Source of the DNA: Mayamaea pseudoterrestris
Taxonomy: Eukaryota; Bacillariophyta; Bacillariophyceae; Sellaphorales; Sellaphoraceae
Assembly: GCA_027923505.1 (NCBI GenBank)
Contig: BROI01000016.1
Location: 1 to 64,000, forward strand
Direction of reading: 5' to 3'
Length of the DNA: 64,000 nt
The position numbers were made by a program, and so were the translations under genes. The notes under the pieces are model-generated. The model did not search any database. It had not been told where the DNA came from and saw only the letters and a list, made by a program, of their open reading frames with translations. Positions 1 through 64,000 of this stretch are shown here, piece by piece. Each line of letters opens with the position of its first letter. The first letter of the stretch is position 1.

Positions 1-2200
1 TGATGTCAGCACAAAGAGTAACGTCTCGAAACGACTCATGATAGCCGAGAAGTTGCTCAACAATCGCAGGCTTCACCAGATGGACGCGCGACGCGTCGTC
101 TTTCCTTTTAACGAGCCAACATCTGGTCCAAAGATGTGCTCAGCAGCCAGGATGTCGGCCTTCGTCACAGGACAGTTCGGCAACTGATTGCTGTCGATGC
201 GCAGGTAATCCTTGAGGCTTGGCCGTTCAATTTTGATTTGCAGTTCCCAGCTCTAACAGCGCGTAAATAGTCATCATTGGTGTAGTTAGTACGGTTATCG
301 TCTACCGTAGTCAACATCGCCACTCCATCCTTGACATCGCCCTTGCCCTTTGAAAAGCTCTCGCAAACATACAGCCCAGAGTCCGTCTCGACAAACTCGC
401 TGCTTACCGTCCGCTTCTCACGACGGAACATTGGACGCTCCACGCCATGCATGAGATACTCCACGGTAAACTTCTTTCGGACTTGCGCCAAACTCAAATG
501 TTCGCCAGCCCCTGCGGATACCACCACACCGCACCATAGCCCTCCAGGTCGCCCATCATGTTCGTCCTTACTGTACCAGCGTTGCACTTGATCACCATCC
601 ACGTTGGCACCGGGCGAATGTTCGTCAGCATCTTGGCGTTACAGAACAGATCCACTGTCGACTGATTGTCCAAGAGCACAGCCTTCTTCGAGATGTTCAC
701 CTTGGCGGCTGCGCGAACATGTATCCGACCTCGTCGTCGTCGTCGCTATCTTCCTCGCTACCCAGCGTGAAGTGCTGCGCCCCACTAGCCTCTGCAGCCG
801 GGCGCATCTCCGTAGACTCCGCTCTCGTGGGACAGTCTCGCTGCACATGACCAACCTGTTGGCAGATCCAGCATCTGGGAGGGTCACGCGCTGTACCAGT
901 CGTGTGAAACGCCCGCCCTCGTTCGTTGGCAACGTGGCTTCTCCATCCGCATGCTCACGACGCTGCATGATGTTGTATGCATCGTGGATCGTCAACGGGA
1001 AGTTGTCGTGCCCGTCGAGGTAGTAGTTGCGCAAGTGCTTGCAATACCCAGCGTATTCTGCCGTTGCGCCGCGCACGAAAAGCATCGCAAGCTCGAGCTC
1101 TTCGGCGGGCTTGATATGCTCCTTGTTCGCCTTGTTAGGATTGTCATCCTTGGCAATGTTCAGCGCCACAATCTCGTTGTGCATCGTGACGCCAACCGCC
1201 TCGCCACGTCTGCCAGCGTGACCATGCTTTCGTAATATTTCTGCAGGCTTTCGCGCGCTCCTTGAGTACGTCGAACAACTCAGCTTGAATGTCCACGACT
1301 CTGATCCACAAGTTTGCAGCGCCCGCCGTCGTGTGCGAGATCTCCTTGATAATCGCCAGCAACTTAATTCCGTCCGTGTCCTCCTCGGCGTCTCGGAACT
1401 TGGCGTGCGACTTGACACGATCCTTCATACGCTCCGTGCATTGCCCATACAACACGGCGTAGAGACCAGCGAGGAAGTCGGAGTATACACGCACGCGCTC
1501 GACATGCTCTTTCTTGTCGGCCTTGTATTCCTCGAGCATTATGGACCAGTCCGAGTCCGTCGTGTCGGCATCCTTCGTTGGACGCGCAGGCTCGTCAGGA
1601 ATCTCCAGTTCCACGTTGCGCATGCCCTTGAGCAGCTCCTTGGTATATTTCTTGTAGGAGCGCCCGACGAAAGTGATGATCTCGTTCGTCGTACGGATGA
1701 ATCCATCGGGATCGCGCGAACCGTTGTAGTCGTAGATGAAGCCAGCGAGCGTCGGCTCGCTTCCTTGGAAATTTCCACTCGGCGCACGACTCGGTCCGTT
1801 GAGTCTGTTACCATTGCCTTGGTTCCCGGAACGATTCCCAGCACGATTCCCACGACGATAATGACGGTTACGTCGGTTTCCTTCGCTTGCTGGCGGAGCG
1901 GGAGGTGCACCTCCACCGCTCGACGCCGTTCCTGTCGTCGGAGTATTGCTCGTCGAAGACATGTCTTTTCACTCCCTTCTTGGAGAAAATGTTGGATCTA
2001 GAATATATCTTGCGCGCCCTTGAAGCGACACTAATGATTAAGCAGAACAGAGTCAATAAAACCACTTTACTTATTTTCTCCAAGAAGTGATCGTCCTCGA
2101 TCCACTCCTTCGGTTGCCGCTTACCGCGCTTACTTAAACGTGACCGTCTTCGTGACGTCACCGCTGTCTCTTCGGTTTGGGTTCTCATCCATGCTCAACA
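1..2200 (-). mobile_element. Ty1/copia LTR retrotransposon, 5' part, runs off the left edge
   Basis: This is the 5' portion of a copia-type element reading leftward. Visible parts in order are an LTR (1990-2200), a gag region starting near 1962 with a Gly/Asn/Arg-rich N-terminus, a CCHC zinc knuckle of pattern C-x2-C-x4-H-x4-C (around 820-870), and a protease-like stretch with the motif LLDNQSTVD (around 640-680) that is common in diatom copia elements. A short pre-integrase-like segment follows before the window ends. The rest of pol and the other LTR are outside. The visible part looks broken, with about two or three breaks. Age cannot be estimated without the second LTR, but the crisp LTR ends suggest a fairly young insertion. 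Confidence 0.8.
1990..2200 (-). repeat. Copia long terminal repeat (5' LTR)
   Basis: On the plus strand this 211-bp segment begins TGTTGGATC and ends GCTCAACA, giving the 5-bp terminal inverted repeat TGTTG/CAACA expected of copia LTRs. The gag start lies about 30 bp from the inner end. The outer end abuts the open reading frame of a host gene. The flanking bases CGTGG (2201-2205) would be one copy of a 5-bp target duplication; the other copy is off the window. Confidence 0.7.
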
Positions 2201-2455
2201 CGTGGCTCCAATGCATCGAACACTGCCGATTCCTGTTTCGTACAAGCTGCTGGCTCGCTGCAGAAATCCAAACATTATTGCGCCCATGTATCCGCCACTG
2301 CCCAGCACGGCGATCCGTTTCTTTGATAGTGGAGTTGCTGCTGATCCCTTTGGTGCGTAATTTGGTAATGTCATTGACAGCGTATTGACGGAATGGACGG
2401 AGAAGAGAAGAAGGAGGAGCATCCAGCTTGAACGGTCCATAGCTCCTGTAAACAT
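2201..2455 (-). pseudogene. Start of an NAD(P)-binding-type gene interrupted by the copia LTR
   Basis: An open frame from the ATG at 2455 encodes a hydrophobic signal-like segment (MDRSSWMLLLLLFSVHSVN) followed by a Rossmann-type nucleotide-binding start, KKRIAVLGSGGYMGA, and then GFLQRASSLYETGIG. The glycine pattern GxGGYxG fits NAD(P)-dependent dehydrogenases or epimerases, and I cannot say which family. The frame stays open right up to the LTR at 2200 and then ends, so the gene appears split by the element, with its remainder presumably beyond the element's far end. The signal-like leader suggests ER or plastid routing. If the insertion is fixed the gene is dead; if it is heterozygous the other allele may be intact. 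Confidence 0.55.
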
Positions 2456-2761
2456 TAGAATATCCTTTTTTTAATACTTATTTCTTTTAAGCAATCGTCT
2501 TCCAATAAAGCTTGGCAAATTGCTTGTATATCCGCTTAAATGGAGAAGGCCAAGCTGGTGAACGTCATGGCCGATATCGACGTCTTTGAGTGTCGCAGCG
2601 AAACCCAGGTCCAAGCATTTTTGGCAAGAAAGCCGCACACAAGTAAGATAGGGCTTGGCGATTTACTACCTATATGGTCAAACTTATTCAGACAGCGTCT
2701 AAAGCACTACCGAGCAAGTTAGTAGCTGTCATTTGTATTTCGGTCTAGCAAGGCGTGCATC
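2456..2761. other. Short intergenic stretch, no convincing gene
   Basis: A 60-codon plus-strand frame at 2540-2722 (starting MEKAKLVNVMADIDVFEC) is the only candidate. It contains a possible splice donor, GTAAGA near 2644, but no partner exon was found before the next gene. I treat it as unproven. The interval probably holds the promoter of the interrupted gene at 2455 and the 3' end of the HA-repeat gene. Confidence 0.3.
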
Positions 2762-3967
2762 TTACTCGTCAGGACGAAACGAGGCGAGTTGGCGCGTTGC
2801 TTGACGCGCAATATCTTCCAAAATGTCGCTGTATCGGTAGGTTTCTGCGTCGTCTTTTACTTTCCGAATCTTTCGCGGTAAAGGGCGTGGTTTTGAGCCG
2901 TCATTTACTTTGAGAATCTTTCGTGGTGAAGAGCTGGACCGAGTAGCGGATAAAAGTTTCCCAAACTTCTGTTCGATTCGCGCTGCAGCCGCGTTTCGAA
3001 CGTCGGAGGATCTACCATGAGTCGCAAGCTTCACTTCGGCAAGGTATTCTACGGTACTGTCAAGAACCTTGGTTCGAATCTCTTCCTCCGATAAATGACT
3101 GCCTTGAAGCTTGGCCTCTATTTGAGCTGCAATTTTGTTGAAATGTGCCTGCTGTTGATGCGATGCATCCGCCACAACCGCTTTGACATATGTCTCTTGG
3201 CCTTGCATCAATTGTGGCTTGATGTCTTGCAGATTGCTCAGAAACTTACCGCGTTCGCGACGGGCCACTAAAAGATCCGCGTCAACCTTCCAAATGAATC
3301 CAGCGTCAATCAAAAGTTGCTTCCGGTCCTGACGAATATCGTTCCGATTATTCAAGTATCTCTGTCGAATCATCCACTTGCAAAACGTTGTATCATTGTT
3401 ATAGAAACGAGGAATGTCGCAATGTCCGTAGGTATCACGAAACTCGAGCAGCTTGAGGTACTGTATGTTCCACTTGCAGTCAATCTTGGGTGTGTTTAAA
3501 TGCTGATGCGATCTAAAGCTATTATTCCACCATTGAAAGTTAATTTCGTCAAGCATGGCGATGCGATCCGCTCGCAAATGACCCTTGGAATGCGTGAGGC
3601 GCTGGGTGTTTACCCAATTCACCAATTTCAAATCATGATAATGTTTTGGTGGATTTGTGCTGTTGTATCGCTTTTTGTATGCAATTAGTTTGTTATACAT
3701 GTCTAGCCATATCTCGTCGTATGCAGGCATGATACGTGGCAATGATGAAGTCGCAGAAACAGCAACAGGCTTCCTCTGGACCGGCTTCTTCGTTTCACTC
3801 TTATATGCAGTCATGATGTGCGTACGTGAAGGTGCTGCAGCATTAGCACCAGCCATAGGACTTCGTACGACCATCTTCTTCATTTCAGTCTTTGATGCAG
3901 GCATGTTATTGCCGTAACAAAGGATTGGTAGTGGCTTGCTTAATAGCGGACGCTCCTTCCCTTTCAT
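2762..3967 (-). CDS. Helicase-associated (HA) repeat protein
   Basis: A single exon of 401 residues. Residues about 95-235 contain two tandem helicase-associated domain repeats: W-x-Y-x3-L-x2-Y ... WVNTQRLTHSKG ... and WNIQYLKLLEFRDTYGHCD ... CKWMIRQRYLNNR, each ending in an R-x5-L-x3-F-x-W signature. HA repeats are small three-helix, probably DNA-binding modules that are very numerous in diatom genomes, often without a helicase. The C-terminal third is basic and Lys/Arg-rich with likely nuclear localisation clusters. The N-terminus has a short imperfect duplication (PASKTEMKK / TAYKSETKK). The first ATG is used here, though the one at 3904 (MPASKTEMKK) is also possible. A DNA-binding nuclear role is inferred. 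Confidence 0.75.
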   Translation of the reverse strand: MKGKERPLLSKPLPILCYGNNMPASKTEMKKMVVRSPMAGANAAAPSRTHIMTAYKSETKKPVQRKPVAVSATSSLPRIMPAYDEIWLDMYNKLIAYKKRYNSTNPPKHYHDLKLVNWVNTQRLTHSKGHLRADRIAMLDEINFQWWNNSFRSHQHLNTPKIDCKWNIQYLKLLEFRDTYGHCDIPRFYNNDTTFCKWMIRQRYLNNRNDIRQDRKQLLIDAGFIWKVDADLLVARRERGKFLSNLQDIKPQLMQGQETYVKAVVADASHQQQAHFNKIAAQIEAKLQGSHLSEEEIRTKVLDSTVEYLAEVKLATHGRSSDVRNAAAARIEQKFGKLLSATRSSSSPRKILKVNDGSKPRPLPRKIRKVKDDAETYRYSDILEDIARQATRQLASFRPDE

Positions 3968-4195
3968 TCCAAAGAAGAACGAGAACGAAGGGAGGTCGAG
4001 TCATGGTGAAGTCACGTCACTCCCAAGATCCGAATGCACGTCGCAGCGTTACATGACGAGAAACGTGTTGCCTTTCCCGGTACGACTTACACGGAAACCC
4101 GCGCCGTCGCGCCTTCGCCCACCATGAACGCACATTCCTTGATCCACAATCTTACCATCTTCATCAATAGGGCGTCTGATCATAGTTATCAAGCC

Positions 4196-6059
4196 ATGGA
4201 TGAACCATCCCGGAAACGCGCTCGGAATGATTCAACTGCTGCTGAGCGAGAAATTAATGAGGACAATGACGGCCACGATGACGACACGCAGGAGCAGCAA
4301 TTGCTAGCCATGATGGATGGAGACGACTTTGTCACGCAAGCGCAAAAGGAAGAAATGGAAGCAAAGCGAAAGCGAGAGTTGAGGAAACAACGTTTAGTAT
4401 TACTGCAGCAGCAGGAGCAGCCAGAGGAGATGCAAGCGGAGCCTCCGGAAGCATCGAATGAAAACTCTCAACAACCGCATGCTGCTGCTGCTGCTGACTC
4501 TGCTACAAGAGATGAGATAACGAATGAGCCTGACGCTCACGGCTCCGATTTTTTGCGAAAGCAAGATATTAACAATGATTATAATGACGACGACAATGGA
4601 GACGAAGATAGCTTTGACATGTTTTCCAGCTCCGTTTCGCCATTCGCTGAGCGATTGACAAAGCGATCGTCGGACGACGAACATGTGAATAATAGTCATG
4701 TAACGAAACATCACCGACAGAACAACCATCACCACGAGCAGGCAGACTGGGACGACGCGGAAGGCTACTACAAGGCTGTCATTGGTGAATCCATATCCAT
4801 GGAGCTTTCGTCGACGACGACTGGAAGCGCAACGTCTTTGCAGTTTCGCGTGGCAGGGTAAGTGCGAGCAAGAATATGGCTTCAGTTTGAGCGAGCGTCA
4901 AACCTTGTGTTCTGCTGTACACGATTCCTTATATTCGTTGCTCTTCTTAATTTTCTGTTCAAGTGTCATTGGCAAGGGTGTCTTTTCCACCGTCCTCAAA
5001 TGCTCCACCGTCAGCAACGCATCTAGCATTGAAATTCCTCCCATTGTTGCACTCAAGTGCATTCGCCACAACGAAAGCATGGCCAAAGCCGCTCTCAAGG
5101 AGCTAGCCATGTTGCTCAAGCTAAAGGGCGCTCCTGGCATTGTACCGCTATTGCTACCTACCACGACGGCACCGATTGAGCATCGTGGGCATGTGCTACT
5201 TGCCTTTTCATTCATGGAATACAACTTGCGCGACGTGTTGATTAAGTTTGGTAAGGGTGTTGGACTGAGTCTGCAAGCTGTCCGCTCGTATACAGGTCAA
5301 TTGCTGGCGGCGCTCACGCAACTAAAGAAGCATGGCATTATACATTGCGACCTCAAGCCGGATAACATTTTGGTGAGCAGTGACTTTGGGCACTGCCAAA
5401 TTGCTGATTTCGGGTCGGCCGTTGAAGCTAACAATTCAGCCGACAATATTGCCACGCCGTACCTTGTATCGCGCTTTTACAGAGCACCCGAAGTAATTTT
5501 GGGCTTGCAGCCAACCTACATGGTTGATCTCTGGAGCATTGCCGTGACTGTTGTGGAATTATTCTTGGGAGATGTGTTGTTTCGTGGTCAAACCAATAAC
5601 GACATGCTTTTCACCATGATGCAACACTTGGGCCCAATGTCGAACCGACATATTCGCCAACACTTGGTGCAAACGCAACGCATTCCAAACGTTGTCAAGC
5701 AGTTTCAGCAGGAAGGTCCAAACTACAAGTTTGTGCAGCAAACAATGGATCCAGTCACGCAGTCTAGTGTCGTGAAACTACGGCCACTGACAAGTACGAA
5801 CACTGGCAACTCTGCCAGCAGCGCCGACAAGTTCCCCAGCGCCACGCCGCTGGCTACAAAGATAGTAAAGGCCCGCTCCTCCAATGACCGCAAGAGTTTG
5901 GTGCAGCAATTCTCCGACTTGATGCTCAAGTGCTTGGCGCTGGATCCGACCCGGCGCATGGAGCTTCGCGATGCCTTGCGGCACGAGTTCTTTGCGAGTA
6001 GCGCAGCCGCAAACATTCCTTCCTCCGTCACGACGAGTTCTAATGGTAACGGCATCTAA
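4196..6059 (+). CDS. PRP4: PRP4-type spliceosomal serine/threonine kinase
   Basis: Two exons (4196-4857 and 4964-6059) joined by a 106-nt GT-AG intron give 585 residues. The N-terminal third is acidic and Gln-rich with a long charged helix, ending in WDDAEGYY. The C-terminal kinase domain starts at the splice junction with the Gly loop VIGKGVFSTV and shows VALKCI (Lys), HCDLKPDNIL (catalytic loop), ADFGSA (metal binding) and TPYLVSRFYRAPE, the activation segment typical of PRP4/PRPF4B in the CMGC group. Known PRP4 kinases phosphorylate tri-snRNP proteins during spliceosome activation. A frame open to 4034 allows upstream starts (4124); the ATG at 4196 (MDEPSRKRARND) opens the charged tail and is preferred. 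Confidence 0.9.
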
Positions 6060-6117
6060 TGATTACTTTGCTATTTCAAGTGCTCAATGTACTATATTCT
6101 TTAGTCACAATTTTCAC

Positions 6118-6125
6118 TACCGGTA
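6118..6125. promoter_or_regulatory. TACCGGTA palindrome between convergent gene ends
   Basis: Exact 8-bp palindrome in the 120-bp gap between the 3' ends of the PRP4 and NDUFS6 genes. It is the one copy in the window that is not upstream of a start codon. Confidence 0.35.
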
Positions 6126-6179
6126 CTTTAGTATCACCTTTTAACGGAGCTCTTCCACCTTCCACGCCCCAAAGCAATG

Positions 6180-6695
6180 TCAATGACCATGACTACTATT
6201 CTTCTTCTTTTGCGTAAATCTCAAGGCGCAATACTTGCACGGCTCGACCGCTCCTGGAACCTTGAGCGAAATGTATTCCACCGGATGCCCCATGGCCCCG
6301 CCACCTCCGTCGCAAATGGCCATTTCTCCGTCCACCTCCACGGGCGGAACGCGCTGCACCAGTTCCAACGCGTTGGACCGGTGCTTGCCGAGTTTGTACT
6401 GATGAAGAGATATAGTTGTTAGAAAGTGATTTAAAAAGTGAGTAAAGCAAATAATGACGCCTTCAACAACATGCGTTACTCGATATTTCATTCTTACCAT
6501 ACTCTCCTCTCCCGTCCGATTCATTTTACGTAAATCCTCCGGCTGAAACACCACATCCGCCGGATTCGTCACGGGAGGACCTCGACCGGGCGTGGAGATT
6601 GGTTGCACGGCAAAGGAGCGAGTCAGAACGAAGGCTGGGCCTCGACGCGACAGGAGTTTGGATGCAGCGGCACTAGCAGCAGAGAGCGTAGTCAT
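6180..6695 (-). CDS. NDUFS6: NADH dehydrogenase (complex I) zinc-binding 13-kDa subunit
   Basis: Two exons (6695-6498 and 6398-6180) with a 99-nt phase-0 intron give 138 residues. The C-terminal half carries the conserved zinc site, EMAICDGGGGAMGHPVEYI then CKYCALRF, which matches the NDUFS6 fold that binds Zn in the matrix arm of complex I. The N-terminus (MTTLSAASAAASKLLSRRG) is Ser/Ala/Arg-rich and lacks acidic residues, as expected for a mitochondrial presequence. The intron is a multiple of three without a stop, so a retained-intron product would stay in frame with 33 hydrophobic extra residues. The tail is Lys-rich, slightly longer than in animals. The gene is convergent with PRP4. Confidence 0.88.
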   Translation of the reverse strand: MTTLSAASAAASKLLSRRGPAFVLTRSFAVQPISTPGRGPPVTNPADVVFQPEDLRKMNRTGEESMVRMKYRVTHVVEGVIICFTHFLNHFLTTISLHQYKLGKHRSNALELVQRVPPVEVDGEMAICDGGGGAMGHPVEYISLKVPGAVEPCKYCALRFTQKKKNSSHGH

Positions 6696-6930
6696 TATCA
6701 GTAAAATCTTTTATATTTTAAATGAAGAAAGAGTATTGCCACTTGCAATGGAGCAGCTTGATCGCACACAAAGGCGGCTTCAAAAGGTGCCTTTTCGTCA
6801 TGGTGAAGCAGCGGCTGACGTTCGAAGATTGAGTCCCGATGAGATTCCAGTAATGGTGCGACACTATGATTCGTTTCAACGCTTGGCGCGCTGCGCCTCG
6901 AATCAGCATGGGATTTGTTCCGCCGCGCGC

Positions 6931-6938
6931 TACCGGTA
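6931..6938. promoter_or_regulatory. TACCGGTA palindrome in a divergent promoter
   Basis: Located 28 bp before the ATG at 6967 and 236 bp from the NDUFS6 start at 6695, in the spacer shared by these two divergent genes. Confidence 0.4.
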
Positions 6939-6966
6939 TCTTTTTACTTGCTGCCAAATGTAAAGC

Positions 6967-9159
6967 ATGACTACAACTGACAAAGCTGATGCAATAACAA
7001 CTCTAGAAAATGGTGAAGTCAAGGAAAGCAAATTGATTAACGGTGTTGGCAGTAGCGTCAACAAGGACCATACATCCGCCAACAGTAATTTCTCCTCCAA
7101 GATTCTCTGCCGCACCATTCAGGAGCTCACGACGCGCCACGAGATTGAAACATGTTTAGCAAACATGACGGCCGACTTGGAGCTCTCCACCAGGCTCCAC
7201 GACGAACTGGTGCACGAGTCGCTCGTCAATGACTTGCTTAGCAAGCTGGCGCAGGCGCAAGCAGCACTGGATGAAGTGGAAGCGGTTCGCAGGCAACAAC
7301 GCGACCGTGACGTCAAAATGGCCGATTCGCTCCTGCAGGAAATGCTCGCGTGGAGCCAGGAGCATGGGCTACTCAAGCGAGTGGAGCAAGACTACAAGAA
7401 TTTGCTGCAGCAACATGATGAAGTAGTGGCAAGGTTACTGCAAAAGGAAATGGAACTGGAGGATTTCTCCAAGCGAGTCAAGCAGAATCGCAATGCGAGT
7501 AGCGCGAATGCTACTGAGAATGACAAGCAAGAAGCAGAAGCGTGCGAAACTGCGCAAAATATTGTTGGTGACGATTTACTGCAACAGCAAGAAACTGTCG
7601 CTCTCGCCATTTCCGACTCGCTGAACGACACCTTGCTGCAATCCACCAATCCTCCAGCGCCGCTGCAAATGCCATTGTTGGAATCTACCAAAACTGATGG
7701 CAGTGATTTAAAAGACGAAATGATACTGGAACCAAAGTTGAAGGATTTTGTTCCGTCGCCGCCGCAGTCGCCTTCGCGTTTGGTGCAAGCGACGGAACCG
7801 ACTGTTTCATTGATTGCGGAGAATGCTGAGAGTGACACGTTACAGCAGCAAGAACAACAGCAACAAGATCAGGGCAACGTGAGTCTCGATGAGCTCGACA
7901 ACAAGTACTTAATGCTCATTTGCTCCTACTTGGACGCCCTTGATATATTGAATTTGGCGCAAACCAACATTGGCATGTACTCGAGGATTGATACCATGTT
8001 TGGCATGGGCGGGGATGACAATGACTCGACCATTGCCAGTGATGAGCAGCAGATGCAATATAGCAACATGAATACAAGTGCAGAAGCGAGTAGTGACAAT
8101 ATTGGTGATAGGACTGGAGCAACAACAGAGTCGGTGGCGAATAGCACCAATGCAAGTACAGCCTTGGCCACATTGCAGGAGCCACCTGCTGCCGCGCCGC
8201 AGCAACCACAAGCAACGATTGTAAACATTCCTCCTGCACCCGCCACTGCGTCGATACCAGTTTCGACGCCGACGCGCGCCACAACAAAGTCGGATCCAAA
8301 CGGCAGCAGCAGCAAGATGAACGTTTACTCGACACCGACTCGGGAACGCTCCAATAGCTCGGCGGCAGCGACGACGCCAGCGCCGATTCAAACGGCTGGA
8401 TCCTTTGACGGCCCACGCAACATTTTTGCCAGCCTCTTGCAGCCGCGTAAGAGTCCCATTGCTAGCAGTAGTCAAAGCAACAACAACAATAGCAACAAGT
8501 CTTCCATTATGAGTGCCGCCATGGCCAACTCCATGGGCGCCAAGCTATCCGACGCTGAATTAAATGCCATTATCACAATGACAAAGCGACTCAAGGAGAA
8601 GGAGAGTTTGGTAGAAAGTCTGCAGCAGCACGTGTCGGAAACAACGGCCAAACTGGAAGGAAGTGAGGCGGTCAAGCAGTTTTTGGTGCAAAAATGTCGA
8701 GAGATGGAAGATTCCTTGGCGGCACTGCAAGACCATGATTCCAAGGTTGCCTTGCAGATTGCGACCGACCAGGATGTCATTGCCTATTTGGATGGCCGCG
8801 TGCAGGAGCTTGAGGGAAAGATGGAGGAGCTGCAGGCGCAATTGGATCAGTCGGTCGCCACGGTTCAACGTGTTCAGGAACAAGCGGAGCAAAAGAGCAT
8901 TGTCATGGGTGACATGCTGCAGTATGAGCGCGAAAAGCTTCAGGAGAGCGAGCGTGAGTGGAAGGCCACTAAGAAGCTATTGATCAAGGAAGTCAAGCAT
9001 TGTCGCGCGCAAATGGTTTCGCTGCAGGCGGAACGAGATGGTTATCGCGAGCAAAATGACAAGTTAAAGAGTGCCGTCTTGTCATCCTCGTCTGTTTCCT
9101 CTCCATCGTCTGCGGTGCAAAGGAATTATTCACAGTCTCTGTCATCGAGTGGTTATTGA
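6967..9159 (+). CDS. F-box-like coiled-coil protein
   Basis: A single exon of 730 residues. Residues 40-170 are predicted coiled coil with heptad-like Leu/Ala spacing. After a polyQ run, residues about 303-345 read LDELDNKYLMLICSYLDALD then ILNLAQTNIGMYSRIDTMFG, which has the Leu/Ile pattern of an F-box. A Ser/Thr/Asn/Pro-rich disordered middle follows (polyN and polyS runs), then a long C-terminal coiled coil (about 520-700) rich in Glu, Gln and Lys with QVE/QEL repeats. F-box proteins link substrates to SCF ubiquitin ligases, but coiled-coil F-box-like proteins of algae are not characterised and this role is inference. The short tail is Ser-rich. The start is the first ATG after the divergent promoter. 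Confidence 0.7.
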   Translation: MTTTDKADAITTLENGEVKESKLINGVGSSVNKDHTSANSNFSSKILCRTIQELTTRHEIETCLANMTADLELSTRLHDELVHESLVNDLLSKLAQAQAALDEVEAVRRQQRDRDVKMADSLLQEMLAWSQEHGLLKRVEQDYKNLLQQHDEVVARLLQKEMELEDFSKRVKQNRNASSANATENDKQEAEACETAQNIVGDDLLQQQETVALAISDSLNDTLLQSTNPPAPLQMPLLESTKTDGSDLKDEMILEPKLKDFVPSPPQSPSRLVQATEPTVSLIAENAESDTLQQQEQQQQDQGNVSLDELDNKYLMLICSYLDALDILNLAQTNIGMYSRIDTMFGMGGDDNDSTIASDEQQMQYSNMNTSAEASSDNIGDRTGATTESVANSTNASTALATLQEPPAAAPQQPQATIVNIPPAPATASIPVSTPTRATTKSDPNGSSSKMNVYSTPTRERSNSSAAATTPAPIQTAGSFDGPRNIFASLLQPRKSPIASSSQSNNNNSNKSSIMSAAMANSMGAKLSDAELNAIITMTKRLKEKESLVESLQQHVSETTAKLEGSEAVKQFLVQKCREMEDSLAALQDHDSKVALQIATDQDVIAYLDGRVQELEGKMEELQAQLDQSVATVQRVQEQAEQKSIVMGDMLQYEREKLQESEREWKATKKLLIKEVKHCRAQMVSLQAERDGYREQNDKLKSAVLSSSSVSSPSSAVQRNYSQSLSSSGY

Positions 9160-9221
9160 CTGGGCAGCTTTAAATATATTGGAGGCTGCTAATAAGAATT
9201 AAGCATCTTATTGATAAGATT

Positions 9222-9258
9222 TAGATAAAGCTTAAATTCTTTTTAGAAGCTTTATCTA
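9222..9258. terminator. A/T-rich hairpin between convergent genes
   Basis: TAGATAAAGCTT (9222-9233) and its perfect reverse complement AAGCTTTATCTA (9247-9258) are separated by a 13-nt loop. It lies about 60 bp after the stop at 9159 and about 80 bp from the stop of the opposing gene, so it may mark 3'-end formation for either strand. The role is inferred from position. Confidence 0.4.
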
Positions 9259-9335
9259 TATTTAAGTTGTGAGTGGGGCATCTTAATGACATGGAGAAAC
9301 AGCGTCGATGGACGCGGGTGGAGGTCTCTATAAGA

Positions 9336-12300
9336 TTAGAGCGGGCAGATTTCCACTTGACCGGACAAGTACTTTCGGTCGTCGGTGCCCAAGGGAAAGA
9401 CTTCATAGACAGGACCCCAGTTACTTCTTACAGTGTTGCTACTGTTGAATGTAAAGGTATTCGACGATTGAGGTCCTGACGTAAGGGGGTACGTGTCGGG
9501 GTCACGCGCGAACTTGGCGACGTCGTCTGCCAGGCATACTCCGGTGTCCAAGTGGTCGCCAGAATCGTTACCGATGCATTCGCCAGCATAGAAATTGAAT
9601 TCAAACGTATAGGCGTCACTCGAGTAAGGGGCAAGAAGTGTGACACTGAAAGAGCTTGGGGTGATTGTAGCTGTTCCAATTTTTGTGCCTCCCTCGCAGT
9701 TCTCGGCTTCGATAAAGACTTCGCAGTCATCAACGACTCCATCGACGGAGCTATATTCAATGTTCCAACCCCAAGGCTCTTGCCCATCTACACCAGCAAT
9801 GCAGTTGAATGATGAATCTAGGAAGCACGTCGATCTGTCTGCACATTTAACGTATGCATCCATGCATGGACTCGGAGTTGAACTTGTTGGGACACCAACG
9901 ACGTCGTCATTAATCGCGGCCAATTTGGTTGGAACAAGCGTAGTGAGAGGGAGGGCAGAGGTGGGACTTGCCGTTAAGTCGCCGTCACCATCGCCGCCAA
10001 ATGGGGGGTTAGCCGTACTAACTGTAGTGGGTGTTGTTGTAGCCGGGCTAACGGTAGTAGCCGGAATTTCTGTGTGCTGTGACGGTGGGCAGTCATCCGT
10101 GAGAGGATCACTAGAGGGCACTGGTGTTTCCTCAGTAACAAGCAGCGTCGTTGGAACCTCTGTGGGTGCCGCAACAGCGACTGGCGCTTTTGACACTGGA
10201 GAAGCGGACACGGGCGCTGCTGAAACTGGAGCAGCAGAGGCAGGCGCTGCAGAAATTGGAGCCTTAGACACAGGCGCCGCTGAAACTGGGGCGGCTGAAA
10301 CTGGAGCCGCGGATACAGGCGCTGCTGAAGCTGGGGCGGCTGAAACTGGAGCCGCAGAGGCAGGCGCTGCTGAAACTGGAGCCGCGGATACAGGCGCTGC
10401 TGAAGCTGGGGCGGCTGAAACTGGAGCCGCAGAGGCAGGCGCTGCTGAAACTGGGGCGGCTGAAACTGGAGCTGCTGAGACTGGATCGATTGAGACGGGC
10501 GCCAAAGACACAGGCGCAGCCGATACTGGAGAGGCAGTAACTGGTGCAGAGGTTGGCTTGACAGTCTCTGGGACATTGTACATTGTCGGTGTGGCGGTAA
10601 CTTCCGGAGTGGTTGGAAGTGGAGCGGGTGCTATCGTTGGCGTAGAAGTTGCATCAGGGACTGGTTTTGATGACGGTTCAGGGGTTCCCTGCTCAATGAA
10701 AAACGGAGTCGGAGCCGGTGTGGTGGGGCAGACGCAGACGCATTCTGATGGTGCTTCGACGGGAGCCGCGGCTGGTGCTGCGACGATTTGATTGACCGGT
10801 GACCGAGTGACTGCTCCAAGTGAGGCCGACGGTGCAGAAGTCATGGCCAATGAAGGCTTGGCCGTTGGACGAGAGGTAGTTGATGGTGTTGGAAGCGGCG
10901 TTGCACGACCAGTTGGAGCGCCGGTGCGTGGACGCATGGTGCGACGTGGTGTTGAAGGCGAAGTTGTCGGAGTTCCAGTTGGGACGGCTACAGGTGCATT
11001 CATGGGTGCAATCACTGTCGCCGGATTTGGGACCACCAATGATGTCGGTTCTGCTCCTCCTTGCTCAGCAAGGGGTGCTGTTGTTGGCTGTTGCGGCGTG
11101 TATGCGCAAATCTGAGCATGACCCGAAAGATAAAGTGGCGTGTGCGTGTCAAGTGGAAAAGTTTCATACTTGGTGGTCGCAGATGCCCATGCAGCGGTAG
11201 TATAGGTTTCCTGGTTGTTAAAGTCGTACAACCATCGGTTCGTGGCGGACTTGATGTCTAGCGGTGTTGAGACAGGGTAGTTGTAAATATCATACGGTGC
11301 ATATTGATAGCTTCCGCACTCCATGTCATTCAACCATGAGCCTCCGTTGTCATTCATGACACACTCGCCAGCATACAATTGGAATCCCATGCTGGCATAC
11401 CCCTTTTTAATGTACCAAGTCACAGTGTCGCTGTCAATGGTGGCAGTTCCAAGCAACTCTCCTTCGTCCATGGTACAGCTAGTTGCGCCGCCCCAAACCT
11501 CACATTCCAAGGGACCGCTTGCGCCAAAATCGTAGTCTGTCAAATTAATGACCCATCCACTGGCAGCATCCGGTGCCATGACACCGGGGTAGCTGTCAAA
11601 ACAAGTCGACATGGCAGCACCACAGTAGATCCAAGAGTAGGAGCAAGTTTCTTCCGACACGCTCGACGAAGGTGTTTCCGCTGGTGCCAGCGTCTGCGGA
11701 GTCATGAATGACGTTGGGAGCTCCGGCGACAATCCGGTCGGCGTTTGTGCTTGGGCACCGGTCTGCGGAACCAGCAACGATGTGGGTAGATCGGTAGACG
11801 CTGTCGGCGAGACTGCTGGTGCAAGTGTCTGTGGTACCAGTTTTGCTGTTGGTAACTTGGTGGGAGACAATGTCGCAGGTACGCCTGTCGGAACAGTCGT
11901 TGGCTTTGGTGTTGGTCCTTCCGAAGGAACGTTTGTCGGTGAAACAGTCTGCGGCACAATGTTCAAGGTGGGTTCCAACGGAATGAACGGAAGTGTATAC
12001 TCTGGAGTCGGAACGGGGGATGGCCGAGGCGTGGCGCTGGCACTGGTGGGCTGTTCCGTAGGAGCTGGCGTTGACCCGCTCGTTGGCAGTGAAGTCGGTC
12101 TTGGGGATGGAAGTGGAGTCACGCGAGCCGTTTTTGGTGCTTTCGATGGCGACGCGGCCAAAGCCTGTGTAGGTGCTGCGGTAGGCAATGGTGTGGGTCT
12201 TGGGGAAGGAAGTGGGGTTGGGCGAGCCGTTTTTGGGGCTTTGGACGGACGCGTGGTGGTAGCCTGTGTAGGTAAGTTCGTCGGCAAGGGCGTCGGAGGT

Positions 12301-13230
12301 AACGTTGGAATAAGAGTCGGGCTGTTAGTCTTTGGTGCTTTGGTCGGTGATGAGGTCGAAACCGGATTGGGGCGATCAGACTTTGGTGCCTTTGTTTCCT
12401 TTGGGGCTGGCGTGATTTGTGGCTGAATGTTTTCAACCCGAGTGGGCCCTGGCGTCGGTTCAGGACCTCCGAGCTGCAGGAAAAGGAGAAATTAATCAGT
12501 AAAGGATATCTCATTGATTTAAAGAAGCGCGTCAATATATACATACCGTTGCAAACGGCGCTTCCGTCTCATCATTCGGCAAGAGAGGCTGCTGCGTGTC
12601 AATGTCACCAACGGTAGGCTGTTCGGAAGGCATCGAGGACGGTTTCGCGGATGGTCGCTTTGACGGTCTCGAGGAAGGTCTAGCGGATGGAGCTGGAAAC
12701 ACGGTGATGGATGGCTGCTGCGTGTCAAGCGTTGGAGTTTCGACGGGTGACGTAGTAGGAGCATCGGTTGGCGATGGAACATTGGCTTGTGTCGGTGAAT
12801 TAGTTGACGGCGACGGAGCATTGTTAGCTGATGGCTGTTCATTATCGTCAGGCGTGGGAGCTCGGACGGGTGATGGTGCGCTCGCTGACCCCGAATTTGA
12901 CGCCGACCCTGAGATTGTATGAACGCTCACTTTTTGAGCCGAGCCGCCAGAGTTTGATCCGGACTGCGCCGCCCTTCGCCTACGCTGGTACTCTTTGATT
13001 TGCTGCAATCTGCTGCGATCCAAGGACTTGCGAGTGCTGCCTCGAACGTTGCTTGCTTGACTATTAGTCTCAACGTTCCATGCGCTGGCTGCTTCGTTGC
13101 TTCGTCCGTACTTTTCACGCACTTGTCGCCACTTTGGAATCGACTTGTCTTCGTCTGTGGCTGCTGCCTGCGTTACTGCAGCACCAGCTGCGCACATGGC
13201 AAGGACAGCTAGTAAATGTAGCTTCATCAT
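9336..13230 (-). CDS. Secreted PT/SAP-repeat protein with two Cys-rich domains (paralog 1)
   Basis: Two exons (13230-12547 and 12473-9336, 73-nt intron) give 1273 residues. A signal peptide (MKLHLLAVLAMCAAGAAVTQA) is followed by a conserved head with IPKWRQVREKYG and LDRSRLQQIKEYQRRRR, then long Pro/Thr repeats. A Cys-rich globular domain spans about 503-686 ([36 protein letters not shown]). Another Pro-rich block with SAPVSAAP repeats follows, then a divergent second copy of the domain (about 1095-1273) with STCFLD, FYAGECIGNDSGDHL, KYLSGQVEICPL. Such PT-rich proteins are typical cell-surface or wall/adhesion proteins in diatoms; O-glycosylation of Pro/Thr tracts is likely. The function of the Cys domain is unknown to me. 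It is a tandem paralog of the gene at 14206-18579. Confidence 0.85.
10306..10455 (-). repeat. 75-bp tandem repeat inside the SAP-repeat region
   Basis: The 75-bp unit starting GCCGCGGATACAGGCGCTGC at 10306 recurs at 10381, essentially base for base. It encodes 25 residues of alternating [10 protein letters not shown]. The wider block, about 10190-10530, is built from degenerate 15-bp steps. Confidence 0.8.
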
Positions 13231-14205
13231 AATCAAGTATATGTTATCTGCAATACAAATTAAAAGAAAATGATAATAGATGTGAGATTTTTTAACAGCC
13301 TGCCTTGATGATCGATCATTGATCATCGATCATCTCTGAACGAAGTCAACCAGTCGTCGAGCTCGTACAGTCGACCTTTCGATGCGCTCAATCGATCCTA
13401 CCTTAAATCACTCTTCGCTATATACTAGGAATAAAGGAATTGGGTGCAACAAAAGAGTCGATTGATGGATTTTGTGTTGGTGCGAGACGAGTTGCGACCC
13501 CGCACACACAATTTGAAACGTAACGGACCCACCAAAGCACGCCGGCCGAGGCTGCACGATCATAAACTTAGGGCAAGTTGTGCTCGACTTTTTCCGTTGT
13601 AATTCAAATCAGGTTGCGTGTTCCAAATTTGAGCCAATGGAAACGCTGCAGTTTCATTACAGGAGTCGGAACGGTACTCCTCGACGCTTCACAAGTTCTT
13701 TCTTCTTTCTCCAACTGTCAATAATCTGTTATCTTGTACCATGTCAACTGGTAATTTCATAAAGAAGCCAAATGAATACGATCAAATACGTTTGTTGATC
13801 CTTTTACAAACGGCGAGGCGATTGCAAAGCTATCGTCCGTCGTCCTGTCGTCCAGCGTCAATCGTCAATCGTCGGTCAGGCAGATGCATGACAAGTAACA
13901 AAATCCACAGCGTCAATAGACACTTTGCTATACCGGAAGTCCAAGAAACTTTGGAAAGCTTATGCGTCTACTGGTACACGGTTATTGCATACAGTACAAC
14001 TTACCACATTCTTTAAGCACCAAGGATCTTTAATTGGCAAACGAACAAACTGTGTCGAATACCGTACAACTACTCATTAGTGTGCTAAAGAGATGTAGAA
14101 GTAACTGATATTCAAGTTCTAAATATATGCACTGTCCAAGACTCTATTTTCGACGCAGTTTCACATGTTGATTGTCAAGTTCGTGTGGGGCTTGATAGAT
14201 TTCCT
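13231..14205. other. Intergenic region between the two PT-repeat genes
   Basis: About 975 bp without a convincing gene. It contains the GATC-rich hairpin at 13308-13335 and an A/T-rich stretch toward 14100 that should hold the 3' end of the upstream paralog. Short open frames at 13580-13762 and 13741-14016 show no domain or codon pattern that I recognise. Confidence 0.5.
13308..13335. promoter_or_regulatory. GATC-rich hairpin/operator-like dyad upstream of PT-repeat paralog 1
   Basis: GATGATCGAT (13308-13317) and its perfect complement ATCGATCATC (13326-13335) flank an 8-nt loop that itself contains TGATC. The dyad lies about 80 bp upstream of the start at 13230. A protein-binding site is possible; the role is inferred. 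Confidence 0.35.
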
Positions 14206-17200
14206 TTACACGTCCGCGGAAGCTGAGAAATATGTAGGATCTAAGTTTGGATCGCCAAGCGGATCCAAAGCAAACGTTGGAGCTAGAGTTGGTGCAGCCG
14301 TGACAGGTGCAGCAGATACAGGCGCTGCAGTGGCCGGCGCACCAGTAACCGGTACACTTGTAACTGGGGTGGCTGTTGGCTCTTCTGTCAACTCTGGATC
14401 GCCAAGAGGAACAAGTGCTAGTGTCGGAGCTTGAGTAGGTGTAGCCGTGACTGGAGCGATCGAATCGATTGCTGCCATGGTCGGTGCTTCCGTCATAGGG
14501 ACACTTGTTACTGGAGCAGATGAAATAGGTGCGGCTGAGATAGGCGACGCAGGAGCTGTTGTGACAGATACTGGTGCCGCAGAAGGAGCGTTCGAAATTG
14601 GAGCAACAGAGGGACTAGCAGACGCAGGGGCGCTTGAAATCGGTGACGCACTCACTGGGCTGGTGGAAGCAGGGACGAATGTCTCCCCAGCAGTCGGAGT
14701 TGAAGTTTCTTCTTCACCTCCTTGCCCTCCAAAAGGAGCTGCAGTGCTTGGGCTTTCCGTCAACATTTCTGAAGGAGGACAGTCCTCAACAGCAGTTGGA
14801 ACAGGTGTCGCTTCAGGAACTAGTGACATCGTTGGTGCTGCTGTGACTGGCGAACCAGAAACTGGTGCAGATGAAACCGGGGCGACAGAAACTGGTGCGG
14901 AAGAAGCAGGGGCAGCCGAGACTGGAGATGCCGAAAGAGGAAGCGTTGGCGCTGGAGTGTCTTCTTCATTTCCTTGGCCACCAAAAGGTGCTTGGCTACT
15001 TGGACTATCCGTCATCATTTCTGAAGGTGGGCAATCCTCGTGAACTGGCATTACGGAAGGCGCTGGAGTCGCCTCTGGGACTAGGGGCAACGTCGGAGAA
15101 GCAGAAACTGGAGCCACCGACACTGGCGCAGCCGAAACAGGTGCAAGTGACACTGGCGATGATGTAGGCTTGGTAGTTTCTACTGCGTTCGGAAGTGATG
15201 GCGCAGAAGTGACTGGTGCAGACGACACAGGCGAGGCACTAATCGGAGCTGCTGACACTGGTGCAACACTGACTGGAGCGGCTGACACTGGTGCAACACT
15301 AACTGGCGCACCTGATACTGGTGCGGCTGAGACAGGCGAGGCACTGACTGGTGCGGCTGACACTGGTGCAGCACTGACCGGAGCGGCTGATACAGGCGAG
15401 GCACTGACTGGTGCGGCTGACACTGGTGCAGCACTGACCGGAGCGGCTGACACTGGAGCAGATGACACAGGTGCTGCCGAGACGGGAGCAGAAGATGCTG
15501 GTGCGACTGAAACTGGTGCTGCTGATACAGGCGACTTGGTTGGCTCAGGACTGCCCTGTTCGATGAAGGAAGGTGTTGGAGAAGTCGTTGGGCACACGCA
15601 GACGCATTCCGAAGGAGCAGCTGTAGTCTCAACGGGTGCCGGCGATGGGGCTTGCGTGGTGATTGGTAGCGTTGGTGCTGCAGTCATTGCAAGAGTCGGC
15701 TTGGCCGTTGGACGCGGCGACGGCTGAGGTGTTGGACGTGGAGTTGGTCTGCCAGAAGGCATGAAGGTAGGCTCGCTGGTTGGACTCTCAGTTGTCGGTC
15801 TCCTTGTGCGAGGAGCCTTGGTAGGCGAAGAAGTGGGCCGTCCAGTTGGTGAAACAGTCGTGGGTGCCTTTGTTGGAGATGTGGACGGTGCCTTGGTAGG
15901 AGATGCGCTTGGTCCTTCGGATGCCGTGACAGTCGGTGAAGCAGTCGGAGACGCAGTCGTTGGTGCCTTGGTTGGACTGGTAGTTGGAGCCGGCGTCGGG
16001 GAAACACTGGGTCCCTTGGAAGCTGTGACGGTTGGTGAAGCTGTAGGGCTTGCTGTCACTGGCGCCTTGCTTGGAGCCGCTGTTGGCGCCGATGTTGGCG
16101 CCTTGCTGAAAGGAGCTGCCGTTGGCAAAGGAGTTGGTTCGGCTCCACCCTGTTCCTCAAATGGAGCAGCACTTGGAGTCTCAGCAGCATACGCACAAAT
16201 CTCGGCTTGTCCGGATAGGTACAACGGCGTGTGCGAATCCAAAGGAAAGGTATCGTATTTTTGTGTTCCGAACGTCCAGGCGACAGATGTGTACTCGTCC
16301 TGATTGGTAGAGCTGAAGGACCAACGGTCAGTGCCGTCAATGATTGGCATCGTCGATGAAACAGGGTAGTTGAATACGTCATATGGGGCATATTGGTAGC
16401 TTCCGCATTCCATGTCGTTCATCCACGAACCGCCGTTGTCATTCATGACACACTCGCCAGCGTAAAGTTGGAACCCTGTGCTGGCGTAGCCCTTCTTGAT
16501 GTACCAGTTGACCGAGTCAGTATCAATAGTTGCAACACCAAGCAACTCTCCATTGGCCGTGTCGCAACTTGTTGCTCCTCCCCAAATTTCGCATTCCAGT
16601 GGTCCTTCGGCTGCGAAGTCATAGTCAGTCATGTTTATGACCCAACCGCTAGCCTCCTCAGGAGCTTTGATTCCTGGGTAAGTGTCAAAGCATGTTGACG
16701 TTTCAGCACCGCAGTAGATCCAGGAGTAGTAGCAAGGGCCCTCTGGCTTTTCATGGGCGCAATCAGTTGGCGCAGGCGTCTGTGGGATCTGAAGCGCCGT
16801 AGGAATACCGGTTGGTGATGCAGTAGGCGACACAGATGGAGATCCAGTGGGCGAATCCGTCTGTGGCACCTGAAGTGCCGTCGGGACGCCAGTTGGAGAT
16901 GCGGTGGGAACGCCAGTAGGAGATGCGGTGGGGACGCCAGTTGGGGAATCGGTTGGTGATACTGTTGGGCCTCCCGTTGGTGCGCCGGTCGGTGAAGACG
17001 TTGGCGATCCCGTAGGGGAATTGGTCGGTGCACCGGTTGGGGCCGCCGTCGACGAACCAGTCGGAGCAGGCGTCCCTTCTGGAACAAATGGCAAGGTTGG
17101 CAAATCTGTTGGAGAAGCAGTGGGTCCATCGGTGGGATTGCCAGTTGGTGATGCAGTCGGTCCACCAGTAGGTAAGCCAGTTGGGGCGCTCGTTGGAGCC

Positions 17201-18579
17201 GCCGACGGACGTGAAGAAACTGGTTTCATGGTCTTTGGTGGCTTGGTAGGACTTGAAGTCGGCGAAGCAGTAGGAGATCCAGTTGGTGACTTGGTAGGAG
17301 AATCAGTTGGACTGCCCGTTGGCTTGGATGTAGTTACTTTATCTGTCGGACGAGGCGTGCGGACAGGAGCAGCCGATGGACTTCCAGTGGGCCTGCCCGT
17401 GACTGGAGCCTTGGTAGGTTTGTCAGTTGGGGATGCAGTCGGTCGGCCAGTAGGGCGCTCTGTTTCCGGAATTTGAAGAAGCGTGGGAAGGCCAGTCGGT
17501 GAACCAGTCGGCATCGGAGTTGGAGACGCAGTTGGTGCATTTGTTGGAGCTGGACTAGGCTTGCCAGTGGGAGCAGGCGTCGGCACAACAGTTGGCTCAT
17601 TCGTCGGCTCGGGTGATCCAAGAGGAACGAATGGAAAAGTAGGCAACGTGGTTGGCGCCGGCGTTGGAAGTGGAGTCGGGCGAGGCGTTGGCTGAGCAGA
17701 CTGGGGCGCTGGGGTTGGCTGCGGCGTCACTGGAGCTGGAGTTGGTCCATTCGTCGGACGAGGAGTGGGGACAGGTGTCGGCCTGGGGGTCGGATTTGGA
17801 GTTGGTCCATTCGTCGGAAGGGGTGTTGGGGCAGGCGTCGGCTGAGGAGTAGGATTGAGTGTGGGACCATTCGTCGGGACGGGCGTTGGAGCAGGCGTCG
17901 GAGCTGGCGTAGGTGCTGGAGTGGCAATTTTGACTGGAACAGTCGGCTCGAGAGTTGGTTCAGGGCTTCCGAGCTAAATAGACGGAAAGAAGTAACGGTG
18001 AGCAAATGGTTCTGAAAAACGATTATGCAGCCCAATCAATAGAATCAATCTTACCGACTCAAACGGAGCTTCCGTGCAATCCTCAGGCTGAACTGGCTGA
18101 CCGGCAGGCGGCCAAGTGTAAGTAGGCGACTGGACCGGTGGACGGTTCTCCACGGACGCAGATCCTGAGCCCGACCAATACGCGGCGTTTACGTCAGTCG
18201 ACGACGATCCTGAATACCCTGCCGTTCGACGCTTGTTTTGCTGCAAGTGACTGCGGTCCAATCGACGAGTATTACCGCGAAAGCGACTGCTCGAGTCGGT
18301 CGTTCCGCCGGCTGCAGTGAACTGCGTGCAGTCGGATCGCTCCTGAATATCAGTTTCGGGCGATCGGTCTTGCGTCGTCGTCGTCGTCGATGTATCAGTT
18401 TCGCCAGCTCCGTAAATGGCTCGCGCCTGCCGCCACTTTGGAATGTGCTCCTTGGAAGCCGCAGCTTCGTACTTGCGGAGGGGCTTGTCGCTGGACGCTT
18501 CCGTCTTTTTGCCAAAGAGTGAGGCATTGGAAGTGCCGGCGCACAAGGCGAAAATGAACAAGTGATGCAGTTTCAACAT
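14206..18579 (-). CDS. Secreted PT/SAP-repeat protein with one Cys-rich domain (paralog 2)
   Basis: Two exons (18579-18055 and 17973-14206, 81-nt intron) give 1430 residues. The signal peptide [20 protein letters not shown] and the head with [12 protein letters not shown] and [12 protein letters not shown] match paralog 1, and the intron sits at the same place, before LG(S/G)PEPT. Pro/Thr repeats (GxPTxxPT) occupy about 190-580. The Cys-rich domain lies at about 588-771 ([33 protein letters not shown]) and is very close to that of paralog 1. The rest is PT and [10 protein letters not shown] repeats with four PFGGQG/CPPSEM spacers. It ends in [12 protein letters not shown] and lacks the C-terminal second Cys domain present in paralog 1. 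Cell-surface or extracellular role inferred. Confidence 0.85.
15345..15460 (-). repeat. 60-bp tandem repeat in the SAP-repeat region of paralog 2
   Basis: The segments starting at 15361 and 15421 (CACTGGTGCAGCACTGACCG) repeat with a 60-bp period. The surrounding block, about 15190-15540, consists of degenerate 15- and 30-bp steps coding for SAAPVSA units, different in register from the 75-bp repeat of paralog 1. Confidence 0.7.
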
Positions 18580-20150
18580 GGTTTGCTTCTTTGCGATATT
18601 TCGATCAATATTTGGCTTTGGTTCTATTATGATAAAAGAGAAGGAGGACGAAGAGATGAGAAACGCTATCGGTCGTTGATGCTAGGAAATTGCTCCGTCG
18701 GCGTTTCCTCCTTCGTCTGATGCTGCCTTCCCTACAACGTACCGCTATTGTGTTTTTGCAAGTCGACTAATATTGAATAATCTCTGTTTCTTGTTGAGAA
18801 AGAGGTCGTCAATGGTCAACTCGGAGAGAGGGATGGAGCGATAGCAAAGGATCGATTTGAAAAAATGATGGTCGAAAGCACGTGATGCGCGGTCGGGTCA
18901 AAATGTAACGGCACGCGGGTCATGCTGACGCGGGTATCCGGTACATAGTGACAAGCTAAATATTTCGCTTTCTCGCCGTTGAGTTTTAAACTTCGTTGCA
19001 AGGTCGCAATCACCCAATCAGAAACGTTATATTTCAAATTGAGTCGTCTTGTGCGCCGTTACTCCAGTCGGGCTTGTTCCTTAGCATTCGGCTTGCGCGC
19101 ACAATTTCGCAAGGCGAGATCCAGCTTTTGGACAACGACCATGACCAACATGCCAACATGATGTTCCTTGCCGCTCTGCGGCGATAAACATTGCCTTACA
19201 GTGCATGAACGCTGGTCTTTTGATCACTTGAGAAAAGTAGTGACGGGCCTGTGACGTCGTTGTCAAACCGAGCAGCAGCTATCAATAAGGCGTTGCGTGT
19301 CGTCACTCGACCCCATTCACCAAGCAATAAGGACCAAGGACCGAGGATAAAGGGATTACAAGAAATGTATTCTCGCAGTCGACAATGGATAACTCCAAAC
19401 CAACAAGTCCTTGCTATGATGCGATTGGATGACTACTGAGATCGCAGCTTCAACAGCATGCATAGTAGGAACTGTTACGTCGACGCAGATGTCCGCTGTC
19501 AACTTTCCACCAACACGCTACCAGTATGTTGGACATGGACCGACAGCTGGCGTCAACGATACCGGTATGTAAGATTATTGTTCGTTTTAATGTAGCTGTC
19601 TATACTATCGCGTCAACATCGTCAATTTACGTTGTCATCACGCGCCATTACGGCAAGCCATTTTAGTACGAAGGGCTGCCGTAATATGTTACTCACTAAT
19701 GGTAGTCAGACGGATGTTGTTACTGTGAAAGCATTGTGCTATAGTGCATCTTACAATACAGTTATCGTATCTGACTTTGCACTCCTCTCCTCGTGTGCAT
19801 TGTACCCACGAATTGAAACATATTTAGGCGTTAGCATCTTTATTGACGTCATAGTAGTTCCACCACATGACAGGCGCGTCCATTACGTATTAACCATCAG
19901 CTGCCTTACAGTCCTTAAGGGCTCAACATGATTTATTTGTTAGGCTTATCAACGAAGAACTACACTGCAAGTTGCAAAATCTACATGGGGCGTCGGTACG
20001 GCACTGCTGTCGTTTTGTCGAGCGTTCTGATTGGATTCTTGAGAAAGTAAAATCGGCAAGTCAAGTTTATTGGTACCAGCCTTTCCCGCGGCAGGTGCTA
20101 CCACTTTTCGCAATTCGTCCACGTTTACCCACTCAAGAAAAACGAACTAG
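18580..20150. other. 1.5-kb intergenic region
   Basis: Divergent promoter space between PT-repeat paralog 2 (minus) and the sulfotransferase/glycosyltransferase gene (plus). Only short open frames without recognisable features are present (18979-19161, 19632-19931). It carries one exact TACCGGTA and a near match, CTACCAGTATG, about 40 bp before it. Confidence 0.5.
19560..19567. promoter_or_regulatory. TACCGGTA palindrome
   Basis: About 585 bp upstream of the start at 20151, followed directly by TGTAAG; the only exact copy in this long spacer. Confidence 0.3.
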
Positions 20151-22798
20151 ATGACGACACCTCACCACTGCGTACTCAATGTTGGGCACTACCGCACTGG
20201 GTCAGCAACGCTTGCCAAGGCAGCCAAGATTGCTGGATATCGCGTGCATCGAGCCTTCTTCCAGACGCTCGACCCATCGTCCCATAAGCTACTCCTGCTT
20301 GACCCTGAAAAAGCCGTGTGGAAGTGGTGGACTGAGCAGGATGGACGGAGCGAGCTGAGTAAGCTCATTGAATCGAACGACTTTGTCTGTGATGGATACG
20401 TCCCCTGGTTGCTTCTGCTGCCAGAGCGCATTGTAAGCTCGTTCTGCCAAGAAATGACAGCGAAGGGCATATCGCTTTCATTTATCGCCACAACTCGCCA
20501 GTTGGAAACACTTGTTGTATCCGAGCTCCACCATTGGGTAGTTCATGCACTCGAAGCGGAAGCTGGCCTTGATGAAGCAGAGCGCGACAGTTTGGAAAAA
20601 TCGCTACGTAAACGCGCCACTCTGCATTCCAAAGTGTTGAAGCTGCATTCGATTACTTCCTTGGCTCTGGAAGAAATAAGCTTTTGGGCCGGCAAGCTCG
20701 ACAAGATATTTGACTTGCCCGGCAAGGCTTGGTCGAAAGCGTTGAAACAAGCAGGGCATCAAAATGTCGCTCCGACCCTCCCCTTGCAAGGAGTGCTCTT
20801 AACGTTGCGCATAGGAACAGCTTTAACTTCAGTCACGCATAGAGTTGGAACAATGATAAAAAGTCTGAAGCAAGACCGGTTGTGCAACATGATTGTTGTT
20901 CTAGCTCTCGACGACGACGAAGAAGGCTCGCCACTTGCTGATCAATTGGTTGAACATTTGCAACAGTACTGCCGCATCATTATTATGAATAATCCTCCCA
21001 AAGACCCGTCGTCTCCCTTTCCAATTTGTCAAGTGTGGGATCGAATGGCAGCGACTGCCTTTGAAGAAGGTTGCGATTGGGTCATGCTGCTTGGGGATGA
21101 CATTGCAATCGACTGCGCCATCCATTTCCGGCTGATCTATCGAGCGTTTCTCGACATTTCAAAAAAGCTTGGCTGTCCTTTCGGCTTTGGTTGCCCCTGG
21201 TGGAACGATACGACTTTTAGCGGGTTTCCAACGTTCCCGGTGGTTGGAAAGGCTCATTATGAGATTTTCGAAAGCCTCGTCCCTCCTCATCGTGCCCGAG
21301 CTTTTATCAACCAAGACTTGGATCCGTACATCCAACGTATGTACCTAAAGTTTGGTGCTGCACCGTTGCTCCAAGCAGCGAGATTAAGCAATAACACGGG
21401 TGGCAATAACATCAATCCTACCCGCTACGAGAGAGTTGCAGCGACAGGATGGCGAGATTGGGTGTTGCAAGACGTTCGACCAGTCAAAGAATACCTCTCC
21501 AAATATACTGATTTTGAATGCATTCTTTTAGACGTCGTCGTTCCTTCCTATCGAATCGATTTAGAGTATCTGGAACGCATTTGTCGTCTCCAGGTCCCAG
21601 AGAATGTGAGAACAACATTCATTATCGTCATTGATAATCCAGTGGAGCTCAACCAAATGTATGGCACTAACAAAGCGGACGACGCCGCGATCTTGATGGA
21701 GATTGACCTGGCTGAAAAGACCAAGAACAATATCCGTGTGCGTTGTAACTCAGTCAACTCGGGTGCCTCGGCGAGCCGAAACAGGGGACTCGATGAAAGT
21801 GCCGCAGAATACATCCTCATGCTCGACGATGATGTTATTCCAAATAATGACCTGCTCTATCAGTACGAGACAACTTTGCAAACTATAAGTGCATCGACCG
21901 TTGGTATCGTCGGCATGGTCCGTTTTCCGAGGAGAAGCGACTTGCCATTGTTGCACGCTGCAGTTCTGATGAGCTATCTGACGTTCATGTTCGAAATCGC
22001 ATCCAATGAAAAGTATAAGAATCCAGCCTGGGGTGTGACGGCTAATTTGCTTGTCAGACGATCTGAAATCAGGTTCGACACCGTCTACGCAAAGACTGGC
22101 GGCGGCGAGGATGTTGATTTCGCTCTGCGCCTCGTTCAAGAAACCGGCGGTCGCCTACTCACGAATCCGCAAGCGTTGGTGACGCATGAATATTGGCCTG
22201 GCGGAATGACTGCAATCTTGGCTCACTTTTATCGCTGGGCTATTGGTGACTCGGCGTTATTTAAAAGGTCAGTTCGATACGTCTGATGTCAATAAGCTGA
22301 CATCGTCAATGTCTGGTGAGATATTCTCATCTCATGCATAACTACAGATACCCAGATCATTGCTACCGGTCATGGCCAAATGCCGCCGAGTCGATTGTGT
22401 TTTGGGTGGTAGTGTGCCTCCCTTTTATAGTTACAGGAGATTTGGCATTGCTCTTTATTTTTGCGCAGATTCTGGGGATCTACATGGTTGACGTCGGGTC
22501 CGAGTTGTTTAGTATCAGTGACTTTCAGCACCGTTGCTCTTTACTGAAGCACAAGTTTCCCATTTGGTACCTTGTCGCTGCGCATCTCATTGCCAACATT
22601 TACGTCATAGCGCTGGAGTCCGGCCGATTGTACGGTCACGTCAGTCGCGGCGAGGTTTTTCAAAATGCGTGCCGACGGTTTGAATGGCATTGCGGAAAGT
22701 TGCCACACGCAAGGGAACGTTTCGTTCGTCGTGAGGCAATCAAGTTTGTGGGTTTTGTTCTTGTGGCTGCGCTGAACCTCAACCTTTGCTTGAAGTAG
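20151..22798 (+). CDS. Sulfotransferase-like / glycosyltransferase fusion, membrane-anchored
   Basis: Two exons (20151-22267 and 22348-22798, 80-nt intron) give 855 residues. Residues 1-200 resemble the PAPS-dependent sulfotransferase fold, with the 5' phosphosulfate loop-like HYRTGSATLAKAAKIAGYRV, the DGYVPWLLLLPE segment and ATTRQLETLVVSELHHW. Residues about 220-440 look like a glycosyltransferase-A domain (VVLALDDDEEG, DWVMLLGDDIAID). A second GT2-like domain follows (about 462-705) with NSGASASRNRGLDE, LMLDDDVIPNN (DxD-type motif), ARTGGGED-like KTGGGEDVDFALR and THEYWPGG. The second exon adds two hydrophobic helices (IVFWVVVCLPFIVTG, LIANIYVIAL). A Golgi enzyme making a sulfated polysaccharide is plausible; substrates are unknown. 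Confidence 0.7.
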
Positions 22799-25067
22799 AT
22801 GGTAGACGTTACATAAGAAATATTTGTTGCGTTTATCTGCGTATTCCTGTCCGCTTTAGTAAAAGTAGTACTGCGTCGCTTCCAAAAAGCAGCGAGTAAA
22901 CACTGTCTCATCAGAGTCGCTTGGAACATCACGTTCGCGAAACAATCCATGCAGCTGCCCATGGAACGGCTAGAACCCGCCTTCAAGATTGGATTCGACA
23001 AGTATAAGCAACACCTCCGCCGAAAAACTGTGCGCCAAATATGCCAAACCGATAGTCTGTTTGAGACACGCGACATTCCACATCTTCACGCTAAAGCGTT
23101 TACTAAACCTCTTACCAGCAAACAAACTAACGAATAGGCGCGAGCACGTATTCGACGGCTGACTTGTCCCTTTTCCATTCGATTGACCGCCTGCCTTACG
23201 CATCATCGACGAACAAACTGGCCAGCTTTCATGTTCTATCGACAAATCAGCTTCGTGTAAGCAGCTGAACGCGCAGTTGTCTCATTTCGTTACTGTCTGA
23301 CTGCTTACACCCAACGCACTGACTAGTGAACTCGAGCAAGTCATGGCGAAATCATTCGCTCGAGGGATACAAGCCGGCTATTATTCATCCCAAAGCAAAA
23401 GATATGGGCCATTCACGCGGCAGTCATGCGTTAAATTTTAAGCCGCCTATTGCCAACTGGTAGATAAAATTATCGATCTCAATACGTCGGAAGCCAAGTG
23501 GATCGACGCTTGACTTAAGCATCGTCTTTTCGAAACCAGCCTGGACAGTCTCGTCCGTTCCAAAAACTATGCTGATGAGCACGCCGACTAAAGGTTGCGT
23601 GGAGGAGAGCATCCTGCGTCGTGAGAGGAAGAGACTGCGACTTGCCAAGCTTTGACAGTTGGTGGATCAATCACAGATGAGCTTGCATTGCCAAACGTTT
23701 GGCCCAGCAATGTCATGTAACATCTCCTTGCTCTTGCATGTCCCTACTCGTTACATCCAGCATCAGAGTATTGCCGCCAATGTGAATTGCTACGATCGCG
23801 CCTTATTCCTTCCTTGCAACGGGCACACGACAAGAGGAAGCGTAATATTCGCAACGATAGCCCGATATTCCTCAATGTACCCGCTTTGGTCAAGCGCGTG
23901 AAACTCACTTTCTGCTCGACTGCGTCGTACAGCATTCGTCACGTTGTACAAGTGCTCAGCAGGCGTGCTACCATGCTGGAATCATTTTGTCATCCAAGTA
24001 TGTATGATACTGCAATGAGAAAATGCAGTCGTCGCCCCTCCGCTAGCGACTGTCATAATCGCGGTTCGTTGCCCGCGGAAACGTGGCAGCACGGCCAATC
24101 CATGCGCGTGCACTCTGACAGTGTACACGTATTTATTAAATGACGTGTCTAAAGCAGGGAGTTTTGTGTTGTATCGCCGTTCACACCAGTGTGATTATGC
24201 ATAACATCAGGTAGGCCTCCTTGTTGTAGCATGGTAAGTACAGCGGTCTCGTTGTCAAACTGTTCTTTCGATTGGCAAAAACCATGATAGCTTGGTAAAA
24301 ATTTGGTACCGCTGCCATGGTCGTTGTGAATTGTCGTGTGTATCATTGCAATCAGCCAAGTGCGAGTGTGGTAAGAAGAGAAGAAGAGGGGCAACAAGGC
24401 AACGATGCTGCTACTCGTCAATCCTGCCACCATAATAAGGTGCATGCAGGTGTACGGAATCGTTCGTTTTGATTTGTTCGTAGCATCTAGTCACCATGCA
24501 ATATGATCCATAGTGAATTGTTGATGCTGCTGCTGATAAGTATCCATTGAAAACATGGTGCTGCGAACCTTCCTTCTGCTCTCGTTACGTCGTCGCTTCA
24601 ACGCATACAAGTTACCAAATAGCATCACTGAGTGGCATGCTGCCTCTGTTGCAAATCAAGCTGAACGGTATATAAAGGCATGAGCCGACTGCAAAATTTG
24701 GCAATGATCAAGCAAGCATCTCATCGTTGATCGTCGCAATCGCAGCCTCAATTTTGCTGCAGTTAAATGAGCCCATTAGCATTTCGAGTCGTCACGATCA
24801 AACAGTGTAGTCGACTCGTCTATTGCTTGCGTATCCAAATGGCCGCCGCCGCCGCAAGTCGCAGGCTGCTGGTCCATGCATGGCGTGTTCATTTTTGTTG
24901 GCATGCAGCGCAATTGTGACGTTTCATCGAGTACCGCAACGACAAGATGCTTCATCGCGGCAGCAAGCAGCATGCATCACATAAAGCGCAGCATCAAGTC
25001 CGCTCCATTTTATATTTCTGTCCATACTCCTTGACCTACTGCTACTAAATATACTTACTATCATCGC
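22799..25067. other. 2.3-kb intergenic region
   Basis: No convincing gene. One minus-strand frame at 24149-24445 (98 codons) has a hydrophobic N-terminus, MHLIMVAGLTSSSIVALLPL, and could be a small membrane or secreted protein, but nothing supports it beyond that. Another minus frame at 24776-24973 starts MLLAAAMKHLVVAVLDE. A TATA box lies at 24669. The segment 23100-23700 shows no structure that I can name. Confidence 0.4.
24669..24678 (+). promoter_or_regulatory. TATA box
   Basis: TATATAAAGG is a textbook TATA element. It lies about 390 bp upstream of the start at 25068 and could drive that gene with a long leader, or an independent short transcript. Confidence 0.35.
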
Positions 25068-27155
25068 ATGACTACATTTCTGTCATCGCTCGAGCCATGG
25101 ATCGCCAACGTGGTTTCGGACGTTGCCCTGTTTGGAGTCGCTCCGACCGAGGCTCGCATGGGGCAGGTGATTGGCCTACGACGAGATGATCATAATGCAG
25201 TGACTGCAAATAACAATGCAAATAACATTGCAGCAAGTAACACAGATGAAGACTACTCGTTGTCAAATAAAAATTTTACGAGCGATACTGGACTCGATAA
25301 AAATGATGATGCAACTGCCATTGTAAAGCGCGCAAAAACAAAAGCAGCTGCAACGACAATATTCATGATTCTCTCCGACACGCGCACCAAAATTCCTCTC
25401 CAGGTCGTACTGCAAGATGACAATTCAGAGTCAAGCAGCAGCAATCATCTTCACTTGGAGCTGCTATCCGTCGGTTCCATTGTGCGCGTCGGTGGACTAT
25501 CCGTCACGACGGTAGCCGACGTCTCCAGCGGCGACAATAACACTAGCTATAATGCCGTTGCCGCCGCCAGGAGCCAGCACTTGTTCAGTTTGCGCGCCTC
25601 CCAGCTGCTCGTACTTTCGGATCATTCCACGGGCATTGTGGGAGATCCAGTCGATGTCATGCTAACGACCAGGGTGAAGCAAGCCATGGCGTATTTACAG
25701 AATAGACGAGACGAATGCAATAATATGGAGACGAGGCGAAATGACAATCAGCAGGCGAAATCGCGAGCATCTTTTTCGTTGCAACAGCATTTAAGGAAAC
25801 AAGTGCCGCTTGGTAATTTGCAAAATATCGTTGTCGCTGCTGCAAGTGAGGATGACGACCAAGGGAGCAGCAGCAGCAACAACAACGACAAGACTTGCCA
25901 CTGGAACGACTTTTATCAAGCCGCAATGGTGCAGCTGCACATTACATCCATGCATGCAGCGCCAATAATAGTGGCAGGTGAAGGAGATGGAAACGACGAA
26001 GGCGAACTACCGGTAGTTGAGGAAACGGCAGCAGCGGCAACGCAATTGACAGAGTCGACTGTCGCCAGCGCCTTGACTGACTTGCACCAGCAGCAGCGAA
26101 CCAATGGAAGCGTTCCATCTAGTCCAATTGCTGTTGATTTGCTAGAGAAATCGACAAAAGTGGACGCAAATATAACGCAAACGGATCTCATAGACGCAAA
26201 AGAGGAGGTCACAGCAATGATTGACCATGATCGTTTGCAGCAGCCGCAAGAGTCAATGACTTCCGTCATGGAGATAGAGCAGATACCTCGGGAGCATGTC
26301 GATGAAGACGAAGAAGTAGAAGAAGCACTGGAGACGCAGCAATCAACCGCCGACGAAATACTATCGGAAGAGCCTATAGCGAAAGCAGCAGCAGTCAATT
26401 TGCCGCAGACGGAAGCTGCGAAGGACAATGGGTTGGAGTCGCAACCAGAAGCAGAGGCGAGAGTCTACTCGCCCACCAACATCAGCCGCGGCAAGCAACT
26501 CAAGCGGTTATCTATGCAGTACGAGCGACAGCAACAAGAGCATCGTGACGCATCCATGAGTAGCGACGTTGGTGATGAAGAAGATGATGACGATAACATG
26601 GGAATTACGAAAATGCTTGTGGAGCAGTCACCTCAGCAACCAAACCAAAACACTGCACCGCAACGTTTTGGTCAACGGCTTTTGCAGAGGAGAACTATGC
26701 CAGTGCTCGCAGAGTCGACTATTACGACGACTGACGCGATGACTGAAAACGGCAACGATGATGATGTTGGCCTCAATCTGTTGACTGCGGTTCATCCTGC
26801 AGAGGAAGGTGGCTCGTCATTGACAGTTGCAGAACAGACTAATGCGATGGATGCATCGCACTCCGCGACGGCGAATGACGAGTTTACTGAATCCCCTGCA
26901 ACCAGCAATGGCAAAAAGCGCAAGCAATCAATTGATGAAAGTGTGTTGCTACGAAATGAAAACGTTAGTGACGATGAGATGCAGGATGAAACCGAGCTTG
27001 AAACACAGCAGCAGCATGTACAGTTTGTTTCCGAACCGCAGGCAATCGCCCCTACTATCTTACCTACCATTGATCGATGGCTTGGTCTCATGGGCAGTGC
27101 CGCGACTGAAGAAAAGCGCGACAAGCCCCGACTCCGCGACTTTTTGCAGCGCTAG
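25068..27155 (+). CDS. Candidate TPP1/Est3-type OB-fold protein (possible telomere protein)
   Basis: A single exon of 695 residues. The N-terminal 200 residues follow the order of the TPP1/Est3 OB fold: SLEPWIANVVSD (compare the RPWI start of human TPP1), then MGQVIGL, IFMILSDTRTKIPLQVVLQ and VGSIVRVGGLSV, ending LFSLRASQLLVL. A low-complexity Asn/Asp insert separates the first two strands. The remaining 500 residues are acidic and disordered (polyQ, polyE, polyD) with basic patches (GKKRKQS) and a conserved-looking C-terminal tail, TIDRWLGLMG ... LRDFLQR, that could bind a partner. Telomere or single-strand DNA maintenance is inferred only from the pattern. Other OB-fold proteins such as RMI1 are alternatives. 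Confidence 0.5.
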   Translation: MTTFLSSLEPWIANVVSDVALFGVAPTEARMGQVIGLRRDDHNAVTANNNANNIAASNTDEDYSLSNKNFTSDTGLDKNDDATAIVKRAKTKAAATTIFMILSDTRTKIPLQVVLQDDNSESSSSNHLHLELLSVGSIVRVGGLSVTTVADVSSGDNNTSYNAVAAARSQHLFSLRASQLLVLSDHSTGIVGDPVDVMLTTRVKQAMAYLQNRRDECNNMETRRNDNQQAKSRASFSLQQHLRKQVPLGNLQNIVVAAASEDDDQGSSSSNNNDKTCHWNDFYQAAMVQLHITSMHAAPIIVAGEGDGNDEGELPVVEETAAAATQLTESTVASALTDLHQQQRTNGSVPSSPIAVDLLEKSTKVDANITQTDLIDAKEEVTAMIDHDRLQQPQESMTSVMEIEQIPREHVDEDEEVEEALETQQSTADEILSEEPIAKAAAVNLPQTEAAKDNGLESQPEAEARVYSPTNISRGKQLKRLSMQYERQQQEHRDASMSSDVGDEEDDDDNMGITKMLVEQSPQQPNQNTAPQRFGQRLLQRRTMPVLAESTITTTDAMTENGNDDDVGLNLLTAVHPAEEGGSSLTVAEQTNAMDASHSATANDEFTESPATSNGKKRKQSIDESVLLRNENVSDDEMQDETELETQQQHVQFVSEPQAIAPTILPTIDRWLGLMGSAATEEKRDKPRLRDFLQR

Positions 27156-28139
27156 TGCGCTAAACTGTGATTTGTCGACATTTGGTGCGGTCAACGGAGC
27201 TGCGTGTTGGGTGACTGCCTCTTTCAATTGGCTTTGTAATCTTATTTGCTCGTTCGAATCGCCGCCCATTGGTGAAAATGCTGGAGCTGACAATCAACAA
27301 TTTTTTTGTTGGCAAGTTTGAGCGGGTGCAGCTCAGTCGATGTTGGATTGGAATAAGAGTCTTGTTCTAGTCCCCAGGCGGTTGAAGTGGATGCTTTATG
27401 AGATCGCTATGTTCATTGACTCTCTTTCTGTCTGTCGGCATCTGCATGCGCATACTGTCATTGCGAGGTATACCGATACGCTTTGCGTTTTGAGAGCACT
27501 ATAACAAACTTGAGTGCATGCTTTGTCAAGCAGTTTGAGAACTTTACATGAATTACAGTAATTTGATTTCCTCTATGTCTCTGTGTGAGGAATCGAGCCT
27601 TCGAGCGTTTCGAAGCAGCACACTGCAGCAGCGCGTTTACGACGACAATTTGGTTACTGAGGTTGCGAACTGAGTTGAAAGAGGTGTATATGAGCTCCCA
27701 ACGCCGTGGGCAACGTGCGGGTCGAGTATGGCTCACCAGCATGAATAGCATTCATGGGCCCGCAGTGACGATATCGCTACTGAGTGTTAAAAGGCGACTT
27801 TAATAGTCGATGACCGTCTCCGTCATGCAATGACGGGTGTTTTGTGAGATGCTGTGAATGAGAAGTGCTGCTGCTCCTGCGTTCCATATTGCGGGGTGTC
27901 TTCCGCATCCTTCGACCATTCGCTAAGTCAAATTTATCGGCACCGTCCTCGACAGAGGGCCGCGACGAATAAATACGCGTACAATCACTAAAGAAATTAG
28001 AAGCAAAACAATAACAAAGTCAGGAATTGTTGTCAAGGAAGATTGCCATTTTGTCATGCGACTACACACTGATTCTCGCGCGAACCCTTCTTTAAAGGCG
28101 TTCACAAGCTCCAATAGAGACAACGAAAGTTCAAATATC
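27156..28139. other. Intergenic region, about 1 kb
   Basis: No gene seen. Frames at 27458-27751 (minus) and 27585-27803 (plus) overlap each other and show no domain. The sequence around 27930-28050 is A/T-richer and probably contains the promoter of the Cys-rich gene that follows. Confidence 0.4.
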
Positions 28140-29045
28140 ATGACGTCCATGCTATCTAGCGACTTGTTTGATCATGTATTGGACTTTTGCCATCGCATGG
28201 ATGTCAAAAGTTGCATGGCAATCAAGTTATTCTCCCAAGCTTTTCAGTTACACGCAAGCTATTGTACCGAACACGGCACGCGACTCGAGTCAGGTATCGT
28301 CTCGCCATGTATTGATTGTCGTATGAAGCATGAGAATTTATATCGCTGCGACTGGTGCGATGGATTCGCTCCCATCTACGAGCTCAACACGGGTAAATGC
28401 GGTGACACTGTTTGTGAATCCTGCACAGGTTCGCTGTCCTGTGATTCATGTGGAGATTGGACCCATGATGAGTGTTCAGGGTGTGACTGTGTCAGGATTC
28501 GCGAGGGTTGTCGAGTGGCACACTGCAGGCATTGCGCTTACGAGGCATGCAACGAATGCGCAAAAGCCTTCTTTTGCGAATATTGCGCCGACAATCATTA
28601 CATTCGGTGCACACGATGCTTAAAAATTTATTGCTGGCGCTGCATGAAGTTCGGGGATAAGGCTCTTTGCCAAGCATTCAATTCATTCTTCTGTACAGCT
28701 TGTGAAAGTGTTGCCAAGTGCGAGGACGGCCGCCTTCCTATTTGCTCCAATTGTCGCCATTGTTGCAGTGTATGTCACAAGACCTACTGCTATAAATGTA
28801 GGAAGTTTAAATTCTGCGACGACTGTGAGAAACCCCTTTGCGGCGAGTGTGCAAGGACAGCTTGCGTGGATCTCTGCTCGCTATGTCGACGTCGTTTTTC
28901 GTGCGACCAATGCAGTGGTATGAAGACCTGCGGTAAATGCGGCAGCCGGATGTGTAAAAGTTGTGGTACCTTCAAAAGCAGTGATGATGGCAATGGAGTT
29001 ATTTGTCGAAACTGCGCGAAAAAACGACGACGTCGCGGCGCATGA
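28140..29045 (+). CDS. Cys-rich zinc-binding protein with F-box-like N-terminus
   Basis: A single exon of 301 residues from the ATG at 28140 (the frame is open to an earlier ATG at 28056). The N-terminus LSSDLFDHVLDFCHRMDVKS then CMAIKLFSQAF has the hydrophobic spacing of an F-box. From residue 55 on the protein is packed with C-x2-C pairs (over 50 Cys), for example CIDCRMKHENLYRCDWCDG and CSVCHKTYCYKC, which suggests serial small zinc-binding units like B-box, RING-related or MYND modules without a clean match to one. The C-terminus is KKRRRRG. A ubiquitin-ligase adaptor is possible; I do not recognise the exact family. Confidence 0.65.
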   Translation: MTSMLSSDLFDHVLDFCHRMDVKSCMAIKLFSQAFQLHASYCTEHGTRLESGIVSPCIDCRMKHENLYRCDWCDGFAPIYELNTGKCGDTVCESCTGSLSCDSCGDWTHDECSGCDCVRIREGCRVAHCRHCAYEACNECAKAFFCEYCADNHYIRCTRCLKIYCWRCMKFGDKALCQAFNSFFCTACESVAKCEDGRLPICSNCRHCCSVCHKTYCYKCRKFKFCDDCEKPLCGECARTACVDLCSLCRRRFSCDQCSGMKTCGKCGSRMCKSCGTFKSSDDGNGVICRNCAKKRRRRGA

Positions 29046-29352
29046 TGGGAGATGCGACTGAGAAAGATTGCTTCATTTGCATTTTTATTGATCTGTGCGA
29101 CTCTTTGCGCCGCAATTCACTATTCTGTGATATACCGGACGTATTCCACTTGTTTTTGTTTGATATTTCGGCTGCACGATGCCACAAAGTGGAGCAGAAG
29201 CACCTTGTCGCGACAGGCAAGTATGCCATTGTACATGTTAGACCTGATGTATGATAAACTACATTATTTTATATCTCATATACTATCAAGGCGTTTTGCC
29301 ACGACCCGCTGCATGGTTTGAACCTCATCGAATGAAGTTCATCCAATACCAT
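29046..29352. other. Short intergenic stretch between convergent genes
   Basis: About 300 bp between the 3' ends of the Cys-rich gene and the four-TM gene. A plus-strand frame at 29003-29254 runs through it but overlaps the preceding gene and has no recognisable content. Confidence 0.4.
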
Positions 29353-30249
29353 TCATTCATACTGCGTTCTACCATGTGGCATGGCGCCCCAGGCGCCTTC
29401 TTCAACCTGCAAGGTGCCAGGCTGCGACGAGGTAGGACTGAGATTGTCACCGACGCTCATGGCAGCATCGTCGCGCTCCACCGTCTTGCCCTTGGCGCCG
29501 CAGCAAAAAGGCTTGGGCTTTGGAGTGCAAACCATTATTGTCACGGCTATTCCATAAAGTACCATGGCAGCAATGTTAAAAATGGCGCCCTTGCTTAAAT
29601 TGCAGCCGCCATTCTCCGAACAAACTTGTGAATCAAGCACCAAAAAGACGAGACCCGAACATAAAATGGCCATGCCGTACGAAAGCGTCTCTAGTATTCG
29701 CGCACACTTGACGCGGAGACAGCAAGTCTCAAAAAAGACTAGCAAAAAGCCAACCCCGCCGCCAACAATGGCTAGTAGAATGCAAGCTTGCGCGACGCGA
29801 ATCTTGGTGCTTTCCTCGGATCGCCAAGCGTAGTCGACACAATCCTGCGAGGCTGAAAATGTTGCACCAGAAGCATCTTGAGCTGTAGTATCATTATTAA
29901 AGTTCGTTGCATTTAAATTAAAAGTCGCGTTCTGAAAGTCTTGCAATGTGCTAGACTGCAGCTTGAATAGACCAAACTCTCGCTCGCTATTGTCATCACT
30001 CGAAAACGAAACGAATCGACAGTCGAGCATGACAAAAATGACTTGAAAAGCGACCTGTGAAATGAATTAGTAACATGTAGTTTGTTAAGAGTAATGCGAG
30101 AGAAAGAAATACTTGTGGAGAGCCTTTTTGCAGTATGACTTTCAAGCAATCAGGTCATTTCGTTCCATCAAGAGAATGACACTTACAGCAGCACCAGTCG
30201 CAGCCAGGAGCACCAAGCGACATATGACTCCAAATTTATCCTCCACCAT
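29353..30249 (-). CDS. Four-TM membrane protein, family member 1
   Basis: Two exons (30249-30187 and 30054-29353, 132-nt phase-0 intron) give 254 residues. The 21-residue first exon (MVEDKFGVICRLVLLAATGA) begins TM1, which continues across the intron. The extracytosolic loop holds MLDCRFVSF ... GLFKL and CVDYAW. TM2 is VAQACILLAIVGGGVGFLLV, TM3 LSYGMAILCSGLVFLVL and TM4 IFNIAAMVLYGIAVTIMVC, followed by CTPKPKP and a short hydrophilic tail. Paired Cys in the loops suggest disulfides. The layout recalls claudin/tetraspan proteins but I know no function for the family. Two relatives lie at 30726-32737 and 36686-37333. Confidence 0.75.
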
Positions 30250-30725
30250 GTTGCTTTATAAGAATTACAAGTGTATTTGTTACTAAAGGAACGATTGAAT
30301 GAGAGAGTGAATGTGATGTGAGTTGACGGAAGAACAAAACTGGACCGTTGAGGCGAGGACGATGGCGCGCGCTTTGCACGAGTCGACTTCAACTTGTGTG
30401 TGTCGTAAAAGAACCGCTCCGACACCGGTAGCTAGCTATGTATTGATGGCCTTTGCAACGAGTACCAATGGAGATAACTCCCTTGACCAGTACGGTATGT
30501 AAGGAGGCTCTGGCTTATTATATATACCTGTTATATCCTATAGTAATACAGCAAAAAATATACCGGTAGGCAGCAAGTATTTAAACATCAATGATGCTAC
30601 CGTATTGATACTTTGCACACGCGACACACTACACCAGAACCCTTCCGTCCCCAAGTCACTAAACTATATTATACACACCGACCATACAACATACAAAATC
30701 CCCTCATTCATCTTCGCCAAAGGCA
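30250..30725. other. Intergenic region between the two minus-strand four-TM genes
   Basis: About 475 bp that should contain the promoter of the gene starting at 30249. It includes CACCGGTA at 30423, an exact TACCGGTA at 30561, a partial TACCGTA near 30598 and an A/T-rich ATTATATATAC stretch near 30520. No gene seen. Confidence 0.5.
30561..30568. promoter_or_regulatory. TACCGGTA palindrome
   Basis: About 310 bp upstream of the four-TM gene start at 30249, with a 7-of-8 match 138 bp closer to the gene. Confidence 0.35.
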
Positions 30726-32737
30726 CTATGTCCAATCGTGTCGTGACTCACGACGCTCCGCTGATCCAGACGCACCCATGCTCATGAGCTGCACGACATA
30801 GATTGGCGGCCCATCGGCATCGTCACTGTCGGCAATGGCAGCAGCATGGCCTGGTTCAACAACCAATGGACTCGAATTGTTCGCCACCCCATCGACAAGG
30901 GCAATGTCGCTGTCCACAGTGCCAGCGTCGTCGAAACGTTGCGGCTGTGCGTTTAATGCAACATACGGCGCGGACTCTTCATTCTTCAAACTTCCAGTTG
31001 GTGAAACATATGGAGACTTGGACCCTTCATATTTAGAGCTTTCCGTGACATAAGGAGACATGGAACTAGAGCGCTCATGTTCCATTGCCAAAGGCAGTGT
31101 CGGATTCACGCGCTCGTTCGTATACGAGCCACCACCTGGACGAGCCGCAACCCCTGAACTGACTGATTGGTCCAGGTATTCGTGCGAGTCTGACCACCGA
31201 TCCTTGCTTAAAACTGAGTTTGTTGGACTGGACGCACTATTGCCGTCCGTTCCCATGGCATGTTGCTCACTCATCTCTGGCAGCAATGGAGCGACAGTTC
31301 CGCTCACACTATTTTGCGGACTCGTGGCCGACGTTGACGTGCTGGCGGTTTCGTCTTCTGCTTCCATGACAGCTGACATGGATGGTCTCTTGTGCATGGC
31401 TTCTCGAGGTGTAATTACAGTAGGTGGCGGCATTGCGGCAGCTTCTTGCATCTCTGGAGCATGACGCAGTCGAGGTTCTTGCCGCAAGTTACCTCCATTA
31501 TGAGTAACCGATCCTGGTGGCCCATCATTTTGACCCATGACGGCATCTGACGGTGATTTTCTGCATGACATGCCAGGACTCGTATTCACACTCATGAAAT
31601 CGGTAATGGTCATGTTTTCGTCTTCCAATTCTCGCATAAATTCCGACGGAGTCCGATCAATTCTACGCATACTATCCTGCAGTCTCGGGTCCACGGTCAA
31701 TCCATCAGCCAAACTGGCGTTGCCATCTTGCACTTCAATCATGTCGACGGGCGGCGGCGGTCCATTATGCTGACTAAAGACGCTGCGATCTTGCTTAGTT
31801 TCTAAAGACATAATGCCGCCAAGACTGACCGTTTCCTCGTCCATTTCTCTGACAATAGCGGAAGGTGTTCTACGAATGCGCCGCTGGCGACTGCGTCTCC
31901 TTGAAGGCACTCCAACCGTCATCAAGTCGTCCGTCGCCGTAGCATTCGTCCCTTCCTTGTGTTTATCGTCGTCGTCATTGTATTGTAAAGTACCAGGGCA
32001 GCATAATTGACGAAAAACTGGCCTCGGTTTTGGCGTGCAGCACATGATCAAGCCGGCAAATGCGTAAAGCACCATGGCGGCAATATTGGCCGCTCCATTG
32101 GATCCAATCACACAGCCATCGTCCGTCTCCTCGCAAGCATCCGACTTGATCACAAGAAAAACAAGCCCGGAAAAGAGTACAGCCATTGTTATGCACAAAA
32201 CATCCAAAATGGATGAGCCAGGTACTCGCTGACAAGTCGTTTCCAAAAATACGAGCAAGAAGCAAAGGCCGCCTCCGATGACGGCGAGCAACACGCTCCA
32301 CTGCGCGACGCGAATGAAACCGCCGCCGTCGCTTCCAAGCCAGTCGTAGCCGACGCAGTCCGCTGAGCCTCCGTATAGCATGCGTCCATTGTAATTGTTG
32401 TAGCGTTGGTTGTTGTTATTGCTATTTCGATCGTTGTTGTTACTGCTGCGGCCTCGACTGCTGCGCGCAGATTCTTGTAGCTTGAACAAGCCAAAACCTT
32501 GCTCTTCATTATTGTCCGTATAAGAAACCAAATGACAGTCGAGCATGACATACATGACTTGCACAATGACCTGCGATGGAAGAGCTGAAGGTGTCAGAAA
32601 AGGTCAACATACATCATGCTCGTTCCTTCGCCGGATCGCTCATCCATCGGCCGTTACACTCGATGCTTGGCACTTACCGCAACGGCGACCGCCGCCAGAA
32701 TCATGAAGCGGCATAGGATACCAAACTTGTCCTTCAT
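30726..32737 (-). CDS. Four-TM membrane protein with long cytosolic tail, family member 2
   Basis: Two exons (32737-32678 and 32570-30726, 107-nt phase-0 intron) give 634 residues. Exon 1 (MKDKFGILCRFMILAAVAVA) and the junction VIVQVMYVMLDCHLVSYT match member 1, as do GFGLFKLQ, the loop Cys, the TM segments (VLLAVIGGGLCFLLVF, MAVLFSGLVFLVI, IAAMVLYAFAGLIM) and CCTPKPRP. Unlike member 1, it carries a tail of about 400 residues rich in Ser, Asp and Glu with repeated RTPSxxxREx-D/E-E units (SAIVREMDEE, EFMRELEDE), likely a regulated cytosolic scaffold with phosphorylation sites. Function unknown. Confidence 0.75.
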
Positions 32738-33275
32738 GTTTGTATTCAATATTTTCTGTTGTATTGAACGACGATGGTTGTGCCGAAGTTGGACGGAGGA
32801 AAGAATCGCAATGTGCGCCAACCAAGATGATGAAGGAGTTTCTTCGAACGAAGAAGTGACGCGCAACGAACGCAACACGAGTCACAGTTGGGCGTGCCGC
32901 GCGCCTTCGGGGTATCCTTTAAGATCTTCTTCAGCAATGAATAGTGCCGTGTTGAAGCGTTAAATTAGCGTTGCTGGCGTCTCGCCGAACTGCATCAGTG
33001 CCGGACCGACAAATCTGCTAGTACCAGCTCTCACGTAGAACCTACGTGCAAGACCCGGAGAGCATTCATCGCCCACACGCTTTGGATCGGCAGTTCGACA
33101 AACCAAGCAACAAAAACGACCATGACGGGTGAAGCGGTGGTTGCCGGTTACGAAACCTGCCCCTCGTGGGCGCCAGTGTTGTGAGTAGACATAGAAAGGA
33201 GAATAGAGATTGTAGTCGGCTGCTTGACTGTTGAGGCAGCTTGAGCCAAAGCTATTTTTGACTCGATCGAGCAGC
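32738..33275. other. Divergent promoter region
   Basis: About 540 bp between the starts of four-TM member 2 (minus) and the V-ATPase proteolipid gene (plus). No gene or strong motif recognised. Confidence 0.45.
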
Positions 33276-34038
33276 ATGACAATGGCATTGCTTACGCATG
33301 GACTACGGAAGTATCAAGAAAACCTTCTTCTCACCATTACAACTCGCTTTCCCTTCTGCAGAGGATTCCTTGGAGCATCATTATGTATAATTCTTTCCAA
33401 TTGGGGAGCTGCGTAAGTTCATGTCCACGCTTGTTGGAGGCAGTCATCAGCGACGAAAGTCGAGTCTCTCGCCTTTGACATGCCGAACCCCAACAAATCA
33501 CTCACATACCCATTAATTCAACCTACATCACTACAGCTGGGGCACTTGGAAATGCGGACTCGGCCTATGCCAAATGGGAGTCAAATATTCCGGCGGCATT
33601 ATTAAGAATTTGGTTGGAATTATCATGGCTGGTGTCTTGGGCATTTACGGACTCATCGTCGCCATTGTCATTTCCGGAGCCATTAACAGTCCCAACAAGG
33701 ATAATGCGACAAACATGTACTCGCAGTATACTGGATGGGCCCATTTAGCAGCAGGACTGTGCTGCGGCTTGTGCAACTTGGCGGCAGGTGGAGCAACTGG
33801 CATTGCCGGCGAGGTTGGCATTCTGGCGACTGGACTGCGAGCGGAATTGAACCATGCGCGAGCCAACAAAATGACGGGTCTTTCGGGAGGCGAAATTACC
33901 GATGAAGGTGATGCTGGCAAGCTGTATATTGGATCTGTCACGATTCTCAGTTTCAGTGGAGCGATTGGCTTGTATGGATTCATTCTGGCGCTCATTATCA
34001 CTTCCTCCAATGACTATCCTTGCGATTTCGCGCAGTAA
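33276..34038 (+). CDS. VMA16: V-type H+-ATPase proteolipid subunit c''
   Basis: Two exons (33276-33412 and 33537-34038, 124-nt intron) give 212 residues, near the usual 205-215 for subunit c''. Segments GFLGASLCIILSNWGAAWG, KNLVGIIMAGVLGIYGLIVA (the position that carries the ion-binding acidic residue in c'' is occupied by non-acidic AGVLGIYG here), GLCNLAAGGATGIAG and ILSFSGAIGLYGFILALI match the four core helices. In known c'' the proton-carrying Glu lies in the CEAVAIYG-like motif, so its apparent absence is odd; the cytosolic insert HARANKMTGLSGGEITDEGD is also longer than usual. A second 50-nt intron (33312-33362) is possible in the first exon without changing frame. The protein forms part of the Vo rotor ring. 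Confidence 0.7.
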
Positions 34039-34713
34039 TGAAAGACGACGGTCATTATTCAGCAGTTGTTATTCTTCTGCTTGCGTGCATTTTGGCAACG
34101 GCAGCAGGTCTTGTTATTTCTGGCGAAGACATTGCTGCAAACGAAATAGTCTCATATTCTGCTCACTTCTAGATATTTTCACTATTCCACTACTCTGAAT
34201 TATAGACTTTGCTTCGTACATCGACAATAGAGTTCGTCGTTTGCACAAGTATCTATTTTGCCTTGTGCGAGCAAAGGCGTGGCCGTCGGCTCGGAATAGG
34301 TGCGAGCGAACTACGTCAGTCGGCGGCGCTCGATGAAAGAGATTGGCATTTGTGGTCGACAAACTACAATGCCATCTGTAACGCAATGTTCTAACAGCTT
34401 GTTTAACTGTAAGTTCGTAAACTTGCAGGCTGCAAAGGTGCAGCATTCGATGACATAACTCGCTTGAAAGGCACAATGGCATCGAGCTGCGTACCGGTAG
34501 CAGTAAGTGAGGTCTGGAATGTATAAGGTAGTTTTGCTTCTAAAGTTTTTCTTATAGAAGCCTTTGATGCGTTATTGCGCTAGGCTTGGCTCTTAGCTCT
34601 CCATGGGTACTCCCGTCGCATGGGTTAGCTAAACTTGTCGCACCGGTCAAATCGCATTGGCCTCCTTGGCGCGCCTCGTCACGATCTCGCACAATCCTGC
34701 AGCATCGTTCACC
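34039..34713. other. Intergenic region
   Basis: About 675 bp with the 3' end of the VMA16-like gene and the promoter of the coiled-coil gene. Frames here (34114-34482 minus and 34209-34394 plus) are not convincing. It contains TACCGGTA at 34492. Confidence 0.45.
34492..34499. promoter_or_regulatory. TACCGGTA palindrome
   Basis: About 215 bp upstream of the chosen start at 34714, within the sequence CGTACCGGTAGCAG. Confidence 0.35.
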
Positions 34714-35700
34714 ATGGCGTCCCTCCGTCCCAACAACTCCACCAACCCGCCTCCGGCTCGTCCATTTGGAGCCATGCAGCAGGCGAATGCAGCTCCCGGC
34801 GGCAATACCGCCGCCAAGAATCAGTTTGAAGCCTGGGCTCGCGAAAAGGAAACCTTCATCAAGGAAGCCGAAGCAGCCGACCGCGAGCTAGCCGAAGTCG
34901 AGAACAAGACGGCCGAGCTTCGGGCCCGCCAGCAGGAGTTGCTCGTCAAGATTCGCATTGCGAAACAAAAGGCTGGCGCCGTGGAATCCCAGAAGCAAGC
35001 CTTGATGCAGCGCAAGGAGCAATTGACCAAGCAGTATTCCATCGAGCGCACCGCCTTGGAGGAATGCGCCAAGGAGATTGAACGTTTGACGCAGGTGGAG
35101 CGTCAGGCCAAGCGCGACTTTTGCGCCAAGACCAAGGCAGCCAATGAAGAATGGGGCCGTCTCTTGAAGAAGCAGGAAACCTTGCGTATGAAGCGCTTGA
35201 TTGGAATCAATGTAGGTACGGTTCACGCCATGGCGGATCGCATGGCGGCCTCGACGGACGTGGGACCGGAGGTCAAGCAGGAAATGGAAGCAGCCGTCAG
35301 CTTGTTTGAACACGCCTTGGCCAAGTACCAGGAGACCAAGGCGCAGTTGGAGAACAAGCAGCGCATCATTGGAGAGTTGCGTGAGCGCGCCAAGTTGATT
35401 CCCATGACGAACGACTCGTCGCGCGAGCCGCAGGCAAGTAAATGGTTACAAAAGTCGTATGATTTGCAAAGATTCATGCTTATTATCTTATTTCTACACT
35501 TTCATTTACTTTCATCACAGTTTCTGACGGACGATGCCTTGGATACGCTTGAGCAAACCTGGTTGGACCGCCGCCGCAACATGGCCAAAGACGACTCATC
35601 GACTACGGAGCAAGCCATGGACAAGGATTCTGTTGGAATGGATCTCTTTTACGGGAACGGCGAGTCGCAGGAGAGTAGCGTCGCCGAGTACATTGATTAG
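34714..35700 (+). CDS. Coiled-coil protein with a probable GC-AG intron
   Basis: Exons 34714-35433 and 35521-35700 give 299 residues. The intron begins GCAAGT after CAG and ends CATCACAG, so it is a GC-AG intron of 87 nt. It contains no stop and stays in frame, so retention would add 29 mostly hydrophobic residues. Residues 30-180 form a continuous predicted coiled coil (ENKTAELRARQQELLVKIRI, VERQAKRDFCAKTKAANEEW), followed by helical segments and an acidic C-terminus. The Pro/Asn-rich N-terminus is disordered. The frame is open to an ATG at 34657. The family was not recognised; a structural or ciliary/centrosomal role would be guesswork. Confidence 0.65.
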   Translation: MASLRPNNSTNPPPARPFGAMQQANAAPGGNTAAKNQFEAWAREKETFIKEAEAADRELAEVENKTAELRARQQELLVKIRIAKQKAGAVESQKQALMQRKEQLTKQYSIERTALEECAKEIERLTQVERQAKRDFCAKTKAANEEWGRLLKKQETLRMKRLIGINVGTVHAMADRMAASTDVGPEVKQEMEAAVSLFEHALAKYQETKAQLENKQRIIGELRERAKLIPMTNDSSREPQASKWLQKSYDLQRFMLIILFLHFHLLSSQFLTDDALDTLEQTWLDRRRNMAKDDSSTTEQAMDKDSVGMDLFYGNGESQESSVAEYID

Positions 35701-36685
35701 TATTGGTGTTTGTGGAATGAAAGTCGCTCGGCGGCAAGTTCGATGATGGATGACGGAGTCGGAGCACAATTCATCGATTTCACGCGCTTTTGGTGTCATC
35801 AAGAATATTTACGTCTATGCAATAGTTTAGTTTGAAACGTTTAAACTAAAAGTAACCAATGTTTGTATCCATGTTGCGCCGAAAGACCTTAAAAAGCGCG
35901 CGCAAGTTCGGCAAGATCCTCATGGTGATGTCACTCGGAATTCCGAAGATTCGCTGTGTCTCGGTGCGACGTTTCAGTTTCAAACGCATCGCCAATTGCG
36001 TTGCACGCACGCGCATCACGATGATGGCGGCCGACTCACACTTGCGTTCAACTCCTACGCTCATTTTCGGCCCAAGTATTGATGTATACGCTTGTTGTCA
36101 ACAACACGACTTCTCAATTCACAAGATTTATAAGGAGAGGCAACAATCATCATGGGCTGCTGCGATCCTTGTGGAAACCTTGCGAGACTGTGAGTAGAGC
36201 GTCCGGAAGCAGAGGGTCGCTCATTCTTGATTATTGTCACGCCTCGTGGTGCGACGAAATAGCGATTCGACTTGAGAGAGGAGTTGGTCAAACTTGATGT
36301 TGTTTTCGGATGAAAGTTGCTCTGCATGGGAAGGATGCTGTTGCATGCGCATGAGGTGATGCTCGCCACATTCGTTGCCTCATTCATCGGCCTTCGGCCC
36401 TCGAACACACTAATGAGTCGAAAGTAGGACTTGAATGATCAAACTGAGAGTAAAGGCTTTCGGGCTTTATGCGAGGTTAATGCGATCAGCTTGCTCGTTG
36501 TCAAAGTTAATATTGGCGACAGCCGCCTTGGACGTTCGTTTTGTCCGCACCTCGCACCTGTTCCATCCTTTTGTGTATACATCTGACGCGAACTCTCACA
36601 ATCCCATCGCTACATGTCACCTTTATAGGGCAATCATTGCGCTAACAGCCATTGGAGTACGTACTTTTGCAACAAGGACGAATGA
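35701..36685. other. Region upstream of the third four-TM gene
   Basis: About 985 bp. The short sequence at 36152-36189 (MGCCDPCGNLARL followed by donor GTGAGT) could be the small first exon of the next gene, by analogy with the short first exons of its relatives, but its phase does not join cleanly to the exon that I can support. A plus-strand frame at 35859-36197 is Arg/Lys-rich and unrecognised. Confidence 0.35.
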
Positions 36686-37333
36686 TTGTCGCAAACGATT
36701 CACTCATTTGAAATGTTCTCTCTCCACTCCATGCACCTTTTTCCAAAGATTACGCTTCAAACGTTCAGCTCGAAGGAATGCGACTGGATTCGTTATACGA
36801 GTGACGAAACCGACGAATCGGGCTCATTTGGTCCTTTTTACTGGCAGCTTGTCGGGTCAAGTAACTGCACCGAGTATGGAGCATCCAATGTTGAATCCGA
36901 TACACTGCTACGGTGAGTCAACGACGAAGAACGAGTGTACACAATAGCATCGATAGCATTATATCTACAACTGACACTGCTCCTCACTTTAACCCATTTG
37001 CGTCACTTTGGTAGAGCGTCCCGATCCATGATGGTGCTTGCACTGATTTGCGCGTTTGTCGGAGGCTGCATGGTTGTCTTTGAGTTTCTTTGCTGCAAGG
37101 TTCCATGCGCTGGCTGCTTGGAAAGTCTTTCCTACGGAGCCGCCATTGTATGCAGCAGCCTCATTTACACGGCCTTTGGCAGCAAACTTTGCTACGAGAA
37201 CAGTTTTGACTGCTCATTTGGCATGGGATCGAGCTACAATCTCATGGCGCTGGCTGCTTATGGTGGAGCATGGGTAGTCTTGTGCTGTTCGCCCAAGCCA
37301 ACGCCACTGATTGGACAGTGTAGAAAGAATTGA
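36686..37333 (+). CDS. Four-TM membrane protein, family member 3 (5' end unresolved)
   Basis: Two supported exons (from about 36749 to 36912, and 37015-37333, 102-nt intron) encode ECDWIRYTSDETDESGSFG, the counterpart of the C-x-F-V-S loop of members 1 and 2, then SMMVLALICAFVGGCMVVFE, FLCCKVPCAGCLESLSYGAA, IVCSSLIYTAFGSKLCYENS, LMALAAYGGAWVVLCC and SPKPTP. The order of TM helices and Cys matches the relatives, but identity is lower and there is no long tail. The N-terminal TM1 exon is not resolved; candidates lie between 36152 and 36680. The given start is the beginning of the open frame, not a proven start codon. It is convergent with the SET-like gene that follows. Confidence 0.6.
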
Positions 37334-37469
37334 GAAGTGACGGATAGTTGAGTTCATGAGGTTTGAAGCGATAGGATCGCCGTTCACATCTAAATTTGTA
37401 GTCGGACGACGTTGAAAACGATAGAGCATTAAGCTTAAAAATGATACATAAATTCATACAAGGGTTGCA

Positions 37470-40400
37470 CTATACAGAGATTGGATCATTAGGATTCTCA
37501 AGCACACACATATCGTTGAGGCAGGCGTAGACGTCATCGCCCGACCAAACGCCAAGCTGCTCTTGCAGGGTTTTGCGAAATGCATCATTCGCAAACATGC
37601 CCTTGATAAACGACTTGTCAGCCAAGTGCATCAAACGTGACATGACGCGTTGCGCCTTCTCTTTAGTTAAGCTTGCATCCGCAACACGTTTATCATACGC
37701 AACTTTGCCAGTCTGATCCATCTTCGTGTTCTTGAATGCGCTCGTAATGAATTCCATTCGCTTCACAGAAAGTACAGCGAAGAGTAAAGCGCGTTGGCGT
37801 TCACTATCTGAAGCCATTATTTTGCGTTCATATTGCTCATTGGCAAATGTTTCGAGAAAGGCAACATTGTCAGCGACAATGCAAAGCGGAGCGTCAATTA
37901 AATCCTCGATGAAAATTGGGATCTCGGCTTTGATTTCAGTCTGCAACCTCTTAAGCTCCGCACCGTTGACGCGGGGGTAGTTGTTCTTGACGCGAACCTT
38001 CTCGTAATCAGCCCCGTAGTCAATTTTTATCTCGATCGGCTTGTCCACTTTGAGAACAAATTCCTGCCGAAAATGTCCCAACAGGTAGTGCATCTATTTG
38101 AACCGCAAAGAATAGTAAGGCACACAGTTTCATCTGAAATTGATAAAAACACTCCAAGCACTCACCTGCCCAGCTGGATCCCTCCGTGCAATCACACATG
38201 GAATCTCGATTCCGTCAGTTTCGTTTACAAAGGGAAGAATATTGCATCGTGCAGTCTCCTTAAGCTGGCCAGTACGGACATTGTCTCCAATATCGATAAA
38301 GTCGGAACCATCCTCATCAAGCACCCCAAATGCGTAGGTGTCAGCTTTGAAATTATGAATAGAATTCTTGCAACGAAACTGCTGATGAGGCATGTAGTCC
38401 TCAGGTCGACCGTAAACACCGATGTCAAGAAATACTCCCGGAGACAGCTTGAAGCACTTTGAGTTTTTTGTACTTCGAGAGGCCGATTTACAAACTAGAA
38501 AGCATCCCAAGTTAGCTTCCACATGATTGATGGCAGATTGAGTAACAAAGAAAGTAAGTTCCCAACCATTGTACGAGAGCGTGCGGGAAGGCAGACCATT
38601 TGCGCCCAACTGTGCCCGAACTGTGCTTGGAACTCGCCAGATCGCGTAATCGTCATGGAACTTTTCGGTGTTCGTCATTGAGTATGAATGACAATACCCT
38701 AAATACCCTCCAACAGTATCGGAGTAATCGAGGTTACAAAGTGTGGTGATAGGGGTGCGACGGTCGACCGCTTCACTTTTCAATCGATTCACCGATGACT
38801 CGTTCAAACAGACTGTAAAGCGCTCCACTCCACCAGCGACGTAGCAAGCCGATATGGTCCCTTCAACAGAGCAAGGCCTGTTGTTTGCATCCCACCAATC
38901 GTGTCTGTAGTCTTTCCCCAGAAGTGGATGCTTGTCGAGTTTCTGCATGTACGCCAACCCGAAAAAGTCATTCAGCACATCGGTCATTTCCGGAGCGGCA
39001 TCATTTTTTTGGGTAAACATCGGAAAGGTTTTCCAACCATAGACCCTGCCGCCCGGACTGAAGAAGCGAAGGGACACAGAATCAAGTTTCGCGTGAGAGC
39101 TGTCGCACTCGTCGCGGTCGGTGCAAGCAACAACAGTCAATGTCCATCCTGGCCACCGCAAAGGGAGTTTTGCCTGCATGCGGCTACACAACTAAAAGAT
39201 GTAACGATGCTGAGAGAAAGAACGCTTAAGTTCGAATGAGATAAAAAGAAAGTCATCATATCGCACTCACCTTGTGCAAGCAAACAACATCCTTCGTGTT
39301 TGTCTTGCACATCAAGCATGCGCCACAATCATCCTTATCGCACATGGCACAGATACCACAAGATCCATTCTTAAGCAAACGGATATATTCTATGTAGTTG
39401 AAAGTTTTACATAGTGCGCTCTCATTGGCATCGGCCAAAGCATCATGTTGCGTCGGACACAAAACATCTGATGCGCCGCTGCGTTCGTTACGCGTACCTG
39501 TGTATTTCAGGGCACTCCCACTCCCACTTACCGCATCTTGATTGTGCTTTAATCGCCGGCCAGGCGACGATCGAAAGCCTACCTGCTTTTTCTGCTCTAC
39601 GCCCGCATGCGTGTAGAAAGCCACCACATCGACATGCTCGAGTTGCTTTCGACTGTGGTTGATAGCATTTTCGAACGAGATATACCGACGTACGCCGTTT
39701 GGAGCTAACAACACGATATACGGAGCTTGATGTTCAGGCCGAGCCATTTTATGGAAGGCAAATCTCCATCCTTTGGGAAAGCCCTTCGCAGCGAGCGCCT
39801 TTGATTCCAATGGAATTTTTTGGCACATGGTCTGTAAATGAAATAGACAGAGCGGTTAATAAGAAATCGCGAAATAGAAACACGAAATGCACGATGCATA
39901 CTACCTGAATGCAACTCGGTCCTTCTCGACAACCGTAGCAGCGAGCGCAAGGCGCCGCCGTGCAAAAGTAACAAGATCCGCATCGCTGTGTAGGAGACAT
40001 CGATGCTGCTTCGTCCTGCTTCAACAATCCTCGATCCAGTAATCCTTGCAAGGCTCCCAAATAAGCAAGATTCTCATTCGGAAAGTGTTTGATCAAATGA
40101 GTCGCAGTGTAATAATCCTGAAGAATAAAACACAGATATTTGTTAGGTTGATACTGGTCGACCCATCGAGTCAGCGAGAAGTCGTACCTTACGAGGGACA
40201 TCATGGCGTCGGTCGCCGTCTTCAAACTCCACTGATACAAAAACTGATCTACCAACGTGTCGCTTCTCTGTCACCTCGCCCCAATAGTATCGCTGTAGAG
40301 CAGTGTAAATAGATGAAACCAGTGTGAGGCAAGTCAAGTGATTAGCAGCGCAAGAGATGAGCCTTTATATGCCACAGAGCAATATATACGTACCCCTTTA

Positions 40401-41086
40401 TGCTCATCACGGTCCCATACGCAGTAAACAAGTGATCCTACTCGCACATGATGCATGTCGACTAGCAGGTCATCGTCCGCATCCTTGGGCTCGCCGCGTG
40501 CTTGACGCGCTGACACCTTTGCCGAAGCTGTACCCTTACTAAAAGCTTGCTTTGTTGCAGCCCCCATCTTTGGATTGGCGGCTGCTTGCGCAACGTTCAT
40601 TGGACTGCTGACCATTGTCTTGCGTGAAGATAGTCGCTTGTACGCGGTAGTGTTTGCGGCCATGGGGGCTTCCTTGCGCTTGGCAGCACTTGTACGTGTC
40701 GCTTCGACTTGGGCGACTCCAGCCATGGGATCCATAGTGGCGGGATACTCGTCATCCATTACTTCACTCTCGCTGTTCATTGGCTCCGCGCGAGTCGCAA
40801 AGAAGGATGATGTAACGACTTGAGGAGGAGCATGAGCTGCTGCATCAATCAAGTCTTCGTCTTTAATGTCACCGCAGATGGAAATGGCTGACGAGTCGGA
40901 TCCATCATCGCCATTGCTATTGATATTATTGCTGTTACGATTGAAGGTTTGATTCAAATGATTCATTCGGCTTGGAAGAGCAAGCGGGGAATCTCCCGCC
41001 GAGAAACCTGATGATGACTGATCATCATCATAGTCCTCAAACTGTCCATTGCTGGCCAGCGAATGCTTGAAATTATGAGCCGACAT
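37470..41086 (-). CDS. Tudor-CXXC-MBD-CXXC-MBD-SET-like chromatin protein (paralog A)
   Basis: Six exons (41086-40394, 40292-40188, 40117-39905, 39831-39271, 39191-38166, 38093-37470), all junctions phase 0, give 1073 residues. An acidic Ser/Asn-rich N-terminus precedes a Tudor domain (about 207-266: VGSLVYCVWD ... YYWGEV ... VEFEDGD) split by intron 1. CXXC finger 1 (312-340) is CGSCYFCTAAPCARCYGC ... C-x4-C. MBD-like module 1 (about 354-400) reads GFPKGWRFAFHK ... IVLLAPNGVRRYISFENAI. CXXC finger 2 (495-526) is CGICAMCDKDDCGACLMC. MBD-like module 2 (about 535-583) contains SLRFFSPGGRVYGWKTFP. A SET-like domain (751-905) has FLDIGVYGRPED, CNILPFVNETDG and the terminal IEIKIDYGADYEKVR. The classical NHS motif is replaced by VNE, so activity is uncertain. 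Predicted nuclear CpG-sensing methyltransferase-like regulator. Confidence 0.75.
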
Positions 41087-41703
41087 TGCGTCAAAATTGT
41101 CAGTATTGCGACTCGACGTTATTCAAGCAACTCTTGTAGTAGCTGCTCTTCTGTTATCGAATGGCTTGAGAGTAAGTAGAATGATTCTTGCTGGAAAACT
41201 CGGCGAAAGTTGCTGCCAAAGAACAAAATTAATCGAGAGCTTGACTGTCACAACTGAGCGATCAATGTATCACTTCAATCCTCCCAGCTTTGTACTATCG
41301 CTACAATATGCGACACCTGGAAAGAAACGTCGTCAATCTCAATACTCGCCGGCAATGGGAGGCAGGAATAATCAACAAGAAAATCTTGCGGTCGAAGCGC
41401 GCACTTGTGTCGCGCACGTGTGTGACGCCCCGATGCCGCGCCAAGATACAGTTAAAACCGCTGCGTCGTCGTTACTGTCGCGAGCGACAGTGAGCTACCG
41501 TAGGCATACGATACGATAGTTTGCGACGCCTGCCTTACGACAGCTAGCTTGATACAAAATGAATCATCAATTAGAGCAAACATACAGCTAGTGTCTTTGT
41601 CTATGTTGTGGAGTACTCGTAATCAAAACGTGTGGCGCGACTCAAGCATCACTGATGACACCCAGTGCCAGCAAGTCATGGTTTAGGTGAGAGCTGCCAC
41701 AGA
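41087..41703. other. Intergenic region between the tandem SET-like genes
   Basis: About 617 bp containing the promoter of paralog A and the 3' end of paralog B. Plus-strand frames here (41097-41519, 41290-41493) overlap one another and have no recognisable domain. Confidence 0.45.
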
Positions 41704-44700
41704 TCAAAGGCACATTGTATCGTACCAGGCATCAAAGTCGCCAACTGTTGCTAATCCAAGAGACTTTATGATTGGTTCAAGATAAAACGGATCCGCAAGC
41801 ATGTTGTGCAACAATGATGGCGCCAGCATGTTCACCAAAATTCGTACCGCAGCCAGAATGTTTGCCTTCATGGTAGCAACGTCGATCGCGGCTGCCTCAC
41901 GATTCGCGCCCATTACCGCTACATTGTCGTCTTGGGCATTGATCTCATGCAGCAAAATAATGGCCACCAACAGTGCGCGCTGATGCGCTTCATGCTGAAC
42001 GACATGTACGCGGCGTTTGACTTGCTTGGCAAAGTTTTTCAAAAAGGCAGCATGTGCGGCGAGTACATCCGGTGTTGCGTTGACGCATGACTCAATATAG
42101 TCAGAGTCTTCTTCTTCAATTTCGCGTTTAAAAACGTCCAACTGCTTACCAGTTACGCGCGGATAGTTGTTTTTAATGCGATTCTTCTCGTACCCAGCGC
42201 GGTAGTCATTTTTCACTTCATATTGCTTGCCTGGCTCAATTTTGAATTCTACAAACTGATGGCCTAAATGGTAATGGATCTGCGCATGTATAAGGGTATC
42301 GATTGAGACGAGGAGCGTGGAAACGGAAACGAAGAACCGCCCTTATCACTTACTTGGTTAGCAGGGTCAGTTAAAGCCATGATGCATTCGATTTCGATGC
42401 CGTCCGTTTCGTTTACATAAGGCAAAATGTTCCTGCGCGCGGCTTCATTGAGATCTCCGGTAAGATCATCGCTAACATCCAAAACCCGGCGCTGCTTGCC
42501 AATGGCAGGGACATCGAATGCGTATCTGCCAGGCTTGCCCTTGTGGATAAAGTCCTTCAATTTACCAAGCGATTCAGGTATACAGTCTTCAGGTCGTCCG
42601 TAGACACCAATGTCAATAAACTCGCTGGCGGCCAGCGTCATGTACTTGAGATTTTTGGTGGCGGGTGAACAGCTTTCGCAGGTGACAAAGCATCCCAAGT
42701 TTGCCTCCTTGTGGTCAATTTTGGACCGCTTCACTTCGAATTTCAACTTCCAGCCCCGATAGAAAAGCTCACGACATGGCAAACCACTCGCATCCATGTA
42801 ATTGCGAACGCTTCCAGGCACGCCCAACGTCAAGGCACAATCGTCGGTTTTTACGGCAGGGAGCTCAAGTGAATGATGCTGAGCATACGCAGCGACACCG
42901 CTCCAAGTGCACATATGCTCAAGGCGCTGGACAGCTGAGACTGAAAACTGGCCGCCGTTGGCACTATTATGCGACTGGACATATGCGTCGTCATAGCGGA
43001 TAATGAACTGTGTCTTCGTGACATTTGTAATCGTCCCTTCGATGCATTGTAGCCGACCTTCCATATCAAGCCATTCGCGTCGAAAGCCTCGCCCCAGAAA
43101 CGGATGATTCGCAGCGCCAGTGCTCGTGATTTTGAGTCCAAACATGGCTTTGACAAATTTCGCCTTGTGCGAAGCTCCGTCGCGTCTTTTTGCAAAGGCA
43201 GGAACACTTGCCCACTTGTACACCCTACCGCCGGGGCCGCCGAAACGAATCGACACGGAGGCGAGATCTGGATGAACTACGTCTTCATTGTCTTTCTTAG
43301 TCCGGATGACAACTTTAAAACTCCAGTCCTTCCATTTTGCCAAATGCAGAGGAATCCATGGCGGCTTCATTTGGGAGCATGGCTATGTTGGCGATTAACA
43401 ATTTTTAGCATGTGGTCATATTACACATCGGAAAGCAGCAGCCATCATCCTTACCTTAAGTAGACAGACCTTGACGTTTCCTTTCATCTTGCAACCTTGG
43501 CAATTACCGCATTCACGCTTCATACAATTGGAGCAATTGCCACAACATTGATTCCGCATCGTCACGAGGCCTGTTTTGAAGTCAGCTGGCCCGACGACAC
43601 TTTTCGTGCCGCGTTTGTTCCACAGTCCCTTCTCAATCAACCCCGGCAAAGCTCCTATGTATTCGAGTTCAGCTTTGTCGCCACTGGCGACCATGAAGTC
43701 CGCAGTGTAAAAGTTCTAAGCGTGGGGGACGACGCAGGTCAGCCAACGGTAGCGCAATGGTTCATGTAATGACAGCACACCAAGACCATACCTTGGGCGG
43801 CACATTGTCTAGAGTATCGCCATCGTCAAACAAAATGGACACCGTAAACGAATTGCGATTCGCTTTCTTCGCAATTACCTTACCCCAAAAGTAGCACTGC
43901 AGGTTCGAAGGAATCGTAACTGTAAGTGAGTCTGGCGAATGAATAGAAGACAAAAATAGACCATGTCAAGACTTACTCCATCAGCCTGATCGCCTTTCCT
44001 CGTCCATTTGGCAAAGACGATTGATCCTTTTTGAACATCTTCGCTACCAGTTCCTTCTTCCATTCCCACTTCGTCCACATCCGCACCCGCGCCGTACGCA
44101 TCAGCATTGCCATCCAGTCCAAACTCCTCCTCGTCGTCATCATCCTGCAAACGCTTAGGCATGCTTTGACGGCGTCTTTTTGTTGTTACATGTGTAAGGA
44201 TGAACCGATCGGTACGGGTTCGAGACCGCTTGGCTGGCAATTGCTCTTCTTGTGTTTTTAATTCGTCACTTGCAATCGGATACGCCAACAGATCATCGTT
44301 CTTCTCGTCGGCCTCACTACCACTTTCTTCGTCTTCAAATACAGCATCCATTGCCGACGATGCATCTCCAAATTCCGATTCGCTCGTCGAGGTCATTTCA
44401 AGCTTTTGCGCAAGTGACTGTGGGGCAACAAGAGACGGAGCAGCCGCGAACAAATTGCTATTGTCACCTGGACTCATCTTCAGCAGCGACTGATTAGAGA
44501 ATATCTCGTCCAATATTTCATGGTCTAGATTGGTTTTTGGCGCTCTAGCCGACTTTGCACCGAAAAGTTCCGAGGGTCCGTCCGTGCCATGTCGAGCCGC
44601 GGTTGCCCGCGCTATTACGTCTGCACTCTGCAGCACTGAATCGCTTCCAAGTGCATGAGAATGCGCCGTCGCGGCAAATCGAGACGACTTGATGTTGTTG

Positions 44701-44858
44701 CTGCTGCAAACGGAGACTGGAGGTTCAATGTCTGATGCGACTGAAGAACGATTGTCAATTTTGTTCTCATCATTCATCGAGCTACTCTTCGCGCACTTTT
44801 CATCATTTGCAGACGAACTGACTCGATCATTCTCGATACAGGGGTTCTCCTCCAACAT
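41704..44858 (-). CDS. Tudor-CXXC-MBD-SET-like chromatin protein (paralog B)
   Basis: Five exons (44858-43977, 43896-43792, 43715-43455, 43382-42354, 42279-41704), all phase 0, give 950 residues. A long acidic N-terminus (DDDDEEEFG) leads to a Tudor domain (about 270-329: GSIVFAKW ... CYFWGKV ... ILFDDGD). The second exon is 105 bp, the same as in paralog A. One CXXC finger (386-418) reads CCGNCSNCMKRECGNCQGC ... C-LLK-P-C. An MBD-like module (about 425-475) contains SIRFGGPGGRVYKWASVPAF. The SET-like domain (644-798) is collinear with paralog A over 116 residues before the last intron: FIDIGVYGRPED, VLDVSDDLTGD, RRNILPYVNETDG, then FKIEPGKQYEVKNDY. The second CXXC-MBD unit of paralog A is absent. 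A helical C-terminus follows. A chromatin reader/writer role is inferred. Confidence 0.75.
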
Positions 44859-45534
44859 ACTCGCTCCTGCTAATGTTGATGTCGTATATAGAATGAATTG
44901 CTTGCAATATTCTGATCTCGGCTGTACGGTAACTGTTTCTCACGCGAAAATCTTGCTCAATTTTACGACTAAGCTTGCGCAGGTCTCGCTGACGGTAAAA
45001 GTTGAATGGTGCAAACAAAAGGCAGATGTTGCAACTGAAGTGAATAAGTCGATGCGTTGCTCGTCAATAAACAACTCTTGCTTGCTAGTATCTCGTTGTT
45101 CTCGCAACGAAGAAGTGAAGATCCGCGACGCGAGAGATTTTTTGCGCGCCGTGTGCCTGGCCGGCGCGACGAGAATTGAGTACCGCTACGATTAGTCGAC
45201 ACACGAAGCACACACGCCCACATTCGCTTTACCCGTTACCGCCGTACTATTCGACGCGCGCGCGAGCCATTGAGCTCATCGTCGTCGTCTCGAGCTTGTC
45301 GATCTCCTTGTATTCTCGTCGAGGTGAGCATCATGGGGTTGTTTTATGCTGAAGAGGCGAACCAGTCGACTGAATTATTGATAGAAGGCCATGCGTAGCG
45401 CAAAATCTTCGGTTGCAGGAATCAAAGCTTTGCCTTCATCGACTGCCGTCATTGTATGAGCTTGTTTCTCAACTTCCATTTTCTTGTTTCACCTCCATTC
45501 TTCAGTCTCTAATATCAAATAAATATAATAAAAA
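44859..45534. other. Divergent promoter region, SET-like paralog B / eL43
   Basis: About 675 bp. A sequence CGAGGTGAGCATC near 45320 and a pyrimidine-rich CCATTCTTCAG ending near 45503 could bound a 5'-UTR intron of the ribosomal protein gene, as is common for such genes. No other gene seen. Confidence 0.4.
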
Positions 45535-45819
45535 ATGGGTAAGCGCACAAAGAAGGTCGGAATCACTGGTAAATACGGAACCAGATACGGTAGTACACTC
45601 CGTAAGCTTGTCCGCAAGATTGAAGTGAGTCAACATTCCACCTACCGCTGCGTCTTTTGCGGCAAGGATTCCGTCACGCGAAAGTGCGTCGGTATTTGGA
45701 AGTGCAAGTCCTGCGCCAAGGTGGTGGCGGGTGGAGCCTACACGTTGAGTACGCCAGCGGCGGTGTCGGTGCGATCCACCATTGGACGACTGCGCAAGAT
45801 GCAAACGGAGAATCCTTAA
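45535..45819 (+). CDS. RPL37A: Ribosomal protein eL43 (L37A)
   Basis: A single exon of 94 residues, the usual length. [33 protein letters not shown], the zinc ribbon C-x2-C ... C-x2-C (CVFCGKD ... WKCKSCAK) and [20 protein letters not shown] are all conserved. It is a component of the large cytosolic ribosomal subunit near the E site. The ATG context AAAAATGGGT has the purine at -3 and G at +4 expected of a strong start. Confidence 0.97.
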
Positions 45820-46136
45820 ACGTGACATTGCAGCAGTGAATATAGAACAACCTACCATCTATCAACGCTAAAGGTTGTACTGTTAGTATTGCATTGTCTT
45901 GCTCTGTCAACGTACATGTTTGTCGACAAGACTAAAAACTTGCGCCTTGCTGTGACGGTCAATCCACAGCATCCAATCCTGAGCACCCTACGAATACATG
46001 AAACATCAGATGCATACATAAATTGCTAGAGTTGGGATGCAGGATACGTTTTGAGCTGTGAGCTGTGAGGTGCAAGCCTGGCTCGATTCATTCTTCCGTA
46101 GCGCAGCACCAGCTTATGATGATTTCCTCGTCATCA
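45820..46136. other. Short intergenic stretch between convergent genes
   Basis: About 317 bp between the 3' ends of eL43 and the signal-peptide protein gene. It holds a direct repeat GAGCTGTGAGCTGTGAGG near 46052. No gene seen. Confidence 0.4.
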
Positions 46137-46766
46137 TCATATGGCATCCAGCCACTTGTGAAAGACACTCTCCACCTTGACTGGCGGACAGTCTGCCGGA
46201 TTCAGATTCATTCCCGCATCCTGGCCAGTCAACGCGGCCACTAGCTTTGTCACGACGGCTCGTTCCGAAAAGATCTTTTGGCACGTTTGCCCCCGATCGT
46301 TGCGCTTGGCCGTCACGAGAATCTTTTCGTCACTGTTTTGCTCGACAAAGATGCGAATCCCTCCATCCACGCCGGGCTTCTTGTCGGTTGGTTTGCGAAG
46401 AAACTTGACTTCCACGCCGCCGTTTGACGTAGGCAAATATGTCAGTGGCTGGACGGGAAGAGCGGCGGCAAACGGAAAGGATCGGATAAAAGCTTGGAGG
46501 CGATCGAAGGCATCATCTTGTGTTGGAAGCAGTTGCATGCGCAGCAAGACTTCTTGAGATTCGTAGTAGGCAAGCTCTTCATCGTCTTCGTTGGCCGATG
46601 AAGACGATGATGATGGCTGCGATGGAATGTCGCCGCTTGCTGCAAGGAATGGAAACGATGCTTGCCGAGATTGTCTACCGATAGGCACGTTCGATATGAA
46701 CCCATTGATGCATGGGAGCAGTAAAAGCAGCCACGTTATTTGGAGCGCTGTTGTTAATCGAAGCAT
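46137..46766 (-). CDS. Signal-peptide protein, paralog 1 of a conserved unknown family
   Basis: A single exon of 209 residues. The N-terminus MLRLTTALQITWLLLLLPCI is a signal peptide, followed by NGFISNVPIGRQSRQ, which has a Phe near the expected cleavage site and a basic region, so a bipartite plastid presequence is possible. The mature part shares with the gene at 51158 the motifs LLRMQLLPTQDDAFDRLQAF, FPF-x3-LPVQPL, LPTSNGGVE, GGIRIF, KRN-x-R-x2-C and VVTKLVAALTGQDAG, ending in HKWLDAI. The alternating strand-like pattern suggests a compact alpha/beta domain. I do not recognise the family. It may be plastid- or ER-located. Confidence 0.75.
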   Translation of the reverse strand: MLRLTTALQITWLLLLLPCINGFISNVPIGRQSRQASFPFLAASGDIPSQPSSSSSSANEDDEELAYYESQEVLLRMQLLPTQDDAFDRLQAFIRSFPFAAALPVQPLTYLPTSNGGVEVKFLRKPTDKKPGVDGGIRIFVEQNSDEKILVTAKRNDRGQTCQKIFSERAVVTKLVAALTGQDAGMNLNPADCPPVKVESVFHKWLDAI

Positions 46767-47390
46767 GGTGAAGGTGAAGGAGTCATTGCATGAGCAATGA
46801 GCGACGTCGAAGAAGAAACTTCTTTGTCACGCTTCATCGCAACGGTTTTGAAATCGCACTTCATGCGCGTGCAGAAGTGAAATCAGCTAAGCTGCAAGCA
46901 CAAAGATCTCATATTTTACCATTGGCATGCGGTATGCTCGGCCAAACGCTTTCCAAAGGTTGATTGACTTGTCTGATCACTTTAAAAGTCTCAGTGATGG
47001 CAAGACAGTATTTAATTCTTGTCCAGCCTGCCAGTTCACTAGAGCCAAAAGCGGTAGGCACCTTTGAATTACTATTCCAACCACGAGAATTCTGCTCTCC
47101 TGTATGACTAAAATGGTTATATGAACCACTGACTTAACGAGTAAGTATCTTAAGTAGCGGTGTATGCTTTTTCAAGCGTCAATCAGTACGTTCACCATGA
47201 CCTGCTGTATGCAAATCCTTGCCAGGGCCTGCGCGCACCAAACACCAGCTCTTCGATCGTATACCAGTCGTCAGACAAAGCGCTTGACCGCATGCGGCTA
47301 GTGACATCGTCATGCTCAATCGTGAAAGGAACTGATCGATAATCGTCGAGGCGAAGGCAATCAAGCATTCGTCTCGTCACACCTGTTTAT
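46767..47390. other. Intergenic region, about 620 bp
   Basis: Contains the promoter of the signal-peptide gene and the 3' end of SNF8. A pair of overlapping minus frames at 47179-47380 are antisense to each other and not supported. Nothing else seen. Confidence 0.4.
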
Positions 47391-48475
47391 TTAAAAGTCA
47401 CCAGCGACCCCATTCTGCTCCTGCCAAACACTTGGAAACCAATAGTAGAGCTCGCCCTTGTAGTCATCAAGCCATACCATGCCCTGCTGGAGTAGCATCT
47501 CCAAGACTCGATCGGCGCGCTCCTTACTCCAGCCAGCATCTTGTTGCACTTGATGCGACGTGACCTTGGCCCCTCCTCCTCCTCCATCTAAATTTCCATT
47601 GCCATCCCGCGTCGCTAGTTCCAAGACTGTCATATGATCCTGATCTAGCTCCATCGGTACGCTGATAACCAATGTCGTTGATCCAACTTCCACCATTCGA
47701 AAGCCTCCTCCAAGCTTGGCCAGCTTTTGTATCGCTACAACAATATCCGGCGTACTAATCAGCTTCCTATCATTGTTGCTACTTCCATTGCTGACTGCCA
47801 TGGATCGTCCCAGTTTGGTCGTTCGCTTTGAGAGTAGCGTTTGCACCTGCGTCAAACTCATGATTCCACCGTTGCGCGACTTGCTCGCCAAACAAACTTC
47901 CGCGACTTGAACGGCTAGTTCATGGTAGTAGTCGCCCATTCCCAAGAGTCCAGCCCAAAATCCCTTCTTTGCCGACAGTGGGTCGATTCCGAGTGGAGCG
48001 CACATGGCAAGGAAACGTTGGCGAAAGACGGGGTCCGTCTGAATCTCGTTCTTGTGCTGGAGAATGACAAGAGACGACAGAACCATAGGTCAGAATGAGT
48101 AAAAACTGAATGTTTCATTCCTAAATTGCTTGCACATATGATGCATGCATCAAGACGAACCTTTTTGGCAAACTCGGTAAGCTTCACCTCAAGCTTTTCA
48201 ATCGTATCCAGCGCCGACTGAAACGACATGGCCTTCATTTCATCGGCCTTTTGCTGGGTATATCTGAAACATACGACGAAGATAATTGAATGTTTTAGTA
48301 ACTAATTCGATGCAAATGATTGGTTCCGTGCCTTTACGCAACACTGCCTCCTCTCTGTTGTGTCAAGCAGCCCATCAATTCCATCACCCTTGCACTGACT
48401 AAAAGAGTACAGCCCCACGTACTTGGCATTTGCCCCAGACCGACCAACGCCGACACCTCTTCTCCTATGAGACAT
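47391..48475 (-). CDS. SNF8: ESCRT-II subunit SNF8/VPS22 (EAP30)
   Basis: Three exons (48475-48423, 48263-48161, 48056-47391) with introns of 159 and 104 nt give 273 residues, close to the usual 250-260. The start MSHRRRGVGVGRSGANAK matches the conserved MxRRGVGxG N-terminus. PVFRQRFLAMCAPLGIDPL, KKGFWAGLLGMGDYYHELAV, EVCLASKSRNGG and the two winged-helix domains with GGGFRMVEVGSTTLVISVP and DHMTVLELA follow the family along its length. The C-terminal winged helix contains a Gly-rich insert (about 210-220) not seen in animals. SNF8 is part of the Y-shaped ESCRT-II complex that sorts ubiquitinated cargo at endosomes. Confidence 0.95.
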
Positions 48476-48662
48476 GAGTTCTCTTTGTAATGATAAGAAT
48501 CTTGGCAGCAAGGGATGGAGAAACGGCAGCAACAAGTCCGAAAAATAACGATGGCACCGCCACGCCGCGAGTGACAAGAGAGAAACGGTGCGACACGCCT
48601 GCTATGAACCGCTACGACGCACTATATCTTGCGCTATTCAAAAAAACGAAAACGCTGCGCTC

Positions 48663-48704
48663 TACCGGTATAGCATACTCGGGAGCAAACAGTGCTTACC
48701 GGTA
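48663..48704. promoter_or_regulatory. Two TACCGGTA palindromes upstream of SNF8
   Basis: Exact copies at 48663-48670 and 48697-48704, 34 bp apart (about three helical turns), 190-230 bp upstream of the SNF8 start. The paired spacing fits a dimeric or paired-site factor. Confidence 0.45.
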
Positions 48705-48743
48705 CGTGCTAAGATAGTAGTCAAACGATTTTGCTTAGTTCTG

Positions 48744-50837
48744 TTACTGATATCCCTTTTTGTACTGGATGAATCGACTTGCATTCACCGCCGTTTCCTG
48801 GAAAAATTCGACTTCGTCGCTGCCCCGATACAATGAAATCTGTCGCTGCAACAACGGCAGCTCTCTCTGAAAGTAGGATAGCATCCCGGTCTGCTTAAAG
48901 ACATTATCGCGGTCGTCTTCCGAAAATAAATCAATAAGAACGTTCAATCGCTCGGCACGAATGGCAATCGAATCCTCCAGAGAGGACGCATTGACCAGAA
49001 CCGACGTGCCTGCAGCCAACAAGGCATCCGCACTCGTCGGAAGAATGCTACAACCGAGCATGCAGATCATGTCGCGCGTCAAAAGCTCAAGCTCGGCCGA
49101 ATCATGCTCCTTGTCTTCGACAACAATTTTTCCTTTCGTTGCCTCGAGCCACTCCATGACAATCTTGGCCACAGACTCCTTGTCGCAAGCAGGGCCAGTC
49201 ATCTTTTGCACACATACCACCATGGCATGGGATATCCCAGACACCATATAGACGGCCAAAGTCTCGTGCAACTGACGCCATAGCTCTACACTTGCCGCAA
49301 AGGATGGCAAATGCTGCAAGGCATGGGTAACGCAAGTGCCTAGTTTACTAGCCAACAAGTTGAGCAATTCTTTCACCGGAGGAGGAACGATGGTCTGAAC
49401 GATAGCACTGTCGCCGTCTGAAATGCTGCGCAACCAAGTCATCATATCGATCGTATACGTTAGTAAAGAGTGCTTGTCAATAAGCGTTTGCATCAAAGGA
49501 TGCACCTGTGAGGCTTCCCCCATGACGGCATCACCATCCTCCTCAAAAGGTAGCAACAGATTCGCCGTAAGTTCCAGCGCCAAAGAAACTGGTCGAATCA
49601 TTTGTGAGTTGTAGTCAAGCAGCAATGTATACCATACTTCCTCCTTGTTGAATTGACAGATGCCCGCTGTAGCAACGTCATCCGCGCCGACTTTGACAAG
49701 TTTGTCTTGCAGACAGTCAGGCGCAATGTCCATATTCTCTGCTTGCTGTTGCTGCTTCTCTTGTCGTTGTCGGGCCAAACGCTTGACAATTTGCCTCGCT
49801 GGCTCCTTTCGCGCGTTAACCTTTCGCACAACATCGCGATCAAGCTCTTGGTCGACCATGTCAGCTTGCCATTCCTGGTATGCTTGACTCAATGTTTCCA
49901 GACGCAAAGTTTCATGCTCCTGCAAGGCATGTTGGATTGTTTTTGAAAGAATGCCAATGCATGCATCAAGTCGCGACTCTAGCAACTGCAAGAGCGACTG
50001 AAGGCGATCATCTCCGTCATTGCCATCGCCGCTCTTGCAAATGCTCCAGGCGGACAGCCATGCACCAACTAAGTGTAAGACTGCCACTGAGCTTGTCGTA
50101 GGCATAATTGGCAGCAAGTCCGATAGATTTTGAAACATGGACATTATATTCAAGGAGTCCGACGCATACAGCAGCTCGAATAGATCGGCATTGTCTTGAA
50201 GCAGCGACTCTAGACACCGAGCTGCAAGTATCTGCATTGTTTGTTCAACGTCACTTCTGGTTGATACAGCAGCAGCGGTCGATGCTGTGTCAGACAATGG
50301 AAGCTGCCAACTAGCGTTTAGCCAATGCAGGATTCGCTGCAGACAAGACTCTCGAAGGTCCTTGTTATTAATCAATCGATTCATTGCCACTGTATTGTCT
50401 TCGATGAGTAATGCCAGCATTTGCAGCGACTCGGACACTAGATTCAGTCGATTAATAGAGATTACATCATCAGGTTGCTGTGGTTGCTGCAATCGATCCA
50501 CCAGCAAGGCAACCCATCCAGCAGTCAGCTGCTCATCCACTTGATCGGAACATTCCAGATAGTCACTCAAACATTCTGCCGCAGCTACAGCGCAATCCAC
50601 ATTTTCGTTCATGTATTGCTCGCGTACCGCCAGCAGCAGTTTCATGGAGGAAGCGTCGCTTCTGCGATGGAGCATCTGCGCGTGTAGAATGCCGGAGAGG
50701 GCGGCTTGACGGATGGAAGCATCGGCGTGACGAATTCTCTGCAGAATTACGGGACCAGAAGGCTTTTCGGATATTTCATGCTTGCTACTGCTGGTGCTTG
50801 TCGTGCTTTTAATCTTGCGTCGCGTCTTTTTTCCCAT
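48744..50837 (-). CDS. HEATR3/Syo1-like HEAT-repeat protein
   Basis: A single exon of 697 residues from the ATG at 50837. The basic start MGKKTRRKIKSTTSTSSSKH and the following ILQRIRHADASIRQAALSGI match the layout of HEATR3/Syo1, a HEAT/Armadillo protein that carries 5S RNP proteins uL18 and uL5 into the nucleus. About eight helical repeats follow (e.g. CAVAAAECLSDYLE, QTMQILAARCLESLL). Residues about 340-395 are a long charged helix (KVNARKEPARQIVKRLARQ), then ALELTANLLLPFEEDGDA, a segment typical of the family. The C-terminal repeats end in VNASRFIQYKKGYQ. Identity is assigned from layout, so moderate confidence. Confidence 0.7.
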   Translation of the reverse strand: MGKKTRRKIKSTTSTSSSKHEISEKPSGPVILQRIRHADASIRQAALSGILHAQMLHRRSDASSMKLLLAVREQYMNENVDCAVAAAECLSDYLECSDQVDEQLTAGWVALLVDRLQQPQQPDDVISINRLNLVSESLQMLALLIEDNTVAMNRLINNKDLRESCLQRILHWLNASWQLPLSDTASTAAAVSTRSDVEQTMQILAARCLESLLQDNADLFELLYASDSLNIMSMFQNLSDLLPIMPTTSSVAVLHLVGAWLSAWSICKSGDGNDGDDRLQSLLQLLESRLDACIGILSKTIQHALQEHETLRLETLSQAYQEWQADMVDQELDRDVVRKVNARKEPARQIVKRLARQRQEKQQQQAENMDIAPDCLQDKLVKVGADDVATAGICQFNKEEVWYTLLLDYNSQMIRPVSLALELTANLLLPFEEDGDAVMGEASQVHPLMQTLIDKHSLLTYTIDMMTWLRSISDGDSAIVQTIVPPPVKELLNLLASKLGTCVTHALQHLPSFAASVELWRQLHETLAVYMVSGISHAMVVCVQKMTGPACDKESVAKIVMEWLEATKGKIVVEDKEHDSAELELLTRDMICMLGCSILPTSADALLAAGTSVLVNASSLEDSIAIRAERLNVLIDLFSEDDRDNVFKQTGMLSYFQRELPLLQRQISLYRGSDEVEFFQETAVNASRFIQYKKGYQ

Positions 50838-51157
50838 GGTAAATTGTTGCCTTCGTCTGGAAGAATGTGGAAACGGATGGCCGAGCGCGGGTCGCATCGA
50901 TCGATGCTCATGTCGCGAAGATATCGTAGCGGCACTCGCTACATCAACGCCTCATCAATAATATGAACGAGGACCATAGCAGCATGATCATCGACATCTG
51001 TAGCTCTTGGAACGCTTTAAAGCTTGGAAACATGCCAGTAAGTTGGGCAGGTCTCATAGATATGCATTTCATGCGCTACTTGCGCTACTCGCGTCTCTGG
51101 GCAACCTACAATGACATTCGCAGGCTATGCAACATGAATCTTTACTATTAGCTTCAG
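50838..51157. other. Short intergenic stretch with one small frame
   Basis: About 320 bp. A 62-codon plus-strand frame at 50963-51151 (starting MNEDHSSMIIDICSSWNAL) is divergent from the HEATR3-like gene. It has no known motif, and I list it only as a possible small protein. Confidence 0.3.
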
Positions 51158-51781
51158 CTACACTTCTCCATACATTATCGTACTCGGATCGGATTGCAAG
51201 TCATCCAGCATCCACATGTGATAGATACTCAAGATCTGGGCTGCCTTTGTCAAGCCTTGTTGCAGACCAACGTCGTGGCCAGTCAAACCGGAAACAAGCT
51301 GCGTGACAACCACCTTTTCTTGTTCAAACTTGTCACAAACTTGGTCGCGTCCATTGCGCTTCATTGTGAGTACGATTCGTTCGTCGTCGTCGTCATCTTG
51401 TCGCAGAAACAGCCGCATGCCGCCATTTATGCTTGGCGTGCAGGCTTGTGCATTGCTTTTCAAAAACAAGAGCTCGACGCCGCCATCACTCGTCGGAAGT
51501 GACATTAATGGCTGTTTCGGCAAAATGATAGAGAAAGGAAAAGTCCTTACGTATCTTTGAACATGGTCAAATGCATCATCCGTTTGGGCAGCAAGGTGAA
51601 TGCGAAGCAGCGTGTCGTGCGTTTCGTGAGACGTCGAGTCTGATGAATCGGACAAAGGCGACAACCACTGCCGACGAGACGATGCTCTTGTCACATAAGG
51701 CAAATGGAAAACAAAGCTGATCACTTGACATGTAGACAGAAGTATGACTAGCGCGGCGGCGAAGATGGAGAAAGTCGCCAT
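51158..51781 (-). CDS. Signal-peptide protein, paralog 2 of the same unknown family
   Basis: A single exon of 207 residues from the ATG at 51781 (the frame is open to 51826, but the inner ATG gives a normal signal peptide, MATFSIFAAALVILLSTCQV, and a length equal to paralog 1). Shared motifs are LLRIHLAAQTDDAFDHVQRY, FPF-x3-LPKQPL, LPTSDGGVELLFL, GGMRLFLRQ, KRNGRDQVC and VVTQLVSGLTGHDVG, about 40% identical by eye. A stretch of four to five Asp replaces a loop. The C-terminal tail is longer and diverged. The pair flanks SNF8 and the HEATR3-like gene, so it is a dispersed rather than adjacent duplication. Confidence 0.75.
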   Translation of the reverse strand: MATFSIFAAALVILLSTCQVISFVFHLPYVTRASSRRQWLSPLSDSSDSTSHETHDTLLRIHLAAQTDDAFDHVQRYVRTFPFSIILPKQPLMSLPTSDGGVELLFLKSNAQACTPSINGGMRLFLRQDDDDDERIVLTMKRNGRDQVCDKFEQEKVVVTQLVSGLTGHDVGLQQGLTKAAQILSIYHMWMLDDLQSDPSTIMYGEV

Positions 51782-51962
51782 GGTGTCATGGTTTTGTGAT
51801 GGATCGACGACGAAAATGGAACGCAATCGTGCATGACGTCACTTGCGCGGGCGCCGCGCGTGCATTTTGGCGATGCTATCCATCACGGTCTACAGCCGAC
51901 CAAAAGCGAATATTGTTATACTTTGCCGCTAGCTCCTTGGTACAAAAGCAGAAGTAATAGAC

Positions 51963-51970
51963 TACCGGTA
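51963..51970. promoter_or_regulatory. TACCGGTA palindrome
   Basis: About 180 bp upstream of the start at 51781, in the 225-bp spacer after the aminotransferase gene. Confidence 0.35.
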
Positions 51971-52006
51971 GGATTTCATCATTAGAATACTGTAATGCCT
52001 AACTTC

Positions 52007-53305
52007 CTACTCTGCAATGCTTTTCCCATCCGTCACAGCGTGAATAGCTTTCGCAACATACTCGAGATTGTTGTCATTCAGCCCTGCAAGACTGATGCGC
52101 CCATCCTTGGTCAGGTAGATGGCATGCTCATCCGTCAGAACATCGCACATGCCCTTGCTCATACCCGTAAAGGCAAACATACCAATTTGTTCACTCACAT
52201 GGGACCAATCATGCGTCGATCCAACTTCGCTCAGCTTTTGCACAAGTTTCGTCCGCATGTTTTGAATGCGTTTCGCCATCTGAGCACACTCCTCGTAGTA
52301 TTGACTCGTCAGCTGCGAGTCGGAAAGCACCGTTTTCACGATACTGCTCCCGTGCCGCGGAGGTGAACTGTACATTGGCCGAATGACGAGTCGTAGCTGA
52401 CTCAGCAAACGTTCCTTCTCTTTCGCGTCCTTGCAGACGATGGAGAGCGTTCCGCAACGTTCGCCGTACAGGCCAAAATTCTTGGCAAACGACTGCGCCA
52501 GCAAGACTGGTAATCCTCGTCCCACGACGTAGCGCAAGGCTGCCGCGTCGCGCTCCGCATCGCCCGAGGCAAAGCCTTGGTACGCACTGTCAAAGAAGGC
52601 AACATGTTTCTTTGCTTCCAACGCATCGGCAATCAATGCCCATTGCGCCATGGAAGGATCGCAGCCCGTCGGATTATGTGCGCACGCGTGCAGCAAAATG
52701 ATGGATCCGTCGGGCGCGTCATTGATATCCGCCAGCATGCCGTCGAGATCCAACCCGTTCGTTTGGCGCGAGTAGTACCGATACGGTGCCGTTTGGAGCC
52801 CACATTCTTCAAAAATCTTCCAATGGTTTCCCCACGTTGGTGTCGGAACGTAAATGGTTTTTTGTTTAGGCCAGAATCGTGCCAAGAACTCGCCGCCGAT
52901 GCGGCACGCGCCGGTGCCAGACAATGTTTGCACACCAGCGAGCCGATCCAACTCAAAATCGTTGCCATAGGCAAACAGTAGAGCCTTGTCGACATAATCC
53001 TTGTCGCCTTCAATTGGCAAGTACTCTTTATTGTCTTGCAGCAACAGCTCCTCCGCTCTTTGTACGCTCGGTAGCACCCACGGATTTCCGTCCGCGTCGC
53101 GATAGGCTCCGACGCAAACGTTGACTTTGCGTGCATCCCTACAGGCACGAAAGGCTTGCGCAATGCCCAGTATGTTGTCGGCTGGTCCCGTTTCGACCGC
53201 GCTCCAAACGTTGGAGGCAGTAGTCGTTGTACTAACGGATGGCAAGGAGAAACTGTCGGCCGAAACACCGAGCAGCAACAGCAGAGGCAGAATCATGACT
53301 ATCAT
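52007..53305 (-). CDS. Aspartate aminotransferase (class I) with signal peptide
   Basis: A single exon of 432 residues. The PLP-binding lysine lies in QSFAKNFGLYGERCGTLSIV, preceded by SGTGACRIGGEF, PTPTWGNHWKIFEECGL, LHACAHNPTGCDPS and FDSAYQGFASGD, and followed by SSPPRHGSSIV, all conserved in eukaryotic aspartate aminotransferases. It interconverts aspartate + 2-oxoglutarate with oxaloacetate + glutamate. The N-terminus MIVMILPLLLLLGVSADSF is a signal peptide, unlike cytosolic or mitochondrial forms, and SADSFSLPS may be a plastid bipartite junction with Phe after the cleavage site. Plastid or secretory location is therefore inferred. The C-terminus is complete. Confidence 0.93.
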   Translation of the reverse strand: MIVMILPLLLLLGVSADSFSLPSVSTTTTASNVWSAVETGPADNILGIAQAFRACRDARKVNVCVGAYRDADGNPWVLPSVQRAEELLLQDNKEYLPIEGDKDYVDKALLFAYGNDFELDRLAGVQTLSGTGACRIGGEFLARFWPKQKTIYVPTPTWGNHWKIFEECGLQTAPYRYYSRQTNGLDLDGMLADINDAPDGSIILLHACAHNPTGCDPSMAQWALIADALEAKKHVAFFDSAYQGFASGDAERDAAALRYVVGRGLPVLLAQSFAKNFGLYGERCGTLSIVCKDAKEKERLLSQLRLVIRPMYSSPPRHGSSIVKTVLSDSQLTSQYYEECAQMAKRIQNMRTKLVQKLSEVGSTHDWSHVSEQIGMFAFTGMSKGMCDVLTDEHAIYLTKDGRISLAGLNDNNLEYVAKAIHAVTDGKSIAE

Positions 53306-53580
53306 GCTACGTATTCTGTCAAGATGAAGAAGCTTGTTTTAATAGGCGACAGCAAGTTCTAGCGCCAAGGTCAAAGGGAAGTGACGATGAATGAGGCAAA
53401 CATTGGTGCATTCGATTTTGTCGTCATCAGTAGCGGTGCGACAGCGTATTCAATGGTCACGGCGCGCACCTTTTCGCACGACCCAAGACTTCTTTGTCTT
53501 TTTCCAATCACTTTTCGACAACAAACATGCCTCGTAAAGAGTGAATCTATCCACTACTAAGCCTCCATTCATTACTAAAG

Positions 53581-54921
53581 ATGATGTCGACAGCAAGACT
53601 AGGTCGGAAACACGTCTGTATACTTGTTGCCGGATTGGTGATCCTGATGGACATAAATATTGCCCGAAAAGGTTCCAAGTTTGTGGATCTGTCGGTATTG
53701 TGGGCGGAGGACGACCAGCAACCCATTCACCGTCGACCGCCGCAAGTGCCTCTTTGCCCCGAATGTTTGGAGATTATCCAGAGGGCAAACCTCACGGACA
53801 CTAGCTTTGTCGACGTTGCAACGAACTACTCGCACATGGGAGCCGTCGACGAACGAAACAAAACTGGATACGTTCACGACGTGACTACACTTCGACGAAA
53901 TCAACCGAAATGGAACATGACCGACCAAGACATTGCGGCGCAATGCGAAAATCAAGATGACTGGTACAGAATGCTCAAGCAGCGAGTTTTTGTTGATTGG
54001 GAGTATGAGCAACGAATGCAAGCGTCAAGCAAGAAACGAATTAAAATTCTTTGCATCCTTTACACGTCGACCAAGAGCCACGCAAAAGTAGTAAACATTC
54101 GAGAAACGTGGGGGTACGTATGTAATTGTTGCAGAATACGCTGTCTCAATAAACACGTGGCGTTGTCTCAAGCTCATTCATGTTTCGTCGTCGGCAGACC
54201 CAAATGTGATGGAATGCTAGTGGCATCGGATACGGCAGACAAAACAATTGACAGTGTGAAGCTTCTACACAAGGGCCCGGAGGAGTACAAGAACATGTGG
54301 CAGAAAATCAGAAGCATGTGGGAGTACGTCTACGACAACTACTACAACGAATACGACTTTTTTCACATGGGTGGAGACGACATGTACCTCATTGTCGAGA
54401 ATTTACGACGCTATCTGGAGAGTGACGAGATCCAAGCCGCTCAGAATGGAGGCACGTTTGTTTCCAGCAAACCGGAGAAGATGCAATATCCATTGTTCCT
54501 TGGAAATCGAGTCAAGCATAATGGTGACGTAAAACAAATGTACAACGGAGGCGGCTGTGGATACACGCTCAACAAGGCTGCACTGAAACTACTTGTCGTC
54601 GACGGCTTGCCAAACTCTCACGTTGACGTTGTGGGCTCCGCGGAAGACTTGTTTGTGGCGGAAGTCTTTCGCAAGTTTGGCGTTTATCCTTACGAGACGA
54701 AGGATGAGAATCGCGGCGAGCGATACATGGCTCACAATCCAGGATTCCTCTACAACTTTCGCAAAAATAATTGGGTGGGACGATTGACCATGGACCCAGT
54801 GGAAGGTCATAACCACACGTCGCCACAAGCCATTGGGTTTCACTACGTTAGTGGAGAAATGATGAGGCGCATGCATGCCCTTCTTTATCATCAATGCCCG
54901 CCAACGCTAATGACAACTTGA
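53581..54921 (+). CDS. GT31 glycosyltransferase, core-1 beta-1,3-galactosyltransferase-like
   Basis: Two exons (53581-54113 and 54198-54921, 84-nt in-frame intron) give 418 residues. A type II anchor follows the N-terminus (KHVCILVAGLVILMDINIA). After the stem, the catalytic domain matches C1GalT: VVNIRETWG joined to PKCDGMLVASD, EEYKNMWQKIRSMWEYVYDN, DFFHMGGDDMYLIVENLRRY (the DDD/GDD metal motif), MYNGGGCGYTLNKAALKLLV and SAEDLFVAEVFRKFG. Homologs transfer galactose or a similar sugar onto O-linked GalNAc in the Golgi. The acceptor here is unknown; the nearby PT-rich secreted proteins are plausible O-glycan carriers. The intron lacks a stop, so its retention would insert 28 Cys-containing residues into the active domain. 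Confidence 0.85.
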   Translation: MMSTARLGRKHVCILVAGLVILMDINIARKGSKFVDLSVLWAEDDQQPIHRRPPQVPLCPECLEIIQRANLTDTSFVDVATNYSHMGAVDERNKTGYVHDVTTLRRNQPKWNMTDQDIAAQCENQDDWYRMLKQRVFVDWEYEQRMQASSKKRIKILCILYTSTKSHAKVVNIRETWGYVCNCCRIRCLNKHVALSQAHSCFVVGRPKCDGMLVASDTADKTIDSVKLLHKGPEEYKNMWQKIRSMWEYVYDNYYNEYDFFHMGGDDMYLIVENLRRYLESDEIQAAQNGGTFVSSKPEKMQYPLFLGNRVKHNGDVKQMYNGGGCGYTLNKAALKLLVVDGLPNSHVDVVGSAEDLFVAEVFRKFGVYPYETKDENRGERYMAHNPGFLYNFRKNNWVGRLTMDPVEGHNHTSPQAIGFHYVSGEMMRRMHALLYHQCPPTLMTT

Positions 54922-55176
54922 TCCGCATGCAGTACTCTGTTTGTAATCTTACTGCTGCTTTCCACGAAGTTGAACGACGCTGAAAAGTCTGCATAAACCG
55001 TCGGTTTGTGATTCATCCGAGTCGGCGTTCAGTAGGCGACCCTTACTAGGGACACTGTGCATTGGGAAAACGACAGCGGGCTCGTGCGAATTCACGCTAC
55101 ATCGTGCGAGCAACACTCTTTAGATAAACTATAGATGCATGCTATAGCTATGTGAGTCTATCAACTTTAGTCAACG

Positions 55177-58100
55177 TTATATTTGACGTCTAAGGACCCT
55201 TCGATTCGTCGTCGAGCCGTCGGCAAAAGTACAGAGTGAGCCCTTGCAACATGTGTCGTAAGCCGTTTGAGTGTAGCCCGCCGCACATACATCGGGATCA
55301 TAGTCGACGACAGACTTGGTGCAGAAAACGCCGCCGCCTCCGCCGCACTGTGATGCTTGAATCCTGAACGAGCCATAACCAAAGTTCGGAAGACGTATTC
55401 CGTTCCGTTCAAATCGCGGAATTGCATAATTGACCTCGTCGCGAGCAATCATATTCCAAGTTGGGACACCCAGCCAGTCTGGATTCCCTGTCCACGTGCG
55501 CGCTAGCATGAAGACGCGAAAGGTTAACACGCCCGAAGCATCGACATGGTACACGTTGCCCGCTCCCGTTCGTACAAGATCGATTGAAGCAACCGAGTGC
55601 AGATACTCATGGCAGCTTGACGAGCCATCCCAATTATCCCAACACCAACTTTCAGCGTCTGCACTTATGCTAAACACAGTCCCGACAGGATAGGCAATGC
55701 TGAGCAGAAGAGTATCCTGAGGAGCAACCTCAATCTGTGATATTGTCAAATCGCGAGGTGCTCCGCCGTTCAGCTTCAATATCCAGCCAAATCCGCCAAC
55801 TGGGCCGACAGTGTCCGGATTGGCAGTAATAGCAAGGCCTTGGCTGGTACCAGAATGCATTGGACTAAATTTATAACCTGCGTGTCGAATGTAGCCTTCG
55901 GCAGGACATGGTGCATTGTTGCCGTTCCCGCAGTAGTCATTTCCCGTTTTGTCATGCAAGGCTGGGTTCCATTCAAAATGGACATGAGCAAGTCCTCTAC
56001 TAGGTCCATTGTTCTTCTTGATAAAGCTCACAGGACCTTGCTCGTCAAACGTGACATCATCGTCCACCCTCCACCAATCTTTTGCGCTTAGTAGGCCCGA
56101 TCCAATTAGAACTGGCTCACCAAGTCCAGACGCTGTCCCATCCATGTCCAACCAGTTCTGGCAGCGGCCCGACACAGTATCCTTAGAACCCATGGTGTAC
56201 TTAAATCGACGACCGCAGTCTGTAAATGTGAGCGCCTTGGTGGCTTGCATTATTTCTGGCACAAACTGATCAGAATGTGTTAAAAAGCCAAAGGTGGTAG
56301 ACGAGTCGCTGCATCCCTTGGCACCGTCCAACTCGGTACCACAACCTCGCGTCGGCGACGTTTCGTATTGGTCGAGATCATCTGATCGATAGCCACAGTT
56401 CTGGAAAACAGCATTAGTTATAATGTGGCTCTGGCCAGTATCGTACCAATAGAATCCGCTGCCCTCTAACTTGGCAGCTGTTCCGGGAATGGGGAGGCCG
56501 AGATCTTCGCCAGTTCGACAGGCGACATACATGTTGTCTATCCAAAACCCGTCAGAAAGCGCTTCAATAGCGAGTCTTTGATCGTACGCTTCAAACCCTT
56601 TAACATTCATTTGACCAGTCCACGAGTTGAGACCAACGCCGGCTGTCAAAAAAGTCTTGGTGTTGGTAAAGTTGAGCGGTAAAACATCCTCTTCAGCGCA
56701 CCAGCAATATGCGCCCACACAGGACTTATACTCGGCGCAGGGCGAGCGCAAGTCTCGGTCAAAATTTCCACGACCAGGGTTGTAGCGCAGACTACCATCT
56801 TCTTTAAAGTATAGCGACCCACCGACGTAAAGCGCGCCTGCATGCTCCCACCAAAACCCAGTCGAATGAGCTGTGTTGCCGTCAAAGGTCAGTACACTTG
56901 CACTGCCTGGTCGCAAAATGACATCATTGTGAAGACCAATGGGCTTTTCAAGCACTGGAAAGGCAAATCCGGACCATCCCTGTTAATCGTAAGAGGAAGG
57001 TGACAGGAGATCGTAAGAACATCTCACAGGACAAAACATTGTTCGCACCAATAAAACTTACTCCGCTGGCAGCATTACCAAAAATGCAATTGTGAACATT
57101 GGTGATGTAAAATCCAGACGCTGCTACATCAGCTGGCAATGTCAGCTCGCTTCCAGCCACTTTCGACGCATCATAGTCACTCAACCCTTGGCTGCTGCCC
57201 GACGGAAGCTCGGGACCAAGCGTATGAATGTGAGCGGCGAGGTTGTAGGAGATCGTATTTTCCTCTTCCACGCCATCTTCCAGATAGTAACAATATCCAG
57301 TGACGTCGTAGGCAACATTTTCGGAAACGGTTGCCTTGTTTGTACCATGCACGGATATACATCGATAGTATGATCTATGTACCGAGCTTTCGCGAAAATA
57401 GCAGGTCGGACATTCGTTAAGCAGATGAAAATGCATTGGATAGCGACCCAAAACATTGGTTTGGCCCATGCGATAAAGCTCAATACCTTCAACCTGAGCA
57501 GTTCCAGTTCCAAGCACCATGACGTGTCCGCCAAACCCAGTTTTCATTGCGTTCGTGTTGGGCCTTGGAAGGTTGTAAAGAAAGTGCCAATTTGGATACG
57601 TGGTCACTTTAAGGTTCAATAAATCTTGGTCAGTTGGCTCCGAATCGTCCGCTGCACCTTGAATGACAATGGTCCGCGACAAAAGGCCCGCTTCTACTTG
57701 ATAGTAATTGTTGGCAACGTGCTTATACTTTGTCGGCTGCATCAAGTGCACCACAGCACCAACTCCAGCCGGTGTATCTGCCGCACTGGCAACTTGATAG
57801 ACTGTGACTACCTCGTTTTGATGAAATGCCCGCGAGTCGTACATGATGCTTGACGTCAAAACTACTTCTTGTCCACGTTCCCAGTTGACTGGTTGCTGAA
57901 GCAAGAGCACTGTTTTGCCAGCTTCTATAGTTTTGGCAAGTCTTGACCATGTTGCGTAGTAGCGCTTCCCGTGCAGACTCAATTTTCCAGTCACCACAAT
58001 ACCCTTGGTAGTCGGACTTGGAACGTTTTGAACAACGTCCACTGGCCGCGCGCCCCAGAGAGTGATGCTCGTTGGCGTTTCAATTCGACAAGTCTCGCTT

Positions 58101-58732
58101 CCAGCCACAAGTTTGCCCTTAACGTCCACACCTTTGACGAGCATTGTGATTCCAGCAGAATTCTCTCCCAAAATCAGGTCAGTCGACGCTGGAACAGTAA
58201 TAACGCCAAGTTTCTCCAAGACGGACTGTCGAACGACAATCTTGGATCTAGCCGGAAGCGTCACATCGGCTCCAGCGCTGGGAATCGCACCACTTGGCCA
58301 AGTGCTCGCATCATGCCAACTCTTCAAGCCACTCTGCAGATGCGGACAGTTGGTTCGTGCGTTGCCTTGTATAATTATTGGAACTGGTGGATTTGGCAGA
58401 GAAATGACTTTGGAGTTTGTCGCCGATGTAATGTAGGGACCGCTAGGTACTGGACCCAAGGTGACCGCTGCCGATGGCGCTAACGTCGGCTTGATGGCAC
58501 ATTTTGCTAGGCACTGGTCTTGACACCTCTGCTTGACGAGTTTGCCAGTCGACAAGTCGGTCATGCGGCAGTACTTGCGCTTGCTTGCGACTTGACTGCA
58601 GCGAAGCGATTGTCGTACGTTATTGACGCGAACGACGACCTTCAACCCGACATCATTCTTGCACGCATGAGCAATCGAGTTGAACAAAACGATGAGGAGC
58701 AACAGTGCCCGTGGCGCCTTGCTGTGCCCCAT
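55177..58732 (-). CDS. Secreted G8-domain / CEMIP-like beta-helix protein
   Basis: Two exons (58732-57062 and 56979-55177, 82-nt phase-0 intron) give 1157 residues. The signal peptide MGHSKAPRALLLLIVLFNSI ends at AHA. A short Cys-rich region and a Pro-rich linker precede the G8 domain (about 190-320: SWHDASTWPSGAIPSAGADV, LGVITVPASTDLILG, GITMLVKGVDVKGKLVAGSE). The parallel beta-helix that follows carries LGRYPMHFHLLNE, the His-rich signature of the CEMIP/TMEM2/PKHDL1 family, then ENVAYDVTGYCYYLEDGVEE. The second exon encodes WSGFAFPVLEK and a C-terminal Cys-rich tail. Animal CEMIP degrades hyaluronan; the algal substrate is unknown. The inner ATG at 58732 is chosen because it starts the signal peptide. 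Confidence 0.82.
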
Positions 58733-58951
58733 TATCGCAATCCTTGGTCCCTTGTTAATTGACAAGCTCGATGCTGCGTGCTGCGCGTTTCCCTTCCCTC
58801 GATTCCACTTCCAACAACTGTTGTAATACCAAGCACGCCTAGAGAATTCTGCAAGCTTATTGAGTATCACGTAAAGTTGATCGAGTGGGATCAAACAATG
58901 TCGTTGCTCGCTTGTCTAAAGTTGTCGTCCCAAGCAAGAAAATTTTTTTGG

Positions 58952-60404
58952 GAGGGACCGGAACGGTCCCCCGGGGGACCGCAGGTCCCTCGAAGCGCGC
59001 GAGCGGGCGCCCGCTGACTCGGGAGATGGTGCGACGTGCGTGCATGAACAGCCATCCACACAAATCGTGTCATGTGCCGAAATCAACCAGCAAACAGGAA
59101 ACCAGCATCAGCAACAGCATCGAACGTTCGACAACAAACACAACAAGCAAAAGGAGAATAGAAAACGGCGACAACAACCTACGCACCTCCATGGCAATAC
59201 ATAGTGTGACGCACCTCAGCGCAGCAAATAACATGAATGGCGCGCCTCAGCATCGACGCCCGCAGCGGCCAGCGGTAGTCGAACGTCGAACATCACAGAC
59301 ATGCAGTCGAACCATGGAGAAGCGACAGACAAAGGCAGTTTCATTTGATCATACATAATGACAACAAGTTACAACTTTAATCAAGGAGAGTTGTGTCAAT
59401 GTGCCAAAATCAACTCGCAGCAGCAGCATCAAACGTTCGTCAAAACCAACACGCAAAAACGGCAAGCTCCTCCAAGCAGCCCCATCTTGTTGTTGCTAAC
59501 ATTGTCATTTGTTCTTTAAATCTTTAAAAAGCCGCCTCCAATGCTGCTATTGACAAGGAAATAAATGTGAGTGCAATTCACCATGGCCGCCGTCATGGAG
59601 CAGACACGCCTGCCGCAGCGCCGCAGTCCTTCCAGTTGTCAGAGTCATTCTCCCTACGGCCTCCTTCCTTGCCCGTTACATTGAGACAAATGATGATTCT
59701 TTGAATGGTGCATCAAACTCACTCTGACTGCTGATCCTCCTTTAAGTACTTGATTGGATTGACCGACATGCCCTCCGAGAACATTCCCATCCTTGTCGCT
59801 GCTCTGATTTAAGGCCCACACGGTGCATTCAGGGCCATTGTCTGCGCCCAGCGGTACCTTGCCATTGCGGGCTATACCACCCGCTGGATTACTTGATTCA
59901 CCGGTTTTGGTTTGGAGGTTTTCCGAGGCCCGGCAGGCGTCGAATTGACGGTGGCAGATTTCAGCCTCACTGTCAGTCAATTGGAGGCCACTTCACCAAT
60001 GTGCCAGTGACATTGGCGTGAACAATTAAAAGATTGCAAGCTTTGCGAGGGAGTTTCAAAGTGAGTGCAAGTGTGCACCTCTAGAATTGAGCACACTACC
60101 TTGCGCGCATTGGCTGACACAAAGTGGCAAGCTGCAAAGCAAACGGATGCGAATAGCAAGGTTCCTTTCAAGTCATTGAAGAATTCTATTGGGATCATAT
60201 ATTCCCAGTTTAGCAACCTACAAGAGTTCAAGTGGACTATTTAATGCTTTTATGGCCAGTAAGAGTAATAGTTAACACTATATTTACGTCCAAAGTACTT
60301 GTCACTTTTCTCTCGCGTCGGGACGCGCATCTTTCGTTCTCGCTTCGGTCAATACCGCAAAGACGGTTTGGTGTCGTACCGGTGTGGTCCCTCGTCGGTC
60401 CCTC
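58952..60404. mobile_element. Possible non-autonomous DNA element with GAGGGACCG ends
   Basis: GAGGGACCG at 58952-58960 reappears inverted as CGGTCCCTC at 60396-60404, with a further GGTCCCTCG at 60386. The 1.45-kb interval between holds no gene that I recognise. The termini would be a 9-bp inverted repeat, extended by internal palindromes on the left. No target duplication is obvious, so this is a suggestion only. Confidence 0.25.
58954..58989. repeat. Nested GGGACC/GGTCCC palindromes
   Basis: GGGACCG (58954-58960), an 18-bp perfect palindrome CGGTCCCCCGGGGGACCG (58964-58981) and GGTCCC (58984-58989) follow each other with 2-3-nt gaps. They can fold as two adjacent hairpins with GAA and GCA loops or as one cruciform. 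The nearest gene starts are 58732 (minus) and none on the plus strand. Confidence 0.8.
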
Positions 60405-60809
60405 GCATGTCTTCTATGCTAGAAAATCATCCTACCAGGTCACATACATGATGTTTCAAGCAAGACCAACATGGCACTCCAAGTTCGTAGAGGCTTATAT
60501 ATGTTTTTACTCAAGAACTCTTTGGAACATGTGGAAACGGCCATAAATGACCCACATGATAACTCGTTGGGCCGAATGTTCAATATCATACGAGTAGCGG
60601 GCATGCGGAGCAAACTTTAAATTCGGTAGCTAGGCAACCAGACCAGCGTCAATTTGGCTATTATATTTGATAGTTGCAAAAATGATGGTGGCGACAGCTG
60701 CAAACTTTGAAAATTGTGCTATACGATTGGAAAGTGACCTGCTTGCATCGAGACTCTCAAGGGAGAACTACAAAGCCGGCCTTCATTAGCAAACGCCAGA
60801 CGCTGTCAC

Positions 60810-62489
60810 TTAGGCTCCACTCCGCTTGGCCATGGCTTGCCGTTGCTTGTCTTTTCGCTTGGCCATTTGATTCTCCTTTCGTCGCTTGCTAAATGTCTTG
60901 CTGTCTCCTTCTGTAGTCGCAGGTTGATCAGCGCTGCTGCCCTGGCCACTTGTTGTTGCTTCCGATGCAGACTGCGGAGGCTGTGGACCTCCTCGACCAG
61001 CTGCCATCCCTCTACCTCGTCCGCCACCGCCGCCTCGACCAGGCACTCGCCCGCCGCGGAGCTTGTCGGGTCCACGAAACGTTTTCGAATCACTTCCAGC
61101 AATATCGTTCCCGTTTCCAGTGGCACGAATGTTTGTATTGGCCGTTTCTTGCCAAAACTGTTGATCAGCTTCAACTTGCTTCAACGCCTTGTTGTAAAGC
61201 AGTACACTTTCATAGTCCGTGGCAGTACTCTTGCCGCCACTTCTCTTGCTAGTCTCAGCTTCATCATTGTCATACAGTCCAACATTTGGCGCGTCATACT
61301 CGTGATCATTGTCCCACTGATCGTCATAGTCGTCATTGTACAAGTCATTGTCAGCCTGCATGACAGTTTCAAGCGCCAATTGCTCGCGCATTGCCTGCGC
61401 CTCCGCCTCCTGCAGCATCTCCTTGGTTTTCAATACGGCGTTGGCGCGCATGGTTTCATCGTTGCGACTGGCGCTGCGGATGCGGGGAAGGTTGCGATCC
61501 AAGTGCTGCAGCGTGGCTGGTAAAGTGGAGCCGTCATCGAGTAGGGTTGCTACGGTGCGTTCCACGTCGCCCTGTGTGACGCTCAAAACGGCTTCCACAA
61601 AGCCTTCCCCCAAATCGGGTAGGACTTGCCGCACCAAGTCAATGCGTCTCTGCATTTCAGCTTCTGCTGCTGCTGTAGACGTTGCTATTGATGCTGGTTG
61701 TTTTCGCGTTTTCGTTTCTACAACTGGTTGAATAGGTGCCAGCAACTGTTGTTTGATTGGCGCGACAGGAAACAGCAATACACGCAAGTAGTCTTGCCGC
61801 GCCGCATCATCACAAAAGACTTGCAACACTGACTGCTTCCATTCCAAAGGCTGAACCGCGACAAAGTCGTTCCAGCGAGCTTCGTGTTGTTGTTGAAGTG
61901 ACTGAATCGATTCCATCATGACATCGGCAGACATGTTTAGCAGAATTAAAGCCAAGAGCTTTTGAGCAATAGCTGCTGTTGCCTGACTTGTTTCATTTTG
62001 AGTCAATAAATGAGACGAACTTAAAGTAGCCTTTGTTGAGCTTGCCATTGATTTTGCGGCCTTGGAAGAATTGGCTGCGAGTTGCTCCACGGCTTGGATT
62101 GCGTCAAGGATTGCTTCGTCTTCCTCTAGCGTCACCAAGACATGCTCAAGTCCCAGGCATAAATCGTGAAACATTTCATGGCAGTATTCTATTGACAATG
62201 TTTCCATGAGCCGCTGATAAGCGTGCTGGAGTTTTGTATAAACGGCTTGATCGCTGCTCGTGACGTCGCTGCATAAGCTTGCCATGATGCGACCCAATTG
62301 AAACAAGTCCAAGGCATCAATCATAACATCATTATCACTTTTTGCTGCCTCCAGCTTGTCAAGCAGTTGTTGCGCAGTTATTGTTAACTGAGTATGCATA
62401 TTGTTGTTGTATTGTATAATTATCCATCGACGTGCTTTTGTGGTTGATCCATGGGACGACGATTTACGATGAGACATAGTTTTCATCAT
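60810..62489 (-). CDS. ASCC2: ASCC2-like CUE-domain protein
   Basis: A single exon of 559 residues. The N-terminal helical region (30-240) is followed by a CUE domain at about 285-330 (IDLVRQVLPDLGEGFVEAVL, GDVERTVATLLDD) and then LPATLQHLDRNLPR, as in ASCC2, where the CUE domain binds K63-linked ubiquitin. The acidic NDDYDDQWDNDHEYD segment and the basic C-terminal KRRKENQMAKRKDKQR tail also match the ASCC2 layout; a Gly/Arg-rich GRGGGGGRGRG stretch lies between them. ASCC2 acts with ASCC3 in alkylation repair and in splitting collided ribosomes. Alternative starts are 62477 (MSHRKSS) and 62399 (MHTQLTIT), the latter where homology begins. Confidence 0.75.
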   Translation of the reverse strand: MMKTMSHRKSSSHGSTTKARRWIIIQYNNNMHTQLTITAQQLLDKLEAAKSDNDVMIDALDLFQLGRIMASLCSDVTSSDQAVYTKLQHAYQRLMETLSIEYCHEMFHDLCLGLEHVLVTLEEDEAILDAIQAVEQLAANSSKAAKSMASSTKATLSSSHLLTQNETSQATAAIAQKLLALILLNMSADVMMESIQSLQQQHEARWNDFVAVQPLEWKQSVLQVFCDDAARQDYLRVLLFPVAPIKQQLLAPIQPVVETKTRKQPASIATSTAAAEAEMQRRIDLVRQVLPDLGEGFVEAVLSVTQGDVERTVATLLDDGSTLPATLQHLDRNLPRIRSASRNDETMRANAVLKTKEMLQEAEAQAMREQLALETVMQADNDLYNDDYDDQWDNDHEYDAPNVGLYDNDEAETSKRSGGKSTATDYESVLLYNKALKQVEADQQFWQETANTNIRATGNGNDIAGSDSKTFRGPDKLRGGRVPGRGGGGGRGRGMAAGRGGPQPPQSASEATTSGQGSSADQPATTEGDSKTFSKRRKENQMAKRKDKQRQAMAKRSGA

Positions 62490-62537
62490 CGCTTAAAAAG
62501 CGCGGTCGCCGCGCGCCCGTCTCAAAAAGGTTTCACC

Positions 62538-63302
62538 ATGACCACCACCAAGAAACGAAAGGCATCCAACGTTACCAAAAGGAGCAAGGATGCGACTGCA
62601 TCAAGTGACTGGCTGAATGCGCTTGTCAAGCAGACTTCTTCAGAAGATCCAGAAAACAATGTCTCATCAAAGCAAGAGCGCATCGACAAACGACTAGCAA
62701 AGAAGCAGCGCCAGCAGGAGAGACGTCAGGCGACCACTGCCATTCATAACACGTCTACTAGCGCTATTACGGAACCCGCAAAAACTAATTCGAATAAGAC
62801 AAAGGCATCAAAGACGCAGTCATTTGACTCTGACCCGACGAGAAAAGGTCTCGTCCGAGTAGCCGGCAAGGTTCATTCCGCCATTGTCAAAAGCAGCGAG
62901 CCGCAGCATGCACCATCGTCTACCAATATGTCTCGCCGACCTCGTCTCTACCAACCAGATACTAGTGCAACGACGACAAACTTTAAAAAGCGCCAATGGG
63001 AAGTATCCAGTATTCAGCCGCGTCGCAACGACTACGGTGGCATTGGACTCGCCCGAGATAGCTTGTACTTGGAACTGAGCGACCCTAGCTTTGGCGCCAA
63101 GCTCCAGCAGGAATTTGCGGAACATGTGTCTGGCTTCTTTGGCAAGCAGCGCACCAAGGCAATGAAGAAGCAGCTGAACAGCAACATGCTGTGGAAGCAA
63201 ATGGCGACGAAAAAGGATTTGCGGATTGATGGAAAACGATTGGGTGACATGAAACCAGATGATCAAGTCGAGGCATTAATCAAGGCTGGTGTAATAATGT
63301 AA
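62538..63302 (+). CDS. Basic, probably nucleolar protein of unknown family
   Basis: A single exon of 254 residues from the ATG at 62538 (the frame is open to 62451). The N-terminal 130 residues are Lys/Arg/Gln/Ser/Thr-rich with nuclear-localisation clusters (KKRKASNVTKRSKD, KRLAKKQRQQERRQ). The C-terminal half is better ordered: RRNDYGGIGLARDSLYLELS, KLQQEFAEHVSGFFGKQRTK, NMLWKQM and KDLRIDGKRLGDMKPDDQVE. I do not recognise the family; the charge pattern is like ribosome-biogenesis factors. It starts 48 bp from the ASCC2-like start on the other strand, so the two genes share a promoter. Confidence 0.7.
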   Translation: MTTTKKRKASNVTKRSKDATASSDWLNALVKQTSSEDPENNVSSKQERIDKRLAKKQRQQERRQATTAIHNTSTSAITEPAKTNSNKTKASKTQSFDSDPTRKGLVRVAGKVHSAIVKSSEPQHAPSSTNMSRRPRLYQPDTSATTTNFKKRQWEVSSIQPRRNDYGGIGLARDSLYLELSDPSFGAKLQQEFAEHVSGFFGKQRTKAMKKQLNSNMLWKQMATKKDLRIDGKRLGDMKPDDQVEALIKAGVIM

Positions 63303-64000
63303 TAGTGCGCAGTCAAGGTTTTGTAGTTACCAAGTATGTTTGTTTGCCAGTTTTTCAGTCGGCGAATACTGCAACTGTTACATTAGTGGAACCAGATGCA
63401 CAGCAAAGATTCATCTTTCTCAAACATTAAAGAGGTGTCTCTGCCATTGCCGGCCAAACAAGAAATCGCCCTCGCTGACTCGTGTTGTTGCATTCAATGA
63501 GCAAGTCTTCCGCCTCAACACCAATGGATCCTCCTTTGCTGTCCGTCTGTGAACCGTCGTCACTCAAGTGACTCATTTGCGGCGGACACTGATCCGTTGT
63601 ATCTTTGGCCATCTTGAAAATACTTTCGAAAAGCTGAATTGGATGGCAAACAGCCTTGACCGCATTGTCGTCACTGCACGGCATCTTGGCCAAATGCAAA
63701 GGCGGTGCCGAATCGGAGAAACATTTTGTTGCCATCGATGATGCCGGATCGCGTTTATTTCAAAAGTCCAAACTCCGATTCGTGAAACGAAGGGCTTCGC
63801 GTGTACGTCGCTGGTGGATCAGAGGACGGATGTAACACTGAGGGATCCATCAAGTCGGTCAAGTCACTTTCGACGCAAGTCAAACTGACACCAACGTCCC
63901 TTCCGACTACAACTACTGGCAATTGGGGAGCCACCATTACTCTAAACAAGAAATGTCTTCTTCCTCTTCACTGTTACAACAAGTCTATACTGCTCGGTGC
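63303..64000. other. Right-edge region, possible 3' end of a minus-strand gene
   Basis: Two minus-strand frames, 63427-63735 (103 codons, starting MATKCFSDSAPPLHLAKMP) and 63755-63949, have coding-like composition (Ser/Asp-rich, few rare codons) but no domain. They may be the terminal exon(s) of a gene beyond the window. Confidence is low. Confidence 0.3.

Follow-up and report, generated by a model that had tools for sequence, protein, structure and literature searches.

The question raised by this locus is whether a single diatom protein can carry together the domains that known chromatin proteins hold in smaller sets. SETDB1 is built as Tudor-MBD-SET, and the SET domain of MLL1 is catalytic. 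The window, a stretch of 64,000 nucleotides from Mayamaea pseudoterrestris (contig BROI01000016.1), holds two neighbouring genes, here called GA and GB (Table 1), for which a first-pass annotation had claimed Tudor, CXXC, MBD and SET in one polypeptide. In the present analysis the union of a Tudor-like module with CXXC-like fingers stood up, but MBD and SET did not as domains, and no domain of either protein passes its curated Pfam cut-off. GA and GB may have arisen by an old tandem duplication and act to read or scaffold chromatin, with fingers that do not recognise CpG and perhaps a degenerate SET-like tail, a reading that is held here with roughly even confidence.

Table 1. Predicted genes and features of the GA and GB locus (positions in the window; aa, residues of the spliced model)
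Feature	Residues	Position	Strand	Remarks
Gene GA	1073 aa	37470..41086	minus	6 exons; spliced model, introns all phase 0 GT-AG
GA exons		41086-40394, 40292-40188, 40117-39905, 39831-39271, 39191-38166, 38093-37470	minus	
GA Tudor-like module	from aa 214	40188..40447	minus	spans intron 40393-40293; BAHCC1-like_Tudor E 0.0061, Tudor_2 0.096, below cut-off
GA CXXC-like finger 1	aa 312-340	39823..39982	minus	8 Cys; zf-CXXC E 0.42; intron 39904-39832 between last two Cys
GA W..P-N-G block 1	aa 355-400	39643..39780	minus	MBD-like by pattern only
GA CXXC-like finger 2	aa 495-526	39186..39360	minus	zf-CXXC E 0.0042; intron 39270-39192 between last two Cys
GA W..P-G-G-R block 2	aa 537-587	39003..39155	minus	conserved with GB; MBD not supported
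GA conserved C-terminal domain, possibly SET-like	aa 724-908	37968..38594	minus	spans intron 38165-38094
Gene GB	950 aa	41704..44858	minus	5 exons; spliced model, introns all phase 0 GT-AG
GB exons		44858-43977, 43896-43792, 43715-43455, 43382-42354, 42279-41704	minus	
GB Tudor-like module	from aa 275	43792..44036	minus	spans intron 43976-43897; Tudor_5 E 0.0032, below cut-off
GB CXXC-like finger	aa 387-418	43377..43544	minus	zf-CXXC E 0.22; intron 43454-43383 between last two Cys
GB W..P-G-G-R block	aa 432-485	43176..43337	minus	model with beta-beta-beta-alpha order, pLDDT 56
GB conserved C-terminal domain, possibly SET-like	aa 617-801	42154..42782	minus	spans intron 42353-42280

GA and GB are genuine genes and distantly related neighbouring paralogues, and the earlier description of two tandem multi-exon genes with phase-0 GT-AG introns holds. 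The frames are open in all 11 exons, the nine introns are without exception GT-AG and phase 0 with sizes of 70-101 bp, all four GB introns have counterparts in GA, and the two proteins are 37% identical across 583 aa (E 3e-109). In addition, codon position 3 is the most variable in each of the six regions compared between the two genes. Because the gap between finger and C-terminal block is only an intron of 72-79 bp, these predicted models are most simply read as one polypeptide per gene, and the division of the Tudor/CXXC and C-terminal parts into separate genes was rejected, the introns being short and the arrangement recurring in both paralogues. GA alone has a stretch of about 170-180 aa, with an extra CXXC and W..P-N-G, that is without equivalent in GB. 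The first-pass annotation mentions neither this stretch nor the lack of the SET NHSC motif and of the CpG-contact dipeptide of CXXC. The N-terminal stretch of both proteins is long, acidic and Ser-rich by eye, and is probably disordered. The observed/expected ratio of CpG in the window is 1.07, so there is no CpG depletion here that would point to heavy methylation.

The Tudor-like module is moderately supported. The signature W-G-x-V...F-x-DGD occurs in both proteins, and every Pfam family that the Tudor pieces match at E<=10, four in GB and two in GA, is a Tudor family or Agenet, those of GB including BAHCC1-like_Tudor (E 0.0079), Tudor_2 (0.027) and Agenet (0.16), likewise below cut-off. 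The Tudor assignment of the first-pass annotation is thus retained as far as the signature and the weak family matches go, but none of these lies above the cut-off and a PDB search with the Tudor profile gave no match. A second Tudor-like module, proposed by eye from HPLLG/HPFLG..EGTI stretches, gave nothing in Pfam.

The CXXC-like fingers are well supported by their sequences. The layout CGxCxxC-x4-CGxCxxC...C-x4-C is present in GA finger 2 and in the GB finger, GA finger 1 has the variant CGxCxxC-x4-CxxCxxC...C-x4-C, and nine columns are invariant across the three fingers, eight of them being Cys with CxxC spacing. CXXC-bearing proteins make up 18 of the 20 distinct PDB sequences found up to E 10 (best E 0.0037), namely TET (4), DNMT1 (11), MBD1 (1), KMT2B (1) and CXXC4 (1), where the DNMT1 matches represent one protein family and eight of the 11 do not extend beyond the first half of the finger; GB aa 275-950 has three PDB matches, all to TET-type CXXC chains (E 2.1-5.4). 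Moreover, with a CXXC HMM of our own, the score of GA finger 2 was reached by none of 776 scoring shuffles and that of the GB finger by five of 621 (1000 made in each case). The eight-Cys layout and the PDB matches therefore bear out the CXXC claim, though all three fingers stay under the zf-CXXC Pfam cut-off of 26.5 bits (GB 12.0, GA finger 2 17.5, GA finger 1 11.1).

Whether these fingers sense CpG is another question. PMC3685328 gives the CpG contact of CXXC fingers as K/R-Q in type 1 and H-Q in type 3. By this definition, and with the position assigned by eye, none of the three fingers has the KQ/RQ/HQ dipeptide, and the three residues preceding the seventh Cys in our alignment are VKV in GB, DVV in GA finger 2 and GPS in GA finger 1; CpG sensing is doubtful for this reason. 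In PMC3685328, too, MBD1 CXXC fingers without the loop are described as serving protein contacts. The proposal that CpG sensing is coupled to histone methylation is consequently unproven, and the missing dipeptide, together with the missing NHSC residues of the C-terminal block, argues against it.

The W..P-x-G blocks were called MBD-like from their pattern, and this label found neither profile nor fold support. A Pfam search of the three blocks gave no MBD match, and of the PDB searches one block query gave 0 matches and GA block 1 gave two, neither of them MBD. With our own two-sequence MBD HMM, 222 of 397 scored shuffles did at least as well as GA, and GB did not score. The fractions of 1000 shuffles reaching the MBD2 score were 0.073 (local) and 0.044 (glocal) for GA block 2, 0.181 and 0.075 for GA block 1, and 0.498 and 0.859 for the GB block. 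A model of the GB block (84 aa, pLDDT 56) gave 575 Foldseek matches, none at E<=0.001, and no MBD is named in the best 50 of these 575. Furthermore, GA block 1 alone has no similarity to GA block 2 (shuffle fractions 0.634 and 0.721) or to the GB block (0.862 and 0.677); the combined finger and block units of GA score above all 1000 shuffles, which is attributed to the cysteines.

Of the six regions compared, the C-terminal block is under the strongest constraint (about 52-53% amino acid identity; differences of 0.33, 0.30 and 0.64 at codon positions 1-3). The SET-like motifs first noticed here, GVYGRPED and DY-x-A-x-YEK-x-R, are found in both genes, but the RFINHSCxPN cofactor/catalytic motif of SET is absent, with NILP(Y/F)VNETDG there instead. 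The SET ending GEEL-x-x-DYG is partly matched (PGKQYEVKNDYR in GB and VDKPIEIKIDYG in GA), VDKPIE replacing PGEE in GA and DYR replacing DYG in GB. An algal SET family has NEP in place of NHS, but a single DNA-pattern scan of viral contigs for this NEP-type family gave nothing, and this lead is therefore given no weight here. The standard SET tests of the block all failed: Pfam gave no SET match in GA or GB, our own SET HMM (82 SET sequences, max mode) gave none in the block, with 275 of 478 scored shuffles doing at least as well as GB and no score for GA, hhalign against SET returned a probability of 1% and paired GVYGRPED with the NHSC region, and a PDB search gave three matches, none of them SET. 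An NCBIfam search was empty both for GB aa 275-553 and for the C-terminal block, and an AF2 model of exon 4 (GB with its GA counterpart), which is part of this intron-crossing block, had a pLDDT of 30, too low for use.

These negative tests, and a strong constraint with no database match, would suit a lineage-specific domain unrelated to SET within a Tudor-like and CXXC-like DNA- or chromatin-binding regulator; this explanation is somewhat unlikely, and it leaves aside the SET-like ending and a partial signal in a lenient glocal SET test. In that test 4, 0 and 10 of 400 shuffles, at three gap settings, scored as high as the full pair profile, and none of 147 real-protein windows equalled GB alone; the traceback aligns NILPYVN to NVARFIN, and IEPGK..EVKNDY to IKPGE..ELTYDY. 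Together with a SET order read by eye (LGxF, FIDIGVY, YAF, (I/L)D, N-I-x-x-x-V-N-E, E[IV]K-x-DY), the signal could speak for an active, highly divergent SET methyltransferase in which VNE replaces NHSC, the protein being a chromatin writer, much as the first-pass annotation proposed. However, once the profile was trimmed to the core, 26, 18 and 61 of 400 shuffles scored as high, and five of the 147 windows equalled GA alone and 60 the pair average; the first half of the traceback aligns YAF to the GVF motif of SET and leaves out the 27 positions that follow, which contradicts the order read by eye; and with the failed tests, the missing NHSC and the altered endings, an active enzyme is unlikely, even if the strong constraint could equally mean enzymatic activity. 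The SET label draws on by-eye motifs and on a glocal alignment that is weak to borderline, and it fails the standard tests. Less probable again is a lineage-specific family with a Tudor-like reader, unit-duplicated CXXC and MBD-like repeats and a divergent VNE-type SET in one polypeptide, in which parts like those of SETDB1, MBD1 and MLL would be merged in a way not described before. That the models fuse unrelated genes or represent decayed copies, the domain combination being an annotation artefact, is highly improbable against the same order in both paralogues, their open exons and matched introns, the short finger gaps and the variable third codon positions.

As chromatin readers or scaffolds, the preferred reading, GA and GB would presumably act in the nucleus. 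The acidic N-terminus would be followed by the Tudor-like reader, docking on a histone or protein tail, and then by the zinc-binding CXXC-like fingers, one in GB and two in GA, which have the short linker of the TET-type layout and would contact DNA or protein in a manner not specific to CpG; a W..P-x-G block comes after each finger. The strongly conserved C-terminal domain of ~200 aa, perhaps a degenerate SET-like fold that has lost catalysis, would come last and have a binding rather than a methylating role.

No relative of GA and GB was found among the viral, phage and prokaryote collections searched. Peptide-pattern scans gave 40 stretches in viral contigs with the paralogue alignment as query, 112 in prokaryote genomes, and 14 in viral contigs with single paralogue pieces (a second such scan giving none), no relative being among them, and a further scan of viral contigs relied on the same two peptide patterns as the first and so added nothing; tblastn in phages gave no match, two DNA-pattern scans of viral contigs, the NEP scan included, gave none, and a third gave two loci that were unrelated by tblastn (best E 2.5). 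Since such scans depend on identical short stretches of peptide or DNA, they may overlook distant relatives. A match of GB to L064 (E 0.013), at 804-926 and ahead of the SET match at 1001-1306, was taken as chance.

Compared with known proteins, the fingers are most like the type-3 fingers of TET1, TET3 and CXXC4, which are the best PDB matches, in having eight Cys and a short linker without KFGG, but they are without the H-Q dipeptide, under the Pfam cut-off and accompanied by no dioxygenase family in the Pfam listing. MBD1 joins CXXC and MBD and, according to PMC3685328, its CXXC-1/2 are likewise without CpG-contact residues, whereas the MBD of GA and GB is unsupported, their linker is short rather than of type-2 length, and they add the Tudor-like module and the conserved C-terminal block. 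SETDB1 resembles them in that they have a Tudor-like module upstream of a possible SET-like block, and Tudor_5, the best Tudor match of GB, is described as a histone methyltransferase Tudor; however, GA and GB add CXXC-like fingers, their MBD and SET are putative and they are without NHSC. MLL1/KMT2A (CXXC and SET) shares a finger upstream of a possible SET-like block, but it differs in its catalytic SET and in its finger, which PMC3685328 assigns to type 1; both would be putative at most in GA and GB. Among the papers that the literature searches listed, none was seen to describe a diatom CXXC protein or one from another stramenopile, and PMC12344493 places the DNMT1 CXXC domain in holozoans. 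With Tudor-like and CXXC-like modules and a conserved C-terminal domain, GA and GB are concrete candidates for factors that would read the state of DNA or chromatin in this diatom, and a SET-like fold without NHSC, should the C-terminal block prove to be one, would shed light on the loss or re-routing of catalysis in SET domains.

The minus-strand neighbours GA and GB were both borne out as spliced gene models, with 11 exons and nine GT-AG introns, all of phase 0 and 70-101 bp long, and they are a paralogous pair (BLASTP, 37% identity across 583 aa, E 3e-109; 35% across 131 aa in the Tudor/CXXC part). A GA counterpart exists for all four GB introns, the common sites being inside the Tudor-like module, after this module, between the last two cysteines of a finger and inside the C-terminal block, and the additional intron of GA sits in its extra finger. 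A third copy was not found in the window by tblastn with both proteins, the matches beyond the pair having only E values of 0.72 and above. Because the step from a finger to the next block spans only an intron of 72 bp in GB and, in GA, of 73 bp for finger 1 and 79 bp for finger 2, it would be implausible that the N- and C-terminal halves belong to different genes.

Gene models of the paralogous pair
Gene	Exons	Protein	Exon positions	Strand	Splicing
GA	6	1073 aa	41086-40394, 40292-40188, 40117-39905, 39831-39271, 39191-38166, 38093-37470	minus	GT-AG introns
GB	5	950 aa	44858-43977, 43896-43792, 43715-43455, 43382-42354, 42279-41704	minus	GT-AG introns

The CXXC assignment of the first-pass annotation is well supported, as CXXC-like fingers, since all eight cysteines are kept in the three fingers (two in GA, one in GB) and since an open PDB search (E up to 10) with a three-finger profile gave 20 distinct sequences of which 18 bear CXXC, namely four TET-type, 11 DNMT1 (one family, 8 of the 11 aligning only to profile positions 2-25) and one each of MBD1, KMT2B and CXXC4, the other two being an endoglucanase and ribosomal eL40. 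The top match, 4hp1/4hp3 (E 0.0037), is Xenopus TET3 (PMC3685328), and residues 275-950 of GB alone matched three chains, all TET-type (E 2.1-5.4). In Pfam, no family other than zf-CXXC was listed for any of the finger pieces (GA finger 2, E 0.0042, 17.5 bits; GB, 0.22, 12.0 bits; GA finger 1, 0.42, 11.1 bits), though none reached the cut-off of 26.5 bits. With a four-sequence CXXC HMM and 1000 shuffles each, the GA score was reached by 0 of 776 scoring shuffles and the GB score by 5 of 621. Type-1 fingers have KFGG plus KQ or RQ, type-3 (TET) fingers have a short linker plus HQ, and type-2 fingers are without the DNA-binding loop and appear to serve protein contacts in MBD1 (PMC3685328). The fingers of GA and GB have a short linker of the type-3 kind, but the K/R/H-Q contact dipeptide of types 1 and 3 is missing from all three in an alignment by eye, where VKV (GB), DVV (GA finger 2) and GPS (GA finger 1) precede the seventh cysteine; these fingers should thus not be taken to recognise CpG.

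As for the Tudor-like module, the only Pfam families listed for the pieces are Tudor families and Agenet (GB: Tudor_5, E 0.0032, BAHCC1-like_Tudor, 0.0079, Tudor_2, 0.027, and Agenet, 0.16; GA: BAHCC1-like_Tudor, 0.0061, and Tudor_2, 0.096), and whole-protein scans gave the same families at E 0.017-0.16. However, all are below the cut-off, and a Tudor profile had no match in the PDB; the proposed Tudor domain is moderately supported, as a Tudor-like module.

A W..P-x-G block comes after every finger, and all three fingers are interrupted by a phase-0 intron between their last two cysteines, one or two residues ahead of the last. GA has one more finger-plus-block unit than GB, an extra stretch of about 170-180 aa, which we infer to have arisen by duplication inside GA; the blocks alone give no sign of this, because GA block 1 resembles the others only at the level of shuffles. 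The reading of these blocks as MBD is unsupported: Pfam had no MBD or other match in any of the three, a PDB search with the block profile gave nothing, one with GA block 1 gave two hits, both to a flavin monooxygenase, and no MBD, and similarity to MBD2 was at or near chance level. A two-sequence MBD HMM also found nothing (GA score reached by 222 of 397 scoring shuffles, GB unscored). An AlphaFold model of the GB block from three sequences has a beta-beta-beta-alpha order at pLDDT 56, and in Foldseek none of its 575 matches had E<=0.001 and none of the best 50 carried an MBD name.

The C-terminal block of about 200 aa is 53% identical between GA and GB and, at 52% amino acid identity, was the most constrained of six regions compared, with differences of 0.33, 0.30 and 0.64 at codon positions 1, 2 and 3; identity falls to 26% in the tail after the block. 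Standard searches did not recover the SET domain that had been proposed here. Pfam did not list SET for either protein, a SET HMM built on 82 loci of the 86 fetched (80 from prokaryotes and 2 viral; four further viral loci with too short a matching stretch were left out) found nothing in max mode, hhalign gave a probability of 1% (E 0.05) with the GVYGRPED stretch paired with the NHSC region, and the block profile matched in the PDB two phosphoserine phosphatases and Asp3 (E 0.27-0.76), and no SET. In a lenient glocal alignment to the SET profile (z 2.6), the score was reached by at least one of 60 shuffles; under three gap settings, 4, 0 and 10 of 400 shuffles attained it for the full pair, as against 26, 18 and 61 of 400 for the pair trimmed to the core. 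When 147 windows were taken from 16 further ORFs of the contig stretch, the score of GB alone was attained by none of them, that of GA alone by 5 and that of the averaged pair by 60. The traceback does pair NILPYVN with NVARFIN and ALTD..IEPGK..EVKNDY with ALRD..IKPGE..ELTYDY, but its first half aligns YAF to the GVF motif of SET, skips 27 more profile positions by deletion and conflicts with the motif order read by eye. A prediction for GB exon 4 and its GA counterpart was unusable (pLDDT 30). Both blocks lack the NHSC motif, and this speaks against their being ordinary SET methyltransferases. The block may have a degenerate SET-like fold; the SET label remains weak, and the block, if SET, is probably non-catalytic.

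No relatives of GA and GB were found in the viral-contig, phage and prokaryote-genome collections searched, so there was no deeper alignment. Diatom or stramenopile CXXC proteins were not found in titles or abstract openings among the matches listed, which cover part of the literature, and the available portions of PMC8566409 and PMC9409253 hold nothing about diatom CXXC. A SET-JmjC gene model is described in P. tricornutum, and SETD1, SETDB1, EHMT2 and SETMAR homologues in Ectocarpus only (PMC3145265, in whose accessible main text CXXC and MBD are absent and Tudor occurs in one reference only). Two SET families are reported as specific to brown algae (PMC13076208, its accessible part not mentioning CXXC, MBD or Tudor). 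The DNMT1 CXXC domain is described as a holozoan addition, and P. tricornutum methylation as restricted to transposons (PMC12344493).

CpG observed/expected is 1.07 over positions 1-64000 (64 kb), that is, without CpG depletion. Scanning 20 of the 32 listed ORFs gave, among others, Pfam matches to EAP30/Vps36, a helicase-associated domain (two stretches in the 412-aa ORF 2765-4000, minus), a protein kinase and G8/CEMIP beta-helix, which together with the introns fit a eukaryote, presumably a diatom or another stramenopile. At 55180-58915 (minus), G8, CEMIP beta-helix and weak CEMIP_X matches fall in two ORFs that overlap and are perhaps a single gene. The 711-aa ORF 20151-22283 (plus) shows an odd pairing of a glycosyltransferase family 2 match with an N-terminal, sub-threshold Toprim match (22.3 vs 23.1 bits). 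The listed starts of ORFs 9339-12491 (1051 aa, no Pfam match) and 14209-17973 (1255 aa), both minus, are rich in Pro-Thr repeats. Divergent from GB lies ORF 45532-45819 (plus, 95 aa), which presumably resembles ribosomal protein eL43/L37a.

The idea first envisaged, that CpG sensing is coupled to histone methylation, is not supported, with K/R/H-Q missing from the fingers and NHSC from the C-terminal block. GA and GB are a genuine pair of multidomain genes, both of which encode Tudor-like and CXXC-like modules.
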